Below are positions 1 to 64,000 of a DNA stretch of 64,000 bases, one piece after another. The notes below the pieces were generated by a model. The model did no database searches, was not told the origin of the DNA, and saw only the letters and a program-made list of their open reading frames with translations. This DNA is from Vibrio coralliilyticus. Its GTDB lineage: Bacteria; Pseudomonadota; Gammaproteobacteria; Enterobacterales; Vibrionaceae. Position 1 is the first letter of the stretch. Each line of letters begins with the position of its first letter. The translations under genes were made by a program, and so were the position numbers. The stretch is taken from NCBI RefSeq assembly GCF_024449095.1, contig NZ_CP024628.1:1475035-1539034 (forward strand), read 5' to 3'.

Positions 1-857
1 GCATTATTCGCAGCGCGATGTCACCACTGGTTACGCTCGGAGATTCTCTGGATAAGCTCAGCCAAGGCAAGTTAGAGATGACGGGCAAGCCAGCCGCCAC
101 GCCGCAAGGGCTGAGCGTCATCAGTGCCAGTGTGCATGACGCTATCGCCCGACTGCACCATGTTACAACCACACTCAATACGACCGTCGATGCCATTGCT
201 CATGATATCCGCACTCCCTTGTCACGGATTACGCTCTCTTCACAATCCGCGCTGTTAGACAGCAAAGACACCCAGCAGATGGAACACGCTCTGTCTGATT
301 GCGCCGAGTATGCAATGCAAGCCAGCAATATGCTTACCGCTCTAATGAAGCTCAATGATGAGGTCACCGGTAAGCGTCAGCAACAAAGCACCTCAACCAA
401 TGTCTCTGAGGTGCTGAAAACCGTTGTGAGCTGGTATGAAGACGTGGCGGATGACAAACAGATTCAATTGCAGGCAATGGCTGATGACAATCTCATCATT
501 CAGTCAGACCCAGAAAAACTCACACAGGCGCTGGTGAACTTGGTCGATAATGCGATTAAATACACCGGAACAGGCGGAAAAGTTGTTCTAAAAGCCGATA
601 AAACCAGTGATCATCACGTTCAGATTCTTGTCTCAGATACAGGTATTGGTATCGACAAACAGTATCAGGATTTGATTTTCGAGCGGCTCTACCGCGTTGA
701 TGCGAGTCGCAGCAATGTTGAAGGCTATGGACTGGGCCTATCACTTGCCGCAGCCATGGTTGATAACTTAGGTGGCAATATTCAACTGGTGTCTGAACCG
801 AATCAAGGCAGTACGTTTACGATTACGTTGAGCGCGAACTCAAACAGTAATGGATAA
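1..857 (+). CDS. Sensor histidine kinase, C-terminal part (5' end outside window)
   Basis: The reading frame is open from the window edge (codons in phase with position 3), so the ATG at 18 is probably internal and the sensor and membrane segments lie upstream. What remains is the end of a HAMP linker, a dimerisation/phosphoacceptor domain with the H-box IAHDIRTPLSR (His near nt 201), and an HATPase_c domain with N-box DNAIKYT, G1 box DTGIGID and G2 box GYGLGLS. All catalytic motifs are intact, so this is an active-looking two-component kinase. The signal and partner regulator cannot be named because the N-terminus and upstream gene are missing. A strong terminator follows directly. Confidence 0.9.
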   Translation, partial: IIRSAMSPLVTLGDSLDKLSQGKLEMTGKPAATPQGLSVISASVHDAIARLHHVTTTLNTTVDAIAHDIRTPLSRITLSSQSALLDSKDTQQMEHALSDCAEYAMQASNMLTALMKLNDEVTGKRQQQSTSTNVSEVLKTVVSWYEDVADDKQIQLQAMADDNLIIQSDPEKLTQALVNLVDNAIKYTGTGGKVVLKADKTSDHHVQILVSDTGIGIDKQYQDLIFERLYRVDASRSNVEGYGLGLSLAAAMVDNLGGNIQLVSEPNQGSTFTITLSANSNSNG

Positions 858-880
858 AAAGGGGACAAACGTCCCCTTTG
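857..880 (+). terminator. Intrinsic terminator after the sensor kinase
   Basis: Inverted repeat AAAGGGGAC / GTCCCCTTT with a 4-nt loop starting at the stop codon. It has an A-tract before and a short T-tract after, so it could work in either direction. A hairpin with the same core recurs at 55684-55709. Confidence 0.8.
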
Positions 881-1003
881 TATATATCACACAGTTCATC
901 TGCGATAGCGCCATAAGCGGAACTTCACCAACAAATTCATTAAGATTCTGGAGGCGGAGCTCAGCTCATCAAACACTGGCCTGCGCAGTGGTGGCAATTC
1001 CAT

Positions 1004-1759
1004 CTACGTATGTGGCCTCATCGCAGTAAGGTTATATTCTAGCGCGGAGCTTACCAGCTTCGGGGTCGGCAGCTTTGGGTTTCTGCCGCTAGGCTGATGA
1101 ACAGAGCCCTGATCGCGCAATTCATCACCAAGTGTCGTCTTATAAACCAACTCATCCGGGCTGCTTGGTTGATTATGACACAGGTACACTTTGGTCGAGT
1201 CTTTGAGTTCATATATCTTAGATAATGACTCAAATGTCGGGTCGCTATCTTTAGCCAAATCCCCTTCTCCAGAATGAAGATGTGAATCACCCACGAATAA
1301 TGCATCACCAATTTTAAAGGTAAGATCAGATGGCGGATGGCCGGGAGTTTCTAATACTTCTATATGTGAATAGCCAAAATCCAGTTGTTCATTTTCCAAC
1401 AGGAAGTGCTCAAAATGATAAAGATCGGTTAGTGACAGATCATCCTTGCAGCTAGCGTATACCTCTTTGACATGATCAGAAATGTAGATAGGCGCTTGTA
1501 GTACTTTACTGAGATAGAACGAACCCGACAAATGATCAGCATGAATATGTGTCTCAAGAATCGCGGTGACATGAAGTTGATTTTGTTTAACGTGCTCAAT
1601 AATCTGCTGCGCGGATTCAAAGCTGATCTTACAGTTTTCCTCATCGTAATCAGCAACGGGATCAATCACTATCGCCTCATTAGTGTCCGAATCTGCCACC
1701 ACATAACTCAAGCTGCCGGACTCAGGATGAAAAAAGTGCTGAATGTTCTGGGTTGTCAT
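1004..1759 (-). CDS. MBL-fold metallo-hydrolase (persulfide dioxygenase/glyoxalase II-like)
   Basis: A 251-residue protein of the metallo-beta-lactamase fold. The metal-binding signature THIHADHLSG is complete; further metal ligands are expected at the GHPPSD histidine, the Asp of FVGDSHLHSGEGD and the His of YLCHNQ. The overall plan, with YLCHNQPS near the end, resembles the ETHE1/SdoA/Blh group that oxidises glutathione persulfide with non-haem iron. However, GHPPSD replaces the usual GHTPG, so the substrate is uncertain. There is no rhodanese domain or rhodanese neighbour. The start at 1759 has a strong purine-rich ribosome site (AGGGGAGGG). Confidence 0.8.
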   Translation of the reverse strand: MTTQNIQHFFHPESGSLSYVVADSDTNEAIVIDPVADYDEENCKISFESAQQIIEHVKQNQLHVTAILETHIHADHLSGSFYLSKVLQAPIYISDHVKEVYASCKDDLSLTDLYHFEHFLLENEQLDFGYSHIEVLETPGHPPSDLTFKIGDALFVGDSHLHSGEGDLAKDSDPTFESLSKIYELKDSTKVYLCHNQPSSPDELVYKTTLGDELRDQGSVHQPSGRNPKLPTPKLVSSALEYNLTAMRPHT

Positions 1760-1891
1760 TATGCCCTCCCCTAAAGACCACTTTCACTGAACATGACTTT
1801 GAGTTTAGCCATTAATAGCCTTCAGCGAGAGGAACATTGGTCATTATTTGCCCCATGTTGGTGAAGTAGAAATAGAAAGAGGTCTTTCTAG

Positions 1892-3055
1892 TTAAGAATC
1901 AGGCCAATACCAATTTGGAGATGAAAGAGGGTCTAAATCCGGAATGATCGTCTGGCCGAACTCCTTATCCAACTGGATTGCATGATATTCAGGGTGCTCA
2001 GCCAAAGCCGCAATCAAGCGAGGCGCATGTGACACAACCCAGACTTGAGTATTCTCGGCCGCGTGAGAAATTAGACGCGCTAAAGCAGGCAACAAATCTG
2101 GATGAAGACTGGTTTCTGGCTCATTAAGAATCATCAAGCTTGGTGGTCGAGGCGTAAGAAGAGCGGCCACCCACAGCAAGTAACGTAAAGTCCCATCTGA
2201 CAACTCAGCACCACTCAATGGTCTGAGCAAACCATGCTGGGAAAACTCCAACGAGAATCGACCATCAACCTGATTCACAATACGGATGCTGGCGCCGGGA
2301 AACGCATAGTCGATTGCTTTATAAAGTACCTCTTTGTCACCAATTTCGATAATGGTCTGTAAAGCAGCGGCCAGATCGCGGCCGTCATGATGTAAAACCG
2401 GAGTACGAGTCCCAAGTTGAGGTTGTCTGGCGGGGGCATCTTTGTCAGTTCTGAAATGATCGTAGAAGCGCCAGCCGCGAATCGTTTCCCGCAACATAAA
2501 CGCCTCTGGCGTTGCCATTGGGTCGGCAATTTGATCAAACAGGCTATGATAAGTGGCGATGTGGCTTGAAATGACTTGCCATTTTCGTCCTTCACGCGCT
2601 TTAATCGCAGGCCCATTTCGGTCTATCAGTGCACTGGCAGGTCGATATAAAGGACCATTCCAAATACATTCACGTTTAATCTCTGGGTCAAAGCCAAACA
2701 TTGACATAGTCGGCGCTGGTAAACCTAATGAAATCGCGTAGCTGAACTCTTCAGTGGCAAAGCCAAGTTTGAGGCGTTTGACCTTCTGCCTTACTGTCGC
2801 TTCAATGGCATGTTCGCCTCGCTTCATCGAGTTGGTTATCTTTTCCGGCCCCGCCCAGAAAGTTGAATCTAGGCCACCTTCAGTCGCGAGCGCAGACACC
2901 ACACCACCTTGCGCTGTATCCGCCAACAAACGAAGTGCTTTATACAAGTTGGATTTACCGGTGCCATTGGCGCCCGTTATCACATTCAATCTGCCTAGTG
3001 GAATAACCAGATTTAGAATCGAACGATAATTATTGATCGCCAACGCTGTAATCAT
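1892..3055 (-). CDS. AAA ATPase of the RecF/OLD-like (SMC-type) class
   Basis: About 387 residues forming an ABC/SMC-type ATPase with no separate coiled coil. Walker A GANGTGKS lies near the N-terminus, an ABC signature LSDGTLRYLLW at about 280, Walker B LMILNEPETSLHPD at about 310 and a switch histidine in WVVSHAP. The class (COG4637-type) is typically a lone ATPase or half of a defence or DNA-repair pair; no TOPRIM or nuclease partner is next to it, so the function is unknown. The frame opens with a GTG at 3061, but the ATG at 3055 is better placed after GAGAT. It is flanked by spacers and likely monocistronic. Confidence 0.75.
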   Translation of the reverse strand: MITALAINNYRSILNLVIPLGRLNVITGANGTGKSNLYKALRLLADTAQGGVVSALATEGGLDSTFWAGPEKITNSMKRGEHAIEATVRQKVKRLKLGFATEEFSYAISLGLPAPTMSMFGFDPEIKRECIWNGPLYRPASALIDRNGPAIKAREGRKWQVISSHIATYHSLFDQIADPMATPEAFMLRETIRGWRFYDHFRTDKDAPARQPQLGTRTPVLHHDGRDLAAALQTIIEIGDKEVLYKAIDYAFPGASIRIVNQVDGRFSLEFSQHGLLRPLSGAELSDGTLRYLLWVAALLTPRPPSLMILNEPETSLHPDLLPALARLISHAAENTQVWVVSHAPRLIAALAEHPEYHAIQLDKEFGQTIIPDLDPLSSPNWYWPDS

Positions 3056-3321
3056 ATTCACATCTCGTTTAAATAAAATAAAACATATATTGAAAAACTA
3101 TTAATCGAACGTTAACATTCGATCGTCTACATGTCATGCGGCCCCCAGTATTGACGAGCTCCACAGTGTGGACCCTACCTTTTTGTGAGACATTCAGCCA
3201 AAACCTTTCAATTTAGTCATTTAGAACGGTAAGCCGTTCATTTTAACTAACCTTTTGGTTAGATTGATGTGCGCTTTATTTTATATCATTGCTTATCTTT
3301 TTTGTTGATTCAGGTTACATC

Positions 3322-4779
3322 ATGGGTGTCACAGTTTGCGCAAATGGGCTGAGCGTGGTCCACAAGGGATCGGGAGGAGAAGCAAATGCGACTCTCCCCG
3401 ACGTTTGTTTGACGACAGTAGGTAATTCCGTTGTACCAATTCCATATGGTAACAATGCGAAGTCGGCAGATCTTGTCGGCGGGACCACAACGGTATCTAT
3501 GGATGGTGGTAATAGTATTGCCATCAAAGGCAGCAAATTTGCAGCAAGTACTGGTGACGCCGGTGGTGATAAAAAAGGCGTGTCATCTGGCACGATTGAG
3601 TCCGAAGCTGAATTTATCTCTGCTTCCCCAACCGTCACAATGGAAGGGATTGGTGTTTGTCGCCTGACGGACCAGATGACCATGAATATGGCTAACACCA
3701 TGTGCCTTGGTGGTGTACAAAACCCTTCCGTCTCTGTCACTGAGGATCAGGAAGGCACCTACACACTCGAACTCACTTGCAAATACCCCAATGGACAGCC
3801 TTACGCGAATGCACCATTTGAACTGAGAGAGTCAGGCGGTGGCCCAATTGGCGCAGGTGTACTGGATGCAACAGGTTGTGGCACCGTCAGCGGCTTACCT
3901 CTAAAAGAGTGTATTTTGGTGCTAAAAGAGACCGCAGACACTTATACCCCGAACGCAACCTTGCCAGAAAACGCCCCAACAGAAACATACGAAGATTCTC
4001 ATGACTTTTGTACTTTTGTTGCGGGAAGAAGAGCGCCGTTTTGGGAAGACAAAGTCGGTGTTGCCAATGACTGGGGCATCTTGCTCTCACCTTCTTTTAG
4101 CGATGATGATTTCAAAGCTATGGTCTACGAACAAAGCCGAATCTTGTCACCCCATGTCGTCAGCAAAAATCATTCTAACGATTTCTCCGAGTCTTTCGTT
4201 TCATCCCTTTTCCACATTCAGGAAGATCTTGAATCACTAGAAAAGTACGAATCACTACTTGAACTCCTTTTCGAGAAAGTGCATGAGAACGGCGATATCC
4301 TGCGCATCCTGTTCCAGGCGGATCTTCTGGACCCGCCTTCTGAACTGCTTGCCAAGCTACGTTTGTTGGGTTCAGGTAATACCATACAGCACCTTCAACT
4401 GGTTCTTTGGACACTCATCAACCAACAGCTTTGTGGCTTTATTGATGACTTGATTGCTGCATTGGACATGCGATTAGAGTTCATTCAGGCGCAAGCTGAG
4501 GCTCGCTCTCTGACCGCAGTTCAAGAAGGCGTTCAAGGCTATCGAGATGGCATGAAAGTGATGTCTCGAGCGCTTCCTGATGTCTTCAGTGAAATCCTCA
4601 CCCAGACTAACGATAAGCTTTTAACCATTTCAGGCATGGCGATTGGCACCATAGTGAATGTCACGGGTCAATCAGGTTTCGCAACGAACTCAGGTGAAAT
4701 CAACGCCGTTGTCTACACCAAAACCAACAACCTCAACCGTCCTTCTTTCATTGTCTTTGACGACGTTTTCTCAGATTAA
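3322..4779 (+). CDS. DUF4150 PAAR-like protein, T6SS spike-tip adaptor
   Basis: The first ~130 residues (MGVTVCANGLSVVHKGSG onwards) match the PAAR-like DUF4150 domain, which caps VgrG in type VI secretion and carries effectors. About 350 more residues follow: a beta-rich segment (about 135-200, Ig/CNA-B-like pattern) and then an acidic helical part without a recognisable enzyme motif. The start at 3322 was preferred over 3289 because the domain begins exactly there. The stop is 11 nt before the next start, so adaptor and effector are almost certainly co-transcribed. I infer that it loads the downstream effector; the C-terminal region could be the docking surface. Confidence 0.8.
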   Translation: MGVTVCANGLSVVHKGSGGEANATLPDVCLTTVGNSVVPIPYGNNAKSADLVGGTTTVSMDGGNSIAIKGSKFAASTGDAGGDKKGVSSGTIESEAEFISASPTVTMEGIGVCRLTDQMTMNMANTMCLGGVQNPSVSVTEDQEGTYTLELTCKYPNGQPYANAPFELRESGGGPIGAGVLDATGCGTVSGLPLKECILVLKETADTYTPNATLPENAPTETYEDSHDFCTFVAGRRAPFWEDKVGVANDWGILLSPSFSDDDFKAMVYEQSRILSPHVVSKNHSNDFSESFVSSLFHIQEDLESLEKYESLLELLFEKVHENGDILRILFQADLLDPPSELLAKLRLLGSGNTIQHLQLVLWTLINQQLCGFIDDLIAALDMRLEFIQAQAEARSLTAVQEGVQGYRDGMKVMSRALPDVFSEILTQTNDKLLTISGMAIGTIVNVTGQSGFATNSGEINAVVYTKTNNLNRPSFIVFDDVFSD

Positions 4780-4790
4780 GGTATGACCTC

Positions 4791-6869
4791 ATGGATGCAG
4801 TTTTTCCTATAACACAAAGAAATGGCGAGCCCTATCATACACTTAGTGATTTCACTAAACTGTTCGACCAAGTTAAGAGCGGTCGTTACCTCCTAGGGCA
4901 AGGTTATGGTTGGCACAGTGGTGTCCACTTGACGTCCAAGATGGTGCCTTGGGGTAAAGGATTAAGACCCATCCAAGCAATGATGGACGGGAAAATAGTC
5001 GCTTATCGTATTCACGCTGATTACCAAACCACCACATACAAAGACCAAGAGCTCAAATACAGTAACAACTTCGTTCTACTGGAACATGAATACAAAAACC
5101 CTGAGAAAGATGACGAAGTCTTTAAACTGTACTCTCTCTACATGCATCTTGCTCCGCCATCCGATATCGGGGCTAATTCATCGCTGACGACTCGTTATAA
5201 GTTGGTTGACGATGGGTGGAACGTCCGAACGTTTAAACTTGGTGGTGATCCTAAAAAAGGGCAAGTGGAAAGCAAAGTCTCTATGTCAAGCGGTATGGTT
5301 TTGGAGTATTTGCATGCAGAAGAGCAAGAAACGGTAAAATTTGAAATTGGGGATCACACTTATAAGATGATTAAGTGCCGCGTTGTTCAATTGGGTGACT
5401 CCCCTTCATCTAGCGAAAAGAAAATGAAAGGCAAAATCGTCTGGTTTGCGGCAGGCAAAGACAGCGATTTCGATATTCTTAACGACACTTCTGTGATGGT
5501 CCCAGAGCCTGTCTCTGAACCAGAGTGGATGTCTAAAAATGCCGCCTCATTGCGCGATGGCAGCGTCGTAACACTGGGCCTCCCCTTACCACTCAACATC
5601 GACTTTGGCGCTATCGAAGTGAAAGCGGGGGACGAACTGGGCTATATGGGGCTTCACGAGTACAGTAACGATGCCTACGCCACCAAGAAAGAAGATAACC
5701 GAGTCCACATAGAGCTATTTTCCGTAGAAAAACCGCCTGAGTTTTTCTTAAAAAAGATTGCCCCAAAAAATGCAGAAGAAAGCCCTCTTATCACCATTGA
5801 CGGCAGTGGGAGTGATGGCGCTCTGAGCGTATCCAATGCGTTCTATAGCCAACTGCTCGAAGAGCTATCCAAAGGTGAAGAGATTGATTTCTCGGCATTC
5901 AAACCAAGAGAAGCCAAAGTTTACTTAGAAAACAAACGTAAACACTTTGAACGCGTTATCGCAAAGCACCCTTCTGACTGGTATACAGACGTCACTAAAG
6001 AAAGCTATTCTATGATTCATCAACTCGCCAAAGAAGTGATGGATGAAAAATACATGACAGGTTTTGTTTCTGAAAAGGACTACCTAGAATCACCTTGGCG
6101 TAGTGAGGTCATGAACCATCACGACATGTTTTCACAGCATGAACGAGAGAGAGCGGATAAGTTTTCCTGGATGCAAGACACACAAAGCAAGATTACGCTC
6201 CCGGACGATAAAAGTGTCTGGCATTATTGGCCAATGTCTATACACAGAGACTCAACCTTAGATGACATGGATATAGCTTGGTTGACAGTACCTTTTGGAC
6301 AAATTACCTTTGATGCTGAAGGGGTTGATAATAACCATTCTCATGGATTCTCTCGTAAAGTTCATTGGCCAGGAAACGATAAGTCAGGAGTCACTATTGG
6401 AAGAGGATATGATTGCGGGAATAGGTCAAAAAATGAAGTGTACCGTGATATGATCGCTGCAGAAATAAACACTTCACAGGCAGAATTAATTTCGAATAGC
6501 GCAGGGTTAAAAGGTGGACAAGCAGGAAGTTTTGTAGTGAGAAATCGAGAAGTAATTGGTGAAATCACTCGAAAATCTCAACATTTACTTTTTGTAAACA
6601 TATATCCAGATTATATTGAAAGAGGAAAATCAAACTATGAACACTGGACCCTGCCTGAAGAACGAACGGCATGGGAAAACTTAGACTCAAAAATAAGAGA
6701 TATTGCTGTTGATTTCGTATATCAAGGGTTTACCAAGGGGGAAAGGCCTATGAAAGCATGTGAAAAAAATAACAGAGAAATACTTATCAAATATATTGAA
6801 AACTCTCCAGTCCTAAGAAGATATGAAGCAGGAAGACAAAGAGTAAATTACCTAAGGAATAGAAAATGA
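4791..6869 (+). CDS. Two-domain peptidoglycan-targeting T6SS effector (LytM-like + lysozyme-like)
   Basis: 692 residues. The N-terminal part resembles an M23/LytM fold: GYGWHSGVHL (His42, His46), YMHLAP (about 119) and a late GDELGYMG...RVHIELF block (about 280-307), though the usual HxGxD and HxH ligands are partly altered. The C-terminal ~190 residues contain VTIGRGYDCGNRS (about 535-545), like the TIGxGYDxG core of pesticin and phage-type lysozymes. Known bifunctional amidase-lysozyme T6SS effectors (for example TseP of Aeromonas) have this plan. There is no signal peptide, as expected for a T6SS cargo. Its stop overlaps the next ATG by 4 nt. DNA becomes visibly AT-richer from about 6300, inside the toxin domain. 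Catalysis is inferred. Confidence 0.75.
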   Translation: MDAVFPITQRNGEPYHTLSDFTKLFDQVKSGRYLLGQGYGWHSGVHLTSKMVPWGKGLRPIQAMMDGKIVAYRIHADYQTTTYKDQELKYSNNFVLLEHEYKNPEKDDEVFKLYSLYMHLAPPSDIGANSSLTTRYKLVDDGWNVRTFKLGGDPKKGQVESKVSMSSGMVLEYLHAEEQETVKFEIGDHTYKMIKCRVVQLGDSPSSSEKKMKGKIVWFAAGKDSDFDILNDTSVMVPEPVSEPEWMSKNAASLRDGSVVTLGLPLPLNIDFGAIEVKAGDELGYMGLHEYSNDAYATKKEDNRVHIELFSVEKPPEFFLKKIAPKNAEESPLITIDGSGSDGALSVSNAFYSQLLEELSKGEEIDFSAFKPREAKVYLENKRKHFERVIAKHPSDWYTDVTKESYSMIHQLAKEVMDEKYMTGFVSEKDYLESPWRSEVMNHHDMFSQHERERADKFSWMQDTQSKITLPDDKSVWHYWPMSIHRDSTLDDMDIAWLTVPFGQITFDAEGVDNNHSHGFSRKVHWPGNDKSGVTIGRGYDCGNRSKNEVYRDMIAAEINTSQAELISNSAGLKGGQAGSFVVRNREVIGEITRKSQHLLFVNIYPDYIERGKSNYEHWTLPEERTAWENLDSKIRDIAVDFVYQGFTKGERPMKACEKNNREILIKYIENSPVLRRYEAGRQRVNYLRNRK

Positions 6870-7249
6870 ATTTAAGAAGTATCTTTTTTGGGTTAGTATT
6901 GTTAATTCCAACAACCAGTTTAGCTATAGAGAGCAAATGCTATGAATTAACAAATCAGTTTGATGTCGATCGATGCATTGTAAATGAAAATAAAAAATTT
7001 AAAGAAGAATATGATAAATATTATAGCCATTTAATTGAGCTAAAAATACCTGTAGAGCACAGGGATAAAATTGTAGAATCTGAGGAATCTTGGCTAAAGC
7101 AATTAAATAAAGATTGTGAAAACTACGCTTACTATGCAGATGAAAATAGTGACACTAATGAAATATTAAAATTGGAATGCCGAACAGAAATGTATAACCA
7201 TAGAACAATATTTATAAAGTATCTAATAAATATGGCTGAATCTTTTTAA
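6866..7249 (+). CDS. LprI/DUF1311-type periplasmic protein, probable immunity to the effector
   Basis: 127 residues starting with a clear Sec signal peptide (cleavage near TTSLA-IES), then a small Cys-rich helical domain. The pattern C-x-L...C, a Trp (ESWLKQLNKDC) and C-R...M-Y-N-H-R matches DUF1311/LprI, a family containing lysozyme inhibitors. The ATG overlaps the effector stop (ATGA), so translation is coupled, the usual layout for a T6SS immunity gene. The periplasmic location fits a cell-wall-degrading toxin. The gene is strongly AT-rich. Confidence 0.75.
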   Translation: MNLRSIFFGLVLLIPTTSLAIESKCYELTNQFDVDRCIVNENKKFKEEYDKYYSHLIELKIPVEHRDKIVESEESWLKQLNKDCENYAYYADENSDTNEILKLECRTEMYNHRTIFIKYLINMAESF

Positions 7250-7289
7250 ATCCCAAACAAAATTAACAGATTTTGTGCTTAATGCTTTA

Positions 7290-7649
7290 ATGAGTAGTAA
7301 AAAATTTTTTTATCTGCTAGCTCTTGTTGGATTCCCAGCAATATCTGCATTCAACGAATCAGAAAACGAGCAACTCAAAGCCATCAATATTAATGAAAAC
7401 ATAAAACTATTAGCAGAAGTCAAGAATGTAGAGAACAATAAGAACCTAATAGAAGAGTATTTTCCAGAAAGAAAAGAAAAATTTTCCTTAATGGTTAGCT
7501 CTTGGGAAGAGTATGCTGAGAGAAAATGCAAATTTCATACTTATGATTCAGAAAATACTGATGCAGAGTTTGCTAACTTCTCTTCTTGTATGACAAATGA
7601 GTATAAAGAACTCAATACCTATCTCGAATCAGTGTTGAGTATGCCATAA
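7290..7649 (+). CDS. Second LprI/DUF1311-like exported protein (immunity paralogue)
   Basis: About 119 residues: a hydrophobic N-terminal signal (KKFFYLLALVGFPAISAF) and a C-terminal half WEEYAERKCKFH...FSSCMTNEYKEL, with the same Trp/Cys spacing as the preceding gene. It is therefore probably a diverged duplicate. Only two cysteines remain, so it may have drifted or recognise another toxin variant. The ATG at 7290 starts at the signal peptide; an in-frame GTG at 7275 is an alternative, and neither has a good ribosome site. Same operon direction, 40 nt after its neighbour. Confidence 0.6.
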   Translation: MSSKKFFYLLALVGFPAISAFNESENEQLKAININENIKLLAEVKNVENNKNLIEEYFPERKEKFSLMVSSWEEYAERKCKFHTYDSENTDAEFANFSSCMTNEYKELNTYLESVLSMP

Positions 7650-7690
7650 AGTTGAAATGTATAAGTTCAGATAAATTTTTGTGACTTAAA

Positions 7691-8185
7691 ATGAAAAGAG
7701 CTATTTTTCTATCTTTACCTTTAATAGTACTTTCATCTACAGCAAGTGGATCTAACTTTCATAGCCAGTCACTTTGCTATAAAAATGAGTTAATACTATC
7801 AACAGTAATATTGGAAAATGACAATTTAGTCTCATTTTGCCTTAATGAGCAAGAGATTACGTACAGATACGGAAACATAAATAATATAGAGTTGATCTTT
7901 TCCCAAAATGAAATCTCTAAAAACAACTTCTACTACGTCAATGAGTCTGGTGGTTCCGTTAATGATGAATCCATAGTTTTTTACATCGGGAAATACAAGT
8001 ACCTATATAAGAATGTAACTTCAAATATAATACTAGCAGCAGAAAGAAAGGATTCAAGCGGCGAATGGAACAGAGTGTTTTTTAAGCGAGAAGATTTAAA
8101 TCAGCGTGGAAGATATGAGTCATTTCCAGATCCTGAATTTTTCAGTGAGATTCCTAGGTCCGAGTATTGGAGTGGGGATTGGTAA
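7691..8185 (+). CDS. Exported orphan protein of the T6SS cassette, possible immunity protein
   Basis: 164 residues with a signal peptide (MKRAIFLSLPLIVLSSTASG-S) and a compact beta-rich mature part containing LCYKNELILST and ITYRYGNINNIELIFS. That pattern is familiar from small periplasmic proteins in which two cysteines precede a YRYG-xxxxIEL strand. I cannot name a family with confidence. It is AT-rich and sits downstream of effector and immunity genes in the same orientation, so an immunity or inhibitor role is inferred only from context. Confidence 0.5.
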   Translation: MKRAIFLSLPLIVLSSTASGSNFHSQSLCYKNELILSTVILENDNLVSFCLNEQEITYRYGNINNIELIFSQNEISKNNFYYVNESGGSVNDESIVFYIGKYKYLYKNVTSNIILAAERKDSSGEWNRVFFKREDLNQRGRYESFPDPEFFSEIPRSEYWSGDW

Positions 8186-8204
8186 TTTAATTTTCAGTCA
8201 AGGA

Positions 8205-8273
8205 CATAATACTAAACCCTTAGAGAAGCCACTTAGACCATGGAAAGACTATATCGAAAAATCTGTAAAATAA
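8205..8273 (+). pseudogene. Possible orphan 3' fragment of a lost gene
   Basis: Between two cassette genes, one frame reads HNTKPLEKPLRPWKDYIEKSVK and then a stop, with no credible start or ribosome site. It looks like the last residues of a protein rather than random AT-rich spacer, as expected if an older effector tail was displaced. The evidence is only the protein-like composition. Confidence 0.2.
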
Positions 8274-8346
8274 ATAGTAAGTTATACAGAGAAAGCAAAG
8301 AATCTTGCAAAATGAGATTGGGTTTCTATTATAAGGAAATATCGCT

Positions 8347-9111
8347 ATGATTAGTAACGGTGTTGAAAATAAATATTTTATCGCCATAACTTTCACAACA
8401 CTCATGTTTGCTTCCTCTGTTTTGTACTCTGCGGAATCAGAAGCGTTTATAGAATTAAAAAATAGCACTGCCTTCGCAAGACTATGTCAGAATGGAATTT
8501 GTACAAATATCTCTATAGAAAATAGTAACTTCAATGATTTTATAGATATAAAAAAACTATCTATTCCATATGAAAATTATTACTTCCTGTCTGATACCTT
8601 TTCCGGAGTCAATGAATGTGGAAAAATATACCATTTAAATAAATCAAAAAATGCCTTTGTTTACATTAAAGATAAGAACATGGAAGAAATTACTCTTTGT
8701 AATGTAGAACAATATGATGATTATATTATTGATACTAATAGAATCTCAGCTTTAGAAAACTATGAAGGTGTATGGAAAATAAATGAGCAAAAATTATCAC
8801 TAATTTATGAAGATAAAATTGTGGGTGATTTTTACATAAAGCGGATAACTTCTAATGACGAATTTTTAGTTAGCCATGAGGAAGATGTACTAAAAAGAGA
8901 AAGACTCCATGCTAAAGTCGCTACCGTTCGGTCATATTTTTATGATAAAGACTTCAATAGATTAGGGAGTTACGTTATTGATGGTGATGAAGTCAATGTA
9001 ACCGAGTATTACTATGATGGCGAGACAGAGTGGGTATTTTCAAAATACAATAATACTATTGGCTATCTAAAGAGAGACACACTGACACTATCAAAACTTG
9101 ATAAATTATGA
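8347..9111 (+). CDS. Exported protein of unknown function in the T6SS cassette
   Basis: 254 residues. A hydrophobic segment near residues 8-28 (YFIAITFTTLMFASSVLYSA) looks like a signal peptide behind a short N-terminal extension. The mature part has four cysteines (CQNGICTN, NECGK, LCNV) and a repetitive beta-rich C-terminal half with YYYDGETEWVF and KYNNTIGYL blocks. No family recognised. The purine-rich AAGGAAAT precedes the start. Its last codons overlap the next start (ATGA), so the two form a coupled pair. Codon use is AT-rich like the rest of the cassette. Confidence 0.5.
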   Translation: MISNGVENKYFIAITFTTLMFASSVLYSAESEAFIELKNSTAFARLCQNGICTNISIENSNFNDFIDIKKLSIPYENYYFLSDTFSGVNECGKIYHLNKSKNAFVYIKDKNMEEITLCNVEQYDDYIIDTNRISALENYEGVWKINEQKLSLIYEDKIVGDFYIKRITSNDEFLVSHEEDVLKRERLHAKVATVRSYFYDKDFNRLGSYVIDGDEVNVTEYYYDGETEWVFSKYNNTIGYLKRDTLTLSKLDKL

Positions 9112-9587
9112 ACTTAATAAAAAACACTCTAATAATATTATCTATAGCATTTGCATTTCCTGCTTTCTCAATTGCCACATTGGTGACAGAACAAGAGTAT
9201 AGGATTGAGATTTCCGAACAAGATCATGAGTACGCTCCCTATTTTCTGTCAATCACTAGTGGAAGTAAGACCACCAAAGTAGACGAATATACTGTTGAAG
9301 GAGGACCGCCGATTTTCAACGGTATGGATGAAATATCCCTAAGAAACAACCCGTACCTTTTAGTTCAAATAACCTGGGACATAAACCACTTCGATATAAA
9401 AGGGACTCAATATACTTCTTATCTGTACAAGTTTGAAAATGGCTCACTGATACGTGAAACGAATCTATCTCAGGACAAGAACTTAGATGGTTTTTCTGGA
9501 TACTACTCTGATGGCGGCACGAGCGAGTATAAATACGATACGTTACTAAAGGTCAAAAAATACTTGTTATCTACTTATGGGAACTAA
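9108..9587 (+). CDS. Exported protein of unknown function, coupled to the preceding gene
   Basis: 159 residues with a typical signal peptide (IILSIAFAFPAFS-IA). The mature domain is beta-rich and cysteine-free (YAPYFLSITSGSKTTKVDEY, NPYLLVQITWDINHFDIKGTQYTSYLYKF) and acidic. No family recognised. The 4-nt ATGA overlap with the preceding gene suggests that the two products act together. As the last gene of the cassette, it is followed by a structured region facing the convergent cyo operon. Confidence 0.5.
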   Translation: MNLIKNTLIILSIAFAFPAFSIATLVTEQEYRIEISEQDHEYAPYFLSITSGSKTTKVDEYTVEGGPPIFNGMDEISLRNNPYLLVQITWDINHFDIKGTQYTSYLYKFENGSLIRETNLSQDKNLDGFSGYYSDGGTSEYKYDTLLKVKKYLLSTYGN

Positions 9588-9690
9588 AAAAGCGCCCCGT
9601 CCTTTCTCTGCTTACACAAACATGCCGGTATCGGATATCTCAGGCATAAAACCGTTATCGGCTTAGCAGGTTCAGGAAGGAGCGCTTAAC
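9588..9690. terminator. Structured region between convergent transcripts
   Basis: AAGCGC near 9590 pairs with GCGCTT near 9683, enclosing a second imperfect stem around GCCGGTATCGG / CCGTTATCGGC. It lies between the end of the T6SS cassette and cyoE and probably ends both transcripts. There is no long T-tract. Confidence 0.4.
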
Positions 9691-9693
9691 TCG

Positions 9694-10560
9694 TTAGATG
9701 GGTAGTGGAATCAGCTCCAGACCCAGCACGCCACTGATGCTCATCACCACCAGCAGAGAGACTTTAAACACCGATTTCGACCATTGGACGTAATTGCTGT
9801 AGTCAACCTTGCGAAACGTCACCTGCGTCCACATAAAGCACACAACAGCGGCAACCGCTAGGTATTCATAGCCAGCCTCTCCCAATAGGAATAGAGCCAG
9901 TGAGACGGCACCAAAAGCCGCAACATATGCCTTCATATGGCGATGAGCTTTGTTGATGCCTTCTTTCACTGGCAAAACTGGAATGCCCGCGTCACGGTAA
10001 TCTTGCATACGGAACATCGCAATCGCGTACGAGTGCGGCATTTGCCATAAGCAGAACATGGTAAACAGCAGAATGGCCTCAAGGCTGATGTAGTTTGTTA
10101 CCGCCAGATAGCCCACCAGAGGTGGCACTGCACCGGAAATGCTACCCACCAGCGTGCCGTACACAGACGTACGCTTGTACCACATGGTGTAGAAAAACAC
10201 GTAAAACACGTAGCCCAAAAGTACTACCACTGCTGACAGTGGATTGGCGAGCTGAAACAACAAGGCGGTCCCGCTGAGCAGCATCACCAAGGCATAGACA
10301 AAAGCAACATCGATATTGATGTTACCTTTGACTGTTTCACGATTTTGAGTGCGCTTCATCTTTTGGTCGATGTCTCGGTCAAAGATGTTGTTCACTACGC
10401 AGCCTGAAGCAATCACAAGCCCGACACCAGCGAGTGTCGCCAGTAACAAGTTCAGACTTGCGTGCTCTGTTTTTGCGGCAAGGAAAAACCCCGCCGCAAC
10501 AGATATCAGGTTGCCGAAAATGATGCCCGGTTTGGTAATAGACAAATAACTTTTCAGCAT
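9694..10560 (-). CDS. cyoE: Protoheme IX farnesyltransferase (haem O synthase)
   Basis: About 288 residues with seven to nine membrane helices. It transfers a farnesyl group from farnesyl diphosphate to protohaem, giving haem O for cytochrome bo3. The UbiA-family aspartate-rich motif NNIFDRDIDQKMKRT is near residue 60-75, and a second polar loop contains YRDAGIPVLPVKEG. The start at 10560 (MLKSYLSITKPG) is preferred: it lies 8 nt after cyoD and is the usual family N-terminus, whereas the frame's earlier start at 10608 would run into cyoD. Last gene of the operon. Confidence 0.95.
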   Translation of the reverse strand: MLKSYLSITKPGIIFGNLISVAAGFFLAAKTEHASLNLLLATLAGVGLVIASGCVVNNIFDRDIDQKMKRTQNRETVKGNINIDVAFVYALVMLLSGTALLFQLANPLSAVVVLLGYVFYVFFYTMWYKRTSVYGTLVGSISGAVPPLVGYLAVTNYISLEAILLFTMFCLWQMPHSYAIAMFRMQDYRDAGIPVLPVKEGINKAHRHMKAYVAAFGAVSLALFLLGEAGYEYLAVAAVVCFMWTQVTFRKVDYSNYVQWSKSVFKVSLLVVMSISGVLGLELIPLPI

Positions 10561-10568
10561 ACTCTGGC

Positions 10569-10880
10569 CTACAGCTTCATGTTGACGTTCATGTTGTAGA
10601 TGATCCACACCGAGCCAGCGATAAGAATCAAGACAACGATAGCAGTAAACATCAGTGACACTAGGTTCCAGCGACCATCGGAAGTTTTTACTTCCATATG
10701 CAGGAAGTACTTAAAGTGCACAAAGATTTGTACCAGAGCACAACCAAACAAAAGAACATATGTTGTCGTGTCGGGCAGCGATTGCGTCCACACAAAGTAG
10801 AACGGAATCACGGTCAAAATCAGAGATGCAACGAAACCTTTAACGTAATCCGACGCACCCGTTTCCAGATGTTGATCCAT
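10569..10880 (-). CDS. cyoD: Cytochrome bo3 quinol oxidase subunit IV
   Basis: 103 residues with three predicted membrane helices, as in CyoD. The motif FVHFKYFLHM is characteristic of this subunit, which helps assemble the Cu(B) site of subunit I. The start at 10880 ([15 protein letters not shown]) is chosen because its ATG shares a base with the cyoC stop (TAATG). The longer reading from 10925 would overlap cyoC. Confidence 0.93.
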   Translation of the reverse strand: MDQHLETGASDYVKGFVASLILTVIPFYFVWTQSLPDTTTYVLLFGCALVQIFVHFKYFLHMEVKTSDGRWNLVSLMFTAIVVLILIAGSVWIIYNMNVNMKL

Positions 10881-11476
10881 TACATAACCCCCAACAAGTA
10901 AACGATAGTGAAGACACAGATCCAAACAATGTCTAGGAAGTGCCAGAACAGGCTCAGGCAGTTAAAGCGCATCGCCATATTGTCGTTAAGACCTTTCGTC
11001 GACAGTTGGTGATAGCACACCGCCAGCCAGATAAGACCAAACGTCACGTGCAGGCCGTGAGTACCCACCAGCGTGAAGAACGCAGAAAGAAATGCGCTCT
11101 CCTGTGGGCCGTAGCCCTCAGCAATCAAGTGATGGAACTCGTACACTTCCATGCCGATAAAGCCAAGCCCAAGCAAGAAAGTCACTTGCAACCAACGCTT
11201 TAAACCCGCGACATCTTTGCGTTTCATGGCAATCATGCCAAAGCCAAACGTGATACTACTGAACAGCAGCAGCATGGTTTCAACGAACACAAATGGCAGT
11301 TCGAAAATATCTTTACCAGTCGGCCCGCTAATCGAGCCGCTTTCTAGTACTGCGTAAGTCGCAAACAGGGTCGCAAACAGTACGCAGTCACTCATCAGGT
11401 AAACCCAGAAACCGAACAGCTTGTTGGCGCTGGTATCGTGGTGATCATGAGCGTGAGACGCGATGTTAGCTTGCAT
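10880..11476 (-). CDS. cyoC: Cytochrome bo3 quinol oxidase subunit III
   Basis: 198 residues with five membrane helices and the haem-copper oxidase subunit III signature ([34 protein letters not shown]). The N-terminus is His-rich ([10 protein letters not shown]). It structurally supports subunit I in the bo3 complex. It overlaps the end of cyoB by 11 nt and abuts cyoD. Confidence 0.95.
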
Positions 11477-13502
11477 ACGTCACCTCCAGATCGTCTTTCT
11501 TATTATCATCTTGCACAGGTTTTTTATTTGCTTCTTCAAACTGAGCACGGCGCTCAGCTTCAATCGCTTTTATCTCTTCGACTTCAACGTAGTAGTCCAC
11601 GTCATCGTTGTAGCTGTGTTGGATACAGGTGACGATGATGCCAAAGAAACTCGCTGCTGCCAGCCACCAGATGTACCAAATCATCGCAAAGCCAAATACC
11701 AGTGCCCAAGCAGACACATAAATACCTGTCGGCGTGTTTTTCGGCATATGGATGCGTTCGTATTCCACTTCTTTGGTTGGGTCGAACTCACCGCTCTGCT
11801 TCTGATACCAGAATGCGTCCAGTTCGTCGCCTTTTGGTAAATGCGCGAAGTTGTAGAACGGCGGAGGTGAAGACGTCGCCCACTCAAACGTACGGCCACC
11901 CCATGGGTCACCTGTCAGGTCTCTATTCTGTTCGCGATCACGGATACTGACGTAGATCTGGATGAACTGGCATACGACGCCCATTGCAATCACAGCAGTA
12001 CCTGCCGCAGCAACGGCCAGCAGAGGGAAGTATTCTGGGTTAATGTCTTGGCTCAAGCGGCGAGTCATGCCCATGAAGCCCAGTGCGTACAGTGGTAGGA
12101 AAGCCATCAGGAAGCCGACAATCCAAAGATAGAATGCACGCTTGCCCCAAGCTTCGTTCATCGTGAAGCCAGTCGCTTTCGGGAACCAGTAAGTGATTGC
12201 CGCAAAGCAACCAAACACCACACCACCGATGATGACGTTATGGAAGTGCGCGATCAGGAATACTGAGTTGTGAAGAACAAAGTCAGCACCCGGAACCGCC
12301 ATCAGTACGCCAGTCATACCACCGACTGAGAAGGTGATCAGGAAGCCCACCGTCCACATCATTGGCGTGGTAAAGCGAATGCGGCCTTTGTACATGGTGA
12401 ACAACCAGTTGAAAATCTTCACCCCGGTTGGGATGGAAATGATCATGGTTGCGATACCGAAGAAGGCGTTAACGTTCGCACCCGACCCCATGGTGAAGAA
12501 GTGGTGCAGCCATACAACAAACGCCAGAATAGTAATCACTACCGTTGCCCACACCAGCGAGGTGTAACCAAACAATTTCTTGCGAGAGAAGGTCGCGGTC
12601 ACTTCCGAGAACACACCAAAGATTGGCAGGATCAGGATGTACACCTCAGGGTGGCCCCATGCCCAAATCAAGTTGACGTACATCATCACGTTGCCGCCAA
12701 GATCATTGGTGAAGAAATGGAATCCGAGGTATCGATCCAGTGTCAACAATGCAATCGTCACTGTCAGGATTGGGAACGAAATGATGATAAGGATGTTGGC
12801 ACATAGAGACGCCCAAGTGAAAACTGGCATCTTCATCATTGGCATAGAAGGCGTGCGCATACGCAGGATAGTGGCGAAGAAGTTCACCCCCGTCAGCGTG
12901 GTACCGACACCGGATATCTGCAAGGCCCATATCCAATAATCGACCCCAACTCCCGGACTGGCATCAATGCCCGACAGAGGCGGATACGCTAGCCAGCCAG
13001 TACGACCAAATTCACCTAAGCCTAGCGACATATTGGTCAGGATGACACCAACAATAAATAACCAGAAACTGAGGTTGTTCAGATACGGGAAGGCAACATC
13101 ACGAGCACCAATCTGCAACGGAACAATGATGTTCATCAGGCCGATAACCAGAGGCATCGCGACGAAGAAAATCATGATCACGCCGTGCGCGGTGAAAATC
13201 TGGTCATAGTGATGAGGCGGCAGGTAACCCGCTTCACCCGCAGAAGACAGCAACTGCTGACTGCGCATCATGACGGCGTCGGCAAATCCGCGCACAAGCA
13301 TCACCATCGCAACTGCGATGTACATAAAGCCGAGTTTTTTGTGGTCTACTGACGTAAACCACTCGTTCCACAGGTACTGCCATTTCCCTGCTTTGGTCAC
13401 CGCGACAACCACTGCCAAACCAACCAAAGCGACAATCGCTAAGGTGATGACGATGATGGGTTCGTGGTATGGAATTGAATCGAGAGTTAATCTTCCAAAC
13501 AT
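11466..13502 (-). CDS. cyoB: Cytochrome bo3 quinol oxidase subunit I
   Basis: 678 residues, usual CyoB length. It carries haem b, haem o3 and Cu(B), reduces O2 to water and pumps protons. The Cu(B)/Tyr crosslink region [14 protein letters not shown], the HHFFTMG histidine pair and the HFHNVIIGG haem-ligand segment are all present, along with the long C-terminal extension typical of quinol oxidases. The start overlaps the cyoA stop by one base, with an AAGGAC ribosome site. Confidence 0.97.
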
Positions 13503-14389
13503 TACGATTGTCCTTGGTTTTCAGGCAAACAGTTCATTGAACCAGGATGCTGGGTCACGACATCAGTAAACAAAAACGGTGGCACACTGGAGAACAGCGT
13601 GACTGGCTCAGCGACACTTGGTGCTGCCAGCGAGCGGAATTGCTCCCAGTCTTCGATGCGATCTGGGCTGGCTTTCACCTTCTGCACCCAGTTCAGGAAT
13701 GCCGCGCGATCAGGCATAGCGGACGCAGTAAACTTCATCTGCGAGAAACCTTCGCCGCTATAGTTAGAAGCAAAACCTTTGTAATCGCCTTCATGGTTAG
13801 CAATCAGGTTGAGCTTGGTCACCATGCCCGGCATCGCGTAGATCTGTGTCCCAAGGCGTGGGATAAAGAACGCGTTCATAATGTTGTCTGACGTCAGTTT
13901 GAAATTGACCGGGACATCTTTCGGAAACGCAACGTAGTTAACCGTTGCAATGTGTTCTTCCGGATAGATGAACAGCCATTTCCAATCGAGTGATACCACT
14001 TCAATCGTCATGGGCTTCACATCACTCACCAGAGGCTTAGATGGCTCCAGTTCGTGCGTCGAACGCCATGTAATGGTGGCAAGAATCGCGATGATGATGA
14101 TAGGAATCGTCCATACCACCACTTCGATCTTGGTCGAGTGAGCCCATTCAGGCGCGTACTCTTCGTCGGTGTTAGTTGCGCGGTATCGGTAGGCGAAGTA
14201 AATCGTCATCAGAATCACTGGGATCACAACGATCAACATCAGCAAAAGAGCGGTAATAATCAGCTCTTTTTCCTGGACACCAATAGCACCTTTCGGGTCA
14301 AGCAAAGCAGAATTACATCCTGAGAGCAGCAGAATGGCGGTCACCAAACTTCCCCTCGACAAGATGCGTTTATATCTTGAGGCTTCCAT
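13502..14389 (-). CDS. cyoA: Cytochrome bo3 quinol oxidase subunit II (lipoprotein)
   Basis: 295 residues. A lipobox (LLLSGCNSA) is followed by two membrane helices and a cupredoxin domain ([40 protein letters not shown]). It lacks the Cu(A) cysteines, as expected for a quinol rather than a cytochrome c oxidase. First gene of the cyoABCDE operon; its promoter must lie in 14390-15044. A high-oxygen respiratory branch is the known role of this complex. Confidence 0.95.
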
Positions 14390-14811
14390 TAACTTTCTCG
14401 ATGTTTGTCCGGTTGCAGGGCAATGCCTGAAGGCCGGTTGTTATAGTCATTAGAATGTTTATGTGTTGAGCATGTGCAGCATCGCAAAGCAAAGTGTGGG
14501 GTTATCAAATAAGCAATCCGGTTAAAACCATGCTGCTTATGCGGTTTAATTGTTACACTTTGAAATACAATGTTACATTCTGCGCATTATGCTTAGATCG
14601 AAATTGAAGCTCATCTGTCGAACTTGGAAACTAACCTTCCATTTATGAAATTGACGCATTGATCAATAGCCACTTATCACCCACAACACCGTTGACGTGC
14701 CACATAAGAAAGCCATGAAAGATAAGGGATAGTTGCCGACTAACAGTTCAATTGAGCAATAAGTCATTTGCTCGCCTTTAACTGACTAAACCGATCGATC
14801 TATAGATAGAT

Positions 14812-14833
14812 AAATGTGATATTAATCACATTA
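14812..14833. promoter_or_regulatory. CRP (or FNR-like) binding palindrome
   Basis: AAATGTGATATTAATCACAT matches the CRP consensus TGTGA-N6-TCACA exactly, with the flanking A/T bases of strong sites. It is far from cyoA (about 420 nt) and behind the lactonase terminator, so its target may be an unseen promoter or small RNA in this spacer, or a long cyo leader. Confidence 0.7.
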
Positions 14834-14961
14834 AGGAATTCACGTAGTTTTTGATGGGTATTCACAAAAAGATCACTACTACGCACAAAGCATTCACAGT
14901 GCAAATTAGATCAATACCCGCGAAGACAATGAATGAAATAAAACGTCAGATTTCAGCCCAT

Positions 14962-14993
14962 TAGAAAAATATCCCCATCCAAACGAATGGGGA
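14962..14993 (-). terminator. Intrinsic terminator of the lactonase gene
   Basis: On the minus strand the stem TCCCCAT / ATGGGGA (8-nt loop) is followed by ATATTTTTC, about 50 nt after the stop at 15045. Confidence 0.75.
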
Positions 14994-15044
14994 AAGAAGG
15001 GCCAGATTGATATAACACCAAATTATCGAAAGGTTCTCACGCCT

Positions 15045-16079
15045 CTAAACGAAATGCTCAATCAGACATACTGGTGCATCCACTTGGCACTGATAATTGG
15101 CTGGAGTAAGAAGACCTGTTGATTGGCAACGCAGGTAACTAGCGAGATTATTAGAATGTTGATTGGCGACAATTAGCCAGTTGCCATCAGATGATAACGT
15201 AAAGTCTCGCGGAAACTGGCCCTGACAACCTTGCGCCGCTAACCACGAAGGTAATCCATCCACCAGCTCGAAAATGCTAATCGCATTCTGCTGACGACAA
15301 GAAACGTAAATAAAGCGCTCATCACAAGACAGCTTGATCGCTGCTGCGGCCTCTCCTTTTGGCTGGCCGGGCAGTAAGTCGCACTGGTCTACCATACGCC
15401 AGTGGTTACCTTCCTTAGTCAGCGTAATCAGCGTTTCCGCTAGCTCGCATACAACGTAAGCCATGTCTTCATCACCATTCATCACCAGATGCCTAGGGCC
15501 ACAGCCGGGGGGCAGTGAGATGGTTTGATGAAGTTGGAACTGGTCACTTTGTGTATCAATGTCATAGAGATGCAGCGAATCACTACCCAAATCGACCACA
15601 GCCAACTGAGGTGTGTGATTTAAAAACTGCACCTGATGAGCATGCGGCGATTGCTGACGCTCACTGTTCGCGCCTTTGCCATCCACAAACAGGTCCGTGA
15701 CAAGTTTGAGCGGCTTTCCATCGCCATCCAACACGTAGACATTCACATTTCCGGAACCATAATTGGCCACCGCTACATATCGCTGCTGGCAATCCACATC
15801 AATATGACAAGGGTAGTCACCTTCAATGGCCAACACGTCAGAGCGAGCATCCGACTGAAACACCAAAACAGCACTATCAGAACGGGAAACTTCAGAAAAT
15901 GTATAGAGACCAGAGGAAGTGTGAGTGAGGTAAGAGGGGTTGCGTATCACCATGGCATCATCAAGTCGCGTCAGCTCCCCCGAAGAAGTGTTGAGGCTCA
16001 CTTGAGCTATGCCCTGGCTCTGACTTGGATCGTCGGTATAGGTACCAACATAAAAATGTAAGTGATTACTTGCTTTCAT
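15045..16079 (-). CDS. Beta-propeller lactonase (6-phosphogluconolactonase YbhE-type)
   Basis: 344 residues of the seven-bladed propeller family PF10282. The N-terminus HFYVGTYTDDPSQSQGI and the core CGPRHLVMNGDEDMAYVVCELAETLITL are typical, as are HIDVD and NQHSNNLASY. Members hydrolyse 6-phosphogluconolactone or related sugar lactones in the cytoplasm; no signal peptide is visible here. It stands alone between two spacers with its own terminator, so the exact lactone substrate is open. Confidence 0.8.
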   Translation of the reverse strand: MKASNHLHFYVGTYTDDPSQSQGIAQVSLNTSSGELTRLDDAMVIRNPSYLTHTSSGLYTFSEVSRSDSAVLVFQSDARSDVLAIEGDYPCHIDVDCQQRYVAVANYGSGNVNVYVLDGDGKPLKLVTDLFVDGKGANSERQQSPHAHQVQFLNHTPQLAVVDLGSDSLHLYDIDTQSDQFQLHQTISLPPGCGPRHLVMNGDEDMAYVVCELAETLITLTKEGNHWRMVDQCDLLPGQPKGEAAAAIKLSCDERFIYVSCRQQNAISIFELVDGLPSWLAAQGCQGQFPRDFTLSSDGNWLIVANQHSNNLASYLRCQSTGLLTPANYQCQVDAPVCLIEHFV

Positions 16080-16116
16080 TATTGACCATATAAATAAAAC
16101 ATTAGACTCTTAATAC

Positions 16117-16144
16117 ATTGCCGCCAACACACGTTGACGGCAAT
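16117..16144. other. Near-perfect hairpin upstream of the lactonase gene
   Basis: ATTGCCGCCAAC / GTTGACGGCAAT with a 4-nt loop and one mismatch, inside the 292-bp spacer 16080-16371 between divergent genes. There is no T-tract. It may be an operator palindrome or RNA structure. The remainder of the spacer is AT-rich near 16250-16330 and holds the promoter of the next gene. Confidence 0.4.
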
Positions 16145-16371
16145 GCCAAAAGTCAATGAGTTGGCCAGTTTGTGAAGTAGCGTCTTGATGACTAGGGCTA
16201 ACGAAAGGCAAGCCCGTCAAATTTCCTTGAGCTAAGCTCCAGAAAAAACCACCCCAATATAATTATAAACAATTGAAAAATATAATAATAACCAATGAAA
16301 GTGTAGTAAAAGCAACATCATTTTTAAACTTGTGACTTATATTCTCCAACCTTCATAACAAGGAGGATATT

Positions 16372-18075
16372 TTGAACAATCAGTCATTTTCTCTCAGCGT
16401 CGCTGCCCTAGCTTTGCTGGCCACAAGCCATGCTGCAGCCACAACGCTAGAAATTAACAATAAAAAAATCACCAATCTTGATGAAATATCAGTTAGCTAT
16501 ACTGGTGTAGAAGCAGAGGACCAAGGTGTAGAGTGGGTCGCCGTTTTTAAGGATGGCTCTGAGCCAGATGAGAATTACGGCAGCTGGTCATATTTATCGG
16601 AGAAATCAGGTAACATCACTTTGCCGCCTCAGCTTCCCGGAGACTATTATCTCACCTGTTTAGAAGGGTCTGACTATACCACTGAAAAATGCCAACGTGT
16701 GGCATTCAATGTCGAACAACGCCCTGTTTTAACAGTCACAGTAGAAGGCCTGCCAAAATACATTGATGGCATTTCAAACAACTTTGATCCTGATCTTCTT
16801 CCCACCACGACGAATTCAGTAATGCAGAATGTAACTATTTCGTACGATGGTCTCATCGGTGATGATACCTTAGAGGAAGTGACTGAAGGAGCCATAGAGC
16901 TGGGCATTAGCCAAGATGGCTACCGTTTTACAGGTTTAACTTCTGAGAAGTATGAAATTGTCTATGACCTCAATACTCAACTCTATGTTAATCGCTTGCC
17001 TCAAAAATCTCATGATGAAATTCGAGTAGTGTCAGCAAATGTATGGCGGACTGACCTTTACGGTTGGGATGACAATAACTGGAATGGTTTACATATGGGG
17101 CGTGGGGGACAAGTAATAAGAACAATCTTAGAACTCGACGCTGATGTGGTTGGCATGCAGGAATACATGCATCCGGAAACAGAAGGACTCGACCCAGAGT
17201 TTATTGAGAGTCAACTTGAGTCCGAATCTGGGGAAGAATGGCATAGCTGTCATAACTATCGTATCGTCACGAAATTAGAGGTCGTTGCCGAACATAAACA
17301 AGGTTGCGAAGTCCTTTTACCTAATGGTAAGCCCTTCTACTTTGGTGAAGTACACCTAGGGTTAGACCCAGACTGGGCTAATCATTATGTACCTTACACT
17401 GCACACCAAGGTTGGAGCGAAGAAGAAATCGTTACAGCTGCTGCAGATAACTGGGGAGAAGGCAATGACAATATTATCTCAGAAAGTGCCATGATTGGTG
17501 ACTCTATCCCTGCTTTCTTTGTCGGAGACTACAACGAACCAAGTCATAACGACTATACTCAGGCTGCCGCTGACTATGAAGCGCACAAACCACTCCGCGG
17601 AAAACGTATTCCTCTTGCCATTCCATCCATGCCAATGTCTAACATCATGCTCAATGATCTCGGGTATGTTGATACTTATGATGTAGCGCGTCAGAACCGC
17701 AATAAGGAATTAAACAACGATCTCCCAGCAGAAATTAACTTCCCTGGCGTTACTTGGGGTAATTATGGTGTGGCTGATGCTCATCGCATAGACTTTATTT
17801 ATTATCGAGATGCAGTCTCTAACCCAATGAAGGTTAAAGATTCCTTTGTCATCGGCGGCCGTCCGGATCCAAATGCGGATTACCCATTTGCTAACGACCA
17901 TGTCGAAATACCATACACTCCAGAAGTATGGCCTAGTGACCACCGATGGGTATTGACTTCGATGACATATGAAACAGAACAAGCGGAGTCTGGAGGGAGT
18001 ACTGGGCCATTAACTTTATGCCTTATCACTTTCTTTGCGTTGTTTGGTCGCAGAGAATATAAGTCAGCTTTCTGA
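16372..18075 (+). CDS. Secreted endonuclease/exonuclease/phosphatase-family enzyme with GlyGly-CTERM tail
   Basis: 567 residues. A signal peptide (to about residue 23) is followed by a beta domain (about 30-115) and an EEP-fold domain from about 220: VVSANVWR, VGMQEYMH (catalytic Glu), GDYNEPSHND, DAHRIDFIYYRD and the final PSDHRW. The C-terminus has SGGSTGPLT, a hydrophobic helix and RRE, a GlyGly-CTERM signal normally cleaved by rhombosortase after type II secretion. The start is TTG at 16372, chosen for the strong AAGGAGG 8 nt upstream. Probably a surface-bound phosphodiesterase or nuclease; the substrate is unknown. It converges on another phosphoesterase gene. Confidence 0.8.
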   Translation: MNNQSFSLSVAALALLATSHAAATTLEINNKKITNLDEISVSYTGVEAEDQGVEWVAVFKDGSEPDENYGSWSYLSEKSGNITLPPQLPGDYYLTCLEGSDYTTEKCQRVAFNVEQRPVLTVTVEGLPKYIDGISNNFDPDLLPTTTNSVMQNVTISYDGLIGDDTLEEVTEGAIELGISQDGYRFTGLTSEKYEIVYDLNTQLYVNRLPQKSHDEIRVVSANVWRTDLYGWDDNNWNGLHMGRGGQVIRTILELDADVVGMQEYMHPETEGLDPEFIESQLESESGEEWHSCHNYRIVTKLEVVAEHKQGCEVLLPNGKPFYFGEVHLGLDPDWANHYVPYTAHQGWSEEEIVTAAADNWGEGNDNIISESAMIGDSIPAFFVGDYNEPSHNDYTQAAADYEAHKPLRGKRIPLAIPSMPMSNIMLNDLGYVDTYDVARQNRNKELNNDLPAEINFPGVTWGNYGVADAHRIDFIYYRDAVSNPMKVKDSFVIGGRPDPNADYPFANDHVEIPYTPEVWPSDHRWVLTSMTYETEQAESGGSTGPLTLCLITFFALFGRREYKSAF

Positions 18076-18092
18076 TGGCTTCGCCTCTAATT

Positions 18093-18120
18093 AGCAGGAT
18101 GTGGCTTGCCACATCCTGCT
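18093..18120. terminator. Bidirectional hairpin between convergent genes
   Basis: Perfect 12-bp stem AGCAGGATGTGG / CCACATCCTGCT with a 4-nt loop, between the two convergent phosphoesterase genes. There is no strong T-tract. Confidence 0.7.
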
Positions 18121-18129
18121 CTATAGCGC

Positions 18130-19728
18130 TCACTTTGACACAGAAACAAAGATTGGGTTTGAATAAAACCAAAGGTCATAATAGTTACGATCGTTAATGG
18201 CATTAAACCGTGACTGGTGGTCCGAGATATCAATATGCTCATCGGGGAGTGGATTACCAAACTCATCCGTTTCGTAAGGGGTATTAGGTGCCAAGTTAGT
18301 ACCACGTAAACGGAAGTATTGGTCTTCTTCAGCGGTAAAGCTAAACGTCATCGTTGCATAACCTTCGCTATCCACTGTCCAATCATCTTGAGTAAAACGC
18401 GCAATTACTTGCGTTGATGGGTTAACCGCTTGATCATATTCCGGAGTGCCCGGTTTTGCTCTTGGGTAAACATCGCCCGCAATCAAATCGACATGATGCA
18501 CAACAGGCTTCATCCCCGCCGGCTCATTACTCCCAACCTCTTCCTCATAATTATTGGTTTCAGGGCTTTTGAAGCGGATGGTGATTGTCACTTCATCTCC
18601 CTGATTGACTGAAAGATCACCGCCCATATAGGCCACTTCTCGATCATGCATGGCGTTAAAGCTCAGTGCATCAATTAAATCACCATAGGTACTGAATGAT
18701 CGACCTGATCGCAATGCTTCTAGAATACCCTTAATTCCCTGCTCAGCCGCATCTGGGATCCATAGGTGGGTTTTGGCATACTCACCCGGACGATAACCAC
18801 TACTGTATTCCCCATGATCGGTTTTGAAGTGATAATCAGAGTTAGCAAAGTTCCAAATTCGACGTCCTTCTCCTAATAGTGCATCCCACTGCCCACCAAC
18901 CTCAGCAATGATGAAGTCAGCGCCGCCATAAGAGCGGTAAGGCAGGTTCCTTTCAATGTAATATTCAGCATAGCTGCCACGATCTGGTTCCATTTGTCCC
19001 CCCATCATTCCCTCTAACGCGAAAACAACATCAGGTGCTGTATCATGGAATTCACGAAAGTCGGAAATAACATAATTATCGTTATAGCGAGATGGGTGAT
19101 TGATCATACCAAAGCTGCTGGTAGGGTAATGCTCCTGTAACCAAGCCAATGCAGTTAAAGCATCATCGTGCGTCTTATTTGCTCTATCACCTTGTTCCTC
19201 CCATTCGAGCACATCTTGTGGGTCGAAGGCGCTAGCAGGTTGTTCAGTAAAGTAATACTCAAACTGCTGAATGGCTTTTAACGACTCAGGTGACTGAGGT
19301 TCATCTCCTAAAATAGCAATATTAAAATGTTCGTGCGCCGGCATATCCCACTCAAACGCAGAAAAGATCGTCTTTCCTGGATAGTGACCCATGAGTTGAG
19401 AAAACTGAGTAAATGGTACTTCAAATTTTTCCATACCTAGAGAAAAAGGGATTGGACCTTCTGGTATATCTTCTCCGGCGTGATCTCGTTGAGACATACG
19501 TAAATGGTTAGTCAAAATAGCCCAGTCCAGACCATAATTCTCAAAGCTGTGATTCAATACGTCTTCTAAGTTTCTTTGCGCATCATCCGACTGAATAGAG
19601 TGGATGTGCAAGTCTCCGGTTGTCCATCGACCACTTAGATTTTCAACTTCTGTTTCAGAGTCATTGCAACCCGATAAAATGGCCATCGATGCAAATATGG
19701 CAACGGCTATTGGTGTTTTTTTTAACAT
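18130..19728 (-). CDS. PHP-domain metal-dependent phosphoesterase lipoprotein
   Basis: 532 residues. The N-terminal lipoprotein signal has the lipobox ILSGCNDS. A PHP domain follows: GDLHIHSIQSDDAQ (HxH plus distal Asp), LDWAILTNHLRM, FSAFEWDMPAHEHFN, FGMINHPSRYND and SDYHFKTD supply the usual metal ligands. A C-terminal beta domain (about 400-520) has VDLIAGDVYP and Asp-rich loops. The enzyme should act in the periplasm or at the surface on a phosphoester; the substrate is unknown. It faces the secreted EEP enzyme and shares its terminator, suggesting related roles in phosphate or nucleotide scavenging (inference). Confidence 0.8.
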   Translation of the reverse strand: MLKKTPIAVAIFASMAILSGCNDSETEVENLSGRWTTGDLHIHSIQSDDAQRNLEDVLNHSFENYGLDWAILTNHLRMSQRDHAGEDIPEGPIPFSLGMEKFEVPFTQFSQLMGHYPGKTIFSAFEWDMPAHEHFNIAILGDEPQSPESLKAIQQFEYYFTEQPASAFDPQDVLEWEEQGDRANKTHDDALTALAWLQEHYPTSSFGMINHPSRYNDNYVISDFREFHDTAPDVVFALEGMMGGQMEPDRGSYAEYYIERNLPYRSYGGADFIIAEVGGQWDALLGEGRRIWNFANSDYHFKTDHGEYSSGYRPGEYAKTHLWIPDAAEQGIKGILEALRSGRSFSTYGDLIDALSFNAMHDREVAYMGGDLSVNQGDEVTITIRFKSPETNNYEEEVGSNEPAGMKPVVHHVDLIAGDVYPRAKPGTPEYDQAVNPSTQVIARFTQDDWTVDSEGYATMTFSFTAEEDQYFRLRGTNLAPNTPYETDEFGNPLPDEHIDISDHQSRFNAINDRNYYDLWFYSNPIFVSVSK

Positions 19729-19944
19729 GGATAATCTTCATTTAGGCAAAGTTTGAAGAGAAGAATTATTTATATCAAATGTGACCCTTTTATTTACCTT
19801 TTATTACTCCATACGATAAAAACACAATTAAAAACATTTGCATATGGAGACAACATGCATTGACTTTAATTATTATTAGTATACTTCTTAATATATATTT
19901 AATATTTTTACTATCTAATACCTGGTCATGATTAGGGATCAGGT

Positions 19945-20355
19945 ATGAAATATATAATCACACTTTTAGTATTTTTCTCAGGCTATACATTTTCATGTGA
20001 CGATGCTCGACTACATAGAAAACTCATGCAACGTCAAATGTTTGAGAGTTACATGTCAAGGGGAGAAGCTACAGTGGAACTTGAATTCGCTTCTGAAAAC
20101 AGTGTCTCTTTAACGATCACCCCCCCTAAACCTATACACCACTTAGATATAAAGTTCAGTAGTAGTCATAATATACAACTGTCTTCTCATGAATTTTTCA
20201 GGTTAGATGATATAAGTAATCTACCCAAGATAACGTTTAAAAAGAATGGGGAAGGATTCTCTTTTATTGAATCGGAGATCACCGCTTATTTTATGGATGG
20301 AACCATTAAGAAGAGCTCTGATAAATTATACTTAAGAGAATTAAAGAAAAGATAA
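19945..20355 (+). CDS. Small exported protein of unknown function
   Basis: 136 residues with a signal peptide (MKYIITLLVFFSGYTFS-C). The mature part begins with a charged helix (DDARLHRKLMQRQMFESYM), then a beta-rich stretch (VELEFASENSVSLTITPPKPIHHLDIKF). The Cys after the signal is not in a good lipobox. No family recognised. The upstream 216-bp spacer is very AT-rich. It converges on the binding-protein gene across a shared terminator. Confidence 0.5.
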   Translation: MKYIITLLVFFSGYTFSCDDARLHRKLMQRQMFESYMSRGEATVELEFASENSVSLTITPPKPIHHLDIKFSSSHNIQLSSHEFFRLDDISNLPKITFKKNGEGFSFIESEITAYFMDGTIKKSSDKLYLRELKKR

Positions 20356-20383
20356 TAATAACATAATCATCTATAGGAATATA

Positions 20384-20411
20384 AACGCCAGCATGAAAGC
20401 TGGCGTTCTTT
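20384..20411. terminator. Bidirectional intrinsic terminator
   Basis: Perfect 9-bp stem AACGCCAGC / GCTGGCGTT with a 6-nt loop, then CTTTT on the plus strand. It separates the convergent genes ending at 20355 and 20431. Confidence 0.85.
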
Positions 20412-20430
20412 TAGTGACAGGAATTTCATT

Positions 20431-21159
20431 TTACTTAATACCGTACTTCTCCAGAATCTTCTCAAAAGTACCGTTAGATTTAATCTCTGCCAATCCTTTA
20501 TTAAAGGCTTCAATATACTCAGCGTTATTCGGATTGGCTAATCCCGATGTCACATGCAAAGGGTTCACAGAAAGAGCATTACTTGTAAACTCAAAATCGT
20601 CTAGGTTCATGCCAGCCCCAGACAACGTAGACTTAGCCACGAGTTCATCTTCCAGAGTCAGATCGATTCGTTTCGCCATCAGTTTTTTAGCATTGGCAAC
20701 CAAATCGTTCGCCTCCGGTTTTTTGAAATTAGAAGCATTTAAAAAGTCATCACCATAGCCGTAATTGCGAATAATACCCACGGTTTTACCTGACAAGCTA
20801 TCCATGCCATTGTATTCAAACCCATCCCCTTTGCGTTTAATGAATTTTAACGAATTCTCTAAGTAAGGATCGCTGTAGTTCAGGTAAGACGTCCTTTCAT
20901 TGGTAAACCAAGTCGCCACTAGGACATCGATACGTCCATCTTTCACTTCATTCAATGCCCGAGTCCAAGGCATAATTTTGAAATCAACCTCATGCCCTTG
21001 GGATTTGAAAGCTTCGGTAATGATTTCAACTGACACCCCAGGATTCGCACTGTCTTTTTGCACAAATGGTGCCCAAGGATCCTGTGCTGCCGTGATGGTT
21101 GCAGTATAACCAGTGATTGAAAATAGGGCTGTGAAAGCCAGTAATACGAAATTTCTCAT
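20431..21159 (-). CDS. Periplasmic amino-acid-type substrate-binding protein (SBP family 3)
   Basis: 242 residues with a signal peptide (to about residue 20, FSITGYTA) and the SBP_bac_3 plan: WAPFVQKDSANPGVSVEIITEAFKSQG, RIDVLVATWFTNERTSYLNYSDPYLEN, LSGKTVGIIRNYGYG and a C-terminal KILEKYGIK. Such proteins bind polar amino acids or related ligands. No ABC permease is adjacent; instead the chemoreceptor gene lies 22 nt upstream in the same direction, so it probably feeds ligand to the receptor rather than to a transporter. Confidence 0.85.
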   Translation of the reverse strand: MRNFVLLAFTALFSITGYTATITAAQDPWAPFVQKDSANPGVSVEIITEAFKSQGHEVDFKIMPWTRALNEVKDGRIDVLVATWFTNERTSYLNYSDPYLENSLKFIKRKGDGFEYNGMDSLSGKTVGIIRNYGYGDDFLNASNFKKPEANDLVANAKKLMAKRIDLTLEDELVAKSTLSGAGMNLDDFEFTSNALSVNPLHVTSGLANPNNAEYIEAFNKGLAEIKSNGTFEKILEKYGIK

Positions 21160-21181
21160 AACATATCCTCTATGAAATAAC

Positions 21182-22717
21182 CTAAGTGCGGAATTTCGCC
21201 ATATGGCTGGCGATACTCTGGCTTAAGCTCAAGACTTCTTCTGTTCTTTGGGCATTTTGAGTCGCACCTGAAGAAACCTCATTTGTCGCTTCCGATGCTT
21301 CTACAATTGCCTGACTGATTTCCTCAACGGCCATCCTTTGCTCATCCGTCGCTTGAGAAATTTGGCCACTGCGATCGGAAATAATCGTAATCAAGCTCTG
21401 AACTTCTCCAACCGAAGATTGCGAATCACTGACTCTAGCTGCGGTTGATTCAAGTAAGGTGGCAATACGAGTCAACTCATCCTCAACTGACTTGGTAGCC
21501 ACCCCCAGCGCAGCAATATTTTTTTGGATTTGCTCCGTGGATTCACTGGTTTTCACAGCTAAATTACGCACTTCATCAGCCACCACCGCAAAACCTCGCC
21601 CTTGTTCACCAGCACGCGCTGCCTCAATCGCGGCATTCAGTGCTAACAAATTGGTTTGCTCAGAAATATCATTAATGACGTTTAACACCGTGGTAATCTT
21701 CTCGCCCTCTTCAATCAAGATGTGCATCTCTGCATTCACATGATTCATTTCTTCACGCATGTTAATGATGTCACTGGCAGAGCTTTCAATTGCCTCGTTG
21801 ACATTGGAGGCCAAGCTTGTTGCTGTTTGGGCTTGTTGCGCAGTTTCTGAGGCGGTGTCTGCGACTGTTGCGACTGACTGATTAAGCTCAGTGGCCGCAG
21901 CTGCTACGGTCGTAAGCTGATGTTTCTGTGATTCGAGCTTTTCTGCGTTCGTTCTTGCCGTTGCCCCATTCGCCAACGCTTTTTCACCCAAGGCTTCAGA
22001 AGATTGATTAACATCTTGGACAATAACTCTTAAAGACTCAGTGAAACTATTGATCCCATTGGTGATTTCATCAAACTCACGATATTTAGCCGAAGCCAGT
22101 TTATTGGTTAAATCACCATCCCCTGACGCTAAGTCTTTAATAACATCTGTCAATTGAGAAATGGGCCTTAGTACCGTCATTGTCAGAGCCAGAATGATGA
22201 CAATGGAAATAATAATATCGAGAATGATCAACTCAATTATGTTGGTTCGTAGCGAGTCAGCCAATTTGGCATCCATCGCATGAGTATCAAAGTAAACAAC
22301 CACCTTACCGACCTTGTTTTCTTCACCATAGTCTATGAAGGTGAGCTCGGTTGATTGGCTGTTTTCCGATGTGTACGCTTGCTTATCTGTGACATCCACA
22401 AGCTGTTTTTCGTCTCCTTCACCTTGTTTTGTTAGGAATAATAATTCGCTGTCCTGAGCATCAATTAATTGTATGGCTGAAATTTCAGGCAGATCCAGTT
22501 CTGCCGACATCGCCACCTTTGCCGTGTCCAAGTCAAAATCCCAAACCGCTTTAGGCAAGCTAATCGACATCCTTTGGCTGGTATTTTGCACATTAACCAG
22601 CAACTCTTGATGTAAATTTTCTTTGAAATTCTGATACTTAATAAATGCTGAGACCAGTAACACCAGTGTCAATGCTACGATGACCTGGACTAGAAATACC
22701 ACCTTTAACCTTTTCAA
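21182..22717 (-). CDS. Methyl-accepting chemotaxis protein
   Basis: 511 residues. TM1 at about 7-25 and TM2 at about 163-185 enclose a ~135-residue periplasmic sensor domain; a HAMP linker ([25 protein letters not shown]) and a long coiled-coil signalling domain follow. The invariant hairpin tip is present ([20 protein letters not shown], then [18 protein letters not shown]). It has no C-terminal CheR-binding pentapeptide. The organisation as an operon with a solute-binding protein suggests that it senses the loaded binding protein (inference). Confidence 0.95.
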
Positions 22718-22926
22718 AACTTGCCCCTTATGATTTTCGGCAGTTATCTAAAAAAGTAGTAAGTGATTAATCAATTATCAAATTTAACAATAAACGAGAT
22801 GAACATCACACAGGGGATTTTTATTGCTCTTCACCTTTTAAAGTGTGTGGAATTAGCGAAACAGCAACGTGAAGGCTCGTTATGCCTAGACTTACACGTC
22901 AATAATTGATCGACACGCTCGGAGAC

Positions 22927-23295
22927 TTATTGGTAGGTACTCACCTCAATCAGATTACTATCTGGATCGAGAAAGTAGATGGAGGTAATGGCACCTGTCG
23001 CACCTGATTTTTCGACTGGCCCCTCCACTATCTCAACATCTAGGCGATGTAAGTGAGTAATCACATCATTGATTGCCCAGTTGGTGATTAAACAAAGATC
23101 GCCAGAGCCTACCCGAGCATTGTTGCGAGTTTCTTGGCCTAATAGTTGGAGGTTAATTTTCTGGCGACCAAACTTCAGCGCTTTACGGCCACCAGAGAAA
23201 GTGACTTCTTCCATCAGCAATACCCGGCGATAGAAATCAACCGAAGCATCAATATTCGATACGGTAAGGACGAGGTGGTCAATATGGCTGATCAT
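22927..23295 (-). CDS. VOC-family (glyoxalase/bleomycin-resistance fold) protein
   Basis: 122 residues, single-domain VOC protein. MISHIDHLVLTVSNIDASVDFYRRVL and the final IYFLDPDSNLIEVSTYQ provide the expected metal-site His near the N-terminus and Glu near the C-terminus. It resembles the small virulence-protein STM3117/YwbC-like subgroup of possible lactoylglutathione-lyase relatives. Activity is unproven. Monocistronic, with a 209-bp spacer downstream that shows no gene. Confidence 0.8.
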   Translation of the reverse strand: MISHIDHLVLTVSNIDASVDFYRRVLLMEEVTFSGGRKALKFGRQKINLQLLGQETRNNARVGSGDLCLITNWAINDVITHLHRLDVEIVEGPVEKSGATGAITSIYFLDPDSNLIEVSTYQ

Positions 23296-23367
23296 AATTA
23301 TCTTTTCCTACTTAACCCGTCTTCAGTGCAAGACTAAACGAATGAACACGAACGCAGCTTACACAAA

Positions 23368-23392
23368 TACAGCCAACGGAGTGTTGGCTGTA
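23368..23392. other. Perfect 10-bp hairpin upstream of the VOC gene
   Basis: TACAGCCAAC / GTTGGCTGTA with a 5-nt loop, in the spacer between the VOC gene and groEL. No T-tract in either direction; possibly a terminator remnant or operator. Confidence 0.4.
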
Positions 23393-23642
23393 TGGTCTAA
23401 TGAATGATTCTCTCACCTTGTTTACTGTTCATTATCTGCGATAGATCAATAGTTAAAGTTAAGATCCTCAAAGCCGACTTTTGCGGTAATGAGTTCATTA
23501 TAGAAAACTCTTGCCCAGAAGGAACAAGGGGAAAGCTCACACTAGCCGGCCATGTTGATGACGACTCTCTACTGTTTGATTCAGAGACTGAGAAAGTAAA
23601 CGCTGGCAAACGAATCATAACACTTACCTCCAACGGGTGTTT

Positions 23643-23666
23643 CAGCAGGCTCCGAAGAGCCCGCTG
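23643..23666 (-). terminator. Hairpin downstream of groEL
   Basis: On the minus strand CAGCGGGCTC-TTCG-GAGCCTGCTG: a 10-bp stem with one G-U pair and a C(UUCG)G tetraloop, 29 nt after the groEL stop. The T-tract is missing, so termination may be weak. Confidence 0.5.
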
Positions 23667-23694
23667 ATATTAGCGAAAGTGATTAGATCACTAT

Positions 23695-25302
<1,608 letters not shown>

Positions 25303-25330
25303 TTATCTCCTCAAAAACTACTACCAACCA

Positions 25331-25621
25331 TTACTCAACAATTGCTAACACATCAGACTCGGACAAAATCAAATACTCTTGCCCATCAATTTTCTCGGTT
25401 TTAACACCGTAGCCATCATTGAAGATGATCTGATCACCAGTCTTGATATCCATCGACGCACGATCACCATTTTCTAGACGTTTACCCAATCCAACAGCAA
25501 TCACTTTGCCTCGGTTAGATTTCTTGACCGACTGGGAAGTAAGTACAATCCCACCTTCAGATTTATTTTCGACCTCTTGCCGTTCAACAAGTAACTTGTC
25601 ATTTAAAGGACGAATTTTCAT
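25331..25621 (-). CDS. groS: Co-chaperonin GroES
   Basis: 96 residues: [28 protein letters not shown] (mobile loop), [14 protein letters not shown], and [12 protein letters not shown]. It forms the heptameric lid of GroEL. The start at 25621 is fixed by an excellent AGGAGGTG 8 nt upstream and by family length; the frame extends upstream but without homology. First gene of the groES-groEL2 operon. Confidence 0.95.
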
Positions 25622-25710
25622 ATTGAAACACCTCCTATATTGAATACAAAAATAAAACAGGTTAAGACAATTGACTGAAACAACGAGCCTTTGACTCGCT
25701 TTCGGTAAAA

Positions 25711-25740
25711 TAAATAAGGTCACTAGATACGACTTCAAGG
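25711..25740 (-). promoter_or_regulatory. Candidate sigma-32 promoter of groES-groEL2
   Basis: On the minus strand CTTGAAG, 13 nt, then CCTTATTTA, resembling the heat-shock pattern CTTGAAA-N13-CCCCATNT in the -35 box and partly in the -10. It would give a leader of about 80 nt. The rest of the 328-bp spacer 25622-25949 shows no gene. Confidence 0.5.
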
Positions 25741-25949
25741 GCTATTTTTAATAAAAAATTTTTATCGTCATAATAAATATTATCTATTAACCACAGCCCT
25801 TCAGTTAAAAAGGATGATTTACCTAAACACAATACAATCAATGATGGCATATTTAGAAAAGCGAGAATAAGTTCAGAAGAAAGGGATTGAGCAGAAGGAT
25901 ATTAACGCGCATAGGCGACAATAAGTGCCGCCTGTAACGCTTCAAAATT

Positions 25950-26159
25950 TTAACTTCTCATACCATGTTGAGTAGTTCTAGGACAGTAAGTAGCAGAAGC
26001 ATAAGGCGGATATCTAAGTTCTGGTTGTATCCTAAAGTGAGGTTTGTTGTCTGAAGTACCAAACACTTCAAATGTACAGTCACCTATTTCATGCCTTGGG
26101 CAAACCTGTACACCATTTCTTAATATCATTTCAGTTTTACAAGATGGGCAAATATTCAT
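25950..26159 (-). CDS. Small zinc-ribbon protein
   Basis: 69 residues with CPSC at 4-7 and CPRHEIGDC around 20-28, a likely four-Cys (or Cys3His) zinc site reminiscent of topoisomerase-type ribbons. The remainder is polar and ends QHGMRS. A strong AAGGAGG precedes the ATG at 26159. It lies directly downstream of hsp20 in the same direction, with a strong hairpin between, and so may be partly co-expressed in heat shock. Function unknown. Confidence 0.6.
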   Translation of the reverse strand: MNICPSCKTEMILRNGVQVCPRHEIGDCTFEVFGTSDNKPHFRIQPELRYPPYASATYCPRTTQHGMRS

Positions 26160-26200
26160 CCTTTCCTCCTTGCAAACATCATATGTTTTACACAGACTCT

Positions 26201-26232
26201 AATTTGGGCTGTGCACTAGCACAGCCCAAATT
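26201..26232. terminator. Strong hairpin between hsp20 and the zinc-ribbon gene
   Basis: Perfect 14-bp stem AATTTGGGCTGTGC / GCACAGCCCAAATT with a 4-nt loop, 5 nt after the hsp20 stop. There is no long T-run; probably an attenuator or mRNA 3'-end stabiliser. Confidence 0.6.
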
Positions 26233-26236
26233 ACGG

Positions 26237-26695
26237 TCATTTCTTATGTTCAATGACATTATTATCATGTGACTGAATCTCAATACGTTTCGGCTTCATC
26301 GCCTCCGGTATTTCTTTTTTGAGATATACAGCCAGCAAACCATCTTTCATGGTAGCATCGGTCACTTCTACATACTCAGCTAGGTTAAAGCGTCGTTCAA
26401 ATGAACGATTAGCAATGCCTTGATAAAGCATTTTGCTTTGATCATCATCCTTGGAAGATTCTTTATTCCCTTTGATAGTCAGCAAACCATTTTCTACCTG
26501 AATATCGATATCGTCCTGAGAAAAACCAGCAACGGCAAGTGTGATGCTGTATTCGCCCTCACCCAACATTTCGATATTGTATGGAGGGTAACCGCTAGGG
26601 ATTGGATCAGAAGTTAGTGCGCTGTTAAGCAATGAAGCGACTCGATCAAAGCCAATCGTTGTGCGGTATAGTGGGGTAAGATCAATTGAGTTCAT
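26237..26695 (-). CDS. Small heat-shock protein Hsp20 (IbpA/B type)
   Basis: 152 residues: an N-terminal arm beginning MNSIDLTPLYRTTIGFDRV, an alpha-crystallin domain (about 38-130; YNIEMLGEGEYSITLAVAGFSQDDIDI, SFERRFNLAEYVEV, GLLAVYLKKEIPE) and a short tail. Binds unfolding proteins as an ATP-independent holdase together with GroEL and DnaK. It has a heat-shock-like -35 box upstream and a leader in which the ribosome site can pair with a UUGCU element. Confidence 0.93.
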   Translation of the reverse strand: MNSIDLTPLYRTTIGFDRVASLLNSALTSDPIPSGYPPYNIEMLGEGEYSITLAVAGFSQDDIDIQVENGLLTIKGNKESSKDDDQSKMLYQGIANRSFERRFNLAEYVEVTDATMKDGLLAVYLKKEIPEAMKPKRIEIQSHDNNVIEHKK

Positions 26696-26700
26696 AATAT

Positions 26701-26715
26701 CCTCCTAAGAAGCAA
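26701..26715 (-). promoter_or_regulatory. Possible ROSE-like RNA thermometer at the hsp20 ribosome site
   Basis: On the minus strand the leader reads TTGCTTCTTAGGAGG just before the start codon. In ROSE elements a U(U/C)GCU motif pairs with the AGGA of the ribosome site and melts on heating; both parts are present with a 4-nt loop. The full upstream fold was not computed. Confidence 0.4.
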
Positions 26716-26775
26716 CATTAATTATTCAATCAAAATGAAGAGGCTAATTACTTTGGTAACTTAACCTCACCAATA

Positions 26776-26805
26776 TTTATATTAACTCTTCGCCCTCTCT
26801 TCAAG
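26776..26805 (-). promoter_or_regulatory. Candidate sigma-32 -35 element upstream of hsp20
   Basis: CTTGAAG on the minus strand (26799-26805), identical to the box upstream of groES, followed by a weakly matching -10 region about 13 nt on. Distance to the hsp20 start is about 105 nt. Confidence 0.45.
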
Positions 26806-26888
26806 TATCGTAAAATATATTTTTTTCATAAGAATATAACCAGATGTTATATTCTGATGGTTTGTAACGATGGCACTAATATGATTAT

Positions 26889-27914
26889 CTAAGTAGTAAG
26901 CTGCGGACGACTTACTTTACTTAAAATAACATTGATAAGTACCAGCAGCGGCCCTCCCATCAGCATTCCCATCGCTCCCCATAACCATCCCCAAAAGACT
27001 AACCACACAAACAAAATTAGGGGGTTTAAACTAAATCTTTTACCAAGTAGAGTCGGTGTCGCCAATTGACTCTCTATAAGATTGATTGCCAAAAAGAGCG
27101 AAGCAACCGTCAATGAGTAACTTAGAGACTCAAACTGCAAAAAGGAAACCAAGGCAAAACAGGTCACTGAAACCATTGGCCCAAGATAAGGGATATAGTT
27201 CATCAAGCCAGCAAATGCTCCCCACAGAAACGGGTCTTTTAATCCCATCATGTAGAATACACAGCCAACAACCACTCCTAAGCACACATTGATGATCGTA
27301 ATAGAGCTTATATATCGAGAAAGATCGGTTTGAACCACCTTCACCAGCTCAACCACCTTGCGTTTATCGGAAAATCGTGTGAACAAAGATAAGCTTTGAG
27401 AATATATCTGCCGTCCATAACTCATCATGAAGTACGCCATAAAAAGCGCGACCATTAATTGTGTGACTATCGTTGGAGTTGTAGTGAGTACTGATTTAAT
27501 GATGGAAAATGAGGTATTGCTTGTGAGCCCATCATTAGCCACTGTGCTACCGAGAGTGAAGTCACCCTTGTCACCTAACTCACTACTTTCAGCCGCTTCA
27601 CTGACTTCATTAGAAACATTCTGAATTAACATTGGCAGCTTAGACCACCATTGCTGAGCGGGCTCACTTAACAGATTTAAACTCAAAACAATGAAGCTAA
27701 CGAGCCCTAATAAAACAGCAATAACATTAATGACACGAGGAATGCCAAAACGCACTAATCGATTGACTAAGGGGCCACATAGAAGAGAAATAAAAGCGCC
27801 AAAAAAAACGGGTAACAAAAACGGTTTGGCAACATGTAATATGAAAATGAACATTATTATAAGAGCAATGGTCATTAAACTATATTCTAATATATTCTCT
27901 TGTTTAACGTTCAT
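26889..27914 (-). CDS. AI-2E/PerM-family permease
   Basis: 341 residues with about seven to eight membrane helices. Diagnostic features are LLPVFFGAFISLLCGPLVNRLVRFGIPRV near the N-terminus, GLKDPFLWGAFAGLMNYIPYLGPMVS and the C-terminal TPTLLGKRFSLNPLILFVWLVFWGWLWGAMGMLMGGPLLV. Family members are implicated in autoinducer-2 export or Na+/H+ antiport, so the substrate cannot be read from sequence. It lies downstream of the YqjK/E/D-like genes in the same direction, after a large hairpin, and probably shares their sigma-54 promoter. Confidence 0.88.
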   Translation of the reverse strand: MNVKQENILEYSLMTIALIIMFIFILHVAKPFLLPVFFGAFISLLCGPLVNRLVRFGIPRVINVIAVLLGLVSFIVLSLNLLSEPAQQWWSKLPMLIQNVSNEVSEAAESSELGDKGDFTLGSTVANDGLTSNTSFSIIKSVLTTTPTIVTQLMVALFMAYFMMSYGRQIYSQSLSLFTRFSDKRKVVELVKVVQTDLSRYISSITIINVCLGVVVGCVFYMMGLKDPFLWGAFAGLMNYIPYLGPMVSVTCFALVSFLQFESLSYSLTVASLFLAINLIESQLATPTLLGKRFSLNPLILFVWLVFWGWLWGAMGMLMGGPLLVLINVILSKVSRPQLTT

Positions 27915-27938
27915 TATGTTCCTCAGATATTAAGATCC

Positions 27939-28001
27939 GGTTCTGGCTTAGTCACACTATACTTAATAGTGAATAACTACATTGATAACTAAGCCAGAAC
28001 C
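27939..28001. repeat. Long inverted repeat between the yqjK-like and permease genes
   Basis: Perfect 13-bp arms GGTTCTGGCTTAG / CTAAGCCAGAACC separated by 37 nt that contain a second hairpin CACTAT / ATAGTG. It lies 6 nt after the yqjK-like stop and 24 nt before the permease start. Likely an attenuator or processing signal inside the operon; no T-tract. Confidence 0.6.
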
Positions 28002-28007
28002 TATTAA

Positions 28008-28259
28008 TTATTTATCAAGTGAATGAATTAATAGACGTGCTTGCTTATAACCATAAAAAAGCGTCCTGAGATTTTTGACTTTGCTAAGGACGAACATGCC
28101 GAGCGCAGCGAACCCTGCCGCATGAAATGGGGATTGCTGTACAAAGCTTTTTCCTTTGAAGTAGAGCAGCCCTAAGCTGAGTGCAACTTGACGAGCTTTA
28201 CTATCACACTCAAGCCTTTTCATTAGAATTTTCCGCTGTCGTTTTTTCATTGATCGCAT
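28008..28259 (-). CDS. YqjK-like small membrane-associated protein
   Basis: About 83 residues: a very basic N-terminus (MRSMKKRQRKILMKRL), a helical segment, then a hydrophobic stretch HAAGFAALGMFVLSKVKNLRTLFYGYKQA. Size, basic start and position after YqjD- and YqjE-like genes match enterobacterial yqjK. The start at 28259 follows GGGAGG but overlaps the yqjE-like gene by 50 nt; the ATG at 28223 would reduce the overlap to 14 nt. Confidence 0.6.
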   Translation of the reverse strand: MRSMKKRQRKILMKRLECDSKARQVALSLGLLYFKGKSFVQQSPFHAAGFAALGMFVLSKVKNLRTLFYGYKQARLLIHSLDK

Positions 28260-28686
28260 GACACAACCTCCCAAGCTGCTCTTTGGTATATTCAAAACCC
28301 ACAAATTGCTTGTAATATCGGCTGCCGAGTATCAAAAGCATAAGGATAACGCTGAACGCTGCAATGAAAGCGCTATAACCGACTAAAAGGTTCAAAGTAA
28401 AGTAGTACCCCATAACCCCAACACCGACGGCGATGCTAATAAGAAACATCGGCAGCAATGCAACGAAGAGGAGTTTAATGACAATGAGTTTTTTACTCGC
28501 GGCAACCGTGTTACGCAACTCCAAAGAAAACAACTCAAAAATCGACATTGACCATTGTTGAGTGTGAGACTGGAATACGGTTAGGTCTTTTAAAAGCCCT
28601 CTCAGTTGAACGATCGCTCGTTCTAAAAGCTCCTCTTCGCGATGTTGAGGCTCATTGTGTGCGTCGTTGATATTATTAGACTGCAT
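28210..28686 (-). CDS. YqjE-like phage-holin-family membrane protein
   Basis: 158 residues. An N-terminal cytoplasmic helical part with acidic stretches is followed by two hydrophobic helices (VIKLLFVALLPMFLISIAVGVGVMGYYF and GYSAFIAAFSVILMLLILGSRYY), the plan of holin superfamily III/YqjE. E. coli homologues sit with YqjD at the membrane and are stationary-phase/stress induced. A good AGAGGAAAG ribosome site precedes 28686. Confidence 0.75.
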   Translation of the reverse strand: MQSNNINDAHNEPQHREEELLERAIVQLRGLLKDLTVFQSHTQQWSMSIFELFSLELRNTVAASKKLIVIKLLFVALLPMFLISIAVGVGVMGYYFTLNLLVGYSAFIAAFSVILMLLILGSRYYKQFVGFEYTKEQLGRLCHAINEKTTAENSNEKA

Positions 28687-28714
28687 AACTTTCCTCTTCG
28701 TGCATCATTCAGGC

Positions 28715-28963
28715 TTATTTGATTAGCTTAGAAATAGCCCAGCCTGCAATAAAGGCGCATCCAACGCTCAAGAGTGGGCGCTCTTTAATCATGTTTTCAG
28801 CTTGCTCTGTTTTGTTTTTTACAGTTTCAGACCCTGCTTCGAGCGTGTCTTGAACGGTATTTTTCACATTTTCTATTGCTTCTGAAGCAACCCCTTCTGC
28901 CATTTCATAAATCTCTTCGGCCTGCTGCTTAGAATCAGTTTTTTTAGTATTTGCATTTGGCAT
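28715..28963 (-). CDS. DUF883 YqjD/ElaB-type membrane-anchored protein
   Basis: About 82 residues: a long amphipathic helix (about 10-60, rich in Glu, Lys and Ala) and a single C-terminal membrane segment ERPLLSVGCAFIAGWAISKLIK, the hallmark of YqjD/ElaB, which bind ribosomes and tether them to the inner membrane in stationary phase. The start at 28963 (MPNANTKK) is preferred because of AAGGAG 8 nt upstream. First gene of the yqjD-yqjE-yqjK-permease unit behind a sigma-54 element. Confidence 0.82.
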   Translation of the reverse strand: MPNANTKKTDSKQQAEEIYEMAEGVASEAIENVKNTVQDTLEAGSETVKNKTEQAENMIKERPLLSVGCAFIAGWAISKLIK

Positions 28964-29041
28964 ACATAATCTCCTTAACTTATCCAATGAGAGAAAATAA
29001 AGTGATCATTCAAAATTACTATCACTTCTTACACTAAGATA

Positions 29042-29058
29042 AGCGAACATCATGCCAA
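29042..29058 (-). promoter_or_regulatory. Sigma-54 promoter of the yqjD-like operon
   Basis: Minus strand TTGGCATGATGTTCGCT: the -24 GG and -12 GC are exactly 10 nt apart and the -24 box is TTGGCA. Predicted start near 29031, about 70 nt before the ATG at 28963. Confidence 0.7.
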
Positions 29059-29214
29059 CTTTAAAATAGCTTGTCGCATATGGTATTAGAGAGCTTTTCG
29101 GTAATAAAAAGAGTGCTATTCATGTAATATTTTCACTCATTTTCCATGAGGATTGTACCTTTTACAAAATTACATTTCTTTCTTCCATAATCTAGGGCTT
29201 AGTGGCGATTTTAT

Positions 29215-29231
29215 TTGGCACGTAACATGCT
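29215..29231 (+). promoter_or_regulatory. Sigma-54 promoter of the DUF2383 operon
   Basis: TTGGCACGTAACATGCT, one mismatch to TTGGCACG-N4-TTGCT, with the required 10-nt GG-GC spacing. Predicted start near 29242, 25 nt before the ATG at 29267. Confidence 0.78.
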
Positions 29232-29266
29232 TTACTTCTATTACGAACAAATCTAAATGAGGCACT

Positions 29267-29689
29267 ATGAAAAATAAAAGCATTTCATCTGTTATAAGTT
29301 TAATAGAAAGTGGGAATATTATTTATGAAAAAGCGATATCTAATGTAGATAATAAAGATATAAAAAGAAGTCTTTTTGATATATATGCGATTAAGAAGTG
29401 TGCTGAGTTAAAACTAAAGTCGCTCTCAAAACCTTCAAAACCGCACAAGCTTATTCCAGACAGCTACACCATTAATGCTCGACGATATTGCATTGAAGCA
29501 GAGGAAGAGAGAGGAAGTGCAAATGACAGCCTCTATCTGGAACATTTGTCGGGCATAGAAGAAAAAACCATTGACGACATAGCAATACTATCAAAACAAG
29601 CGCCAGAATTGAGACAAAAAATAACAACAATTAAGAGAGAAGTAGAAATGTGTCGTCATAAAATCAATGACTTACGGTCAATGGAATGA
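29267..29689 (+). CDS. DUF2383 (PA2169-like) four-helix protein
   Basis: 140 residues, almost entirely helical, with the DUF2383 opening (SVISLIESGNIIYEKAISNVDNKDIKRSLFDIYAIKKCAELKLKSL). This is a ferritin-like four-helix-bundle family linked with stress genes in Pseudomonas. Strong metal-binding signatures are not obvious. The ATG follows TGAGG. It is transcribed from the sigma-54 element 35-50 nt upstream and probably co-transcribed with the next gene. Confidence 0.72.
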   Translation: MKNKSISSVISLIESGNIIYEKAISNVDNKDIKRSLFDIYAIKKCAELKLKSLSKPSKPHKLIPDSYTINARRYCIEAEEERGSANDSLYLEHLSGIEEKTIDDIAILSKQAPELRQKITTIKREVEMCRHKINDLRSME

Positions 29690-29746
29690 ACAGTCAAATC
29701 TTACACAGGTATGGAAAACACGGTTAAGACAAGAAGGAGTAACAAT

Positions 29747-30157
29747 ATGTGGGTGGAAAATCACAATAGAACTCTCGATGCAACGCACCATAAAAGCATA
29801 GATAGAATATTATTCGCTCTTAAAGAGCATTATCAATCATGCCGTCAGCTCGTTGAATACAGGACGCACCAAACTCTCTCTAGAGCCGCGAGTCGTTTTT
29901 TAAAAGTAGAGCGTTCGATGATCAATGAAATCAAGATTAAAGTCCTTGATTTCAAAACAGAAAACAATCATTCAATGCAAGAAAGCCAGTCCGTTGTGAT
30001 TAGCAGCTACGACGAGATGTATCAAAGCAATCGACAATTAATCACCTATTTGAAAAGTGCGATTGGAACATTTAACAACCAAAAGCTGTCATCATTCTTT
30101 TCTTACTGGGTTGCCGCATTACAAGTGGAAAATGACGAAATGGCGAAGCATTTATAG
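29747..30157 (+). CDS. Helical protein of unknown function, operon partner of DUF2383
   Basis: 136 residues, all-helical and cysteine-poor, with HHKSIDRILFALKEHYQSCRQLVEYRTHQTLSRAASRFLKVERSM, suggesting a second bundle protein, possibly ferritin-like. The start at 29747 (MWVENHNRT) is chosen because AAGGAG lies 8 nt upstream; the frame also runs back to 29711. A strong bidirectional terminator follows, closing the two-gene unit. Confidence 0.6.
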   Translation: MWVENHNRTLDATHHKSIDRILFALKEHYQSCRQLVEYRTHQTLSRAASRFLKVERSMINEIKIKVLDFKTENNHSMQESQSVVISSYDEMYQSNRQLITYLKSAIGTFNNQKLSSFFSYWVAALQVENDEMAKHL

Positions 30158-30206
30158 TTTAGTTCGATATTATCCACTTCTAGGCGAACAGGCGATCAGC
30201 TGTAAT

Positions 30207-30241
30207 AAAAAAGCGTCAAGCAAATAGGCTTGACGCTTTTT
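30207..30241. terminator. Strong bidirectional intrinsic terminator
   Basis: Perfect stem AAAAAGCGTCAAGC / GCTTGACGCTTTTT with a 6-nt loop; A-tract and T-tract on either side make it functional for the DUF2383 unit and possibly for the opposing barrel gene. Confidence 0.9.
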
Positions 30242-30381
30242 ATTACTATTACTTTTCTTCATGCAAAAAACAGGGTACGAGTTTTTCTTTTGATTATAAA
30301 CCATCAAAGTATGCTCCACCCTGCTATAAAACACATCAAGAGCCTAACACCATTTTATTAAACTCGGTCTTGTGAACCGAA

Positions 30382-30945
30382 TTAGAATCGATATTCCACA
30401 CCTAATGATGCTTGGTTAAAATCTGTTTCTGTGCTTGCACCATTCGTAACGTTCTCTGCATTGAGTTCTACGTCGTACCACATATATTCAGCATTGATTA
30501 AGAATTGATCTGTCACTTTGAAACCCACACCGGCACCAGCGAATACACCTTCGTCTTCTTTACTGCCCCCGAAGCCCGCAATATTGTAGTCTGTCGTATA
30601 CCACATTTGACCACCTTTTGCGTAAAGATCAACACGCTCAGCAATAGGAGCTATAACTTTTAGAGCAGCGGTATAACCGTCTGTTTCGGTATTAGCTAAG
30701 TTATTACCATAGCTACCAAAATCAATATACCCCCCTTCTAATGCTAAGTAAGAGTTAAAGCGGTAACCGATTAAGCCTTGAATAGCATCGCTGTCATCAT
30801 CAAAGTCATCTTGCCCATCAACTTTCAAATAACCATAGTTGGCACCCACATAAACGCCATGCTCGTTGGAGTCCGCAGCGTGTGAAAAAGTACTAAAGGT
30901 TGCTAAAGAAAAAAGGCTAATCAAAGTAACAACATTGCTTTTCAT
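30382..30945 (-). CDS. OmpA-like/OmpW-like outer-membrane beta-barrel protein
   Basis: 187 residues: signal peptide (cleavage after TFSHA), then alternating amphipathic strands (GVYVGANYGYLKVDG, AIQGLIGYRFNSYLALEGGYIDFGSYG, VDLYAKGGQMWYTTDYN) ending in the C-terminal Phe (LGVEYRF) required for barrel insertion. It has the eight-stranded OmpA transmembrane-domain plan with no peptidoglycan-binding domain. It is transcribed from a sigma-54 element about 50 nt upstream, unusual for a porin-like gene. Confidence 0.85.
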   Translation of the reverse strand: MKSNVVTLISLFSLATFSTFSHAADSNEHGVYVGANYGYLKVDGQDDFDDDSDAIQGLIGYRFNSYLALEGGYIDFGSYGNNLANTETDGYTAALKVIAPIAERVDLYAKGGQMWYTTDYNIAGFGGSKEDEGVFAGAGVGFKVTDQFLINAEYMWYDVELNAENVTNGASTETDFNQASLGVEYRF

Positions 30946-30990
30946 TTCGTTCTCCTAATATAAGTTTCATTGAAATATCGATTTATATAG

Positions 30991-31007
30991 AGCAAAAGAA
31001 ATGCCAA
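30991..31007 (-). promoter_or_regulatory. Sigma-54 promoter of the beta-barrel gene
   Basis: Minus strand TTGGCATTTCTTTTGCT with correct 10-nt GG-GC spacing and a perfect TTGCT -12 box. Predicted start near 30980, 35 nt before the ATG. Confidence 0.75.
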
Positions 31008-31368
31008 CTTTAAAAACCATTTAAAACATACTAAAAATAACATAACATTAACATAACTAGGTTGAACACCGAATAAAAGAACAAAATTTAGTCTATTTAT
31101 TACCTTATAAAAACATTTTTAAATTAAGTTAAATAAACGTCGTGAAAAATATTCTCGTTGTTATGTAACTTTTTCAAAAAATAATAAACATAGATTTTCT
31201 AAACTCGATTCAAAACCATCTATTATTTAGTGAAATTTTAAAAAAGATGTGATGACTCTAATGACCAGTTAAGGTGAGAATATGAAAGCAAAAAGCTATT
31301 AGTCGTTTTTTAGGGGGGCTATGTTGCCCAAAGGGTTTATTATGGATAATCATCAATCACCCATTGCA

Positions 31369-31430
31369 AAGTACCCTCAGATGAAACGTTCACAACACAG
31401 GTGTTTGCATGGTTTCATCTGAGGGTACTT
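31369..31430. repeat. Perfect 19-bp inverted repeat with nested hairpin
   Basis: AAGTACCCTCAGATGAAAC at 31369-31387 is exactly complementary to 31412-31430. The 24-nt loop contains a further AACAC / GTGTT stem. There is no T-tract, so it is not an ordinary terminator. It could be a small structured RNA, a protein-binding palindrome or a relic of a mobile element. Confidence 0.75.
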
Positions 31431-31583
31431 AATCGAATGAATTGAGTACTGCCGAAAACCGGAAAGCCATCGCTTAACATCACAAGCACTGAAAATCAGG
31501 GTGATGGCAATGGCTTGGCTCAAACTGAGGTTAACAATCACAAGCAAACACCGTTAGCACCATAAGAGGCCGGGTGACGTCTG

Positions 31584-32498
31584 CTACATCTTAGCGACAT
31601 TATCCGCCACTATGCTTGATAGGCTTTCTCCTCCTTTTGCCTCAAAGTCCAGTGTTCGAATAGGAAACGGAATCGTGATACCAGCATCCGACAACGATTC
31701 CTTAATCGCGACAATGCTGTCATTTTGTGCTTCCATGTAACCAAAGTCGCCAGGGTAATCAATCCAAAACCATACCAGCAAATTGATACTACTGTCGGCG
31801 AAACTGGCAGCATGAACCGCTGTGTCTTCGGGGTTACTCACATAAGGTTTTTGATTAATAGCTTCTGTTATTACTTTGGTCGCTAAATTAGGACAGTCCG
31901 CGTATGAGATACCGACAGGAATTTCTATTTTTCTGAGACCTTTTCGACTGTAGTTCGTCAATATGTTACGAAAAACCATTTTATTTGGAATCATGACGTG
32001 CTGACCTGAAAACGTCTCTACAAGAGTATTGCGCAAATTAATTTGAATAACTTGCCCCATAACGCTGTTGGATTCGACAATATCGCCTATTTTAAATGGC
32101 TTGCGGATACTCATCGTGATCCCTGAAATCAGGTTTTCGGTCATATCTTGAAAAGCAAAACCAATAGCAAGCCCCAAAATACCCGCCCCTGCTAGGAGTG
32201 ATGTAACCGTACCTTGCAATCCAACAAAGTCTAACGCGACAAAAAAACCAACGGTTATAATGATCACTTTAACAATCGATGCTAATAAGTTGGTCGCTTC
32301 CTTTGAATCTACGACTCGGTTGCTCAAGTTCCTAAATAATCGGCCGCCCAGGTTGGCGATAAAGATAAAAGCAAACAACGTAAAGAGCGCAACAATAAGA
32401 TTAGGAATCAACTTGATGGTTTCAACAAGCCAATGCTCCAGCTTTTGCTCAATTAAATGGTTAAATTTCTCAATGTCGAAAGAGAGATTCATCTCCAT
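31584..32498 (-). CDS. MscS-family small-conductance mechanosensitive channel
   Basis: About 304 residues, typical MscS length. Three membrane helices precede the pore-lining Gly/Ala helix (VTSLLAGAGILGLAIGFAFQDMTENLISGI), then the cytoplasmic vestibule (FKIGDIVESNSVMGQVIQINLRNTLVETFSGQHVMIPNKMVFRNILTNYS). It releases solutes on hypo-osmotic shock. The ATG at 32498 (MEMNLSFD) is preferred because AAGGA lies 7 nt upstream; the frame also offers 32513. It lies 41 nt downstream of the phosphatase-kinase fusion in the same direction. Confidence 0.9.
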   Translation of the reverse strand: MEMNLSFDIEKFNHLIEQKLEHWLVETIKLIPNLIVALFTLFAFIFIANLGGRLFRNLSNRVVDSKEATNLLASIVKVIIITVGFFVALDFVGLQGTVTSLLAGAGILGLAIGFAFQDMTENLISGITMSIRKPFKIGDIVESNSVMGQVIQINLRNTLVETFSGQHVMIPNKMVFRNILTNYSRKGLRKIEIPVGISYADCPNLATKVITEAINQKPYVSNPEDTAVHAASFADSSINLLVWFWIDYPGDFGYMEAQNDSIVAIKESLSDAGITIPFPIRTLDFEAKGGESLSSIVADNVAKM

Positions 32499-32538
32499 GG
32501 TGATGTCCTTCATTCATGATTGGTGCTGTCATCAGTGA

Positions 32539-34152
32539 CTATGGAATGCAAACAGATAAAGCTTGGCTTTTGATGCTTATCTCAAGTGATTCAGCGGAGA
32601 ACTTTTCTCCATCAATGACATAGTGTATCGGTCGATTTGAGTCTATTTTGACTTGCTTTGCAGACTCATAGTCAAAAAATGAGGCTTGTTCTTTGAGGCC
32701 TAAGCTTGAAAGCAACACATCAGACAGCGCTAAAGCTCTTTCCCCAAGCGAAGCGGTATTTTCTAAATAGGTAATATGCAATTGACCATCATCAGGTTTT
32801 GGCTCTTTACCTCCTTGAGCAAGGACCGTACTGAAAGGCGACGTGTTGGCAACCACTAAGCTTTGTAATTCAGCTTCTCGTGCTGGCTCCCCATCCTTAG
32901 TGACTTCAAACCACTGACTTTCTCCTGCCACAACCGCAGAAAATAAACCCGATAAGTAAGCAAGTTGGCCATTTTTATTTTTCTGTTCACGATGCGCGTA
33001 ATCAATCATCTTCTCTTCAAACCCAATACCAAGAATAAGCAGTATTGGCTGGTCGTTACAGTACGCCAAATCCATTTTCTTAGACTTGCCGGATAGAATA
33101 GCCTCGCAGGCCTTTTCAACAGGCGACACTTTTGTCGCAAAACCATAGAGCACATGACATAAAGCATTTGCCGTACCCAATGGGATAATCCCGAGTGCCG
33201 TGTCTGTCCCCACGATTTGTCTTGCCACCTCGCTGACGGTGCCATCTCCGCCAGAGACGATGATATGAGAAGCATTTCGCGCTTTTGCTTGTTTGGCTAG
33301 AGATTCCGCTGATACTTCTTTACTGGTGGTCACTATGTCTAAATTGAACTTTCGGGTGAGCTCTCGAATAACCTGTTGCTCACTCGTTTGCCATTTGCCT
33401 CCACCTGCAACAGGGTTAGCAATGAGGCAGCATTTGTCTTCAAGATTGAGCAGTCCCTTATCACTGATAGCATTCAGCACCTTTAGTTGCTTTTTGTTCA
33501 ACTGCGCAGTGCTTCTTACATCATTGATATTTTTGAGCACTTGCTCCACGCTCAGAGATGGATTTTTCGCTAACAGGTATGCTGCAACCACAAACACAGA
33601 GCGGCCACGGCCAAGTGCACAATGAACAACTACGGACCTTGATTGGCTTATCTGAGTATCTATCCAATTAAGAGCATGTTTAAGCTTGCGTAACTTAGGG
33701 GCTTGATGGTCGAGTACCGGGGTATTGAGGTAATGAAACTCTTCGCTGGTCATCGCACTCTCTAAACCCGAAAATTCTGCGGTGACATCAACAATGCACG
33801 TTATGTTTTGAGATTGTAGAAATGACAAATCGGAGGGGAGTAGACGTCGAGAAACATATAAACCTTCTCCCACCCGCTGAATGGGATCGACTTTATCTCT
33901 TTTAATAGCCCAAGTATTGTATAAACGAATGCCTAGAAAAAAAGGAATAAACGCCCACCGGATCCACCAAGCTATTTTGCCATCACTATTTTTTCTAAAT
34001 ATGGATGGCATCTCGAAGATATAGGCGGCACTAACAATAGACATCGATAACCCTGACCAAACCAATAGTAAGCTGAATAATACATTGGGAACAAATGCTG
34101 CTATAGAAAAACAAGCGATAGCAATGAGTATATAGTACTTAACGATAAACAT
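32539..34152 (-). CDS. Membrane-anchored dual-specificity phosphatase fused to diacylglycerol/lipid kinase
   Basis: 537 residues in three parts: two N-terminal membrane segments (about 1-50 and a shorter one near 65-75); a dual-specificity phosphatase domain (about 90-225) with the signature HCALGRGRS (Cys at about 178, CX5R); and a DAGKc-type lipid kinase domain (about 240-535) with IANPVAGGGK, SGGDGTVSEVA and LGIIPLGTANALCHVL. Such fusions may couple lipid phosphorylation and dephosphorylation in membrane remodelling; the substrate is inferred only. It begins 35 nt beyond the hemerythrin terminator. Confidence 0.85.
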   Translation of the reverse strand: MFIVKYYILIAIACFSIAAFVPNVLFSLLLVWSGLSMSIVSAAYIFEMPSIFRKNSDGKIAWWIRWAFIPFFLGIRLYNTWAIKRDKVDPIQRVGEGLYVSRRLLPSDLSFLQSQNITCIVDVTAEFSGLESAMTSEEFHYLNTPVLDHQAPKLRKLKHALNWIDTQISQSRSVVVHCALGRGRSVFVVAAYLLAKNPSLSVEQVLKNINDVRSTAQLNKKQLKVLNAISDKGLLNLEDKCCLIANPVAGGGKWQTSEQQVIRELTRKFNLDIVTTSKEVSAESLAKQAKARNASHIIVSGGDGTVSEVARQIVGTDTALGIIPLGTANALCHVLYGFATKVSPVEKACEAILSGKSKKMDLAYCNDQPILLILGIGFEEKMIDYAHREQKNKNGQLAYLSGLFSAVVAGESQWFEVTKDGEPAREAELQSLVVANTSPFSTVLAQGGKEPKPDDGQLHITYLENTASLGERALALSDVLLSSLGLKEQASFFDYESAKQVKIDSNRPIHYVIDGEKFSAESLEISIKSQALSVCIP

Positions 34153-34180
34153 AGTGAGGCCTTAATTTCTCTGTGTATTA

Positions 34181-34205
34181 AAAAAGCGGGCCCATAAATG
34201 GGCCC
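34181..34205 (-). terminator. Intrinsic terminator after the hemerythrin gene
   Basis: On the minus strand the stem GGGCCCAT / ATGGGCCC (2-nt centre) is followed by GCTTTTTTAATAC. It ends the BON-to-hemerythrin unit, although read-through into the phosphatase-kinase gene is likely because only a short spacer follows. Confidence 0.8.
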
Positions 34206-34259
34206 AAGTTGTTAAACCAAAACCTACGCTTCACTATCAAGCTTAGGTGACACTTCGAA

Positions 34260-34688
34260 TCAAGCCATCTCTTGCTCATATTTTCGAGCCAAAGTTTCTT
34301 TCTGATCTGAGTCTAAAACTCGTCCAGCCGTTTGAAAGAAACGCTGCTCTTCTTCTTCTAAATGATGCTCTACTTTGTGTTTGAGTGTCTTCATCAGTGT
34401 GAGCCAAGCTGGTGAAGACATTTCGGTGTCATCAAGCTGAGCAAGCACCTTATCAATACCGTGGTGTTCAGCGATACCGTGCCTAGTCATATCAACGGAT
34501 TGATCGCTCTCTATTAAAGGTGCATAGAAGTGGCGTTCTTCCGCGACCGCATGCTTAGTTAATTCTTCTTTAAGACTGGAGTAGAATTCTTGCCTAGCCT
34601 GAGTATCACCTGATGTTTGGAGTATCGCATCCATCAAAAGCCGTTGCTTCTCATGGCTATCTTTAAGCACATCAAATATGTTTTTCAT
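34260..34688 (-). CDS. Hemerythrin HHE-domain protein
   Basis: About 142 residues. The HHE cation-binding pattern is visible as DSHEKQR, LTKHAVAEERHFYAPL, HGIAEHHGIDKVL and LKHKVEHHLEEEEQRFF, giving the His and Glu ligands of a di-iron centre that can bind O2 or NO or sense redox state. The start at 34688 (MKNIFDVLKDSHE) was chosen for AGGAG 7 nt upstream; the frame runs back to 34706. Last gene before the terminator. Confidence 0.88.
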   Translation of the reverse strand: MKNIFDVLKDSHEKQRLLMDAILQTSGDTQARQEFYSSLKEELTKHAVAEERHFYAPLIESDQSVDMTRHGIAEHHGIDKVLAQLDDTEMSSPAWLTLMKTLKHKVEHHLEEEEQRFFQTAGRVLDSDQKETLARKYEQEMA

Positions 34689-34754
34689 ATCTAGCTCCTG
34701 CTTCAATTCTTTTTATGAGGTTCGGATGATTAATTCGTGAGTTAATGCCTTTTG

Positions 34755-34952
34755 TTAGCAGTCTTGATCTTCCGTACCAAGTTGCTCTTTCACGTTCTCA
34801 CAGCCGTCCTCTATCTGATTTTGAGCTTCCTCTACCGCTTCGTCAGCTCTTTCACCAGCTTGCTCTAGGGGGCCGTCGTCACTACATGCGGCAAGCGTAA
34901 AAGCAAAACCTGTTGCCAATAGGAAACGGAAAATAACTGTGCTTATATTCAT
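34755..34952 (-). CDS. Small lipoprotein
   Basis: 65 residues: a lipoprotein signal with lipobox TLAACSDD, then an acidic helix (LEQAGERADEAVEEAQNQIEDGCENVKEQLG) ending EDQDC. It resembles short stress-induced lipoproteins of the Lpp or entericidin type in size and plan, but no family assignment is possible. Ribosome site TAGGAG. Middle gene of the BON-DUF1328-lipoprotein-hemerythrin unit. Confidence 0.65.
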   Translation of the reverse strand: MNISTVIFRFLLATGFAFTLAACSDDGPLEQAGERADEAVEEAQNQIEDGCENVKEQLGTEDQDC

Positions 34953-34960
34953 AAAAACTC

Positions 34961-35131
34961 CTAACTCTTATCTTTGTTAACTAAACTCATTACCACCGAT
35001 ACAAGCAACGAAATAGCAAATATATAAAACATAACTTTAGCTACTGTTGCTGCAGCGCCTGCTATACCACCAAATCCAAATAAAGCTGCTATGATGGCAA
35101 GAATAAAAAATATTAAAGCCCAGCGAAGCAT
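34961..35131 (-). CDS. DUF1328 (YtjA-like) two-helix membrane protein
   Basis: 56 residues ([21 protein letters not shown], then [20 protein letters not shown] and a short polar tail). This is the characteristic DUF1328/YtjA pattern of two short membrane helices joined by a Gly-rich turn. It fits exactly between the lipoprotein (8 nt) and the BON gene (32 nt), all on the minus strand. DUF1328 genes are commonly found among general-stress genes. Ribosome site is weak (AGAGAG). Confidence 0.85.
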
Positions 35132-35163
35132 AATGTTCTCTCTTATATCTGTTGGTAAATTTA

Positions 35164-35715
35164 TTATTGAATTACTTCAAGTTTATCAATGACTTTATCA
35201 ACATCGGATGTATTACGAGCAATAGATAGCGCAAGGTCATGTTCTGTATCTGACGTCACCGAACCCTTTAATACCACAGTGTTTTCTTTAGTTTCCACTT
35301 CGATATCAGTACCACTGACTCCCGTATTCATTAATAGTCGAGTCTTAACAATGGCCGTTATTTTGGTATCCGTTAAGACTTGGGTTGATTCCTTATTTTT
35401 ATCTTTTTCATTATCGATGACCGTAAGTTCATTCTTTACCGACTTAACATCATCAAGGCTTAATACTAATTCTTCAGCAAGGGCTTTTTCTGTCTGGTTT
35501 TCAACTGAGCCCGTTAAAGTTACAACCTGGTCTTTAACATAAGTGTTAATATCAAAAGAGTTCAAATTGGAATTAAGTAATAGTGTCGTTTCTGCTTTAC
35601 CGTCAATCCAAGCATCTAGCGTATCTTCTTTCCACATGCTATCTGCAACCGCTGCAGAAGAAGAAGTAGCGATAACCGTTGTTAGTAGAATTTTACTTGC
35701 AATGTTTTTCATCAT
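35164..35715 (-). CDS. Periplasmic protein with two BON domains (OsmY-like)
   Basis: 183 residues: signal peptide (cleavage near AAVA-DS), then two BON domains, about 40-100 ([49 protein letters not shown]) and about 115-183 (same pattern ending [12 protein letters not shown]). BON proteins such as OsmY bind phospholipids or act as periplasmic chaperones under osmotic stress. First gene of a minus-strand stress unit with a sigma-54 promoter only ~35 nt upstream. ATG at 35715 or 35712 possible. Confidence 0.88.
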
Positions 35716-35748
35716 TTATCTCCTTTTTTGTACTTGCATTACCATTAG

Positions 35749-35765
35749 AGCAAACTGCATGCCAA
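35749..35765 (-). promoter_or_regulatory. Sigma-54 promoter of the BON operon
   Basis: Minus strand TTGGCATGCAGTTTGCT, one mismatch to the consensus, with 10-nt GG-GC spacing. Predicted start near 35738, 23 nt before the ATG. The remaining spacer up to 36051 is AT-rich and holds the promoter of the divergent activator gene. Confidence 0.78.
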
Positions 35766-36051
35766 AAATACAAACCATTGAATTAAAAGGAGTTATATGA
35801 AGAACTAAAAATAATATTAATATTTCCGATGATGGAGAATGAATAATTTACAAGGAGTATTTGTAAAAAATATAAATATTTATCTCGTCCGAGTTAGTGA
35901 CACACCATAATATTATTGCCCGATTTTTATCTATCATTTTAAATATAAAATCATTATTATTCACAAAAAACGCGAAAGAAAAGCCATACATTCTCTTTCC
36001 TTATGCCTCGTGCTATCATCTCTCTCACTACTGTTGAAAGAGAGTTAAATC

Positions 36052-37392
36052 ATGGCATTACCAACACTGTTCGTAGAATTAAAAGATCAGAAATTATTGT
36101 CTCAAATAAGCTCTCTGGAAGAGTTGTCACGATTTGACACGATTAGCAATAATGACAACGAACACTGGATAGATAGCCTACAACGACTTCAACCCAATGC
36201 CGCTATTGTTGAAGTATCTCAATTCACCAACGATGATTTTGTCGCCCTATCCAGTGCCACAGGCTTGGAAGAATTGGATTTGGTCATCATCGGCTCCGGT
36301 GCACCCAATAAGAATTTAGACATGATGATGAAAAGCGGCGCCATTTTTCATTATAGAAAGCCAGTTGATATCCAAATTTTGGCCGATACTCTAGCGGACT
36401 TTAGTCAATACTTCCTAGAAAAGCAGGAAGAGGGGAAAAAAATATCCACAAGCGACTTGGACCAGTTTGGAATGTTAGTCGGCTCCTCAAGGCCAATGCA
36501 TAACTTGTATCGCACCCTCAGACGAGTGGCGAAAACAGAGGCCAACGTATTGATCATTGGTGAAAGCGGTGCTGGTAAAGAGCTCGTCGCGCAGACTATC
36601 CACCTTGCCAGTGATAGAAAGGAGCAGCCTTTTATTGCCATTAACTGCGGCGCCATCAGCCCAGAATTAGTCGACAGTGAACTCTTTGGTCATGAAAAAG
36701 GCGCATTTACAGGCGCTAACCGAACGCACCAAGGTGTTTTTAAGCAAGCAGAGGGCGGGACATTATTTCTTGATGAGGTCACCGAAATGCCCCTTGAACA
36801 TCAAGTTAAACTACTGCGAGTACTTGAAACAGGCGAGTATCGCCCAGTCGGCAGTAACACACTCTGTATTGCCAACACCCGTATCATCGCCGCCACAAAC
36901 CGTGATCCACAAGTGGCTATTGAAGAGCAATTTTTACGAGAAGACCTCTATTTTAGATTAGCTCACTTCCCTATCAATATTCCCCCTCTCAGAGAACGAG
37001 GTAATGATATTGTCGGCCTTGCTAAACATTTCATCGCTCACCGGAATGCGAATGAAGCCGCTCCAAAAGCGATTACAGCCTCAGCGCTAGAAAAAATCGC
37101 AGCGCATACATGGCCTGGCAATGTTAGAGAATTAAAACACTGTGTCGAGCGAGCGTTCATTTTGGCGGACGATACGATTAAAGATGAACACCTCATTTTT
37201 GATACTCCTCCTTTAGAAACCGGGACAACATTAGAGGAGAGAGTACCAGCTGGTGTGACTCTAGAAGAAATAGAAAAGGCCGCTATTATTAACACTCTTG
37301 AAGAAAATGAAGGCAACAAAAAAGAAACCGCAGAGGACTTAGGAATAAGCATAAAAACGCTCTACAACAAGCTGGATAAGTATCAGAGTTAA
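36052..37392 (+). CDS. Sigma-54-dependent activator with pseudo-receiver domain
   Basis: 446 residues: an N-terminal receiver-like domain (about 1-120) in which Glu54 (AAIVEVS) stands where the phospho-acceptor Asp belongs, while the conserved Lys (HYRKPVD) is kept; a central AAA+ domain with Walker A GESGAGKE, the sigma-54 contact loop GAFTGAN and Walker B GGTLFLDE; and a C-terminal Fis-type helix-turn-helix (NKKETAEDLGISIKTLYNKLDKY). It activates sigma-54 RNA polymerase from upstream sites. The missing Asp suggests constitutive or ligand-controlled activity. No kinase gene is adjacent. It is divergent from the BON operon, one of four units with sigma-54 promoters nearby. Confidence 0.9.
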   Translation: MALPTLFVELKDQKLLSQISSLEELSRFDTISNNDNEHWIDSLQRLQPNAAIVEVSQFTNDDFVALSSATGLEELDLVIIGSGAPNKNLDMMMKSGAIFHYRKPVDIQILADTLADFSQYFLEKQEEGKKISTSDLDQFGMLVGSSRPMHNLYRTLRRVAKTEANVLIIGESGAGKELVAQTIHLASDRKEQPFIAINCGAISPELVDSELFGHEKGAFTGANRTHQGVFKQAEGGTLFLDEVTEMPLEHQVKLLRVLETGEYRPVGSNTLCIANTRIIAATNRDPQVAIEEQFLREDLYFRLAHFPINIPPLRERGNDIVGLAKHFIAHRNANEAAPKAITASALEKIAAHTWPGNVRELKHCVERAFILADDTIKDEHLIFDTPPLETGTTLEERVPAGVTLEEIEKAAIINTLEENEGNKKETAEDLGISIKTLYNKLDKYQS

Positions 37393-37453
37393 TTAAGCCA
37401 TACGCTTGTTCCAAGTAAGGGAAGCTCAACTCTGTTGAAGGTGGCGAGGCATG

Positions 37454-39115
37454 TTACTCACTGACTGCAGCCGTCACCTTCATTATATCAGTGATTGGCT
37501 CAGGCTTATGAATGTAGTATCCCTGTGCAAAATGCACTCCTATATCTGATAGACACTGATAAATGGCTTTATTTTCCACAAATTCTGCCACCGTTTTTAA
37601 GCCCATCGCTTGGCCTATTTCATGGATAGATTTCACCATTTGGTAGCTGATCTTGTCATGCTCAATATCTCGGACAAATGAACCATCAATTTTGACCGTA
37701 TCTAAGGGAAGCTCTTTTAAATAGGTGAATGACGAAAGGCCTGTGCCAAAGTCATCCAGTGAAAACTGGAAGCCAAGAGCTCGTAATGAGTGCATCACTT
37801 CTATTGTGCCATGAAAATCACGCATCGCAGCAGTTTCAGTGACCTCAAAGATAATACAGCGAGGGTTAAATACGTAACGGTTGAGCATCTTATTGACAAA
37901 ATCGACCAGACTATAGTCCGAAATGGTCTGTCCCGACAAATTGACTGAATAGGTTCGATCACTGCGGCTTCCCATCGAACTAAACAGGGCAGTCATCACA
38001 TAGCGATCAATATCCGGCATCATATGATAACGTTCAGCGATAGGCAGAAAAGCATAAGGAGAGATAACTTCCCCTTGTTCGTTTTTCAGACGCAACAGTA
38101 CCTCATAGTAAAAAGGCACAGTGTTATCTGAAATGGGCGAGATTTTTTGGCAATATAAAACAAATCTTTCTTCTTGGATGGCTTTGTTTATCTCTTCTAT
38201 CCACTTCACCCCCCGAATATAACTTTCAAACTCATCATTTTTCGCGTCAATGATATGAGTACGATTGCGGCCATGGTCTTTCGCTGCCTTACATGCCGTA
38301 TTAGCAATACTCAGTAGCTTAGTGAGCTCAGGGGCGGCGTTAGTATAGAAAGGGGCAACACCACTCGATACCGTTATTCTGACCGAGTTCTCATCCAAGT
38401 TAAAAGCATAGGCGTCAATATGCTTTCTAACGTCATCGGCGAAGCCTTGCGCTTCGTGTACCGTATAGTCATCAAGTAACACGGCAAATTGGTCGCCCCC
38501 TATACGAGCAATAGGCTGACCTTTTGATGTTCGGCTTTTAAGGATATTGGCAATTTTGCATAACACTTCATCACCCAGAGAATGACCAAAAGAGTCATTG
38601 ATGGTTTTAAAATTATCAATATCAAAAAAAGCCAGCGCTGCATTCTGATGGAGGTGATTGGTTTGACTGACCAGTTCCAAAAACTGTGTTTCAAAAAACT
38701 GTCGGTTGTTCAACTGCGTCAACATATCATTATTTTCTCGATACAGCAGAGCGGTTTCATCGCTTATTTCACTAATAACAATCAGTACGCCTTTGAGCAT
38801 GCTATAACACTGTATATTCAGACTTTGTCCATCAACAACGACGTTTCTAACTTCCAGTTCACTATGCTTACCACTCAGGAGTAATCGATCAATTTTATCT
38901 CTTACATCTGGAACATCTGCAAGCAAGCTATAGTAATGACGATCCAAGAAGTCTTTGGGGCTCTTATTCTCTAGCCCGAGTAAGCTCAGCGCTGCCGTAT
39001 TTACTAAGTTAACTTCACCAGATTCAGAAAAAGTGATCAAGCCATTAGGTATTGCTCCAACAATACCAGACATGAGCTCAAGTAACGTAGCGGTTTGTTT
39101 TGATGGGTTAGGCAT
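37454..39115 (-). CDS. PAS-GGDEF-EAL cyclic-di-GMP protein
   Basis: 553 residues: a PAS-like sensor (about 10-115), a GGDEF domain (about 130-290) whose signature reads RIGGDQF, with Gln replacing the Glu of GGDEF, and an EAL domain (about 305-550). The EAL motifs are YYEVLLRLKN, SVNLSGQ, FEVTETAA, LDDFGTGLSS, VKIDGSFV and AEFVEN, so metal and catalytic residues look largely intact. I infer a phosphodiesterase with a regulatory GGDEF domain. The start overlaps the preceding gene by 8 nt, making it the output gene of the partner-switching module. Confidence 0.88.
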   Translation of the reverse strand: MPNPSKQTATLLELMSGIVGAIPNGLITFSESGEVNLVNTAALSLLGLENKSPKDFLDRHYYSLLADVPDVRDKIDRLLLSGKHSELEVRNVVVDGQSLNIQCYSMLKGVLIVISEISDETALLYRENNDMLTQLNNRQFFETQFLELVSQTNHLHQNAALAFFDIDNFKTINDSFGHSLGDEVLCKIANILKSRTSKGQPIARIGGDQFAVLLDDYTVHEAQGFADDVRKHIDAYAFNLDENSVRITVSSGVAPFYTNAAPELTKLLSIANTACKAAKDHGRNRTHIIDAKNDEFESYIRGVKWIEEINKAIQEERFVLYCQKISPISDNTVPFYYEVLLRLKNEQGEVISPYAFLPIAERYHMMPDIDRYVMTALFSSMGSRSDRTYSVNLSGQTISDYSLVDFVNKMLNRYVFNPRCIIFEVTETAAMRDFHGTIEVMHSLRALGFQFSLDDFGTGLSSFTYLKELPLDTVKIDGSFVRDIEHDKISYQMVKSIHEIGQAMGLKTVAEFVENKAIYQCLSDIGVHFAQGYYIHKPEPITDIMKVTAAVSE

Positions 39116-40130
39116 AACGATTCCCTCTTATAACGATGACAGTCGCATCCTTATCTTCGTATGCACAGTCGTTGAAAATAGTAGTGGCGATGTTATATAC
39201 ATCCCACTCGTGCCAATCTTGGTTGGTTAATGGTTCAATATTCACCCCAGAAGAGTGAAGCAGGCAGGTAAAATGATTAGGCCTTGGAATGCGAAGATGG
39301 CTCGCCACCCCATGAGTAAAGTGTTTGGTCTCACAGAGCGGTGCATTTACTAAGGTACTTTCATCATAGCTCAGCCAATGTAAAGGGGGGGTATTCATCA
39401 CGAGGAAATCAAGATTGTCACGGCATATTCTCATCAGGCTTAGTTTCAACTGCCCGGTGATGTCTTCGTTGTGGTCAAACATGCTCAGGCACTGATCCAT
39501 GATCATTTCAAGCGGCTCAGCCATATGTTGGGTGATTTCCTCTGCAAGCTTATTGGCAACCAAACGTCCACGCTCTTGAGTCGAGTCGTTATCATTATGG
39601 CTGTCAATAAGGGCTATAAGGCAGGTATCACCTTGATATTGCTTTACAACATAAGCATTGCCATTGTGAATCTGATTCACTGCAGGATAGGAGATCGCCC
39701 TCACTAAAATGTCATCTTCTGAGACAGGTAAAAACTTTCGCAGCGTAATCGAGGTTCCCGTTTCGTCTGATTTATTGATGACCATTTCATCAGAACAGCG
39801 TTTCGCCACCCCTAGACCGAGGCCTAAGCTTTGGTCTTTAAACGTTGAATAGCCATCCATTAGCGCTTGTGAGAGATCAGCAATACCTTGACCGTTATCT
39901 TCAATGGTGACCTCAATTCCTAAATGGTTAGAAGTGCTGGATATAAACATATACCCACCTGAAGCGTAACGAACCGCATTAATGGTTATTTCAGAAACCG
40001 CTGCATTAAAAAGGCTGGCTTGGTAATCAGAGATTCCAATTTCTAACGCATGCATCTTACAATGCGATGCGATAAGGTACGCTTCCACTTCATTTGAGAA
40101 TGGATAAATGCATTGCTCAATATTCTTCAT
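39108..40130 (-). CDS. RsbT-like ATPase fused to degenerate RsbX/PP2C-like domain
   Basis: 340 residues. The N-terminal ~135 residues are an HATPase_c switch kinase (NAAVSEITINAVRYASGG, IEDNGQGI, LGLGLGVAKRCSDEMVI) closest in pattern to RsbT. The rest (about 140-320) resembles the RsbX/SpoIIE phosphatase fold, but the expected metal-binding DGxGHG is replaced by ALIDSHNDND, so phosphatase activity is doubtful. RsbT and RsbX are usually separate proteins. It overlaps the STAS gene by 14 nt and the GGDEF-EAL gene by 8 nt. Confidence 0.75.
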   Translation of the reverse strand: MKNIEQCIYPFSNEVEAYLIASHCKMHALEIGISDYQASLFNAAVSEITINAVRYASGGYMFISSTSNHLGIEVTIEDNGQGIADLSQALMDGYSTFKDQSLGLGLGVAKRCSDEMVINKSDETGTSITLRKFLPVSEDDILVRAISYPAVNQIHNGNAYVVKQYQGDTCLIALIDSHNDNDSTQERGRLVANKLAEEITQHMAEPLEMIMDQCLSMFDHNEDITGQLKLSLMRICRDNLDFLVMNTPPLHWLSYDESTLVNAPLCETKHFTHGVASHLRIPRPNHFTCLLHSSGVNIEPLTNQDWHEWDVYNIATTIFNDCAYEDKDATVIVIRGNRYA

Positions 40131-40560
40131 TACTACGAGTAAGGGCCGTCGGTACCAGATCGTAACCAGATTTTTGGATGCAAAACTTCGTTGCCGCTTT
40201 TAAATCTCGTACTATCAGATGGCGGCCTAAAGCAACACCAGCGTTGGCCATGGTTCTTGCGATGACGCCTCTCAAGCCACAGAACACGGGCTTCGCCCCA
40301 ACTAAAACCATAGTATCAGCCGCACGAACAAGCTGTGACGCTACCGATGTGTCTATTGCATCGACATTGGACAGGTCTATAACAACAAAGTCGCTGTTTG
40401 ATGACTCAACCATATCCGTCAGCTTAGCAGTAATCGCTTCCATCCGAGCTGAGTCTATCGTTCCAAATAACCCCGTATAAATACAGCTATCAAACACTTC
40501 AGAGGCCACCATGGGGGACTCACCACCTAACTGTTTACGACTAATGGCTATGTTATCCAT
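40117..40560 (-). CDS. STAS-domain protein, RsbS-like
   Basis: 147 residues. The STAS core reads DFVVIDLSNVDAIDTSVASQLVRAADTMVLVGAKPVFCGLRGVIARTMANAGVALG; the IDTSVA segment carries the Ser/Thr that RsbT-type kinases phosphorylate, and the GLRG...A motif is typical of stressosome RsbS/RsbR proteins. The start at 40560 (MDNIAISRK) follows TAGGAG; an upstream extension of the frame to 40644 has no homology. First gene of the module; no RsbR sensor protein is encoded nearby. Confidence 0.8.
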   Translation of the reverse strand: MDNIAISRKQLGGESPMVASEVFDSCIYTGLFGTIDSARMEAITAKLTDMVESSNSDFVVIDLSNVDAIDTSVASQLVRAADTMVLVGAKPVFCGLRGVIARTMANAGVALGRHLIVRDLKAATKFCIQKSGYDLVPTALTRSNEEY

Positions 40561-40805
40561 AACATTTCTCCTATCAACTGACCTGTGACTGCTATTCCTG
40601 ATAGCCTCGGAGATCCAAATGACTCTCAGCCTATCTGGATACACAACTTAACTTGGGAAATTTAATTCCCTACTTCTAAAGTAGCGCAAATAACCCCATA
40701 GGCAATATGTTTTATAAAACATTGAGGAATCAAAAGAGGAGGCAGTCAAATCGGCCTCAGAGATAATATCGGACACCACTGCGATAAAAACTGCGATGAT
40801 AATAG

Positions 40806-41420
40806 TTAGGATTTACCCGTCACCCCACAACCCTTAATCACTAGCTGGGTGATGAATTCAGCGGCTTGTTGGTAATCGCCATTATCCAGCGTGTCTTTCT
40901 GCATAACGTTACAGATCTGCCAGCTGAAATCTGCGTAAGTCTGCGTCGCTGCCCAGATGGTGAACATCAGGTGGTGTGCAGGGACTTTATCCATCAGCCC
41001 TTCTTCACTCCAGGTCGCGAACTTATCCAAAATCATCTGTGACTGCTTAAACAGCTCCTGCCTGATGTCTTCTGGCAACACCTTAGCACCGGACATCACT
41101 TCATTAGCGAACACTTTAGACGCGTGTGGGTGGTCGCGCGAAATACGCAGCTTAGCTTCTATGTATTGAGTTAAGGCTTCGACTGGATCGTCGAGTTCTT
41201 CAATTGGGCGAGAGGCTTCCAGCAACGGCTGAGTCACCGTCTGGAGCACAGCATAGTAGAGCTTGTCTTTACTGCTGAAGTAGTAGAACACATTAGGTTT
41301 AGGGATATCTGCGGCTTTTGCAATATCCGCCATCTTTGTCGCTGCGTAGCCATGGGTGGCAAATTGTTCACTCGCGACATCGATAATCAATCCCTGATTT
41401 TTCTGCCTGATACGAGACAT
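40806..41420 (-). CDS. TetR-family transcriptional regulator (RutR-like)
   Basis: 204 residues: an N-terminal TetR HTH (IIDVASEQFATHGYAATKMADIAKAADIPKPNVFYYFSSKDKLYYAVL) and a C-terminal ligand domain with HPHASKVFANEVMSGAKVLPE, like RutR. It lies in the same direction as, and downstream of, the gcl-hyi-glxR genes, so it is the natural candidate for their regulator. The ligand could be glyoxylate or a purine/pyrimidine breakdown product (inference). Confidence 0.85.
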   Translation of the reverse strand: MSRIRQKNQGLIIDVASEQFATHGYAATKMADIAKAADIPKPNVFYYFSSKDKLYYAVLQTVTQPLLEASRPIEELDDPVEALTQYIEAKLRISRDHPHASKVFANEVMSGAKVLPEDIRQELFKQSQMILDKFATWSEEGLMDKVPAHHLMFTIWAATQTYADFSWQICNVMQKDTLDNGDYQQAAEFITQLVIKGCGVTGKS

Positions 41421-41722
41421 TGTTATTCCCTATACATCTGGTGTAACGACATACTAAACAATATGTTAAGAGAGACAAAGTGATGAGGATAAAAAATCCC
41501 GAAGTAAGCACACCAGGAGCCTGCAATATGGAGCCCGAGGAAGGTGTAACTCCAACCTGCTGTCTTACGACGGGAACGCGTATAAAAGGAGACGAAAAAC
41601 TACGCGATTTAGTAATGAATCATTTAGGGGCAGCGACTACGGATTCAAGCCATGAGAGAACCAGTAGGACCGCTACCCCATGGAACAATGCGGGAGAGGA
41701 ATCCACATCGTCCCGACAGGAA
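41421..41722. other. 302-bp spacer with nested inverted repeats
   Basis: Between glxR and the TetR gene. Outer arms GGATTC (41641) / GAATCC (about 41698) enclose CCATG / CATGG, and a GGGAC / GTCCC pair lies nearby. An open frame of 85 codons on the plus strand (41480-41737) has no recognisable product or ribosome site and I do not call it. It could be a structured 3' UTR or small RNA; unresolved. Confidence 0.35.
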
Positions 41723-42619
41723 TTAGTCCCTGATTGAGTGACCTGAGCGTTTCTCAATCGCTTTAATCAGCGCAGAGTGGTCCCAGTTCTGGCCGCCCAT
41801 TGCTGCACAATCTTCAAACAGCTCCTGAGCATTTGCGGTGTTTGGTAGCGCTACATCCAACTCTTTAGCGCCAGTCAGCGCAAGGTCTAGATCTTTCTGG
41901 TGCAATGTAATCTTAAAACCTGGGTCGAATGTGCCTTCTACCATGCGCTCGCCGTGTACTTCAAGAATCTTAGAGTTAGCAAAACCGCCAAGCAGTGCCT
42001 GACGTACACGCGCTGGATCGGCGCCCGCTTTTGACGCAAACACTAAGGCTTCAGATACGGCTTCGATGTTCAACGCAACAATGATTTGGTTCGCGACTTT
42101 ACACGTCTGGCCCGCACCATTTTCACCCACTAATGTGATGTTTTTGCCCATCACCTCAAACAGAGGGAGCGCTTTATCAAACGCCGATTGCTCACCACCG
42201 ACCATGATGCTTAATGACGCATTAATAGCACCCACTTCACCACCTGATACTGGCGCATCAAGATATTGCGCGCCACTTTCGTTGACGCGTGCTGCAATCG
42301 CCTTGGTGGCGATTGGTGAAATCGAGCTCATGTCGATAACCAGTTTGCCTGCTACACCACTTTCGTTTAAGCCAGCTTCAACACCGTTCTCGCCGAACAG
42401 TACGTCTTCCACCTGCGGCGTGTTTGGCACCATCAGGATAATTGCGTCTGCCAGACGGGTCGCTTCTGCTGGTGAATGACAAACCAGTGCACCAGCCTCT
42501 ACTAATTCAACCGGTGGTGGGTTGAAATGATCAGATAGAACAATGTCGTGACCCGCTTTTTGCAGGTTGATCGCCATTGGCTTACCCATGATACCTGTGC
42601 CGATAAATGCAATTTTCAT
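41723..42619 (-). CDS. glxR: Tartronate semialdehyde reductase (2-hydroxy-3-oxopropionate reductase)
   Basis: 298 residues of the beta-hydroxyacid dehydrogenase family: NAD(P)-binding GTGIMGKPMAINL, substrate motif DAPVSGGEVGA, and the catalytic Lys in GAGQTCKVANQ. It reduces tartronate semialdehyde to glycerate, the step after glyoxylate carboligase and hydroxypyruvate isomerase. Ribosome site GGAGAA. Third gene of the gcl-hyi-glxR operon. Confidence 0.93.
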   Translation of the reverse strand: MKIAFIGTGIMGKPMAINLQKAGHDIVLSDHFNPPPVELVEAGALVCHSPAEATRLADAIILMVPNTPQVEDVLFGENGVEAGLNESGVAGKLVIDMSSISPIATKAIAARVNESGAQYLDAPVSGGEVGAINASLSIMVGGEQSAFDKALPLFEVMGKNITLVGENGAGQTCKVANQIIVALNIEAVSEALVFASKAGADPARVRQALLGGFANSKILEVHGERMVEGTFDPGFKITLHQKDLDLALTGAKELDVALPNTANAQELFEDCAAMGGQNWDHSALIKAIEKRSGHSIRD

Positions 42620-42647
42620 AATATGTTCTCCGTAACGTTAACCGCAC

Positions 42648-43424
42648 TTAGCGGTATAGGTTTAGCCAATCTAAGCCTTCAGTTGTGGTGGTTTTTGGCT
42701 TGTATTCACAGCCCACCCAACCTTGGTAACCCAATTCATCTAGATGTTTGAGGACAAACGGGTAGTTAATCTCACCAGTTCCCGGTTCATGACGACCCGG
42801 GTTGTCTGCCAGCTGCACGTGGGCGATCTGGCCGATGTTGGCACTCATGGTCGGCGCTAAATCCCCTTCCATGATCTGCATGTGGTAGATGTCGTACTGA
42901 ATGAACAGATTGTCACTGCCCACTTCTTTAATCACTGCTTTGGCCTGCTCAGTAGTGTTGAGGAAAAAGCCCGGAATATCACGAGTGTTAATCGCTTCAA
43001 TAACCAGTCGAAGCCCCGCTTCCTGCAATGCTTGAGCAGCGTATCTAAGGTTAATGACAAAGGCTGCATGCGCATCCTGTTGGCTGACACCAGCAGGGGG
43101 AATCCCCGCCAGACAGTTGACCTGCGTATTGCCCAGCACCTTGGCGTACTGAATGGCTAACGCAACACCAGACTGAAACTCTTCGATGCGTGACGGGTCA
43201 CACGCAATACCGCGGTCGCCAGCATCCCAATCACCCGCCGGAAGGTTGAACAGCACCTGTGTCAGGTTGTTTTGCTCCAGCTTCTGTTTGATTTGCTCAG
43301 CATCAAATGCGTAAGGGAAGAGGTATTCCACACCGCTGAATCCAGCCTGAGCAGCAGCGTCAAAGCGCTCAAGGAAATCAACCTCGGTAAATAACATGGA
43401 TAAATTTGCAGCAAACTTTGCCAT
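42648..43424 (-). CDS. hyi: Hydroxypyruvate isomerase
   Basis: 258 residues, the usual Hyi length. A TIM-barrel isomerase with MAKFAANLSMLFTEVDFLERF at the start, conserved EAINTRDIPGFFL, QYDIYHMQIMEGDL, and CEYKPKTTT with metal-site Glu/Asp/His. It interconverts hydroxypyruvate and tartronate semialdehyde. The start at 43424 is supported by AAGGA and by alignment with the family; an earlier in-frame start at 43475 would overlap nothing known but lacks homology. Confidence 0.93.
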   Translation of the reverse strand: MAKFAANLSMLFTEVDFLERFDAAAQAGFSGVEYLFPYAFDAEQIKQKLEQNNLTQVLFNLPAGDWDAGDRGIACDPSRIEEFQSGVALAIQYAKVLGNTQVNCLAGIPPAGVSQQDAHAAFVINLRYAAQALQEAGLRLVIEAINTRDIPGFFLNTTEQAKAVIKEVGSDNLFIQYDIYHMQIMEGDLAPTMSANIGQIAHVQLADNPGRHEPGTGEINYPFVLKHLDELGYQGWVGCEYKPKTTTTEGLDWLNLYR

Positions 43425-43483
43425 AGTGATGTCCTTTTTCTTGCAGCCCTTTCGGGCTGCTTCAGTATTTTGCAATAAACGGA

Positions 43484-45256
43484 TTATTGATTGGCTAGCG
43501 CGGTTGGTGCGTCATCGATGCTGTCTGCCAGAGATTCAAACTCGTTGATGGCATCAATCTCTACACCCATAGCAATGTTGGTCACGCGCTCAAGAATCAC
43601 TTCCACCACAACAGGTACTTTGTGTTTGTTCATCAGCTCTTTCGCTTGTGCAAACGCAGCCTGCATCTGCTCTGGGTCAGTGACACGAATCGCTTTACAA
43701 CCTAAGCCTTCAACCACAGTCACATGGTCAACACCGTAGCCATCAAGCTCTGGCGCATTTTGGTTTTCAAACGCCAACTGAACACAGTAGTCGATATCGA
43801 ACTGGCGCTGCGCCTGACGAATCAAACCTAGATAGGAGTTGTTCACCAATACGTGGATGTATGGCAGGTTGAACTGAGCGCCTACTGCCAACTCTTCAAT
43901 CATGAACTGGAAGTCGTAGTCTCCCGAGATTGCCACGATGTCACGGTTTGGATCCGCTGCACGTACGCCTAGAGCAGCTGGTGTTGTCCAGCCAAGCGGA
44001 CCTGCTTGACCACAGTTGATCCAATGGCGTGGTTTATAAACGTGGAGGAACTGCGCCGCTGCAATCTGAGACAGGCCGATAGTGCTGACATAACAAGTAT
44101 CGCGACCAAAGGCTTTGTTCATCTCTTCATAAACACGCATTGGTTTGATTGGCGCGTCAGTGTAGTGCGTCTTACGCAGCATGCTCGATTTACGCTGCTG
44201 ACATTCCGCCACCCAAGCGCCACGATTAGGCAGTTTGCCGGCATCACGCCACTCACGAGCGACTTCAACCAGCAATTCCAGCGCTGCTTTGGCGTCAGAA
44301 ACGATACCAAGATCCGGACAGAACACGCGGCCAATTTGAGTTGGTTCAATATCGACGTGAACAAACTTACGGCCCTTGGTGTAGACATCCAGTGAACCGG
44401 TGTGACGGTTCGCCCAGCGGTTACCTATACCGAACACGAAATCCGATTCCAGCATAGTTGCATTGCCGTAACGGTGCGCAGTCTGCAAGCCCACCATACC
44501 GGCCATCAGTTCGTGGTCATCCGCAATGGAGCCCCAGCCCATCAAGGTTGGGATAACAGGCACGCCAGTAATTTCAGCGAACTGTTGCAGTAGCTCTTCC
44601 GCACCTGCGTTGATTACACCACCACCTGATACGATGACTGGGTTTTGTGACTCACACATCATCGCCATCGCTTTCTCAACCTGCGCACGTGTCGCTTTTG
44701 GTTGATACGCTTCTAGCGGCTCATAGGTGTCGATGTCGAATTCAATTTCCGTTAACTGAACATCAAGTGGAAGGTCGATTAGAACCGGACCCGGACGACC
44801 AGAACGCATTAGATGGAATGCCTGCTGGAAAGCACGCGGCACCTGAGCGGGCTCTAGAACCGTCGTCGCCCATTTGGTGACTGGTTTCGCAATGGATTCA
44901 ATATCCACCGCCTGAAAATCTTCTTTGTGTAGACGGGCTCTTGGCGCCTGACCCGTAATACATAAGATTGGAATGGAATCCGCCGACGCTGAATACAGGC
45001 CAGTGATCATGTCTGTCCCTGCAGGGCCAGATGTACCGATACAGACACCAATGTTGTCTTGATTAGTACGGGTGTAACCCTCCGCCATGTGCGATGCACC
45101 TTCCACATGTCGTGCTAACACATGATCAATACCACCGAGCTTTTTCATTGCCGCGTACATAGGGTTGATGGCAGCGCCTGGAACGCCGAAGGCAATGTCT
45201 ACGCCTTCCTTTTTCAATACTTCTACCGCTGCTTCGATTGCCTTCATCTTTGCCAT
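43484..45256 (-). CDS. gcl: Glyoxylate carboligase (tartronate semialdehyde synthase)
   Basis: 590 residues, a ThDP-dependent enzyme joining two glyoxylates with loss of CO2. The ThDP region [29 protein letters not shown] and FAD-type middle domain are present. [16 protein letters not shown] shows Val in place of the catalytic Glu of other ThDP enzymes, a known mark of Gcl. The start at 45256 ([10 protein letters not shown]) follows GGAGG; a longer reading to 45313 is not supported. First gene of the operon, divergent from aceB. Confidence 0.96.
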
Positions 45257-45271
45257 GCGAACCTCCATTTC

Positions 45272-45285
45272 AATTGTATACAATT
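45272..45285. promoter_or_regulatory. Perfect operator-like palindrome upstream of gcl
   Basis: AATTGTATACAATT, a 14-bp perfect palindrome 16 nt upstream of the gcl start. Related TTGTnTACAA-type sequences occur near 45295, 45484 and 45525 in the same divergent promoter region, suggesting one repressor controls both sides. The adjacent TetR or an unseen GntR-type protein is a candidate. Confidence 0.6.
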
Positions 45286-45483
45286 CAAAGACACTTTGTG
45301 TACTATGAATCAATTTCTAAATATAGCAACCCCCATTTGCAACATTTTTTCAACATAGAACATTTGCCCTAAGTGGTTGCTAACCCCATAAGACAAAGAA
45401 ATCATTGTTTTACATAAAATATCTTTACGTAAAAATAATTTCCCAGACGAACAAATGAAAAATAAATGTTAAATACCCTTTGA

Positions 45484-45493
45484 TTGTTTACAA
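45484..45493. promoter_or_regulatory. TTGTnTACAA-type site upstream of aceB
   Basis: TTGTTTACAA, matching the core of the gcl-proximal palindrome, in the gcl-aceB intergenic region (312 bp, 45257-45568). Confidence 0.4.
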
Positions 45494-45524
45494 ATTTTCC
45501 CATATAAGTATTCGTGTAAATAAT

Positions 45525-45538
45525 TTTTGTACACAAAA
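45525..45538. promoter_or_regulatory. TTGTnTACAA-type site next to aceB
   Basis: TTTTGTACACAAAA, a near-perfect palindrome 30 nt upstream of the aceB start, same core as the gcl operator. Confidence 0.5.
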
Positions 45539-45568
45539 TCGATCAATATTGTTTAAAGGAGACGAACA

Positions 45569-47197
45569 ATGAATTTGAACGATCTAGCCGAAAGAGAAGA
45601 AACTGCCTGTCTGGAGGTTGTCGGTCATACAGACAATCCAGGCTATAAGGAGATTCTGTCAGATGAAGCCCTTTCTTTTCTGACAGTATTGGTAAACCGA
45701 TTTGGCGCCCGTCGTGACGCTTTGCTGCAAGAACGCGAGGAACAGCAAAAGCAATACGATGCGGGTGCATTGCCAGATTTCAGAGCCGACACCCAGGCGA
45801 TCCGTGATGACAAATCATGGAAAGTGGCAACACCACCGCCAGAACTATTGGATCGCCGAGTAGAAATTACCGGCCCAGTAGACAGAAAAATGGTTATCAA
45901 CGCGCTGAACTCCGGCGCGAAAGTCTTTATGTGCTGCTTTGAAGATGCTTCTTCACCGACATGGGAAAACATGGTCGAAGGGCAAATCAACCTCAGAGAC
46001 GCCAACGCAGGCACCATCAGCTACTTTGACGACAAAAAAAATAAGCAATATGAGCTGAATGCTAACCCTGCCCTACTGATCGCTCGTCCACGCGGCCTGC
46101 ACCTGCCAGAGCAATCAATCCAATTCAGTCAACAAGCGATTCCGGGCTGTTTAATGGACTTCGCTTTGTACTTCTATCACAACTACCAGACCCGAGCGCA
46201 ACAAGGTCTGGGCGTTTACTACTACATTCCTAAGCTAGAAAGCATGGAAGAAGCAAAATGGTGGGATGACGTATTTGCTTTCACTGAAGATCACTTCGGC
46301 GTGGCACGTGGCACCATCCGCGCAACCGTACTGATCGAAACACTGCCAGCAGTATTCCAAATGGAAGAGATGCTCTATGCCATGCGCGATCATATCGTGG
46401 CGATGAACTGCGGTCGCTGGGATTACATTTTCAGCTACATCAAAACGTTGAAAAACCATCCAGATCGCATCCTGCCAGATCGTCATGTGGTTGGTATGGA
46501 TAAAGAATTCCTCAATGCTTACAGCCAGTTACTCGTCAGAACCTGCCACCAGCGTGGTGCGCTGGCAATGGGCGGCATGTCGGCCTTTATTCCTGCCAAA
46601 GACCCGCAGGAGATGGAACGCGTCACCGCTAAAGTGATTGAAGATAAAGAACGTGAATCACGCAATGGTCACGATGGCACTTGGGTCGCTCACCCTGCTT
46701 TAGTCGACTTGGCGATGTCTGTGTTTGACAAAAACCTTGAAGGCAAAGTCAATCAGCTCGATTTCGTCAGCCCTACGTACGAGATTGGCGCTGACCTGCT
46801 GCTTAAACCGTGTGAAGGCTCGCGTGACGAAGCTGGCGTGCGCAAGAACATTCGCATTGCTCTTTACTACATTGAGGCATGGATTCAGGGCTCAGGTTGT
46901 GTGCCTATCTATGGTCTGATGGAAGACGCGGCGACGGCAGAAATCTCACGCGCGAACATATGGCAATGGATTCATCACGGCGTGAAGCTGGATGATGGCC
47001 AAACCTTCAACAAAGAATTATTCCACACGTGGTTGTATCAGGAACTCGACACTATCAAACAGGAAGTGGGTGAGGCTCGCTATGCGGCAGGCCGCTTTGA
47101 ACAAACTGCTGACCTTTTCTACAAGTTGTCTACTGCAGAAGAGTTCGCCACCTTCCTGACCTTACCTAGTTACGAGCTTCTGCAAGGAGCCGCGTAA
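45569..47197 (+). CDS. aceB: Malate synthase A
   Basis: 542 residues, typical isoform A length. It condenses glyoxylate with acetyl-CoA to malate. Conserved features: VFMCCFEDASSPTWENMVEGQINLRDA, IARPRGLHLPE, ATVLIETLPAVFQMEEMLYAMRDH (catalytic Glu/Arg region) and MGGMSAFIPAKDP; the C-terminal ASRANIWQW-like segment reads EISRANIWQWIHHG. AAAGGAG ribosome site. No aceA follows, so here it most likely serves glyoxylate from purine, glycolate or other sources rather than the isocitrate shunt. Confidence 0.96.
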   Translation: MNLNDLAEREETACLEVVGHTDNPGYKEILSDEALSFLTVLVNRFGARRDALLQEREEQQKQYDAGALPDFRADTQAIRDDKSWKVATPPPELLDRRVEITGPVDRKMVINALNSGAKVFMCCFEDASSPTWENMVEGQINLRDANAGTISYFDDKKNKQYELNANPALLIARPRGLHLPEQSIQFSQQAIPGCLMDFALYFYHNYQTRAQQGLGVYYYIPKLESMEEAKWWDDVFAFTEDHFGVARGTIRATVLIETLPAVFQMEEMLYAMRDHIVAMNCGRWDYIFSYIKTLKNHPDRILPDRHVVGMDKEFLNAYSQLLVRTCHQRGALAMGGMSAFIPAKDPQEMERVTAKVIEDKERESRNGHDGTWVAHPALVDLAMSVFDKNLEGKVNQLDFVSPTYEIGADLLLKPCEGSRDEAGVRKNIRIALYYIEAWIQGSGCVPIYGLMEDAATAEISRANIWQWIHHGVKLDDGQTFNKELFHTWLYQELDTIKQEVGEARYAAGRFEQTADLFYKLSTAEEFATFLTLPSYELLQGAA

Positions 47198-47217
47198 ACA
47201 AAAAATCAGGAGATAAC

Positions 47218-47655
47218 ATGGGAAGTTTAACTCTAGAACAAGCACTAGCCGTCATTGACGGTACTTTTCAGGCTGGACAAAAGAGCCAAAGCGCCCCTCT
47301 GACGGTCGCTGTACTCGACAGCGGAGGAAAGCTGATTACGTTGCAACGACAAGATGGCAGTAGCATGATGCGGCCAGACATCGCAATCGCAAAAGCCTGG
47401 GGTGCTCTCGCGCTCGGCTGCTCCTCCAGAAAGCTCGCTCAAGACGCAGACAACCGCCCCGCGTTTATCTCCGCTGTAAACGTTTTGGCACACGGTAACA
47501 TGGTCCCCGTTCCCGGTGGCTTACTGATCCGTGATGCTGAGCAGAACATCCTCGGCGCGGTCGGTGTCAGTGGAGATATCTCTGACCTCGACGAAAGCTG
47601 CGCCCTGCGTGGTATCACTCACGCCGACTTGTTCTGTGATGAGAATGCAGCATAA
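47218..47655 (+). CDS. GlcG/HbpS-family protein
   Basis: 145 residues of the heme-degrading/GlcG fold (PF03928): LTVAVLDSGGKLITLQRQDGSSMMRPDIAIAKAWGALALG and GGLLIRDAEQNILGAVGVSGD are diagnostic. In many bacteria glcG lies with glycolate/glyoxylate genes; its role is unclear. It follows aceB by 20 nt with a good AGGAG site and shares its promoter. A bidirectional terminator follows. Confidence 0.88.
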   Translation: MGSLTLEQALAVIDGTFQAGQKSQSAPLTVAVLDSGGKLITLQRQDGSSMMRPDIAIAKAWGALALGCSSRKLAQDADNRPAFISAVNVLAHGNMVPVPGGLLIRDAEQNILGAVGVSGDISDLDESCALRGITHADLFCDENAA

Positions 47656-47662
47656 CCCTTCA

Positions 47663-47688
47663 TAAAAAGCGGCTCCGGCCGCTTTTTT
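47663..47688. terminator. Bidirectional intrinsic terminator
   Basis: AAAAAGCGGCTCCGGCCGCTTTTTT: 8-9 bp GC-rich stem with A- and T-tracts, between the convergent glcG-like and LysR genes. Confidence 0.9.
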
Positions 47689-47695
47689 ATTACCG

Positions 47696-48616
47696 TTAAC
47701 GGCCCAACACGGGCAGTTCTGTCAACATTTCCTGAAGTAAATCCGAAAACGCATCAATGACTGGCTGTTTGCGCTCATTAGCAATGTCATCAGGCCGCTG
47801 GATCACGCCGTACTGATAGCGAGGCAAATCCAAGATCGGCAGTGCTCGAATCTTGTGATTGTCCATTCCTTTGAGCATGGTGCTGTTGGCAATCGACACG
47901 CCAATCCCTTCCGCGACCAGTGAACAAGCGACATCGACAGAGTGCGCTTCAACGACGATTTCCGGAAACAAATTACTGCGAGTAAACCAGTTCATCACAT
48001 CATGACGAGTACTGCTCTTACGTCCGATCATAACCAGTTTCTGATCGCGCAAGTTGTCAGCGTTGACCGAATGGAATGCCTCGAACTCGTGGCCCTCGGG
48101 AAACACACACATCGCAATCCCTGAATCCAGTGCCGTGGAGCGAAACTTAGAATGATTGCTGATGCGGGTAAACCCAACATCGGCCTGACCGGAATAGACG
48201 CTTTCTTCAATCGACTGATAATGGCTGGAAAACAATTCAACCGACACGTCAGGAAATAGCGCCACCAGCTGCTTGATAAGTTTGGGGGCCAGTGACTTGG
48301 CAAAGGTATAAGGCATTGCAATCTTGAATACTTGCTTTGCTTTGCGTCCCCTTTTGATTTCCGACGCCTGAGTCTGGAGCTGCTCCATACCCTCTAAAAC
48401 GTGCAGTGCGTTTGATAACAAATTGAGCGATTCGGGCTTAATTTTCAAGCGCCCTCTGTCTCGTTCAAAGAGATCCAGATCAAGCTCCTTTTCCAGCTGA
48501 GCCAACATTCGGCTCACACCAGATTGAGATAAGTTCAACTGCTCTGCCGCCAGACTGGTTGTCCCAGCTTGGCTGATGGCTTTAAGCGCACGAAGTTGTT
48601 TCGCCGTTATATTCAT
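47696..48616 (-). CDS. LysR-family transcriptional regulator
   Basis: 306 residues: N-terminal LysR HTH (LRALKAISQAGTTSLAAEQLNLSQSGVSRMLAQLEKELDLDLFERDRGRL) and a periplasmic-binding-fold effector domain. Divergent from the YfcC-type carrier gene with a 130-bp spacer, the classic layout for LysR control of the neighbouring transporter-hydrolase pair. Effector unknown. Confidence 0.93.
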   Translation of the reverse strand: MNITAKQLRALKAISQAGTTSLAAEQLNLSQSGVSRMLAQLEKELDLDLFERDRGRLKIKPESLNLLSNALHVLEGMEQLQTQASEIKRGRKAKQVFKIAMPYTFAKSLAPKLIKQLVALFPDVSVELFSSHYQSIEESVYSGQADVGFTRISNHSKFRSTALDSGIAMCVFPEGHEFEAFHSVNADNLRDQKLVMIGRKSSTRHDVMNWFTRSNLFPEIVVEAHSVDVACSLVAEGIGVSIANSTMLKGMDNHKIRALPILDLPRYQYGVIQRPDDIANERKQPVIDAFSDLLQEMLTELPVLGR

Positions 48617-48746
48617 CTGGTTCCATTTAAATAAGTCATTTTAGTCATACATCTATGACTATTTGTCATTAAATTGAAAACCCTAACACAAAAAAATATG
48701 TTGCAGAAATGTTGTAGGATAGAATGTGACGAAATGGAGATTTAAA

Positions 48747-50165
48747 GTGAGTGAAGCTATATCACCAGCTCAACAAAATGTTACTGAACAACCCAAGAAG
48801 AAAGGTAACTTAAACCCTGTAATCATCCTGCTGTCTGTCGTTGTGGTAGCAGTACTGATGACCTATTTTTTCGATTCTGGACAGTTTGAACGTAACGGCA
48901 AACTGATCATTCCCGGCACCTACCAAGTGCTGGAAAAAGACGTCTCCCCGCTCAACCTGATTGGTATTTACCCTCAAGAAGGCGAAGCTCAAGCCGTCAG
49001 TTTGCTTGATGCGTTAGTCAGTATTCCTCAAGCCATCACCAAACAAGCAGGCATGATTTTCATGGTGCTGTTTATTGGTGGCATGTTCGGCGTACTCGAC
49101 AAAGTGGGCGCCATTGAAACTGGCCTTGAGCGCACACTTTCTGCCACCCGCGGTAACGTCTACTTATTGGTACCCATCCTGATGGTGGTGTTTTCCATGG
49201 GCAGTACCTTCATGGGTATGGCGAAGGAGTTCCTGCTCGTGATACCTATGGTCGTTGCCATGGCAACAAGACTGGGGCTGTCAAAAATTATCGGGCTGGC
49301 GATTGTCACTATTCCGGTTAAAGTCGGTTACTTAGCATCGATCACTAACCCTTATGCCCTATCCGTCGCTCAGCCACTGGTTGATGTGCCGATATTCAGC
49401 GGTATGGGGATGCGTATTTTCGTTTACGTGGTACTGATGATCATTGGTGTGGCGTACGTGCTGCATAGTATTCGCAAAGAAGCGCGCACAACGGAAATCG
49501 TCGCACAATGGGACAACAAACCTCTGCCAATTCGCCATACGCTTGTACTAACGGTTCTGGGGCTGGGCATCGCCTTTCTGGTCTATGCTTCGCAAACGTG
49601 GAAGTGGAAATACAATGAGTTATCTGCGTATTACATCTCGCTTGGCGTGATTTTCGCTGTCATCGGTGGCTTGTCAGCTAATGACACCATCAACGCTTTC
49701 ATCGGCGGTATGAAAAAGGTTCTCATCGCAGGCGTATTGATCGGGCTCGCCACCTCAGTCGCTATTGTCCTTGCGCAAGGTCAAGTGCTTGATACCATCA
49801 TCTACCACTTAGCCGGAGTCATCGGTGAGGGCCAACCAACGCTCGCTGCCTATGGCATGTTCTTCTCTCAACTGATCATTGATGTGGCGATTCCATCCAC
49901 CTCAGGGCAAGCCGCCGTCACCATGCCAATCCTTGGCCCACTTGGACAGCTTTCTGGTGTCGACCCACACACCACAGTACTGGCCTTCCTGATGGGTAAC
50001 GGGGCGACAAACATCATTACACCGACTTCCAGCGGGCTGCTGATCTTCCTTGCCACTGCGCAAGTCGGATGGGGGCAATGGGCGAGATACATCTTCCCAT
50101 TCTTCCTCATCACCATTGCGTGTGCTCTGGTTTTCCTATCCATCAGCTTACATGTTTACGCCTAA
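48747..50165 (+). CDS. YfcC/DcuC-type C4-dicarboxylate or amino-acid carrier
   Basis: About 472 residues with 11-12 membrane helices. The YfcC/DcuC (PF03606) motifs are present: AITKQAGMIFMVLFIGGMFGVLDKVGAIE, TFMGMAKEFLLVIPMVVAMATRLG, and IPSTSGQAAVTMPILGPLGQL near the C-terminus. Members move dicarboxylates or, as in arginine/ornithine carriers, amino acids. The start is GTG at 48747, chosen because GGAGA lies 6-7 nt upstream; an earlier GTG at 48726 has no ribosome site. It is followed after 9 nt by the hydrolase gene, suggesting uptake of the hydrolase substrate. Confidence 0.88.
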   Translation: MSEAISPAQQNVTEQPKKKGNLNPVIILLSVVVVAVLMTYFFDSGQFERNGKLIIPGTYQVLEKDVSPLNLIGIYPQEGEAQAVSLLDALVSIPQAITKQAGMIFMVLFIGGMFGVLDKVGAIETGLERTLSATRGNVYLLVPILMVVFSMGSTFMGMAKEFLLVIPMVVAMATRLGLSKIIGLAIVTIPVKVGYLASITNPYALSVAQPLVDVPIFSGMGMRIFVYVVLMIIGVAYVLHSIRKEARTTEIVAQWDNKPLPIRHTLVLTVLGLGIAFLVYASQTWKWKYNELSAYYISLGVIFAVIGGLSANDTINAFIGGMKKVLIAGVLIGLATSVAIVLAQGQVLDTIIYHLAGVIGEGQPTLAAYGMFFSQLIIDVAIPSTSGQAAVTMPILGPLGQLSGVDPHTTVLAFLMGNGATNIITPTSSGLLIFLATAQVGWGQWARYIFPFFLITIACALVFLSISLHVYA

Positions 50166-50174
50166 GGACATCTC

Positions 50175-51989
50175 ATGAAAGCAGTAACTGATGTCAAAAT
50201 CCGTACGCGAGACGGAGAAACACTCGCGACCGATATTTACTTTCCAACCAACGGTGAAGGCCCATGGCCCGTGGTGATGGAGCGAACGCCTTACGACAAA
50301 ACGGCGCCTTCTCGTTCTGAAGTCACGTTGCAAGGGCATAAAGTCTCCCGTGCAGAAATGGCGCAGGCATTCGTTGATAAAGGTTTTGTGTGTGTATTTC
50401 AGGACTGTCGCGGCCGTTATCAGTCCAGCGGCACCTTTACCAAGTACATCAACGAAGCCGAAGATGGCTACGATACGTGTGCATGGCTAGTTGAGCAGTC
50501 TTGGTGCAATGGAAAAATAGGCACCATGGGGCTGTCGTACGCCGCCCACACTCAACTGGCACTGGCATGTCTCAATCCTCCGGGGCTGGCAAGTATGGTG
50601 CTGGACTCAGGCGGCTTTTCCAATGCCTATCAATGCGGTATTCGTCAGGGCGGAGCGTTTGAGCTCAAGCAGGCGACATGGGCCTATCGCCAGGCACTAG
50701 TGAGCCCCAAGGCCGAGCAAGATCCTGTGGTGAAAAAAGCGCTGGAGCAAGAAGACATTCGCGAATGGTTTAAGTACTTGCCGTGGAAAGCCGGACAGTC
50801 GCCACTGCGCCACGTGCCTGAATATGAAGCGTATCTGCTTGAGCAGTGGAAACAGGGCAGTTTCAGTAATTTCTGGAAAAAGTCCGGCATCTACGCGCTT
50901 GATAGCTATCAGAACATTGCAGATATTCCGGTGTTGTTGATGTCGAGCTGGTACGACGTATACGTTAAAAGCACGCTGGAAAACTACACAGTACTGAGTG
51001 AGAAGAGTCGCTCTCAAACAGCACTGATCATGGGCCCGTGGCTACATGGAGATCGAAATACCACGCATAGCGGTGATGTGGATTTCGGTCAGGAGGCCTC
51101 ATTTGACGGCAACATTGACAGCAACTGGCTGGATTTTCGCGTGAAGTGGTTCCAGCGCTGGCTGCTCAATGATGACCGTCATACGTTTGCAAACGTGCAG
51201 GTGTTCCAAATGGGCGGCGGTTCAGGTGAAAAAAGCGAACTGGGCAGGCTCAAGCACGGAGGCCAGTGGTTAAGCAGTGATCGCTGGCCAATGAAAAATA
51301 CCGAAGCTCAGAACTGGTATCTGCACCGACAGGGCCTGCTGACCCAGCAAGCACCGGTCACAGACGATCACATCAGCTACCTGGCCGATCCGAGTAACCC
51401 AGTCCCCACTGTTGGCGGTGCGTTAACCTCGGGTAAGCCGGTGTTTGAAGGAGGCGCGTTCGATCAGCGTGAAGATGCTCGCTTTTACGGAGCCAAAGGC
51501 AATAACCTTCCTCTTGCAGCACGTTCGGATGTGTTGGTGTTTGAAACCGAACCACTCACTGAAGATTTGATTGTGTCAGGAAAAGTATCGGCGAAACTGT
51601 TTATTGAATCCGACGCACCGGATACGGATTTCACCATCAAACTAGTTGATGTTTATCCGCCAAGCGAGGACTACCCGCAAGGCTTCGCGATGAACATCTC
51701 CGATGGCATCTTTCGTTGTCGCTACCACAAAAGCTGGCAGCAGCCAGAGCTGCTTCGCTGTGGGGTGATTTACGAAATTGAGGTTGAAGCGTTTGCCACT
51801 CAGAATTGCTTCGCGCAAGGGCACAAACTGCGATTAGACATTGCCAGCAGCAATTTCCCTAAGTTTGACGTCAACCCAAATAGCGGTGAACCCGAAGGTG
51901 AGGCGTATGCCAAACAAGTGGCCAAAAACACCATTCACTGTAGCCACAGTCATCCATCCATGTTGACCTTGGAGATTCGACCAAACTAA
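50175..51989 (+). CDS. CocE/NonD-family X-Pro dipeptidyl-peptidase-like hydrolase
   Basis: 604 residues: an alpha/beta-hydrolase domain with nucleophile elbow GTMGLSYAAH (Ser), the Asp of SSWYDVYVKS and His of GPWLHGDR, plus a C-terminal jelly-roll domain (about 430-600). The opening VKIRTRDGETLATDIYFP is typical of the S15/CocE group of peptidases, amidases and esterases. No signal peptide, so it acts on an imported substrate, probably that of the preceding carrier (inference). Confidence 0.9.
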   Translation: MKAVTDVKIRTRDGETLATDIYFPTNGEGPWPVVMERTPYDKTAPSRSEVTLQGHKVSRAEMAQAFVDKGFVCVFQDCRGRYQSSGTFTKYINEAEDGYDTCAWLVEQSWCNGKIGTMGLSYAAHTQLALACLNPPGLASMVLDSGGFSNAYQCGIRQGGAFELKQATWAYRQALVSPKAEQDPVVKKALEQEDIREWFKYLPWKAGQSPLRHVPEYEAYLLEQWKQGSFSNFWKKSGIYALDSYQNIADIPVLLMSSWYDVYVKSTLENYTVLSEKSRSQTALIMGPWLHGDRNTTHSGDVDFGQEASFDGNIDSNWLDFRVKWFQRWLLNDDRHTFANVQVFQMGGGSGEKSELGRLKHGGQWLSSDRWPMKNTEAQNWYLHRQGLLTQQAPVTDDHISYLADPSNPVPTVGGALTSGKPVFEGGAFDQREDARFYGAKGNNLPLAARSDVLVFETEPLTEDLIVSGKVSAKLFIESDAPDTDFTIKLVDVYPPSEDYPQGFAMNISDGIFRCRYHKSWQQPELLRCGVIYEIEVEAFATQNCFAQGHKLRLDIASSNFPKFDVNPNSGEPEGEAYAKQVAKNTIHCSHSHPSMLTLEIRPN

Positions 51990-52027
51990 AAAACCAAGCC
52001 CCTATTGACTTGTAGGGGCTTGGTTTT
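51989..52027 (+). terminator. Strong intrinsic terminator after the hydrolase gene
   Basis: Perfect 14-bp stem AAACCAAGCCCCTA / TAGGGGCTTGGTTT with an 8-nt loop, then TTTCT. Confidence 0.9.
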
Positions 52028-52089
52028 TCTTTGTCATTTGGTTTCTACCTACAGCGGCAAAATCACCACTGGATGGGCACAATATGACA

Positions 52090-52572
52090 TTACTCGAACT
52101 GAGTCTGCCAACCTTTGAGGATCTGATTAATCTGACGCTTCTGGTTTGAGTTCATACCTTTGACCAGTTTATGCTGCACTTCTGCATGCTCTTCAATGAT
52201 TTTATCAATCAAGGTAAAACCTTCATCTGTGAGCTGCACAGTGACACTACGGCGGTCTTCTTTACTGTGCTCTCGCACAATAAGGTTCTTAGATTCTAAT
52301 TTATCCAGTCGATTGGTCATCGCACCAGAAGTCAGCATCATAGAATCAATCAACTCGGAAGGAGTCAAACGAAACGGTGATCCACTGCGACGCAAAGTTG
52401 CCAATACATCAAACTCACCCAGCTTTAAGTCATAGCGCTTATGCAATTGCGTGACTTCCGTTTCCATATATTTGGCAATTCTGAGCAGCCTGCCCATGAT
52501 GGCCATCGGTTCAGTATCTAATTCGGGCTTTTCCTTTGCCCATTGATCGACCACTCTATCTATAGCGTCCAT
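52090..52572 (-). CDS. MarR-family transcriptional regulator
   Basis: 160 residues with a winged-helix core: DVLATLRRSGSPFRLTPSELIDSMMLTSGAMTNRLDKLESKNLIVREHSKEDRRSVTVQLTDEGFTLIDKI. The DxRxxxVxLT wing motif is intact. It is divergent from the EamA transporter, and two palindromic operators lie in the shared promoter region, one of them overlapping the transporter's translation start, so autoregulation and repression of the transporter are expected. Confidence 0.93.
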   Translation of the reverse strand: MDAIDRVVDQWAKEKPELDTEPMAIMGRLLRIAKYMETEVTQLHKRYDLKLGEFDVLATLRRSGSPFRLTPSELIDSMMLTSGAMTNRLDKLESKNLIVREHSKEDRRSVTVQLTDEGFTLIDKIIEEHAEVQHKLVKGMNSNQKRQINQILKGWQTQFE

Positions 52573-52606
52573 GAACAGATTTCTCCACTAACAAAATGAC
52601 GTGTCG

Positions 52607-52630
52607 AAGTATCTTAACATAAAGATACTT
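52607..52630. promoter_or_regulatory. MarR operator 1
   Basis: Perfect inverted repeat AAGTATCTT / AAGATACTT with a 6-nt centre, in the 119-bp spacer between the MarR and EamA genes. Confidence 0.75.
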
Positions 52631-52666
52631 TACAAACAGAACTTTTAGGCGTACATTCACGCAAAA

Positions 52667-52684
52667 TATCTTAATGTAAAGATA
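52667..52684. promoter_or_regulatory. MarR operator 2 overlapping the transporter leader
   Basis: TATCTT / AAGATA with a 6-nt centre, the same core as operator 1, ending 7 nt before the transporter ATG where a ribosome site would be. Confidence 0.65.
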
Positions 52685-52691
52685 AATAATT

Positions 52692-53591
52692 ATGAATATA
52701 TTACTGGCAATGATCCCCGCCTTCTTTTGGGGAACAACATATGCGGTAACACAGTTCACTTTGTCCGATTGGCCTCCTCTGCTTTTGGGGGCAATTCGAG
52801 CACTGCCTGCCGGACTGCTGTTACTGATGATTAAGCCGTCCCTACCGAAAAAAGGGGACTGGCAAATTTTATTCAGCCTTGGATTGATCAACATTGCGAC
52901 CTTCTTTGGCTTAATATTTGTGATGGCATTGACTCTGCCTTCAGCAATTTCGGGTGTCGGTATGGTATCGGTACCTGTGTTTGCCATGGTGTATCATTGG
53001 GTGGTGAATAAACACCGTCCTAACTACATACAAGCCGTCTGTGGCGCCGCACTGATTGGCCTTGCATGGATGCTGTTCTCTCCGGGCTCTATCAGCCTCA
53101 ATCCGATTGGGATGGGGGCTATGCTGGCTGCCATCATGTGTATTGTTGCGGGTAGCTCTCTGACGAAATCACTAGGTAATCGCATGCACTGGTGGACTGT
53201 ATTGACGTGGCAACTGATTCTCGGTGGCACGATTTTGTCAGTCGCGGCAGGATTCCAAGCCTTCATCGATCCGGTTCAATACAGCAACGCACTAGAGAAC
53301 TTCTCACTGCGCAATAGCTTAGGTTTATTGTGGGTGGTCGGTCTCAACACAGCGTTGGGATATGGCATGTATGTATGGCTTCTGCAGCGCATGACAGTGG
53401 TGGATTTTACCTTTGGTGGCATCGCCAACCCAATCGCAGGCATCGTAACCGGCCTGATATTGCTTGGTGAGTCATTCACGCCCTTCCAATACAGTTTAAT
53501 GATTGGCATGATTGTGATGTCTCTTCTTCCTCAAGCGATCTTGGCACTACGGCAGAACAAGCCGTCACCCACCCAATGTAAATCGAGTTGA
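52692..53591 (+). CDS. EamA/DMT-family exporter
   Basis: 299 residues with ten membrane helices in two EamA repeats: ILLAMIPAFFWGTTYAVTQFTL, AIRALPAGLLLLMI, SLGLLWVVGLNTALGYGMYVWLLQRMTVVDFTFGGIANPIAGIVTGLILLGE. Drug/metabolite exporters of this type move amino acids or toxic metabolites. The upstream leader is very AT-rich with no clear ribosome site, and operator 2 covers it. Controlled by the divergent MarR gene (inference from operators). Confidence 0.9.
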   Translation: MNILLAMIPAFFWGTTYAVTQFTLSDWPPLLLGAIRALPAGLLLLMIKPSLPKKGDWQILFSLGLINIATFFGLIFVMALTLPSAISGVGMVSVPVFAMVYHWVVNKHRPNYIQAVCGAALIGLAWMLFSPGSISLNPIGMGAMLAAIMCIVAGSSLTKSLGNRMHWWTVLTWQLILGGTILSVAAGFQAFIDPVQYSNALENFSLRNSLGLLWVVGLNTALGYGMYVWLLQRMTVVDFTFGGIANPIAGIVTGLILLGESFTPFQYSLMIGMIVMSLLPQAILALRQNKPSPTQCKSS

Positions 53592-53603
53592 GTGGTAAAA
53601 AAC

Positions 53604-53630
53604 AAACGCCATGACATCAACATGGCGTTT
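53604..53630. terminator. Hairpin between convergent genes
   Basis: Perfect 10-bp stem AAACGCCATG / CATGGCGTTT with a 7-nt loop, between the EamA and SDR genes. Confidence 0.75.
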
Positions 53631-53672
53631 CACTTTACAATGTCAACACCAACGTGGATCAACAAGGCTCTC

Positions 53673-54404
53673 CTACTTTCCACCCGCTATATCGATAAAC
53701 GAACCAGTCACAAACGATGCTTCTTCGGACAATAGCCAGGCTATCGATTGAGCCACCTCTAATGCCGTTCCTCCTCTTCCAAGCGGAATTTGCGAAGCGA
53801 GTCGGTCTACACGTCCAGGTTCGCCGCCATCCGCATGCATTTCAGTATAAATGCAACCAGGTCGAACCCCATTCACTCGAATATTGCGCTCTGCTAGCTC
53901 AAGAGACAACCCTTTAGTTAATGAGTCCATCGCTCCTTTTGACGCTGCATAGTCTACATATTCAAACGGAGCTCCGGTTCTTGAAGCCGCAGATGAAACA
54001 TTAACGATAGCCCCATCAATATCAAGCTGATTGATAAACGCCTTACAGCACAAAAAACAGCTTATGACATTGGCATCCATTACCTTCTTGAATCGCTCTA
54101 AGTCAATCTCGCTCAAGGTTGATTGAGTAAACAGAATACCTGCATTGTTCACCAAATGAGTGACCGTGCCATAGCGCAGGGTAACTTGGGCAAACATAGC
54201 TTCAACTTGCTCTTGGTCTGAAACATCAGCCTGAATAGCGAACGCATTTCCGCCTGTGGAAGTAATCTGCTCAACCACTTCATAAGCGCGCTGGTGGTTT
54301 CTAAGGTAATTGACAGCGACGGCATAGCCTTGGCTCGCAAGTAGCTTGGCGGTTTCTGCTCCAATCCCTCTTCCCGCTCCTGTAACGATGACTACTTTAT
54401 CCAT
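53673..54404 (-). CDS. SDR-family NAD(P)-dependent oxidoreductase
   Basis: 243 residues: Rossmann motif VVIVTGAGRGIGAETAKLLASQG, NNAG, catalytic Ser in VNVSSAASRTG and YAASKGAMD (YxxxK) followed by VRPGCIYTEM. Classical short-chain dehydrogenase/FabG-like; substrate unknown. The start at 54404 (MDKVVIVTG) follows AAAGGAAA; a longer reading to 54431 is not needed. 38 nt downstream of a LysR gene in the same direction, probably one unit. Confidence 0.93.
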   Translation of the reverse strand: MDKVVIVTGAGRGIGAETAKLLASQGYAVAVNYLRNHQRAYEVVEQITSTGGNAFAIQADVSDQEQVEAMFAQVTLRYGTVTHLVNNAGILFTQSTLSEIDLERFKKVMDANVISCFLCCKAFINQLDIDGAIVNVSSAASRTGAPFEYVDYAASKGAMDSLTKGLSLELAERNIRVNGVRPGCIYTEMHADGGEPGRVDRLASQIPLGRGGTALEVAQSIAWLLSEEASFVTGSFIDIAGGK

Positions 54405-54442
54405 TTGATTTCCTTTACTCTTCAATTTCAATTGAGGTGACT

Positions 54443-55348
54443 TTACAGTGTAAAATCCGTTGGCTCTTGCATCTTCTCTACGCCAGCCATTAAACGCTCT
54501 ACCAACAAACTCAGCGCTTTAGGCTGATAGCGCCTTTGCTTATAAACCAAGTAGGCTTGTCTAACACTGCGTTGATACTGAGGCAGAACCCGTACAATAT
54601 TCATTTCTTTATGAACATGCCTGAACGGCAAAGAAGCTACTCCAAGTCCTTTTTCAACCGCACCGCAAACCGCCAGAATATCGTTAACAATCAACTTAGG
54701 TTTCACGCTCATCACATCGATTAAGCGGTCTTGGTCGTAAACCGAGATATCCAATGCGTGATCCACACTGATCCAGTCCAGTTTGCTGAGTTGTTGTAAA
54801 TCTTCCACATTACCCACTTTTTCTATGTATTCGGGGCTAGCAAAGAAAGCATGTCGTGCTTTAAACAAAGGTCTGGCAATCATGTCGTTCATATCTGCCA
54901 AATCGAAGGTAATCAGTAAATCTCTATCTGTTTGTGGTACCGCTTGCTCTTGACTAAGGACTAAATCGAGCGAAACCAGTGGATAATCAACCAAAAACTG
55001 TTCAACGACATCACCGACAAAAGCACGATAAAAGTTATGTGGTATCGCGAGTTTTATCTTACCTGAGACTTGTTGAGTATCAGAGACAATTTGTCCAAAG
55101 CCAGACTCAATAGACTCCATACCACTCTGCAACAACTCAAACGCCTGTAAGCCACTTTGCGTAGCAACTAGCTCCCTGCCTTTCTTCTCAAGCAATCGAA
55201 TATTCAGACGTTGCTCTAAGGCTGAAAGCCGGCGGGACATGGTGGAAACCGGCAGCTGAAGCTTCCTAGAAGCAGCAAGCAAAGAGCCTTCTTCGACAAC
55301 ACAACAAAACAGATAGAGATCATCAACATTTCCAAATATGGAATCCAT
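54443..55348 (-). CDS. LysR-family transcriptional regulator
   Basis: About 301 residues. HTH: DLYLFCCVVEEGSLLAASRKLQLPVSTMSRRLSALEQRLNIRLLEKKGRELVAT, then an effector-binding domain of the AaeR/DsdC-like non-shortened type. The ATG at 55348 is preferred to a GTG at 55375. Co-directional with the SDR gene, divergent from the DUF2798 gene, which it may regulate. Confidence 0.92.
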   Translation of the reverse strand: MDSIFGNVDDLYLFCCVVEEGSLLAASRKLQLPVSTMSRRLSALEQRLNIRLLEKKGRELVATQSGLQAFELLQSGMESIESGFGQIVSDTQQVSGKIKLAIPHNFYRAFVGDVVEQFLVDYPLVSLDLVLSQEQAVPQTDRDLLITFDLADMNDMIARPLFKARHAFFASPEYIEKVGNVEDLQQLSKLDWISVDHALDISVYDQDRLIDVMSVKPKLIVNDILAVCGAVEKGLGVASLPFRHVHKEMNIVRVLPQYQRSVRQAYLVYKQRRYQPKALSLLVERLMAGVEKMQEPTDFTL

Positions 55349-55431
55349 ACTTCTAAACCTGCTTATTTTTTTCACTTATGGATAGTTATATCCTTTAAAG
55401 CATCAAAACAACAACAACAAGAGGAGAATTT

Positions 55432-55668
55432 ATGAGCCGCAAACATTTTTGGATTTCCACCCTACTTTCGTCTTTGACCATGGCCATCATTATGTCGGGA
55501 TTAATTTCTGGCTATAAACTGGGGTTTAGTAACGAGTGGCCAGCAATTTGGCTAGATAGCTTTCTTCTGGCATGGCCAGCAGCGCTAACACTTAACTTGA
55601 CGGTCTTACCGCAAATTAGAAAGTTGTCTAACTGGTTAGCTGGCGCAAACGCTGTCTCGCAGGCTTAA
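55432..55668 (+). CDS. DUF2798 two-helix membrane protein
   Basis: 78 residues with two membrane helices (WISTLLSSLTMAIIMSGLISGYK and IWLDSFLLAWPAALTLNLTVLPQI), matching DUF2798. AGAGGAG ribosome site. Divergent from the LysR gene by 83 bp. Function unknown; a hairpin of the same core as the kinase terminator at 857 follows. Confidence 0.82.
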   Translation: MSRKHFWISTLLSSLTMAIIMSGLISGYKLGFSNEWPAIWLDSFLLAWPAALTLNLTVLPQIRKLSNWLAGANAVSQA

Positions 55669-55683
55669 AGCGTTTTAAAAAAC

Positions 55684-55709
55684 AAAAAGGGGACCTCACG
55701 TCCCCTTTC
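55684..55709. terminator. Intrinsic terminator between convergent genes
   Basis: AAAAGGGGAC / GTCCCCTTT with a 5-nt loop and T-rich flank, between the DUF2798 and Sel1-LprI genes. Confidence 0.85.
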
Positions 55710-55725
55710 ATTTTTATTGGTGCCA

Positions 55726-56955
55726 TTATGGCGTGATAATACCTTGCAACTCTTGCTCTCTTTTAGCCGTTATCCAGTTGAGGCATTGCTCTTTTAACCT
55801 TGGCTCGACTGACGCAATCAGGCGACATGTCGCATCGCGATGTTTAATCCACTGCCTTTGCACTTCTCTTACATCATCAGCTTCTGGTTTTAGCATCGCA
55901 TAGTCTTCAGCTGGCAGTTTAAGCGCACTCATTAGCTTTTTGTATGACGCATTTAATTGGCTGTCTGTTTCACTGAGCGGCGTGGAAACTGCCTCTATAT
56001 CGCCTTGAATGGCTTTATCTAGCATTGAAAGGTAAAGATCCTTCTGCGATTGAATCGAGTCTATAATCCAAGCAGTACGCCCCGTACCACCATGCATTTC
56101 CTCTTGCTGCGCTTTGAGCGTGACAAAATCTTCCATCTCTTTATAGGCCAGATTCAACAGAGCTAGGCTCTCCCCAGGCAGTTTTTCAGTTAACGCTGAA
56201 AGCTCACTTTGGCGACGTTTCTCCTGCTCTACGGCATTCCTATCAGCGCAATACCCTGCCCCCGCGCCACTGGTCACGTAATGACAAAGGTTAAAAGGCA
56301 CCACTTGATCATTTTTCCAATGTTTATAGTAATCGGTCACCGCGAATGAGAGCTCTGCAGGCACATCACCACCACGCGTGATCAACCAAAACACAAGCTC
56401 TGGATCGGGCTTACCAAACTTTCCTCCCTCTTTTGAAGCTTGCTCAGCTAACTCCCATACATCGTAGAAGGGCCAATCTCCGTCTTCATCCTCTACCTGA
56501 AAAGTTTTAAAGAACGTATCAGGGTCACGCTCAGGGACTTCAGCAGCGTAAGTCAGTACTTGCACCTTTTCTTGTTCGCCATAGAGGGACAAACGAGGAT
56601 TTTTATGTTTGGCTTTATAGTAAGTCTCTAATGCGCTTTTAGGGTCAGACATTCTAATACTACCAGCGCGGAAAAAGACCTTATCTAGATAGTATTTTAG
56701 TGCCTCTTGGTGACCATGCGCCGCGGCTTGCTGCAAATGATAGACACTCTCTTCATCTGGTAAAACGTATTGGTAAGCAAGTCTAAAGTGCGCTTCTGCA
56801 CTGCCCTGCTCAGCCGCCTGAATAAACAAAGTCTGCGCTTGTTTTTTATCGCCTGCTTCATAGAGCTTCTGCGCTTTCGTCACGAGCTCCTGCTCGGTTG
56901 AAGCAGCGGAAAAAGCCAAGCTACAACCTAATACAATCGGAATAAATTTGGTCAT
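55726..56955 (-). CDS. Exported Sel1-repeat protein with C-terminal LprI/DUF1311 domain
   Basis: 409 residues: signal peptide (to about AASTEQ), Sel1/TPR-like repeats at about 20-90 (KAQKLYEAGDKKQAQTLFIQAAEQGSAEAHFRLAYQY), a middle region with a Cys pair (NLCHYVTSGAGAGYCADR), and a C-terminal DUF1311 pattern (LNASYKKLMSAL...VQRQWIKHRDATCRLIA...EQCLNWITAKREQEL). Periplasmic, possibly a lysozyme-inhibitor-type protein on a repeat scaffold. It shares its C-terminal family with the T6SS immunity candidates at 6866 and 7290. Confidence 0.75.
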   Translation of the reverse strand: MTKFIPIVLGCSLAFSAASTEQELVTKAQKLYEAGDKKQAQTLFIQAAEQGSAEAHFRLAYQYVLPDEESVYHLQQAAAHGHQEALKYYLDKVFFRAGSIRMSDPKSALETYYKAKHKNPRLSLYGEQEKVQVLTYAAEVPERDPDTFFKTFQVEDEDGDWPFYDVWELAEQASKEGGKFGKPDPELVFWLITRGGDVPAELSFAVTDYYKHWKNDQVVPFNLCHYVTSGAGAGYCADRNAVEQEKRRQSELSALTEKLPGESLALLNLAYKEMEDFVTLKAQQEEMHGGTGRTAWIIDSIQSQKDLYLSMLDKAIQGDIEAVSTPLSETDSQLNASYKKLMSALKLPAEDYAMLKPEADDVREVQRQWIKHRDATCRLIASVEPRLKEQCLNWITAKREQELQGIITP

Positions 56956-57040
56956 TATTGATCCATCAATAACAAAGTGAGCAGAATGAATGCTCTTTCG
57001 AGTTTGGTATCAACCATATTTAGGACGATACACGAAAACA

Positions 57041-57067
57041 AAAAAAGGGATCGAATCGATCCCTTTT
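57041..57067. terminator. Intrinsic terminator between divergent ends
   Basis: AAAAAGGGATCG / CGATCCCTTTTT palindrome with A- and T-tracts, just downstream of the YeeN-like gene on the minus strand. Confidence 0.85.
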
Positions 57068-57094
57068 TGATTTATCTAATTTTCAGCGCTGCGA

Positions 57095-57811
57095 TTACAA
57101 CTCAGCGTTGTGGTAAACCTGCTGAACGTCATCACAATCATCAAGAAGGTCTAAGAACTTCTGGAATTTCTCTGCATCTTCACCCGCAACAGGCGTGTGA
57201 GTTTGAGGTACGAAAGTGATCTCTTCTACATCAAGAGTCAGGTCTGGGAAGGCACCGTTTAGCGCAGTCTTAGTTTTGAAGAACTCAGTGTGAGGAGCGA
57301 AAACCGTAATCACGCCATCTTCAAGTTCAACGTCAGTCACGTCTACGTCTTCCATCATCAGCGTTTCTAGAATGATTTCATCATCGTCGCCTTTGAACTG
57401 GAATACTGCTTGGTGATCAAACATGTGTGAAACAGAACCTTCAACACCAATTTTCGCCCCTGTTTTAACGAAGCACTGGCGCACATCTTGGAAAGTACGG
57501 TTACCGTTGTCAGTTAGACAATCAACGATGACGCTTGTGCCACCAGGACCAAAGCCTTCGTAGCGCGCAGGAACGTAGTCTTCACCGCCACCACCATTTG
57601 CTTTATCGATCGCTTTGTCGATAACGTGTGCAGGAACTTGGTCTTTTTTCGCTTTTGCGATCAGGTGCTTAAGAGACAAGTTCATGTCTGGGTCTGCACC
57701 ACCATTTTTCGCGCACATGTAAATTTCTTTACCGTATTTGGAATAAACTTTAATTTTTGCGCCCGCTGTTTTCGCCATAGAGGCTTTGCGCACTTCAAAA
57801 CTTCTTCCCAT
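57095..57811 (-). CDS. YebC/PmpR-family protein, YeeN-like
   Basis: 238 residues of the TACO1/YebC family: [31 protein letters not shown] at the start and [41 protein letters not shown] in the core, closest to the YeeN subgroup by its [11 protein letters not shown] opening. Recent work links the family to ribosome function at difficult sequences; older annotation calls them transcription regulators. Monocistronic with its own terminator. Confidence 0.9.
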
Positions 57812-57899
57812 CGGGATGTTCTCTCTAATTCAATTAAACGCGAAGGATTTTAGCAAAAAACGAGACCATTTCAATTTCTCGCTTTGCTGAGAAAAAGGG

Positions 57900-58109
57900 T
57901 CAGGCGACGCCCATTACTCGTTTGTATTTGGCTACAGATTCAAGAAATGCAGTTCGCTCTTCTTCATTTTGGATCTTGTTTGCCTGCTGATCTATCTCAT
58001 CAGGACCTGCTTTTGCTTCACGCATTTTCCAAACTAAGAAAGACGCTTGCTTATCAAGCTCAATTTTATTTTTCTCATTGGCAGGGAGTGTCGATAGGTT
58101 AATAGACAT
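57900..58109 (-). CDS. DUF3283 small protein
   Basis: 69 residues, polar and helical, MSINLSTLPANEKNKIELDKQASFLVWKMREAKAGPDEIDQQANKIQNEEERTAFLESVAKYKRVMGVA in pattern, ending VAKYKRVMGVA. This is a family restricted to vibrios and relatives, function unknown. The start at 58109 (MSINLST) is preferred; the upstream extension to 58154 is a hydrophobic artefact. Confidence 0.78.
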   Translation of the reverse strand: MSINLSTLPANEKNKIELDKQASFLVWKMREAKAGPDEIDQQANKIQNEEERTAFLESVAKYKRVMGVA

Positions 58110-58219
58110 ACAAGGGTTCTGTATCTGTAAAAATATGGGGAGAAAATATAACACACTCGTAAGTTAAATGGGCACTCAAAGCACACACAGTGACTTAATT
58201 GAGATCAAAAAAAGAAAAA

Positions 58220-58248
58220 TTAAGGGTGGCTATTTGAGCCACCCTTAA
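58220..58248 (-). terminator. Strong intrinsic terminator of the small gene at 58272
   Basis: On the minus strand, 12-bp stem TTAAGGGTGGCT / AGCCACCCTTAA with a 5-nt loop, then TTTTTCTTTTTTTG. Confidence 0.92.
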
Positions 58249-58271
58249 GTCAATTATTACTGTTATCACGA

Positions 58272-58469
58272 CTAGTGTAATATGCCTAGATCCTTCGCTT
58301 CCTCAATAGTTAAGCCACTTTCGCGAATCTCTCTTAATGCTTCAATACGACGACGAGCTTCCGCTGACTTAACGCTTTTGGTTGGCTTTTGTGACTCAAC
58401 TTCTTCCGTGAAATCCCACTTGTCTGTGATTTTAGTCATTTCATCATGGTCAATAGAATTAATGGACAT
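58272..58469 (-). CDS. Small conserved protein of unknown function
   Basis: 65 residues: an acidic N-terminal half (MSINSIDHDEMTKITDKWDFTEEVESQ) and a basic helical half SAEARRRIEALREIRESGLTIEEAKDLGILH, slightly like PA3496-type proteins. The start at 58469 is fixed by GGAGG 6 nt upstream; a longer reading to 58550 is not supported. Monocistronic, closed by a strong terminator. Confidence 0.65.
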   Translation of the reverse strand: MSINSIDHDEMTKITDKWDFTEEVESQKPTKSVKSAEARRRIEALREIRESGLTIEEAKDLGILH

Positions 58470-58909
58470 TGTAACCTCCGAACAAACCATGCTAGGGACA
58501 GCTAATCTGTAGCAAAAGCTGACTGCCTTTGTTAAGAATTTTAGCTTCATAATGTGATTACGCTAATAGTTCGTACACAGTTAGTGTTTTTTGTATAAAT
58601 AAGCTTTGCGCATAGCTAACTGGCGAAGTACATTTAAGGGATTACCCCTAAGAATTTTAAGGCGATCAAGCTCTCATTTTTACTGGGTAAACAATCGCTC
58701 TATCTTGATACTCATTAACTACAATTACTCCTCAAACATGTTTATCAAGCCACGACTTCAGCCCACCCAATAACACATTCTTCTGCCCTGCTACTTGGTT
58801 AATAACTCAACCATGAACCACACTATTGTCTAGAGGTTGATCTGCTCTGCGAGAAAATTGCAATCGAAAAGGTAGATCAAATAAGTTGAAGCACTTGAGC
58901 GAGGGCGAC
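58470..58909. other. 440-bp spacer
   Basis: Holds the promoters of the two flanking divergent genes. I see no convincing gene. TTAAGGGATTACCCCTAA near 58635 is an imperfect palindrome that may be an operator. Confidence 0.4.
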
Positions 58910-59386
58910 ATGAATCAATTAGATACGTGGGTGAAGCAAATGGGACTCTGGTATCAATCTCGAAAGCATGATCAAGGAGAGCTTCTCGAGTCATTGATCC
59001 TATCACCACCAGAGCAAATTTGGGGACCACGCATCACACAACAACAAAGTAAAGCTATTGCGTGCTGGTTTGATGGTTGCTTGCGTATCTTTGAGCGCGA
59101 GCGATACACCTCTCCTAACAAGGCCTACCAATTCTTACAACTTGCCTACAGTAAGCTACAAAAAGTGGTTACTAACTCGGCCAGTGAACTGGCATTGAAA
59201 CATTGGTGCATGATGCAAATGCAACACCTAACAGTAATAGGCTTGGAGTTTTGTCGCCAACAGACTCATAGCCGTTGGCTAGAGACATCACATCAATGGG
59301 TAGATGCTCATGTGCGGTTTATGGCGGCACAAAGTTGGAATGAGTCACGGAACAATGATCAAGGTTCATCCACACTATGCCATTGA
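58910..59386 (+). CDS. Conserved Vibrio protein of unknown function
   Basis: 158 residues, mostly helical and Trp/His/Gln-rich: LDTWVKQMGLWYQSRKHDQGELLESLILSPPEQIWGPRITQQQSKAIACWFDGCLRIFERERY. No family or catalytic motif recognised. The start at 58910 is preferred for GAGGG 5 nt upstream; the frame opens at 58886. Two RctB-iteron-like sequences lie inside it, one in RKHDQGE (58963-58978) and one in NNDQG (59353-59364), which may be coincidental codon use. Confidence 0.65.
   Translation: MNQLDTWVKQMGLWYQSRKHDQGELLESLILSPPEQIWGPRITQQQSKAIACWFDGCLRIFERERYTSPNKAYQFLQLAYSKLQKVVTNSASELALKHWCMMQMQHLTVIGLEFCRQQTHSRWLETSHQWVDAHVRFMAAQSWNESRNNDQGSSTLCH
58963..58978 (+). repeat. Iteron-like RctB site inside a coding sequence
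   Basis: AAAGCATGATCAAGGA (ATGATCA at 58968-58974), the same extended motif as the oriCII iterons, about 4 kb from the origin. Confidence 0.45.
59351..59364 (+). repeat. Iteron-like sequence inside a coding sequence
   Basis: AACAATGATCAAGG (ATGATCA at 59355-59361), sharing the ATGATCAAGG core with sites around oriCII. Confidence 0.35.
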
Positions 59387-59444
59387 ACGCTCATAATATG
59401 GCAGCGAGTAACGCTGCCATAATCTCCCTACTACGTCATTTTTA

Positions 59445-60371
59445 CTAATCCATCGGCTGCCAATCAGGATGATCTAGCCAATTCAACCCCGGCATATCTG
59501 GGTGTGGATCATTAACCAATAACCAATCATGAAGGGTCTGCAATAGGTCAGTGTTGATGTAGTCCACATTAGCTTTGGTTAGTTCACCCCATATTGTGTC
59601 GCGTGTTTCGGCATCGTCCTCAGGTGTCGCCCAGAAGCGAATCTTCTGCTTATTTGCATGAGCTGTTGTGATGATTCTCTCCAGCTCCTCAAGGGCCTCT
59701 TCTGGCCATTCCCCTGTCCCATCAAAATTACCAAATTGTTCTTGATCAAAATGATCAAAATTATTACTAATCAGCGGCATAAGAGTCGGAGAATACCCTT
59801 TATCAAGATCGCTTAAACGCCCATCGACAAACGAGTAACGAGTTTGCTGCTGCTGCATCAACTCTATTGGGCGGTTACCAGAAATGATCGCAGTAACAGG
59901 GCCTTGATATACTTTACCGTTTTCGTAGCGACTAAACACATCAGGATATTGCTTAAGGACCTTTTCTACCGCCTGCCAAGTGAAAGCAGCTTGTGTTTTG
60001 ATGTCGATCAGAAGAACAGCCGTATAGTCCCAGCCATCATACATTTGCTGTTGGTTATTTCTGACATGGTTAACAATCGGTTGGACATAAAGCTCATCAA
60101 ATTTCCATTCATTGACCAAATCGTCTTCATCATGAGCAATGAGAACCTCCTCATAACCAGCCTTATAGTAAACATCCGCCTCAAAACTACCAAAGCCCAA
60201 CTCGGCTGCACCATGAAAAGGCTCTTCTCGATAGTAGTCATTATGAGAATGGGAGCGAACGGTCTCAGTAATTTCTGTCTCTATTTCACTGTCTGTTTCA
60301 TCACATGCACTCAATACTAAACAACTGAGTGCAATAAGTACTATGCGTACCAATCTGGCAAAATCCATCAT
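59445..60371 (-). CDS. GDPD/PI-PLC-superfamily phosphodiesterase lipoprotein
   Basis: About 308 residues. Lipoprotein signal with lipobox LVLSACDE. The TIM-barrel opening HSHNDYYREEPFHGAAELGFGSFEADVYYK gives the His and Glu/Asp of the active site, LIAHD the second His, and IRFWATPEDDAETRDTIWGELTKANVDYINTD the late barrel strands, as in the AIM6-like phosphatidylinositol-phospholipase/glycerophosphodiesterase branch. Substrate unknown; outer-membrane or periplasmic. The start at 60371 (MMDFARLV) gives a normal signal; the frame extends to 60407. Confidence 0.78.
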   Translation of the reverse strand: MMDFARLVRIVLIALSCLVLSACDETDSEIETEITETVRSHSHNDYYREEPFHGAAELGFGSFEADVYYKAGYEEVLIAHDEDDLVNEWKFDELYVQPIVNHVRNNQQQMYDGWDYTAVLLIDIKTQAAFTWQAVEKVLKQYPDVFSRYENGKVYQGPVTAIISGNRPIELMQQQQTRYSFVDGRLSDLDKGYSPTLMPLISNNFDHFDQEQFGNFDGTGEWPEEALEELERIITTAHANKQKIRFWATPEDDAETRDTIWGELTKANVDYINTDLLQTLHDWLLVNDPHPDMPGLNWLDHPDWQPMD

Positions 60372-60619
60372 ATTTTTTCTTAATATCCAATAAGTAAATT
60401 GAAACACTGCACACGTAGTGCGGGGATATCATTGAAGTAAGAAATGACATTTCCATTAACAAAAAATGAACGAGAGCTAATTAATATTTATGAGGAAATA
60501 GATGGAATAAGGATCTGATTTAAATAATAAAGTTACATTTACAATACGAATCTTTTAGGGAGAGAAACCGTTGTTTTTTGTCATTAGAACTACAGAAATG
60601 AAAGATCCTTGATTGACGG

Positions 60620-60652
60620 AACAATGATCAAGTCCCCCTTGATCATGCTTTC
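60620..60652. repeat. Pair of inverted iteron-like RctB sites downstream of rctB
   Basis: AACAATGATCAAG (plus, ATGATCA at 60624-60630) facing CCTTGATCATGCTTTC (minus, TGATCAT at 60640-60646). The second is an exact copy of the GAAAGCATGATCAAGG form found in the origin region. Confidence 0.6.
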
Positions 60653-60673
60653 AATACTTGAAGAAATTTAGAC

Positions 60674-60701
60674 AAAAAAAAGCGAGTTCAAAAGAACTCG
60701 C
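60674..60701 (-). terminator. Second terminator downstream of rctB
   Basis: Minus strand GCGAGTTC-TTTT-GAACTCGC followed by a run of eight T. Confidence 0.88.
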
Positions 60702-60901
60702 AAACAATTCAGAATGAATGTAACAATATGAGCCAATCTATCAGGGATAATCCAAATCCCTTATTCATCAGAAAGGACAAAAGGTTGTCTATTCGGGATA
60801 AATAATATCCAACTCCCCGGTGAGCAATGTCAGTTCACTGTCAGGGGAATGTAGTAGGTTTGTCTATTCACACTAGGTATGTAACACAGAGAAATAATAT
60901 C

Positions 60902-60926
60902 AAAAAGCCAGCAAGCACATGCTGGC
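60902..60926 (-). terminator. Terminator of rctB
   Basis: Minus strand GCCAGCA / TGCTGGC with a 6-nt loop followed by TTTTTG, 29 nt after the rctB stop. Confidence 0.82.
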
Positions 60927-60954
60927 AATTCACTATGTGTACGAGTATCTAGGG

Positions 60955-62925
60955 TTATACCGCCACTTCATCAAGTACTCTAAACACACCTTCATCAAGG
61001 TGCCCTTCATGAACTTGTTTACACACTTTGCGTCTCACTGCGAGACCAGCAATTAGACGTTCAATGGATAAGTGTTTATTTTCACTCTGCCCGTTGTAAA
61101 GTTCAATCAACTTGCTTAGTGTCTCGTACGGAATGATTTCGTCTCCTACACGAAGGAAATCAAGCTTCTCTATGAGCTCCTGACACTCTTCCTGAATCGA
61201 GTTGTGTGAATGCCCTGTCATCGCAGCCAAAGCCATTATAGAGCGTTCTAGGGCCTCTGGAGAGGTATACTTGGATAAGGTAATGGTAATTTCGTCTGCA
61301 TTGATCTCGACTAAATGCTTACGGATTTTAACTCTACGTCCCAATTTTCCTTTTGGAGAACGTTCTTTGCGCTGGATGGGTTCAAACTCGCCATCAATAA
61401 TCTGCGACATTTCATCTAACTGCTGCTTAGTGACCATTTCATTACGCAGTGGGTTAGGCAACGTAGGGGCCATATTACGTTTACCTGCGTTGGTCGTGCG
61501 AGCACGCGAGTAACGAAGCACTTCTTCAGCATCACACTTGATGTCAAACTGGTAGTCTTTGATCTTACCGCCTTCTACGATCGTGGAGATCGTTAGGTGA
61601 TAACCCCATAGATTGACCTTAAACAGATCGTCCGTGCCCTCCCCTTCCGATAACTTTTTCAATTCGCGGATCAAATCCATCGAGAATCGGCGCCATTCAA
61701 TATTACGCGCTAACTTCTGATTGAGTGTGCTAAGCAACATCACGTCGGTATGACGACGAGACATGCGGCTTCGGAAATAGCTATAGAGCTGGAAAACTAA
61801 AGTGTGCTGTTTCAAGATCTCTGGAGGGAAAAGGAAGAAATAGTCACGAGTCAACAACTCTTCGTAGAAAGAAGGTTCCCATACCAATATATATAAGTTG
61901 GGTTTAATACGAATTTCGCCGTCAGCCCCCTCTGTCGGTGCTTCTTCCGATGCTGTGATAGTGCGGGCCAAAAAGCGAAAACGATCACTCTTGAAACCCT
62001 CAGGCATATTTTCACTCAACCAACGGCCTGTCAACTCATGTAATTGAAAGTCGGTAAATTCGATTCGATCAATGCTGTCACGGATCGAATCACGAGCCGG
62101 TCCACTGTCTTTCTTACCCCGTAAAGACAAGATATCAGTAATGTATAGTGGGGTTTTATTAGGGGTTTGTTTTGCGTCCAGCTGGTACTGATGTTGGTGA
62201 TGATCATGATATTGAACTGTCAAAGTGAATAGCGCAAACAGCGTCATAAGATCATCGACGGTCATGATGTTCTTCGAAGAACGTGTTTCGATCACAGCTT
62301 TGGTGCCAGAGATCAAAACCATACTCTTTTGATATTGTTTACGAGTACGTGGAGGCGCTAAAGCTTGATCAATAATACCCGCCCAGTTAGTTGGTGAAAC
62401 CACAAACTGGTCTGCTTCATCTTTCATCGCTGGTGGTGTATTTAGGCCATGCTCATTCAATAACCGTTTATTGACGTGTGTCTGTGCCAGAGCTTTAGAT
62501 CGTTTTTGTTTCTCGCTTTGCTTTACCGACTCTGTCATCAAGCTGGTGGCTCCAAGAACAGAGATCAACTGATTTGGGTTTACAAAGCGGTGCAACATGG
62601 TTTTCCCGGCGAGGCCTTCTTCAAAACGGACCGGAATTTGCTGAAAGAGGCCAATATTTACAGCTGCACGCAAACGCTGTTGAATGGCGGCTCGAGTCAG
62701 TTGACCATCTGTCGCCTCAATCAGTTCTGTAGTAGATACTAAACCATCTTTACTACTAAAACCTTGTAATGAAATTAGATTCAAAAGCTCAACGATGCTT
62801 TTAGTCACGCCTTTGAAATGCTGATATTGCTCGATCCAATTTACGGCGGCTTCGGACACTTCAAACATATGTCCATCTTTATGACTCCTAGGAGCTTTGA
62901 TCAATACTTTTTCTTCTGAGCTCAT
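60955..62925 (-). CDS. rctB: Chromosome II replication initiator RctB
   Basis: 656 residues, matching the ~658 residues known for Vibrio RctB, the dedicated initiator of chromosome II. The N-terminus (MSSEEKVLIKAPRSHKDGHMFEVSEAAVNWIEQYQHFKGVTKSIVELLNLISLQGFSSKDGLVSTTELIEATDGQLTRAAIQQRLRAAVNIGLFQQIPVRF in pattern) holds the first winged-helix DNA-binding domain; the central region (about 150-480) holds the dimerising, Rep-like domains, and the C-terminal ~150 residues are regulatory. RctB binds the ATGATCA iterons, opens the unwinding region and autoregulates its own promoter, which lies within the origin immediately to the right. Weak ribosome site. Confidence 0.97.
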   Translation of the reverse strand: MSSEEKVLIKAPRSHKDGHMFEVSEAAVNWIEQYQHFKGVTKSIVELLNLISLQGFSSKDGLVSTTELIEATDGQLTRAAIQQRLRAAVNIGLFQQIPVRFEEGLAGKTMLHRFVNPNQLISVLGATSLMTESVKQSEKQKRSKALAQTHVNKRLLNEHGLNTPPAMKDEADQFVVSPTNWAGIIDQALAPPRTRKQYQKSMVLISGTKAVIETRSSKNIMTVDDLMTLFALFTLTVQYHDHHQHQYQLDAKQTPNKTPLYITDILSLRGKKDSGPARDSIRDSIDRIEFTDFQLHELTGRWLSENMPEGFKSDRFRFLARTITASEEAPTEGADGEIRIKPNLYILVWEPSFYEELLTRDYFFLFPPEILKQHTLVFQLYSYFRSRMSRRHTDVMLLSTLNQKLARNIEWRRFSMDLIRELKKLSEGEGTDDLFKVNLWGYHLTISTIVEGGKIKDYQFDIKCDAEEVLRYSRARTTNAGKRNMAPTLPNPLRNEMVTKQQLDEMSQIIDGEFEPIQRKERSPKGKLGRRVKIRKHLVEINADEITITLSKYTSPEALERSIMALAAMTGHSHNSIQEECQELIEKLDFLRVGDEIIPYETLSKLIELYNGQSENKHLSIERLIAGLAVRRKVCKQVHEGHLDEGVFRVLDEVAV

Positions 62926-63026
62926 TTATTATGATCCATGTCACGTTAGCCGTAATATTGCTATGGTTCCGAAAGGATAAAGAAAAAAGCCTTATAAATA
63001 AAGAGAAAACTTGTTGTTTTGAATAA

Positions 63027-63078
63027 CTGATCTTTCTGATTTAAATGATCTTTATTGATTATATGATCTAATGATCTG
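63027..63078. repeat. DNA unwinding element with phased TGAT repeats
   Basis: Six TGAT(C/T) units start near 63028, 63037, 63046, 63056, 63064 and 63072, 8-10 nt apart, in an AT-rich stretch. RctB is known to bind ATC-repeat single strands in the oriCII unwinding region; this block fits that role. Confidence 0.75.
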
Positions 63079-63121
63079 AACCAAGTTATTATTGCAAGCT
63101 CATGTTATTAATGAACTTTTT

Positions 63122-63130
63122 TTATCCACA
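63122..63130 (+). promoter_or_regulatory. DnaA box
   Basis: TTATCCACA, a perfect consensus, between the unwinding element and the first iteron. Confidence 0.9.
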
Positions 63131-63134
63131 TCTG

Positions 63135-63260
63135 AAAGCATGATCATGATATGTACGAAAGCATGATCATAAAAAAGAGGAAAGCATGATCAGATACTTA
63201 CAGAACCATGATCATTAGTCTAGCGAATGCATGATCATTACTACGTCTGAAGCATGATCA
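63135..63260 (+). repeat. Six RctB iterons of the oriCII core
   Basis: ATGATCA cores at 63140, 63163, 63186, 63208, 63231 and 63254, spaced 23, 23, 22, 23 and 23 nt, all in the same orientation and mostly preceded by AAAGC or GAAGC. This is the ordered array to which RctB binds on two-helical-turn spacing. Confidence 0.93.
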
Positions 63261-63275
63261 TCATAGACCCACACT

Positions 63276-63284
63276 TTATCCACA
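63276..63284 (+). promoter_or_regulatory. Second DnaA box
   Basis: TTATCCACA perfect match, 16 nt after the last core iteron. Confidence 0.85.
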
Positions 63285-63300
63285 GTGAAAAGCGATTTGC

Positions 63301-63900
63301 TGAAAGTAATGAGCCCTATTTAGTGTGTATTTTTGGTTTTAACAACGAAACGATGATCAAGGTGTAGGAAAAAAATGACCGAATACGATTAAATTTGTTG
63401 GTTTATTCATCAATTTGAAATCCATCTGACATCTTTCCTTTCCACGAGCATTACTTTGATTGATTAGCCTATCGAGCGAAAGCATGATCATGTAGGAACA
63501 CCAGCTTAGAATATTATGACTTTTGTCCCTCGATTTGTACTCTTGATTTGCTTTATTGACTCAATGCCTTAGTTCGTCTGCATTCTTCCGTAATTTCTCT
63601 CCTTTTTTACATGCTTCCGAAGCATAGAATCACTTGATCATTGATCCGAGTAAGGATCTTTTGAAAGTGAGAGCTTTAAACTTTTAACGAAGCACTATTT
63701 TTCCTTGATCATGCTTCTTTGAAGATGATTTCCCCCTGAAAGCATGATCAAAGTAAACGCCTTGATCATCGTTTCGATTCCTAGCGTATTTCTTAGCAAA
63801 AGTTACTTCCAAGCTTTCCGATTAAGGTCAGTCCTATTGTATGTAAGATAGGCGCTGAACTAAGGGCTCACAAATTGAAATGACACAGACCGTAAATTAT
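63301..63900. repeat. Regulatory half of oriCII with iterons in both orientations
   Basis: Additional ATGATCA cores: plus at 63353, 63484 and 63744; minus (TGATCAT) at 63635, 63706 and 63763. The 17-bp sequence CGAAACGATGATCAAGG at 63346-63362 recurs exactly in inverse orientation at 63760-63776. This part corresponds to the inhibitory region (rctA region) of other vibrios, where extra iterons and 39-mers limit initiation. I could not assign 39-mers, and no rctA protein is called. Confidence 0.75.
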
Positions 63901-63951
63901 GGGCAGATATCAATCGTTCCGAGTCAATTTCTTATTTCTTGGAGACATCTC

Positions 63952-63966
63952 CTTTACATTGTAAAT
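63952..63966. promoter_or_regulatory. parS2 centromere-like site of chromosome II
   Basis: CTTTACATTGTAAAT fits the Vibrio chromosome II consensus NTTTACANTGTAAAN at every fixed base. ParB2 loads here for segregation; parA2-parB2 should lie just beyond the window edge. Confidence 0.9.
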
Positions 63967-64000
63967 AAGTGATGTTGTAACACTTTAAATCTAACTTATT

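Follow-up and report, generated by a model that had tools for sequence, protein, structure and literature searches.

A candidate locus-specific sigma-54 regulon adjoining an enhancer-binding protein gene in Vibrio coralliilyticus and further Vibrio species

A block of approximately 10 kb in Vibrio coralliilyticus carries an activator gene beside several membrane and iron-protein genes, and the arrangement is found again in further Vibrio species. Sequence features make it highly probable that this block is a locus-specific sigma-54 regulon, in which the adjoining enhancer-binding protein (EBP) would drive the BON, yqjD-like, DUF2383 and, in this strain, outer-membrane barrel (OMP) units together through promoters of a rare type. 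Promoters, paired sites, conservation, co-occurrence and intact ATPase motifs support this reading. It is best read as a self-contained regulon of RpoS-type stress genes with a layout that is psp-like, yet not psp; our search of the open-licence literature found no paper describing such a system.

Predicted sigma-54 promoters and genes of the block

The features are listed below by their positions in the window, that is, the whole 64,000-nucleotide stretch analysed. Promoter scores are given in bits, the first from an approximate sigma-54 matrix and the second from a matrix of 15 V. parahaemolyticus RpoN sites (Table 2 of PMC9817140; the 7 sites given there as predictions only are excluded).

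26889..27914, minus, AI-2E family transporter (PF01594), last gene of the yqjD unit
28008..28262, minus, YqjK-like small protein, named by position only (no Pfam match; present in relatives)
28210..28686, minus, YqjE-like holin-superfamily membrane protein (PF07332, the window's own match at E 0.014)
28715..28963, minus, YqjD/ElaB-like tail-anchored protein, a weak family assignment (ElaB model E 0.0057, far below cut-off)
29042..29058, minus, predicted sigma-54 promoter of the yqjD-like operon (14.9; 18.2)
29123..29166, unstranded, candidate activator-site pair common to the divergent yqjD-like and DUF2383 promoters (29123-29135 and 29154-29166, 31 bp)
29215..29231, plus, predicted sigma-54 promoter of the DUF2383 unit (16.8; 18.1)
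29267..29689, plus, DUF2383-like protein (PF09537, 25.8 bits, under the cut-off of 30.8)
29747..30157, plus, four-helix protein with ferritin-like fold (start codon by alignment, longer starts possible; predicted model pLDDT 80.8)
30382..30945, minus, OmpA-like/OMP_b-brl barrel (PF13505), accessory
30991..31007, minus, predicted sigma-54 promoter of the OMP gene (15.1; 18.6)
31143..31176, unstranded, candidate activator-site pair of OMP (31143-31155 and 31164-31176, 21 bp; centres -169 and -190)
31584..32513, minus, MscS-family channel (PF00924), a variable member not found in the block of many relatives
32539..34152, minus, dual-specificity phosphatase-diacylglycerol kinase fusion, DSP-DAGK (PF00782 and PF00781; membrane anchor judged from the hydrophobic N-terminus)
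34260..34691, minus, hemerythrin HHE-domain protein (PF01814)
34755..34952, minus, 65-aa lipoprotein (lipobox and two conserved C-terminal cysteines; 15 orthologues aligned)
34961..35131, minus, DUF1328 small membrane protein (PF07043)
35164..35715, minus, BON-domain periplasmic protein, OsmY-like (PF04972, 113 bits; OsmY model match below cut-off)
35749..35765, minus, predicted sigma-54 promoter of the BON operon, the window's best (17.6; 21.0)
35840..35874, unstranded, candidate activator-site pair of BON (35840-35852 and 35862-35874, with starts 22 bp apart; centred at -108 and -130 relative to the predicted BON start)
36052..37392, plus, sigma-54 EBP with pseudo-receiver, AAA+ domain with GAFTGA and Fis-type HTH (PF00158, 226 bits; PF02954, 57 bits)

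The four promoter elements proposed in the first-pass annotation were confirmed in position, orientation and GG-N10-GC spacing, and its placing of transcription starts 20-70 nt before the first gene of each unit agrees with predicted start-to-ATG distances of 68, 25, 35 and 23 nt. All four fall in the -24/-12 class by their GG-N10-GC core, TTGGCAY...TTGCW context and scores above background. They give the top four scores of the 64-kb window with the approximate matrix (the next, 14.2, lies within a gene) and ranks 1-4 with the 15-site matrix (21.0, 18.6, 18.2 and 18.1; next 14.5), and they all lie within the block's 1,914 intergenic bp, for which a rough chance estimate that assumes independence is 8e-7. 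A single match to rpoN was found in the genome. A generic sigma-70 scan returned 16 sites, fewer than the 27.7 in shuffled sequences. Upstream of BON, a sigma-54 site of at least 13.1 bits is present in 27/27 tabulated BON loci, including the EBP-less copy L151; the corresponding figures are 22/22 loci for yqjD (at least 13.6 bits) and 20 of 23 for the rightward DUF2383 unit (at least 12.5 bits). The elements are conserved at orthologous positions amid diverged intergenic DNA. These observations, together with the independent OMP pair described below, make it extremely improbable that the sites are not functional promoters and owe their appearance to chance or inherited AT-rich conservation, even considering that close relatives share sequence by descent and that a loose sigma-54 consensus allowing two mismatches matched the window 42 times against 40 expected. 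Because it shows no excess above chance, the loose consensus cannot support the promoter claim; the strict matrices do rank the four sites at the top.

The conserved core consists of the BON and yqjD-like units and the DUF2383/ferritin-like pair, which refines the gene set originally proposed. The outer-membrane barrel, which had been included with them, is an occasional addition: of the regions fetched, the window and L151 (a second copy, carried by genome G027) are the only ones that have it. MscS is likewise a variable member. Two of the original family labels are weak, namely DUF883 for the yqjD-like protein (DUF883_C in 1/16 orthologues, E 0.005) and DUF2383, which remains below the Pfam cut-off. 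PF07332 matches at E up to 5 were obtained for 15/15 YqjE-like orthologues, with a best E of 6.9e-9. The model of the four-helix protein has PA2169 (4etr) as its best PDB match, with a TM of 0.68 but an E of 0.31, and profile comparison did not support homology between the two ferritin-like neighbours. A terminator-like stem at 34187-34206 may separate the DSP-DAGK and MscS genes from the BON promoter; such stems are no commoner here than in shuffled sequences (8 versus 8.5). When DSP-DAGK was examined in 6 EBP-less genomes (41-48% identity), an intergenic sigma-54 site scoring 13.5 bits or more immediately before the gene was seen in 0/6. This is a weak control, because DSP-DAGK is without a dedicated sigma-54 promoter in the standard module as well. 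For 13 remote BON homologues, the 500 bp preceding the matched stretch contained a site scoring 13 bits or more in one case (L118), and that site probably falls within the reading frame.

Tandem 13-bp palindromes upstream of the promoters

The search for a common upstream activator motif that had been suggested from the sequence led to a 13-bp palindrome, TGTAA-N3-TTACA. It is arranged as tandem pairs with a spacing of 21, 22 or 31 bp, and such a pair precedes each of the four promoters; the window contains no others. A 37-bp motif derived from the BON activator region alone was rejected as too specific (its match in the window, on both strands, was one place, the BON site), and comparison of the yqjD intergenic regions indicated that the true unit is the 13-bp palindrome. 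No pair was detected in 20 x 64 kb of Markov sequence or in 53 other loci of the same genome (171,951 bp), and the tandem candidate sites are almost exclusive to these promoters. A wider set of 112 loci (474,335 bp) gave one pair, in L084; this set was badly drawn, with 52 of the 112 already in the first control, three loci (L083, L084 and L087) from another Vibrionaceae genus, and L083 and L084 lying in EBP loci (L166 and L167). On its own, the unit shows no genome-wide enrichment: the core pattern TGTAANNNWTWCA matches 45 times, at 41 places, against 69 for the reversed control, and none of the 38 places outside the window has a pair. At two of these 38, L176 and L191, a sigma-54 site scoring 12 bits or more is suitably spaced. 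L176 is within a reading frame. L191 precedes a gene read as hybrid cluster protein (hcp), where a palindrome that we take to be NorR-like lies closer, and L191 was not counted as a trans target.

Pairs are present in 23/27 BON regions and, where yqjD is retained, in 22/22 of the intergenic regions, the L165 pair being over 200 bp away from its yqjD promoter. These counts are partly circular in that 17 of the loci trained the matrix. The OMP pair, recovered by a matrix trained without window sequence and without any OMP region, is an independent, non-circular test of the motif, and the pair in L167, from another genus, is likewise non-circular. In 23/27 loci the promoter and paired-site geometry is near-constant, and the centre of the proximal BON palindrome falls between -107 and -110 relative to the predicted start. 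No above-threshold pair was found at BON in L053, L054, L164 and L166, implying that the binding rule has drifted or that the matrix is biased. These four deviating loci and the AT-richness of the motif would suit a different regulator, a repressor or nucleoid protein, binding the pairs in place of the EBP. We consider this quite unlikely, given the fixed distance from the pairs to the sigma-54 start, the helical spacings of the pairs, the absence of any pair in the EBP-less control loci examined, and a 5-3-5 layout as in Vibrio LuxO sites, for which PMC3352281 gives TTGCA-N3-TGCAA. Sigma-54 promoters with 13-bp 5-3-5 palindromic activator sites are features shared with LuxO-qrr, whereas the present half-site sequence is different, the sites are paired, and the targets are protein-coding stress genes and not quorum RNAs.

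The enhancer-binding protein and its distribution

The EBP gene is divergent from the BON operon, and a six-frame motif scan supported the earlier statement that it encodes the only sigma-54 activator in the window, as no other combination of Walker A and GAFTGA was present. The protein is an NtrC-type EBP with intact AAA+ Walker A/B, GAFTGA and Fis HTH. A receiver fold is predicted for residues 1-126, and neither the phospho-acceptor Asp, nor the acidic residue that ends beta-1, nor the Lys of an NtrC-type receiver is conserved, in agreement with the pseudo-receiver proposed for it: among 18 sequences, the Asp site is E/Q/D/G in 11/3/3/1, the Lys site is K in 3, and position 9 is E or D in 3. 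The best reading of these sequences is that the EBP probably acts independently of phosphorylation. The STAS, kinase-like and GGDEF-EAL genes at 37454-40644 were rejected as a core sensing module since they are not conserved beside the EBP; among them, two genes away at 39108-40130, is the one for a protein with a histidine-kinase-like ATPase domain.

Gating by cyclic di-GMP, as for FleQ or FlrA, with a link to nearby GGDEF/EAL genes, is suggested by the presence of FleQ, FlrA and VpsR chains among the EBP matches, by the GGDEF-EAL gene that follows the EBP in the window, and by EAL or GGDEF-EAL genes near the EBP in some other loci. However, these neighbouring genes occupy no conserved place, and the FRS stretch of FleQ aligns to FGM in the EBP (HMMER alignment), which leaves out the arginine of the FleQ (L)FRS motif that we take to be the c-di-GMP contact. 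We therefore assign this explanation a low probability.

The linkage of the activator to BON that the first-pass annotation had proposed to look for in other genomes was recovered: of 148 Vibrio genomes, 17 have a strong EBP orthologue, and exactly these 17 have a strong BON orthologue, the next BON match having an E of 4.1e-10. With the conserved and tandem sites, this co-occurrence supports the original proposal of one activator and one physical locus with a set of sigma-54 units. The block was seen on large replicons and plasmids. The EBP-gene link is not absolute: in plasmid copy L168 the EBP is accompanied by none of the block's genes and by no pair, and L165 is without BON. A search directed beyond Vibrionaceae covered 369 class-sampled genomes. 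Leaving the own genome aside, the EBP N-terminal profile matched 19 times, weakly (best E 4.6e-7); when the full-length protein was used at E 1e-110, with at most four candidates scored per genome, the own genome alone was returned. Yet the best 120 database matches listed include proteins of Marinomonas, Psychromonas, Shewanella, Rheinheimera, Arsukibacterium, Idiomarina and Flocculibacter that cover 99-100% of the EBP at 58-80% identity.

The sigma-54 promoters could be real and yet activated by another EBP, with the adjacent one serving other genes, considering that such promoters do not encode the identity of their activator, that one V. alginolyticus EBP copy is away from any block genes, and that the EBP-less partial copy in genome G027 retains its promoters. 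The exact co-occurrence of EBP and BON, the divergent adjacency of the EBP, and the lack of pairs at the other core-pattern places in the genome make this very unlikely, and we retain the adjoining EBP as the probable activator.

Proposed mechanism, related systems and implications

We infer EBP binding to the paired sites, the mechanism of induction and the envelope-stress role, the last from gene families by their names. EBP dimers would bind the tandem palindromes that precede each promoter, whose spacing corresponds to about two or three turns of the helix; the bound protein would assemble into an AAA+ ring, which would loop to sigma-54 RNA polymerase waiting at the -24/-12 elements, so that the BON, yqjD-like, DUF2383 and (in this strain) OMP units would be switched on together. 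Because the receiver domain is degenerate, control would probably be exerted via a ligand, a partner protein or the EBP level rather than phosphorylation. The output would comprise membrane, periplasmic, lipid-phosphate and ferritin/hemerythrin-like proteins of stress type. In E. coli their counterparts are usually under RpoS control, and the RpoS-controlled osmY, yqjDEK, elaB, ytjA and entericidin genes belong to similar families (the OsmY and ElaB models match below cut-off), whereas here such genes occupy one locus with sigma-54 promoters and an EBP of its own.

The block resembles Psp in its divergent EBP gene next to a sigma-54 stress operon, in its upstream activator sites and in its small membrane-associated products. 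It differs in that PspF lacks a receiver domain and is restrained by PspA, whereas the present EBP has a pseudo-receiver and scores 272.9 bits against the PspF equivalog cut-off of 443.55, and Pfam scans of the block's ORFs found no PspA family (for the PspA-PspF contact, see the abstract of PMC6003685). With ZraSR, a sigma-54 system of envelope stress and zinc, the block shares an NtrC-type activator and periplasmic/envelope genes, and ZraR is a solved relative (1ojl). As a response regulator, however, ZraR is phosphorylated and works with a kinase, whereas the phospho-residues are not conserved here, the ZraR equivalog score is 267.4 against a cut-off of 760 bits, and no kinase lies directly beside the EBP in the window. 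FleQ, FlrA and VpsR share a receiver fold without a working phosphorylation site, AAA+ and Fis HTH, but have other gene targets; VpsR has become sigma-54 independent according to PMC3162934, whereas GAFTGA is intact in this EBP.

More tentatively, with confidence slightly short of even, the block may represent a sigma-54 stress system in its own right, belonging to marine Gammaproteobacteria and different from both Psp and Zra. The phosphorylation-independent pseudo-receiver EBP would then be the direct sensor of a membrane or redox signal and would switch on a movable island of genes that are under RpoS in other bacteria; new genes (such as OMP) would join the regulon by gaining paired 13-bp sites and a sigma-54 promoter. 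If the regulon reading is true, it would add a dedicated sigma-54 stress circuit with activator, sites and targets in one block. It would also offer a functional handle on poorly understood families (BON, DUF1328, DUF2383, YqjD-like proteins and phosphatase-diacylglycerol kinase fusions), since one signal apparently calls for all of them at once. The strict spacing rules would provide a clean natural set for studies of enhancer geometry, and what a receiver without a phosphorylation site senses would become testable.

Promoters and genes of the block

The first-pass annotation had proposed that four sigma-54 promoters and a pseudo-receiver enhancer-binding protein (EBP) define a compact envelope-stress regulon, whose elements are as follows.

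Features of the block (window positions)
36052..37392 (+), EBP gene
35749-35765 (-), predicted sigma-54 site of the unit leftward from the EBP: BON, DUF1328, 65-aa lipoprotein, hemerythrin, phosphatase-diacylglycerol kinase fusion (kinase gene) and MscS
30991-31007 (-), predicted sigma-54 site of the outer-membrane protein (OMP) gene: OmpA-like barrel, single, outside the other units
29215-29231 (+), predicted sigma-54 site of the rightward unit: DUF2383-like protein and four-helix protein
29042-29058 (-), predicted sigma-54 site of the second leftward unit: YqjD-like, holin-superfamily YqjE-like, small protein and AI-2E family transporter

A check of the sequence confirmed the four elements at these coordinates with GG-N10-GC spacing, and each is intergenic and directed towards a gene with predicted leaders of 23-68 nt, in keeping with the starts 20-70 nt before the genes that had been claimed. 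A search of the window with a short consensus and two mismatches allowed proves nothing, as it gave 42 matches versus 40 expected. With an approximate sigma-54 literature matrix, these elements take the top four scores of the window, and with a second matrix, based on 15 RpoN sites from Table 2 of PMC9817140 (7 merely predicted sites being excluded), they score 21.0, 18.6, 18.2, and 18.1, the next in the window reaching 14.5. The genome comprises 5.02 Mb in three contigs, and the window forms the end of contig C2.

Regarding the gene assignments, the DUF883 name given to the YqjD-like protein is weak. The four-helix protein has a predicted structure of fair confidence (pLDDT 80.8), and its best solved structural match is PA2169 (4etr, TM 0.68), presumably a DUF2383 protein; because the E value is 0.31, this likeness is suggestive only. 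A terminator-like stem lies between the hemerythrin and kinase genes (34187-34206), and thus the kinase and MscS genes may be less expressed than the first four genes of the BON unit; terminator-like stems in this region are no commoner than in shuffles. Directly left of the block are groEL/groES-like genes and an HSP20 gene (23695-26695).

Conservation of the locus and its promoters

Linkage of the activator to the same genes in other genomes, for which a search had been suggested, was supported by the finding that the Vibrio genomes with a strong match to the EBP N-terminal domain, 17 of the 148 sampled, are exactly those with a strong match to BON (next BON match, E 4.1e-10). A weak 18th match of the EBP N-terminal domain, in genome G094, was rejected as an orthologue. 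Two sets of 17 regions each were fetched and annotated against the genes of the window. Among the matches listed, the closest named EBP relatives are Vibrio proteins, the one exception being on a contig attributed to Shewanella/Parashewanella. On L036 (NZ_JAFEUN010000119.1), a 12-kb contig recorded as Parashewanella hymeniacidonis, the encoded activator domain is 97% identical, which would reflect either recent transfer or contamination. EBP also has orthologues in Marinomonas, Psychromonas, Rheinheimera, and Idiomarina.

In the standard arrangement, EBP and BON are divergent. At two loci (L053 and L054) the four-helix gene separates the two, and beyond EBP, on the opposite side, are the kinase and lipoprotein genes with their own sigma-54 site; a locus without BON (L165) has the lipoprotein gene in its place, also with a sigma-54 site. 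EBP, BON, and the kinase gene are kept at 41-47% identity in another Vibrionaceae genus (L166 and L167). On a V. alginolyticus plasmid (L168, NZ_CP099958.1), EBP is present alone with none of its usual targets, and an EAL gene adjoins it; the activator of a V. parahaemolyticus cluster (881 member sequences) is equally similar to that of the window, at 74%. One genome (G027) contains a second, partial copy of the island without EBP (L151, G027:C2:725000-744900), which keeps BON (~98% identical to that of the window), OMP, and their sigma-54 sites, with the kinase gene interrupted; the EBP of this genome lies elsewhere on the same contig.

The promoters are conserved as well. All 27 BON genes tabulated (one from an EBP-less copy) are preceded by a sigma-54 site that scores 13.1 bits or more, and such sites also precede yqjD in 22/22 (13.6 bits or more) and the first rightward-unit gene at 20 of 23 loci (12.5 bits or more). 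By this count the rightward-unit site is absent from L050, L052, and L165; in L052 a 15.1-bit site overlaps the annotated start.

Paired palindromes upstream of the promoters

Comparison of intergenic regions revealed a recurring 13-bp palindrome, a candidate activator site (hereafter unit). With a symmetric matrix from 64 units of 17 loci, the window excluded (consensus TGTAATAATTACA), the three best matches in the 64 kb are at 29123, 35840, and 31164. Each falls in a different one of the three intergenic regions that carry the four promoters, and each has a second unit, 31, 22, and 21 bp away, respectively. A common upstream motif, which the first-pass annotation had proposed to look for, was found in all three regions as tandem pairs. 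These are the only 3 pairs in the window; twenty 64-kb Markov sequences contained none, 200 random AT-rich sets of intergenic composition (~950 bp each) contained 3, and none was present in 53 other loci of the same genome, which total 171,951 bp and were mostly picked for a single unit. Pairs are present in 23 of 27 BON and 22 of 22 yqjD regions of the relatives; these counts involve some circularity, since the matrix was trained on such regions. As the OMP region did not enter the training, its pair serves as independent confirmation. The window's BON and yqjD pairs, which have the support of orthologues, are not independent in this way. No pair above threshold was found at BON in L053, L054, L164, and L166, and the pair rule is thus less sure there.

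At 23 of 27 loci, the centre of the proximal BON unit lies at -107 to -110 relative to the predicted start (distal unit, ~-130), and the yqjD units are at ~-97 and ~-128, or -86/-87 and -117/-118 in L050-L052; the steps -108, -97, and -87 are near whole helical turns. Distances drift more in the rightward unit (proximal unit, -82 to -121), and the yqjD units of L165 lie >200 bp from the predicted start.

Genome-wide, the core pattern gave 45 matches at 41 places versus 69 matches in a reversed control, so the single unit itself is not enriched. Three places are in the window, and at all 38 others (26 loci and 12 stretches) no pair was found. One of the loci examined, L191 (G000:C2:256774), has a 19.1-bit sigma-54 site from which transcription is predicted to begin 52 nt ahead of the ATG of an hcp-like gene, and upstream a lone unit and a second palindrome, which we take to be NorR-like. 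Given this strong site and palindrome, the gene is probably a NorR target and was not counted in the regulon. Judged by the core pattern searched, the regulon does not seem to extend beyond the locus.

The activator and a possible mechanism

EBP has a sigma-54 AAA+ domain with Walker A and GAFTGA and a Fis HTH, and does not reach the curated cut-off in any of the 25 models listed (of 28 matching), PspF, ZraR, NtrC, and LuxO among them. Residues 1-126 are predicted to form a (beta-alpha)5 receiver fold (pLDDT mostly 80-90; whole-chain pTM only 0.46). Among 18 relatives, the phospho-acceptor position is Glu in 11, Gln in 3, Asp in 3, and Gly in 1, and the receiver Lys is kept in 3, while Trp39, Gly83, Pro85, His100, Arg102, and Pro104 are invariant. 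Since neither position is conserved, the domain is a pseudo-receiver, as had been claimed, and EBP is probably switched by something other than phosphorylation. A FleQ-type control by c-di-GMP is less likely, because the FRS stretch of FleQ aligns with FGM in EBP. Directly after EBP (37454-40644) are genes for a GGDEF-EAL protein, a HATPase_c_2 protein (kinase-like domain N-terminal, C-terminus possibly phosphatase-like), and a STAS-type anti-anti-sigma-like protein, which are not kept beside EBP in relatives.

Proteins of the EBP family assemble into rings on upstream sites and reach sigma-54 polymerase by looping. Dimers of this EBP, bound at the paired palindromes, would most likely form the AAA+ ring in the same manner and act on sigma-54 polymerase by looping; we infer both binding and activation. 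The site of LuxO, another Vibrio EBP, given as TTGCA-N3-TGCAA in PMC3352281, has the same 5-3-5 layout as the 13-bp unit. No description of this system was found in open-licence papers. Its components are individually of known kinds; new, as far as we have seen, is the combination in which a pseudo-receiver EBP occurs together with a paired site of its own and a movable set of RpoS-type stress genes.
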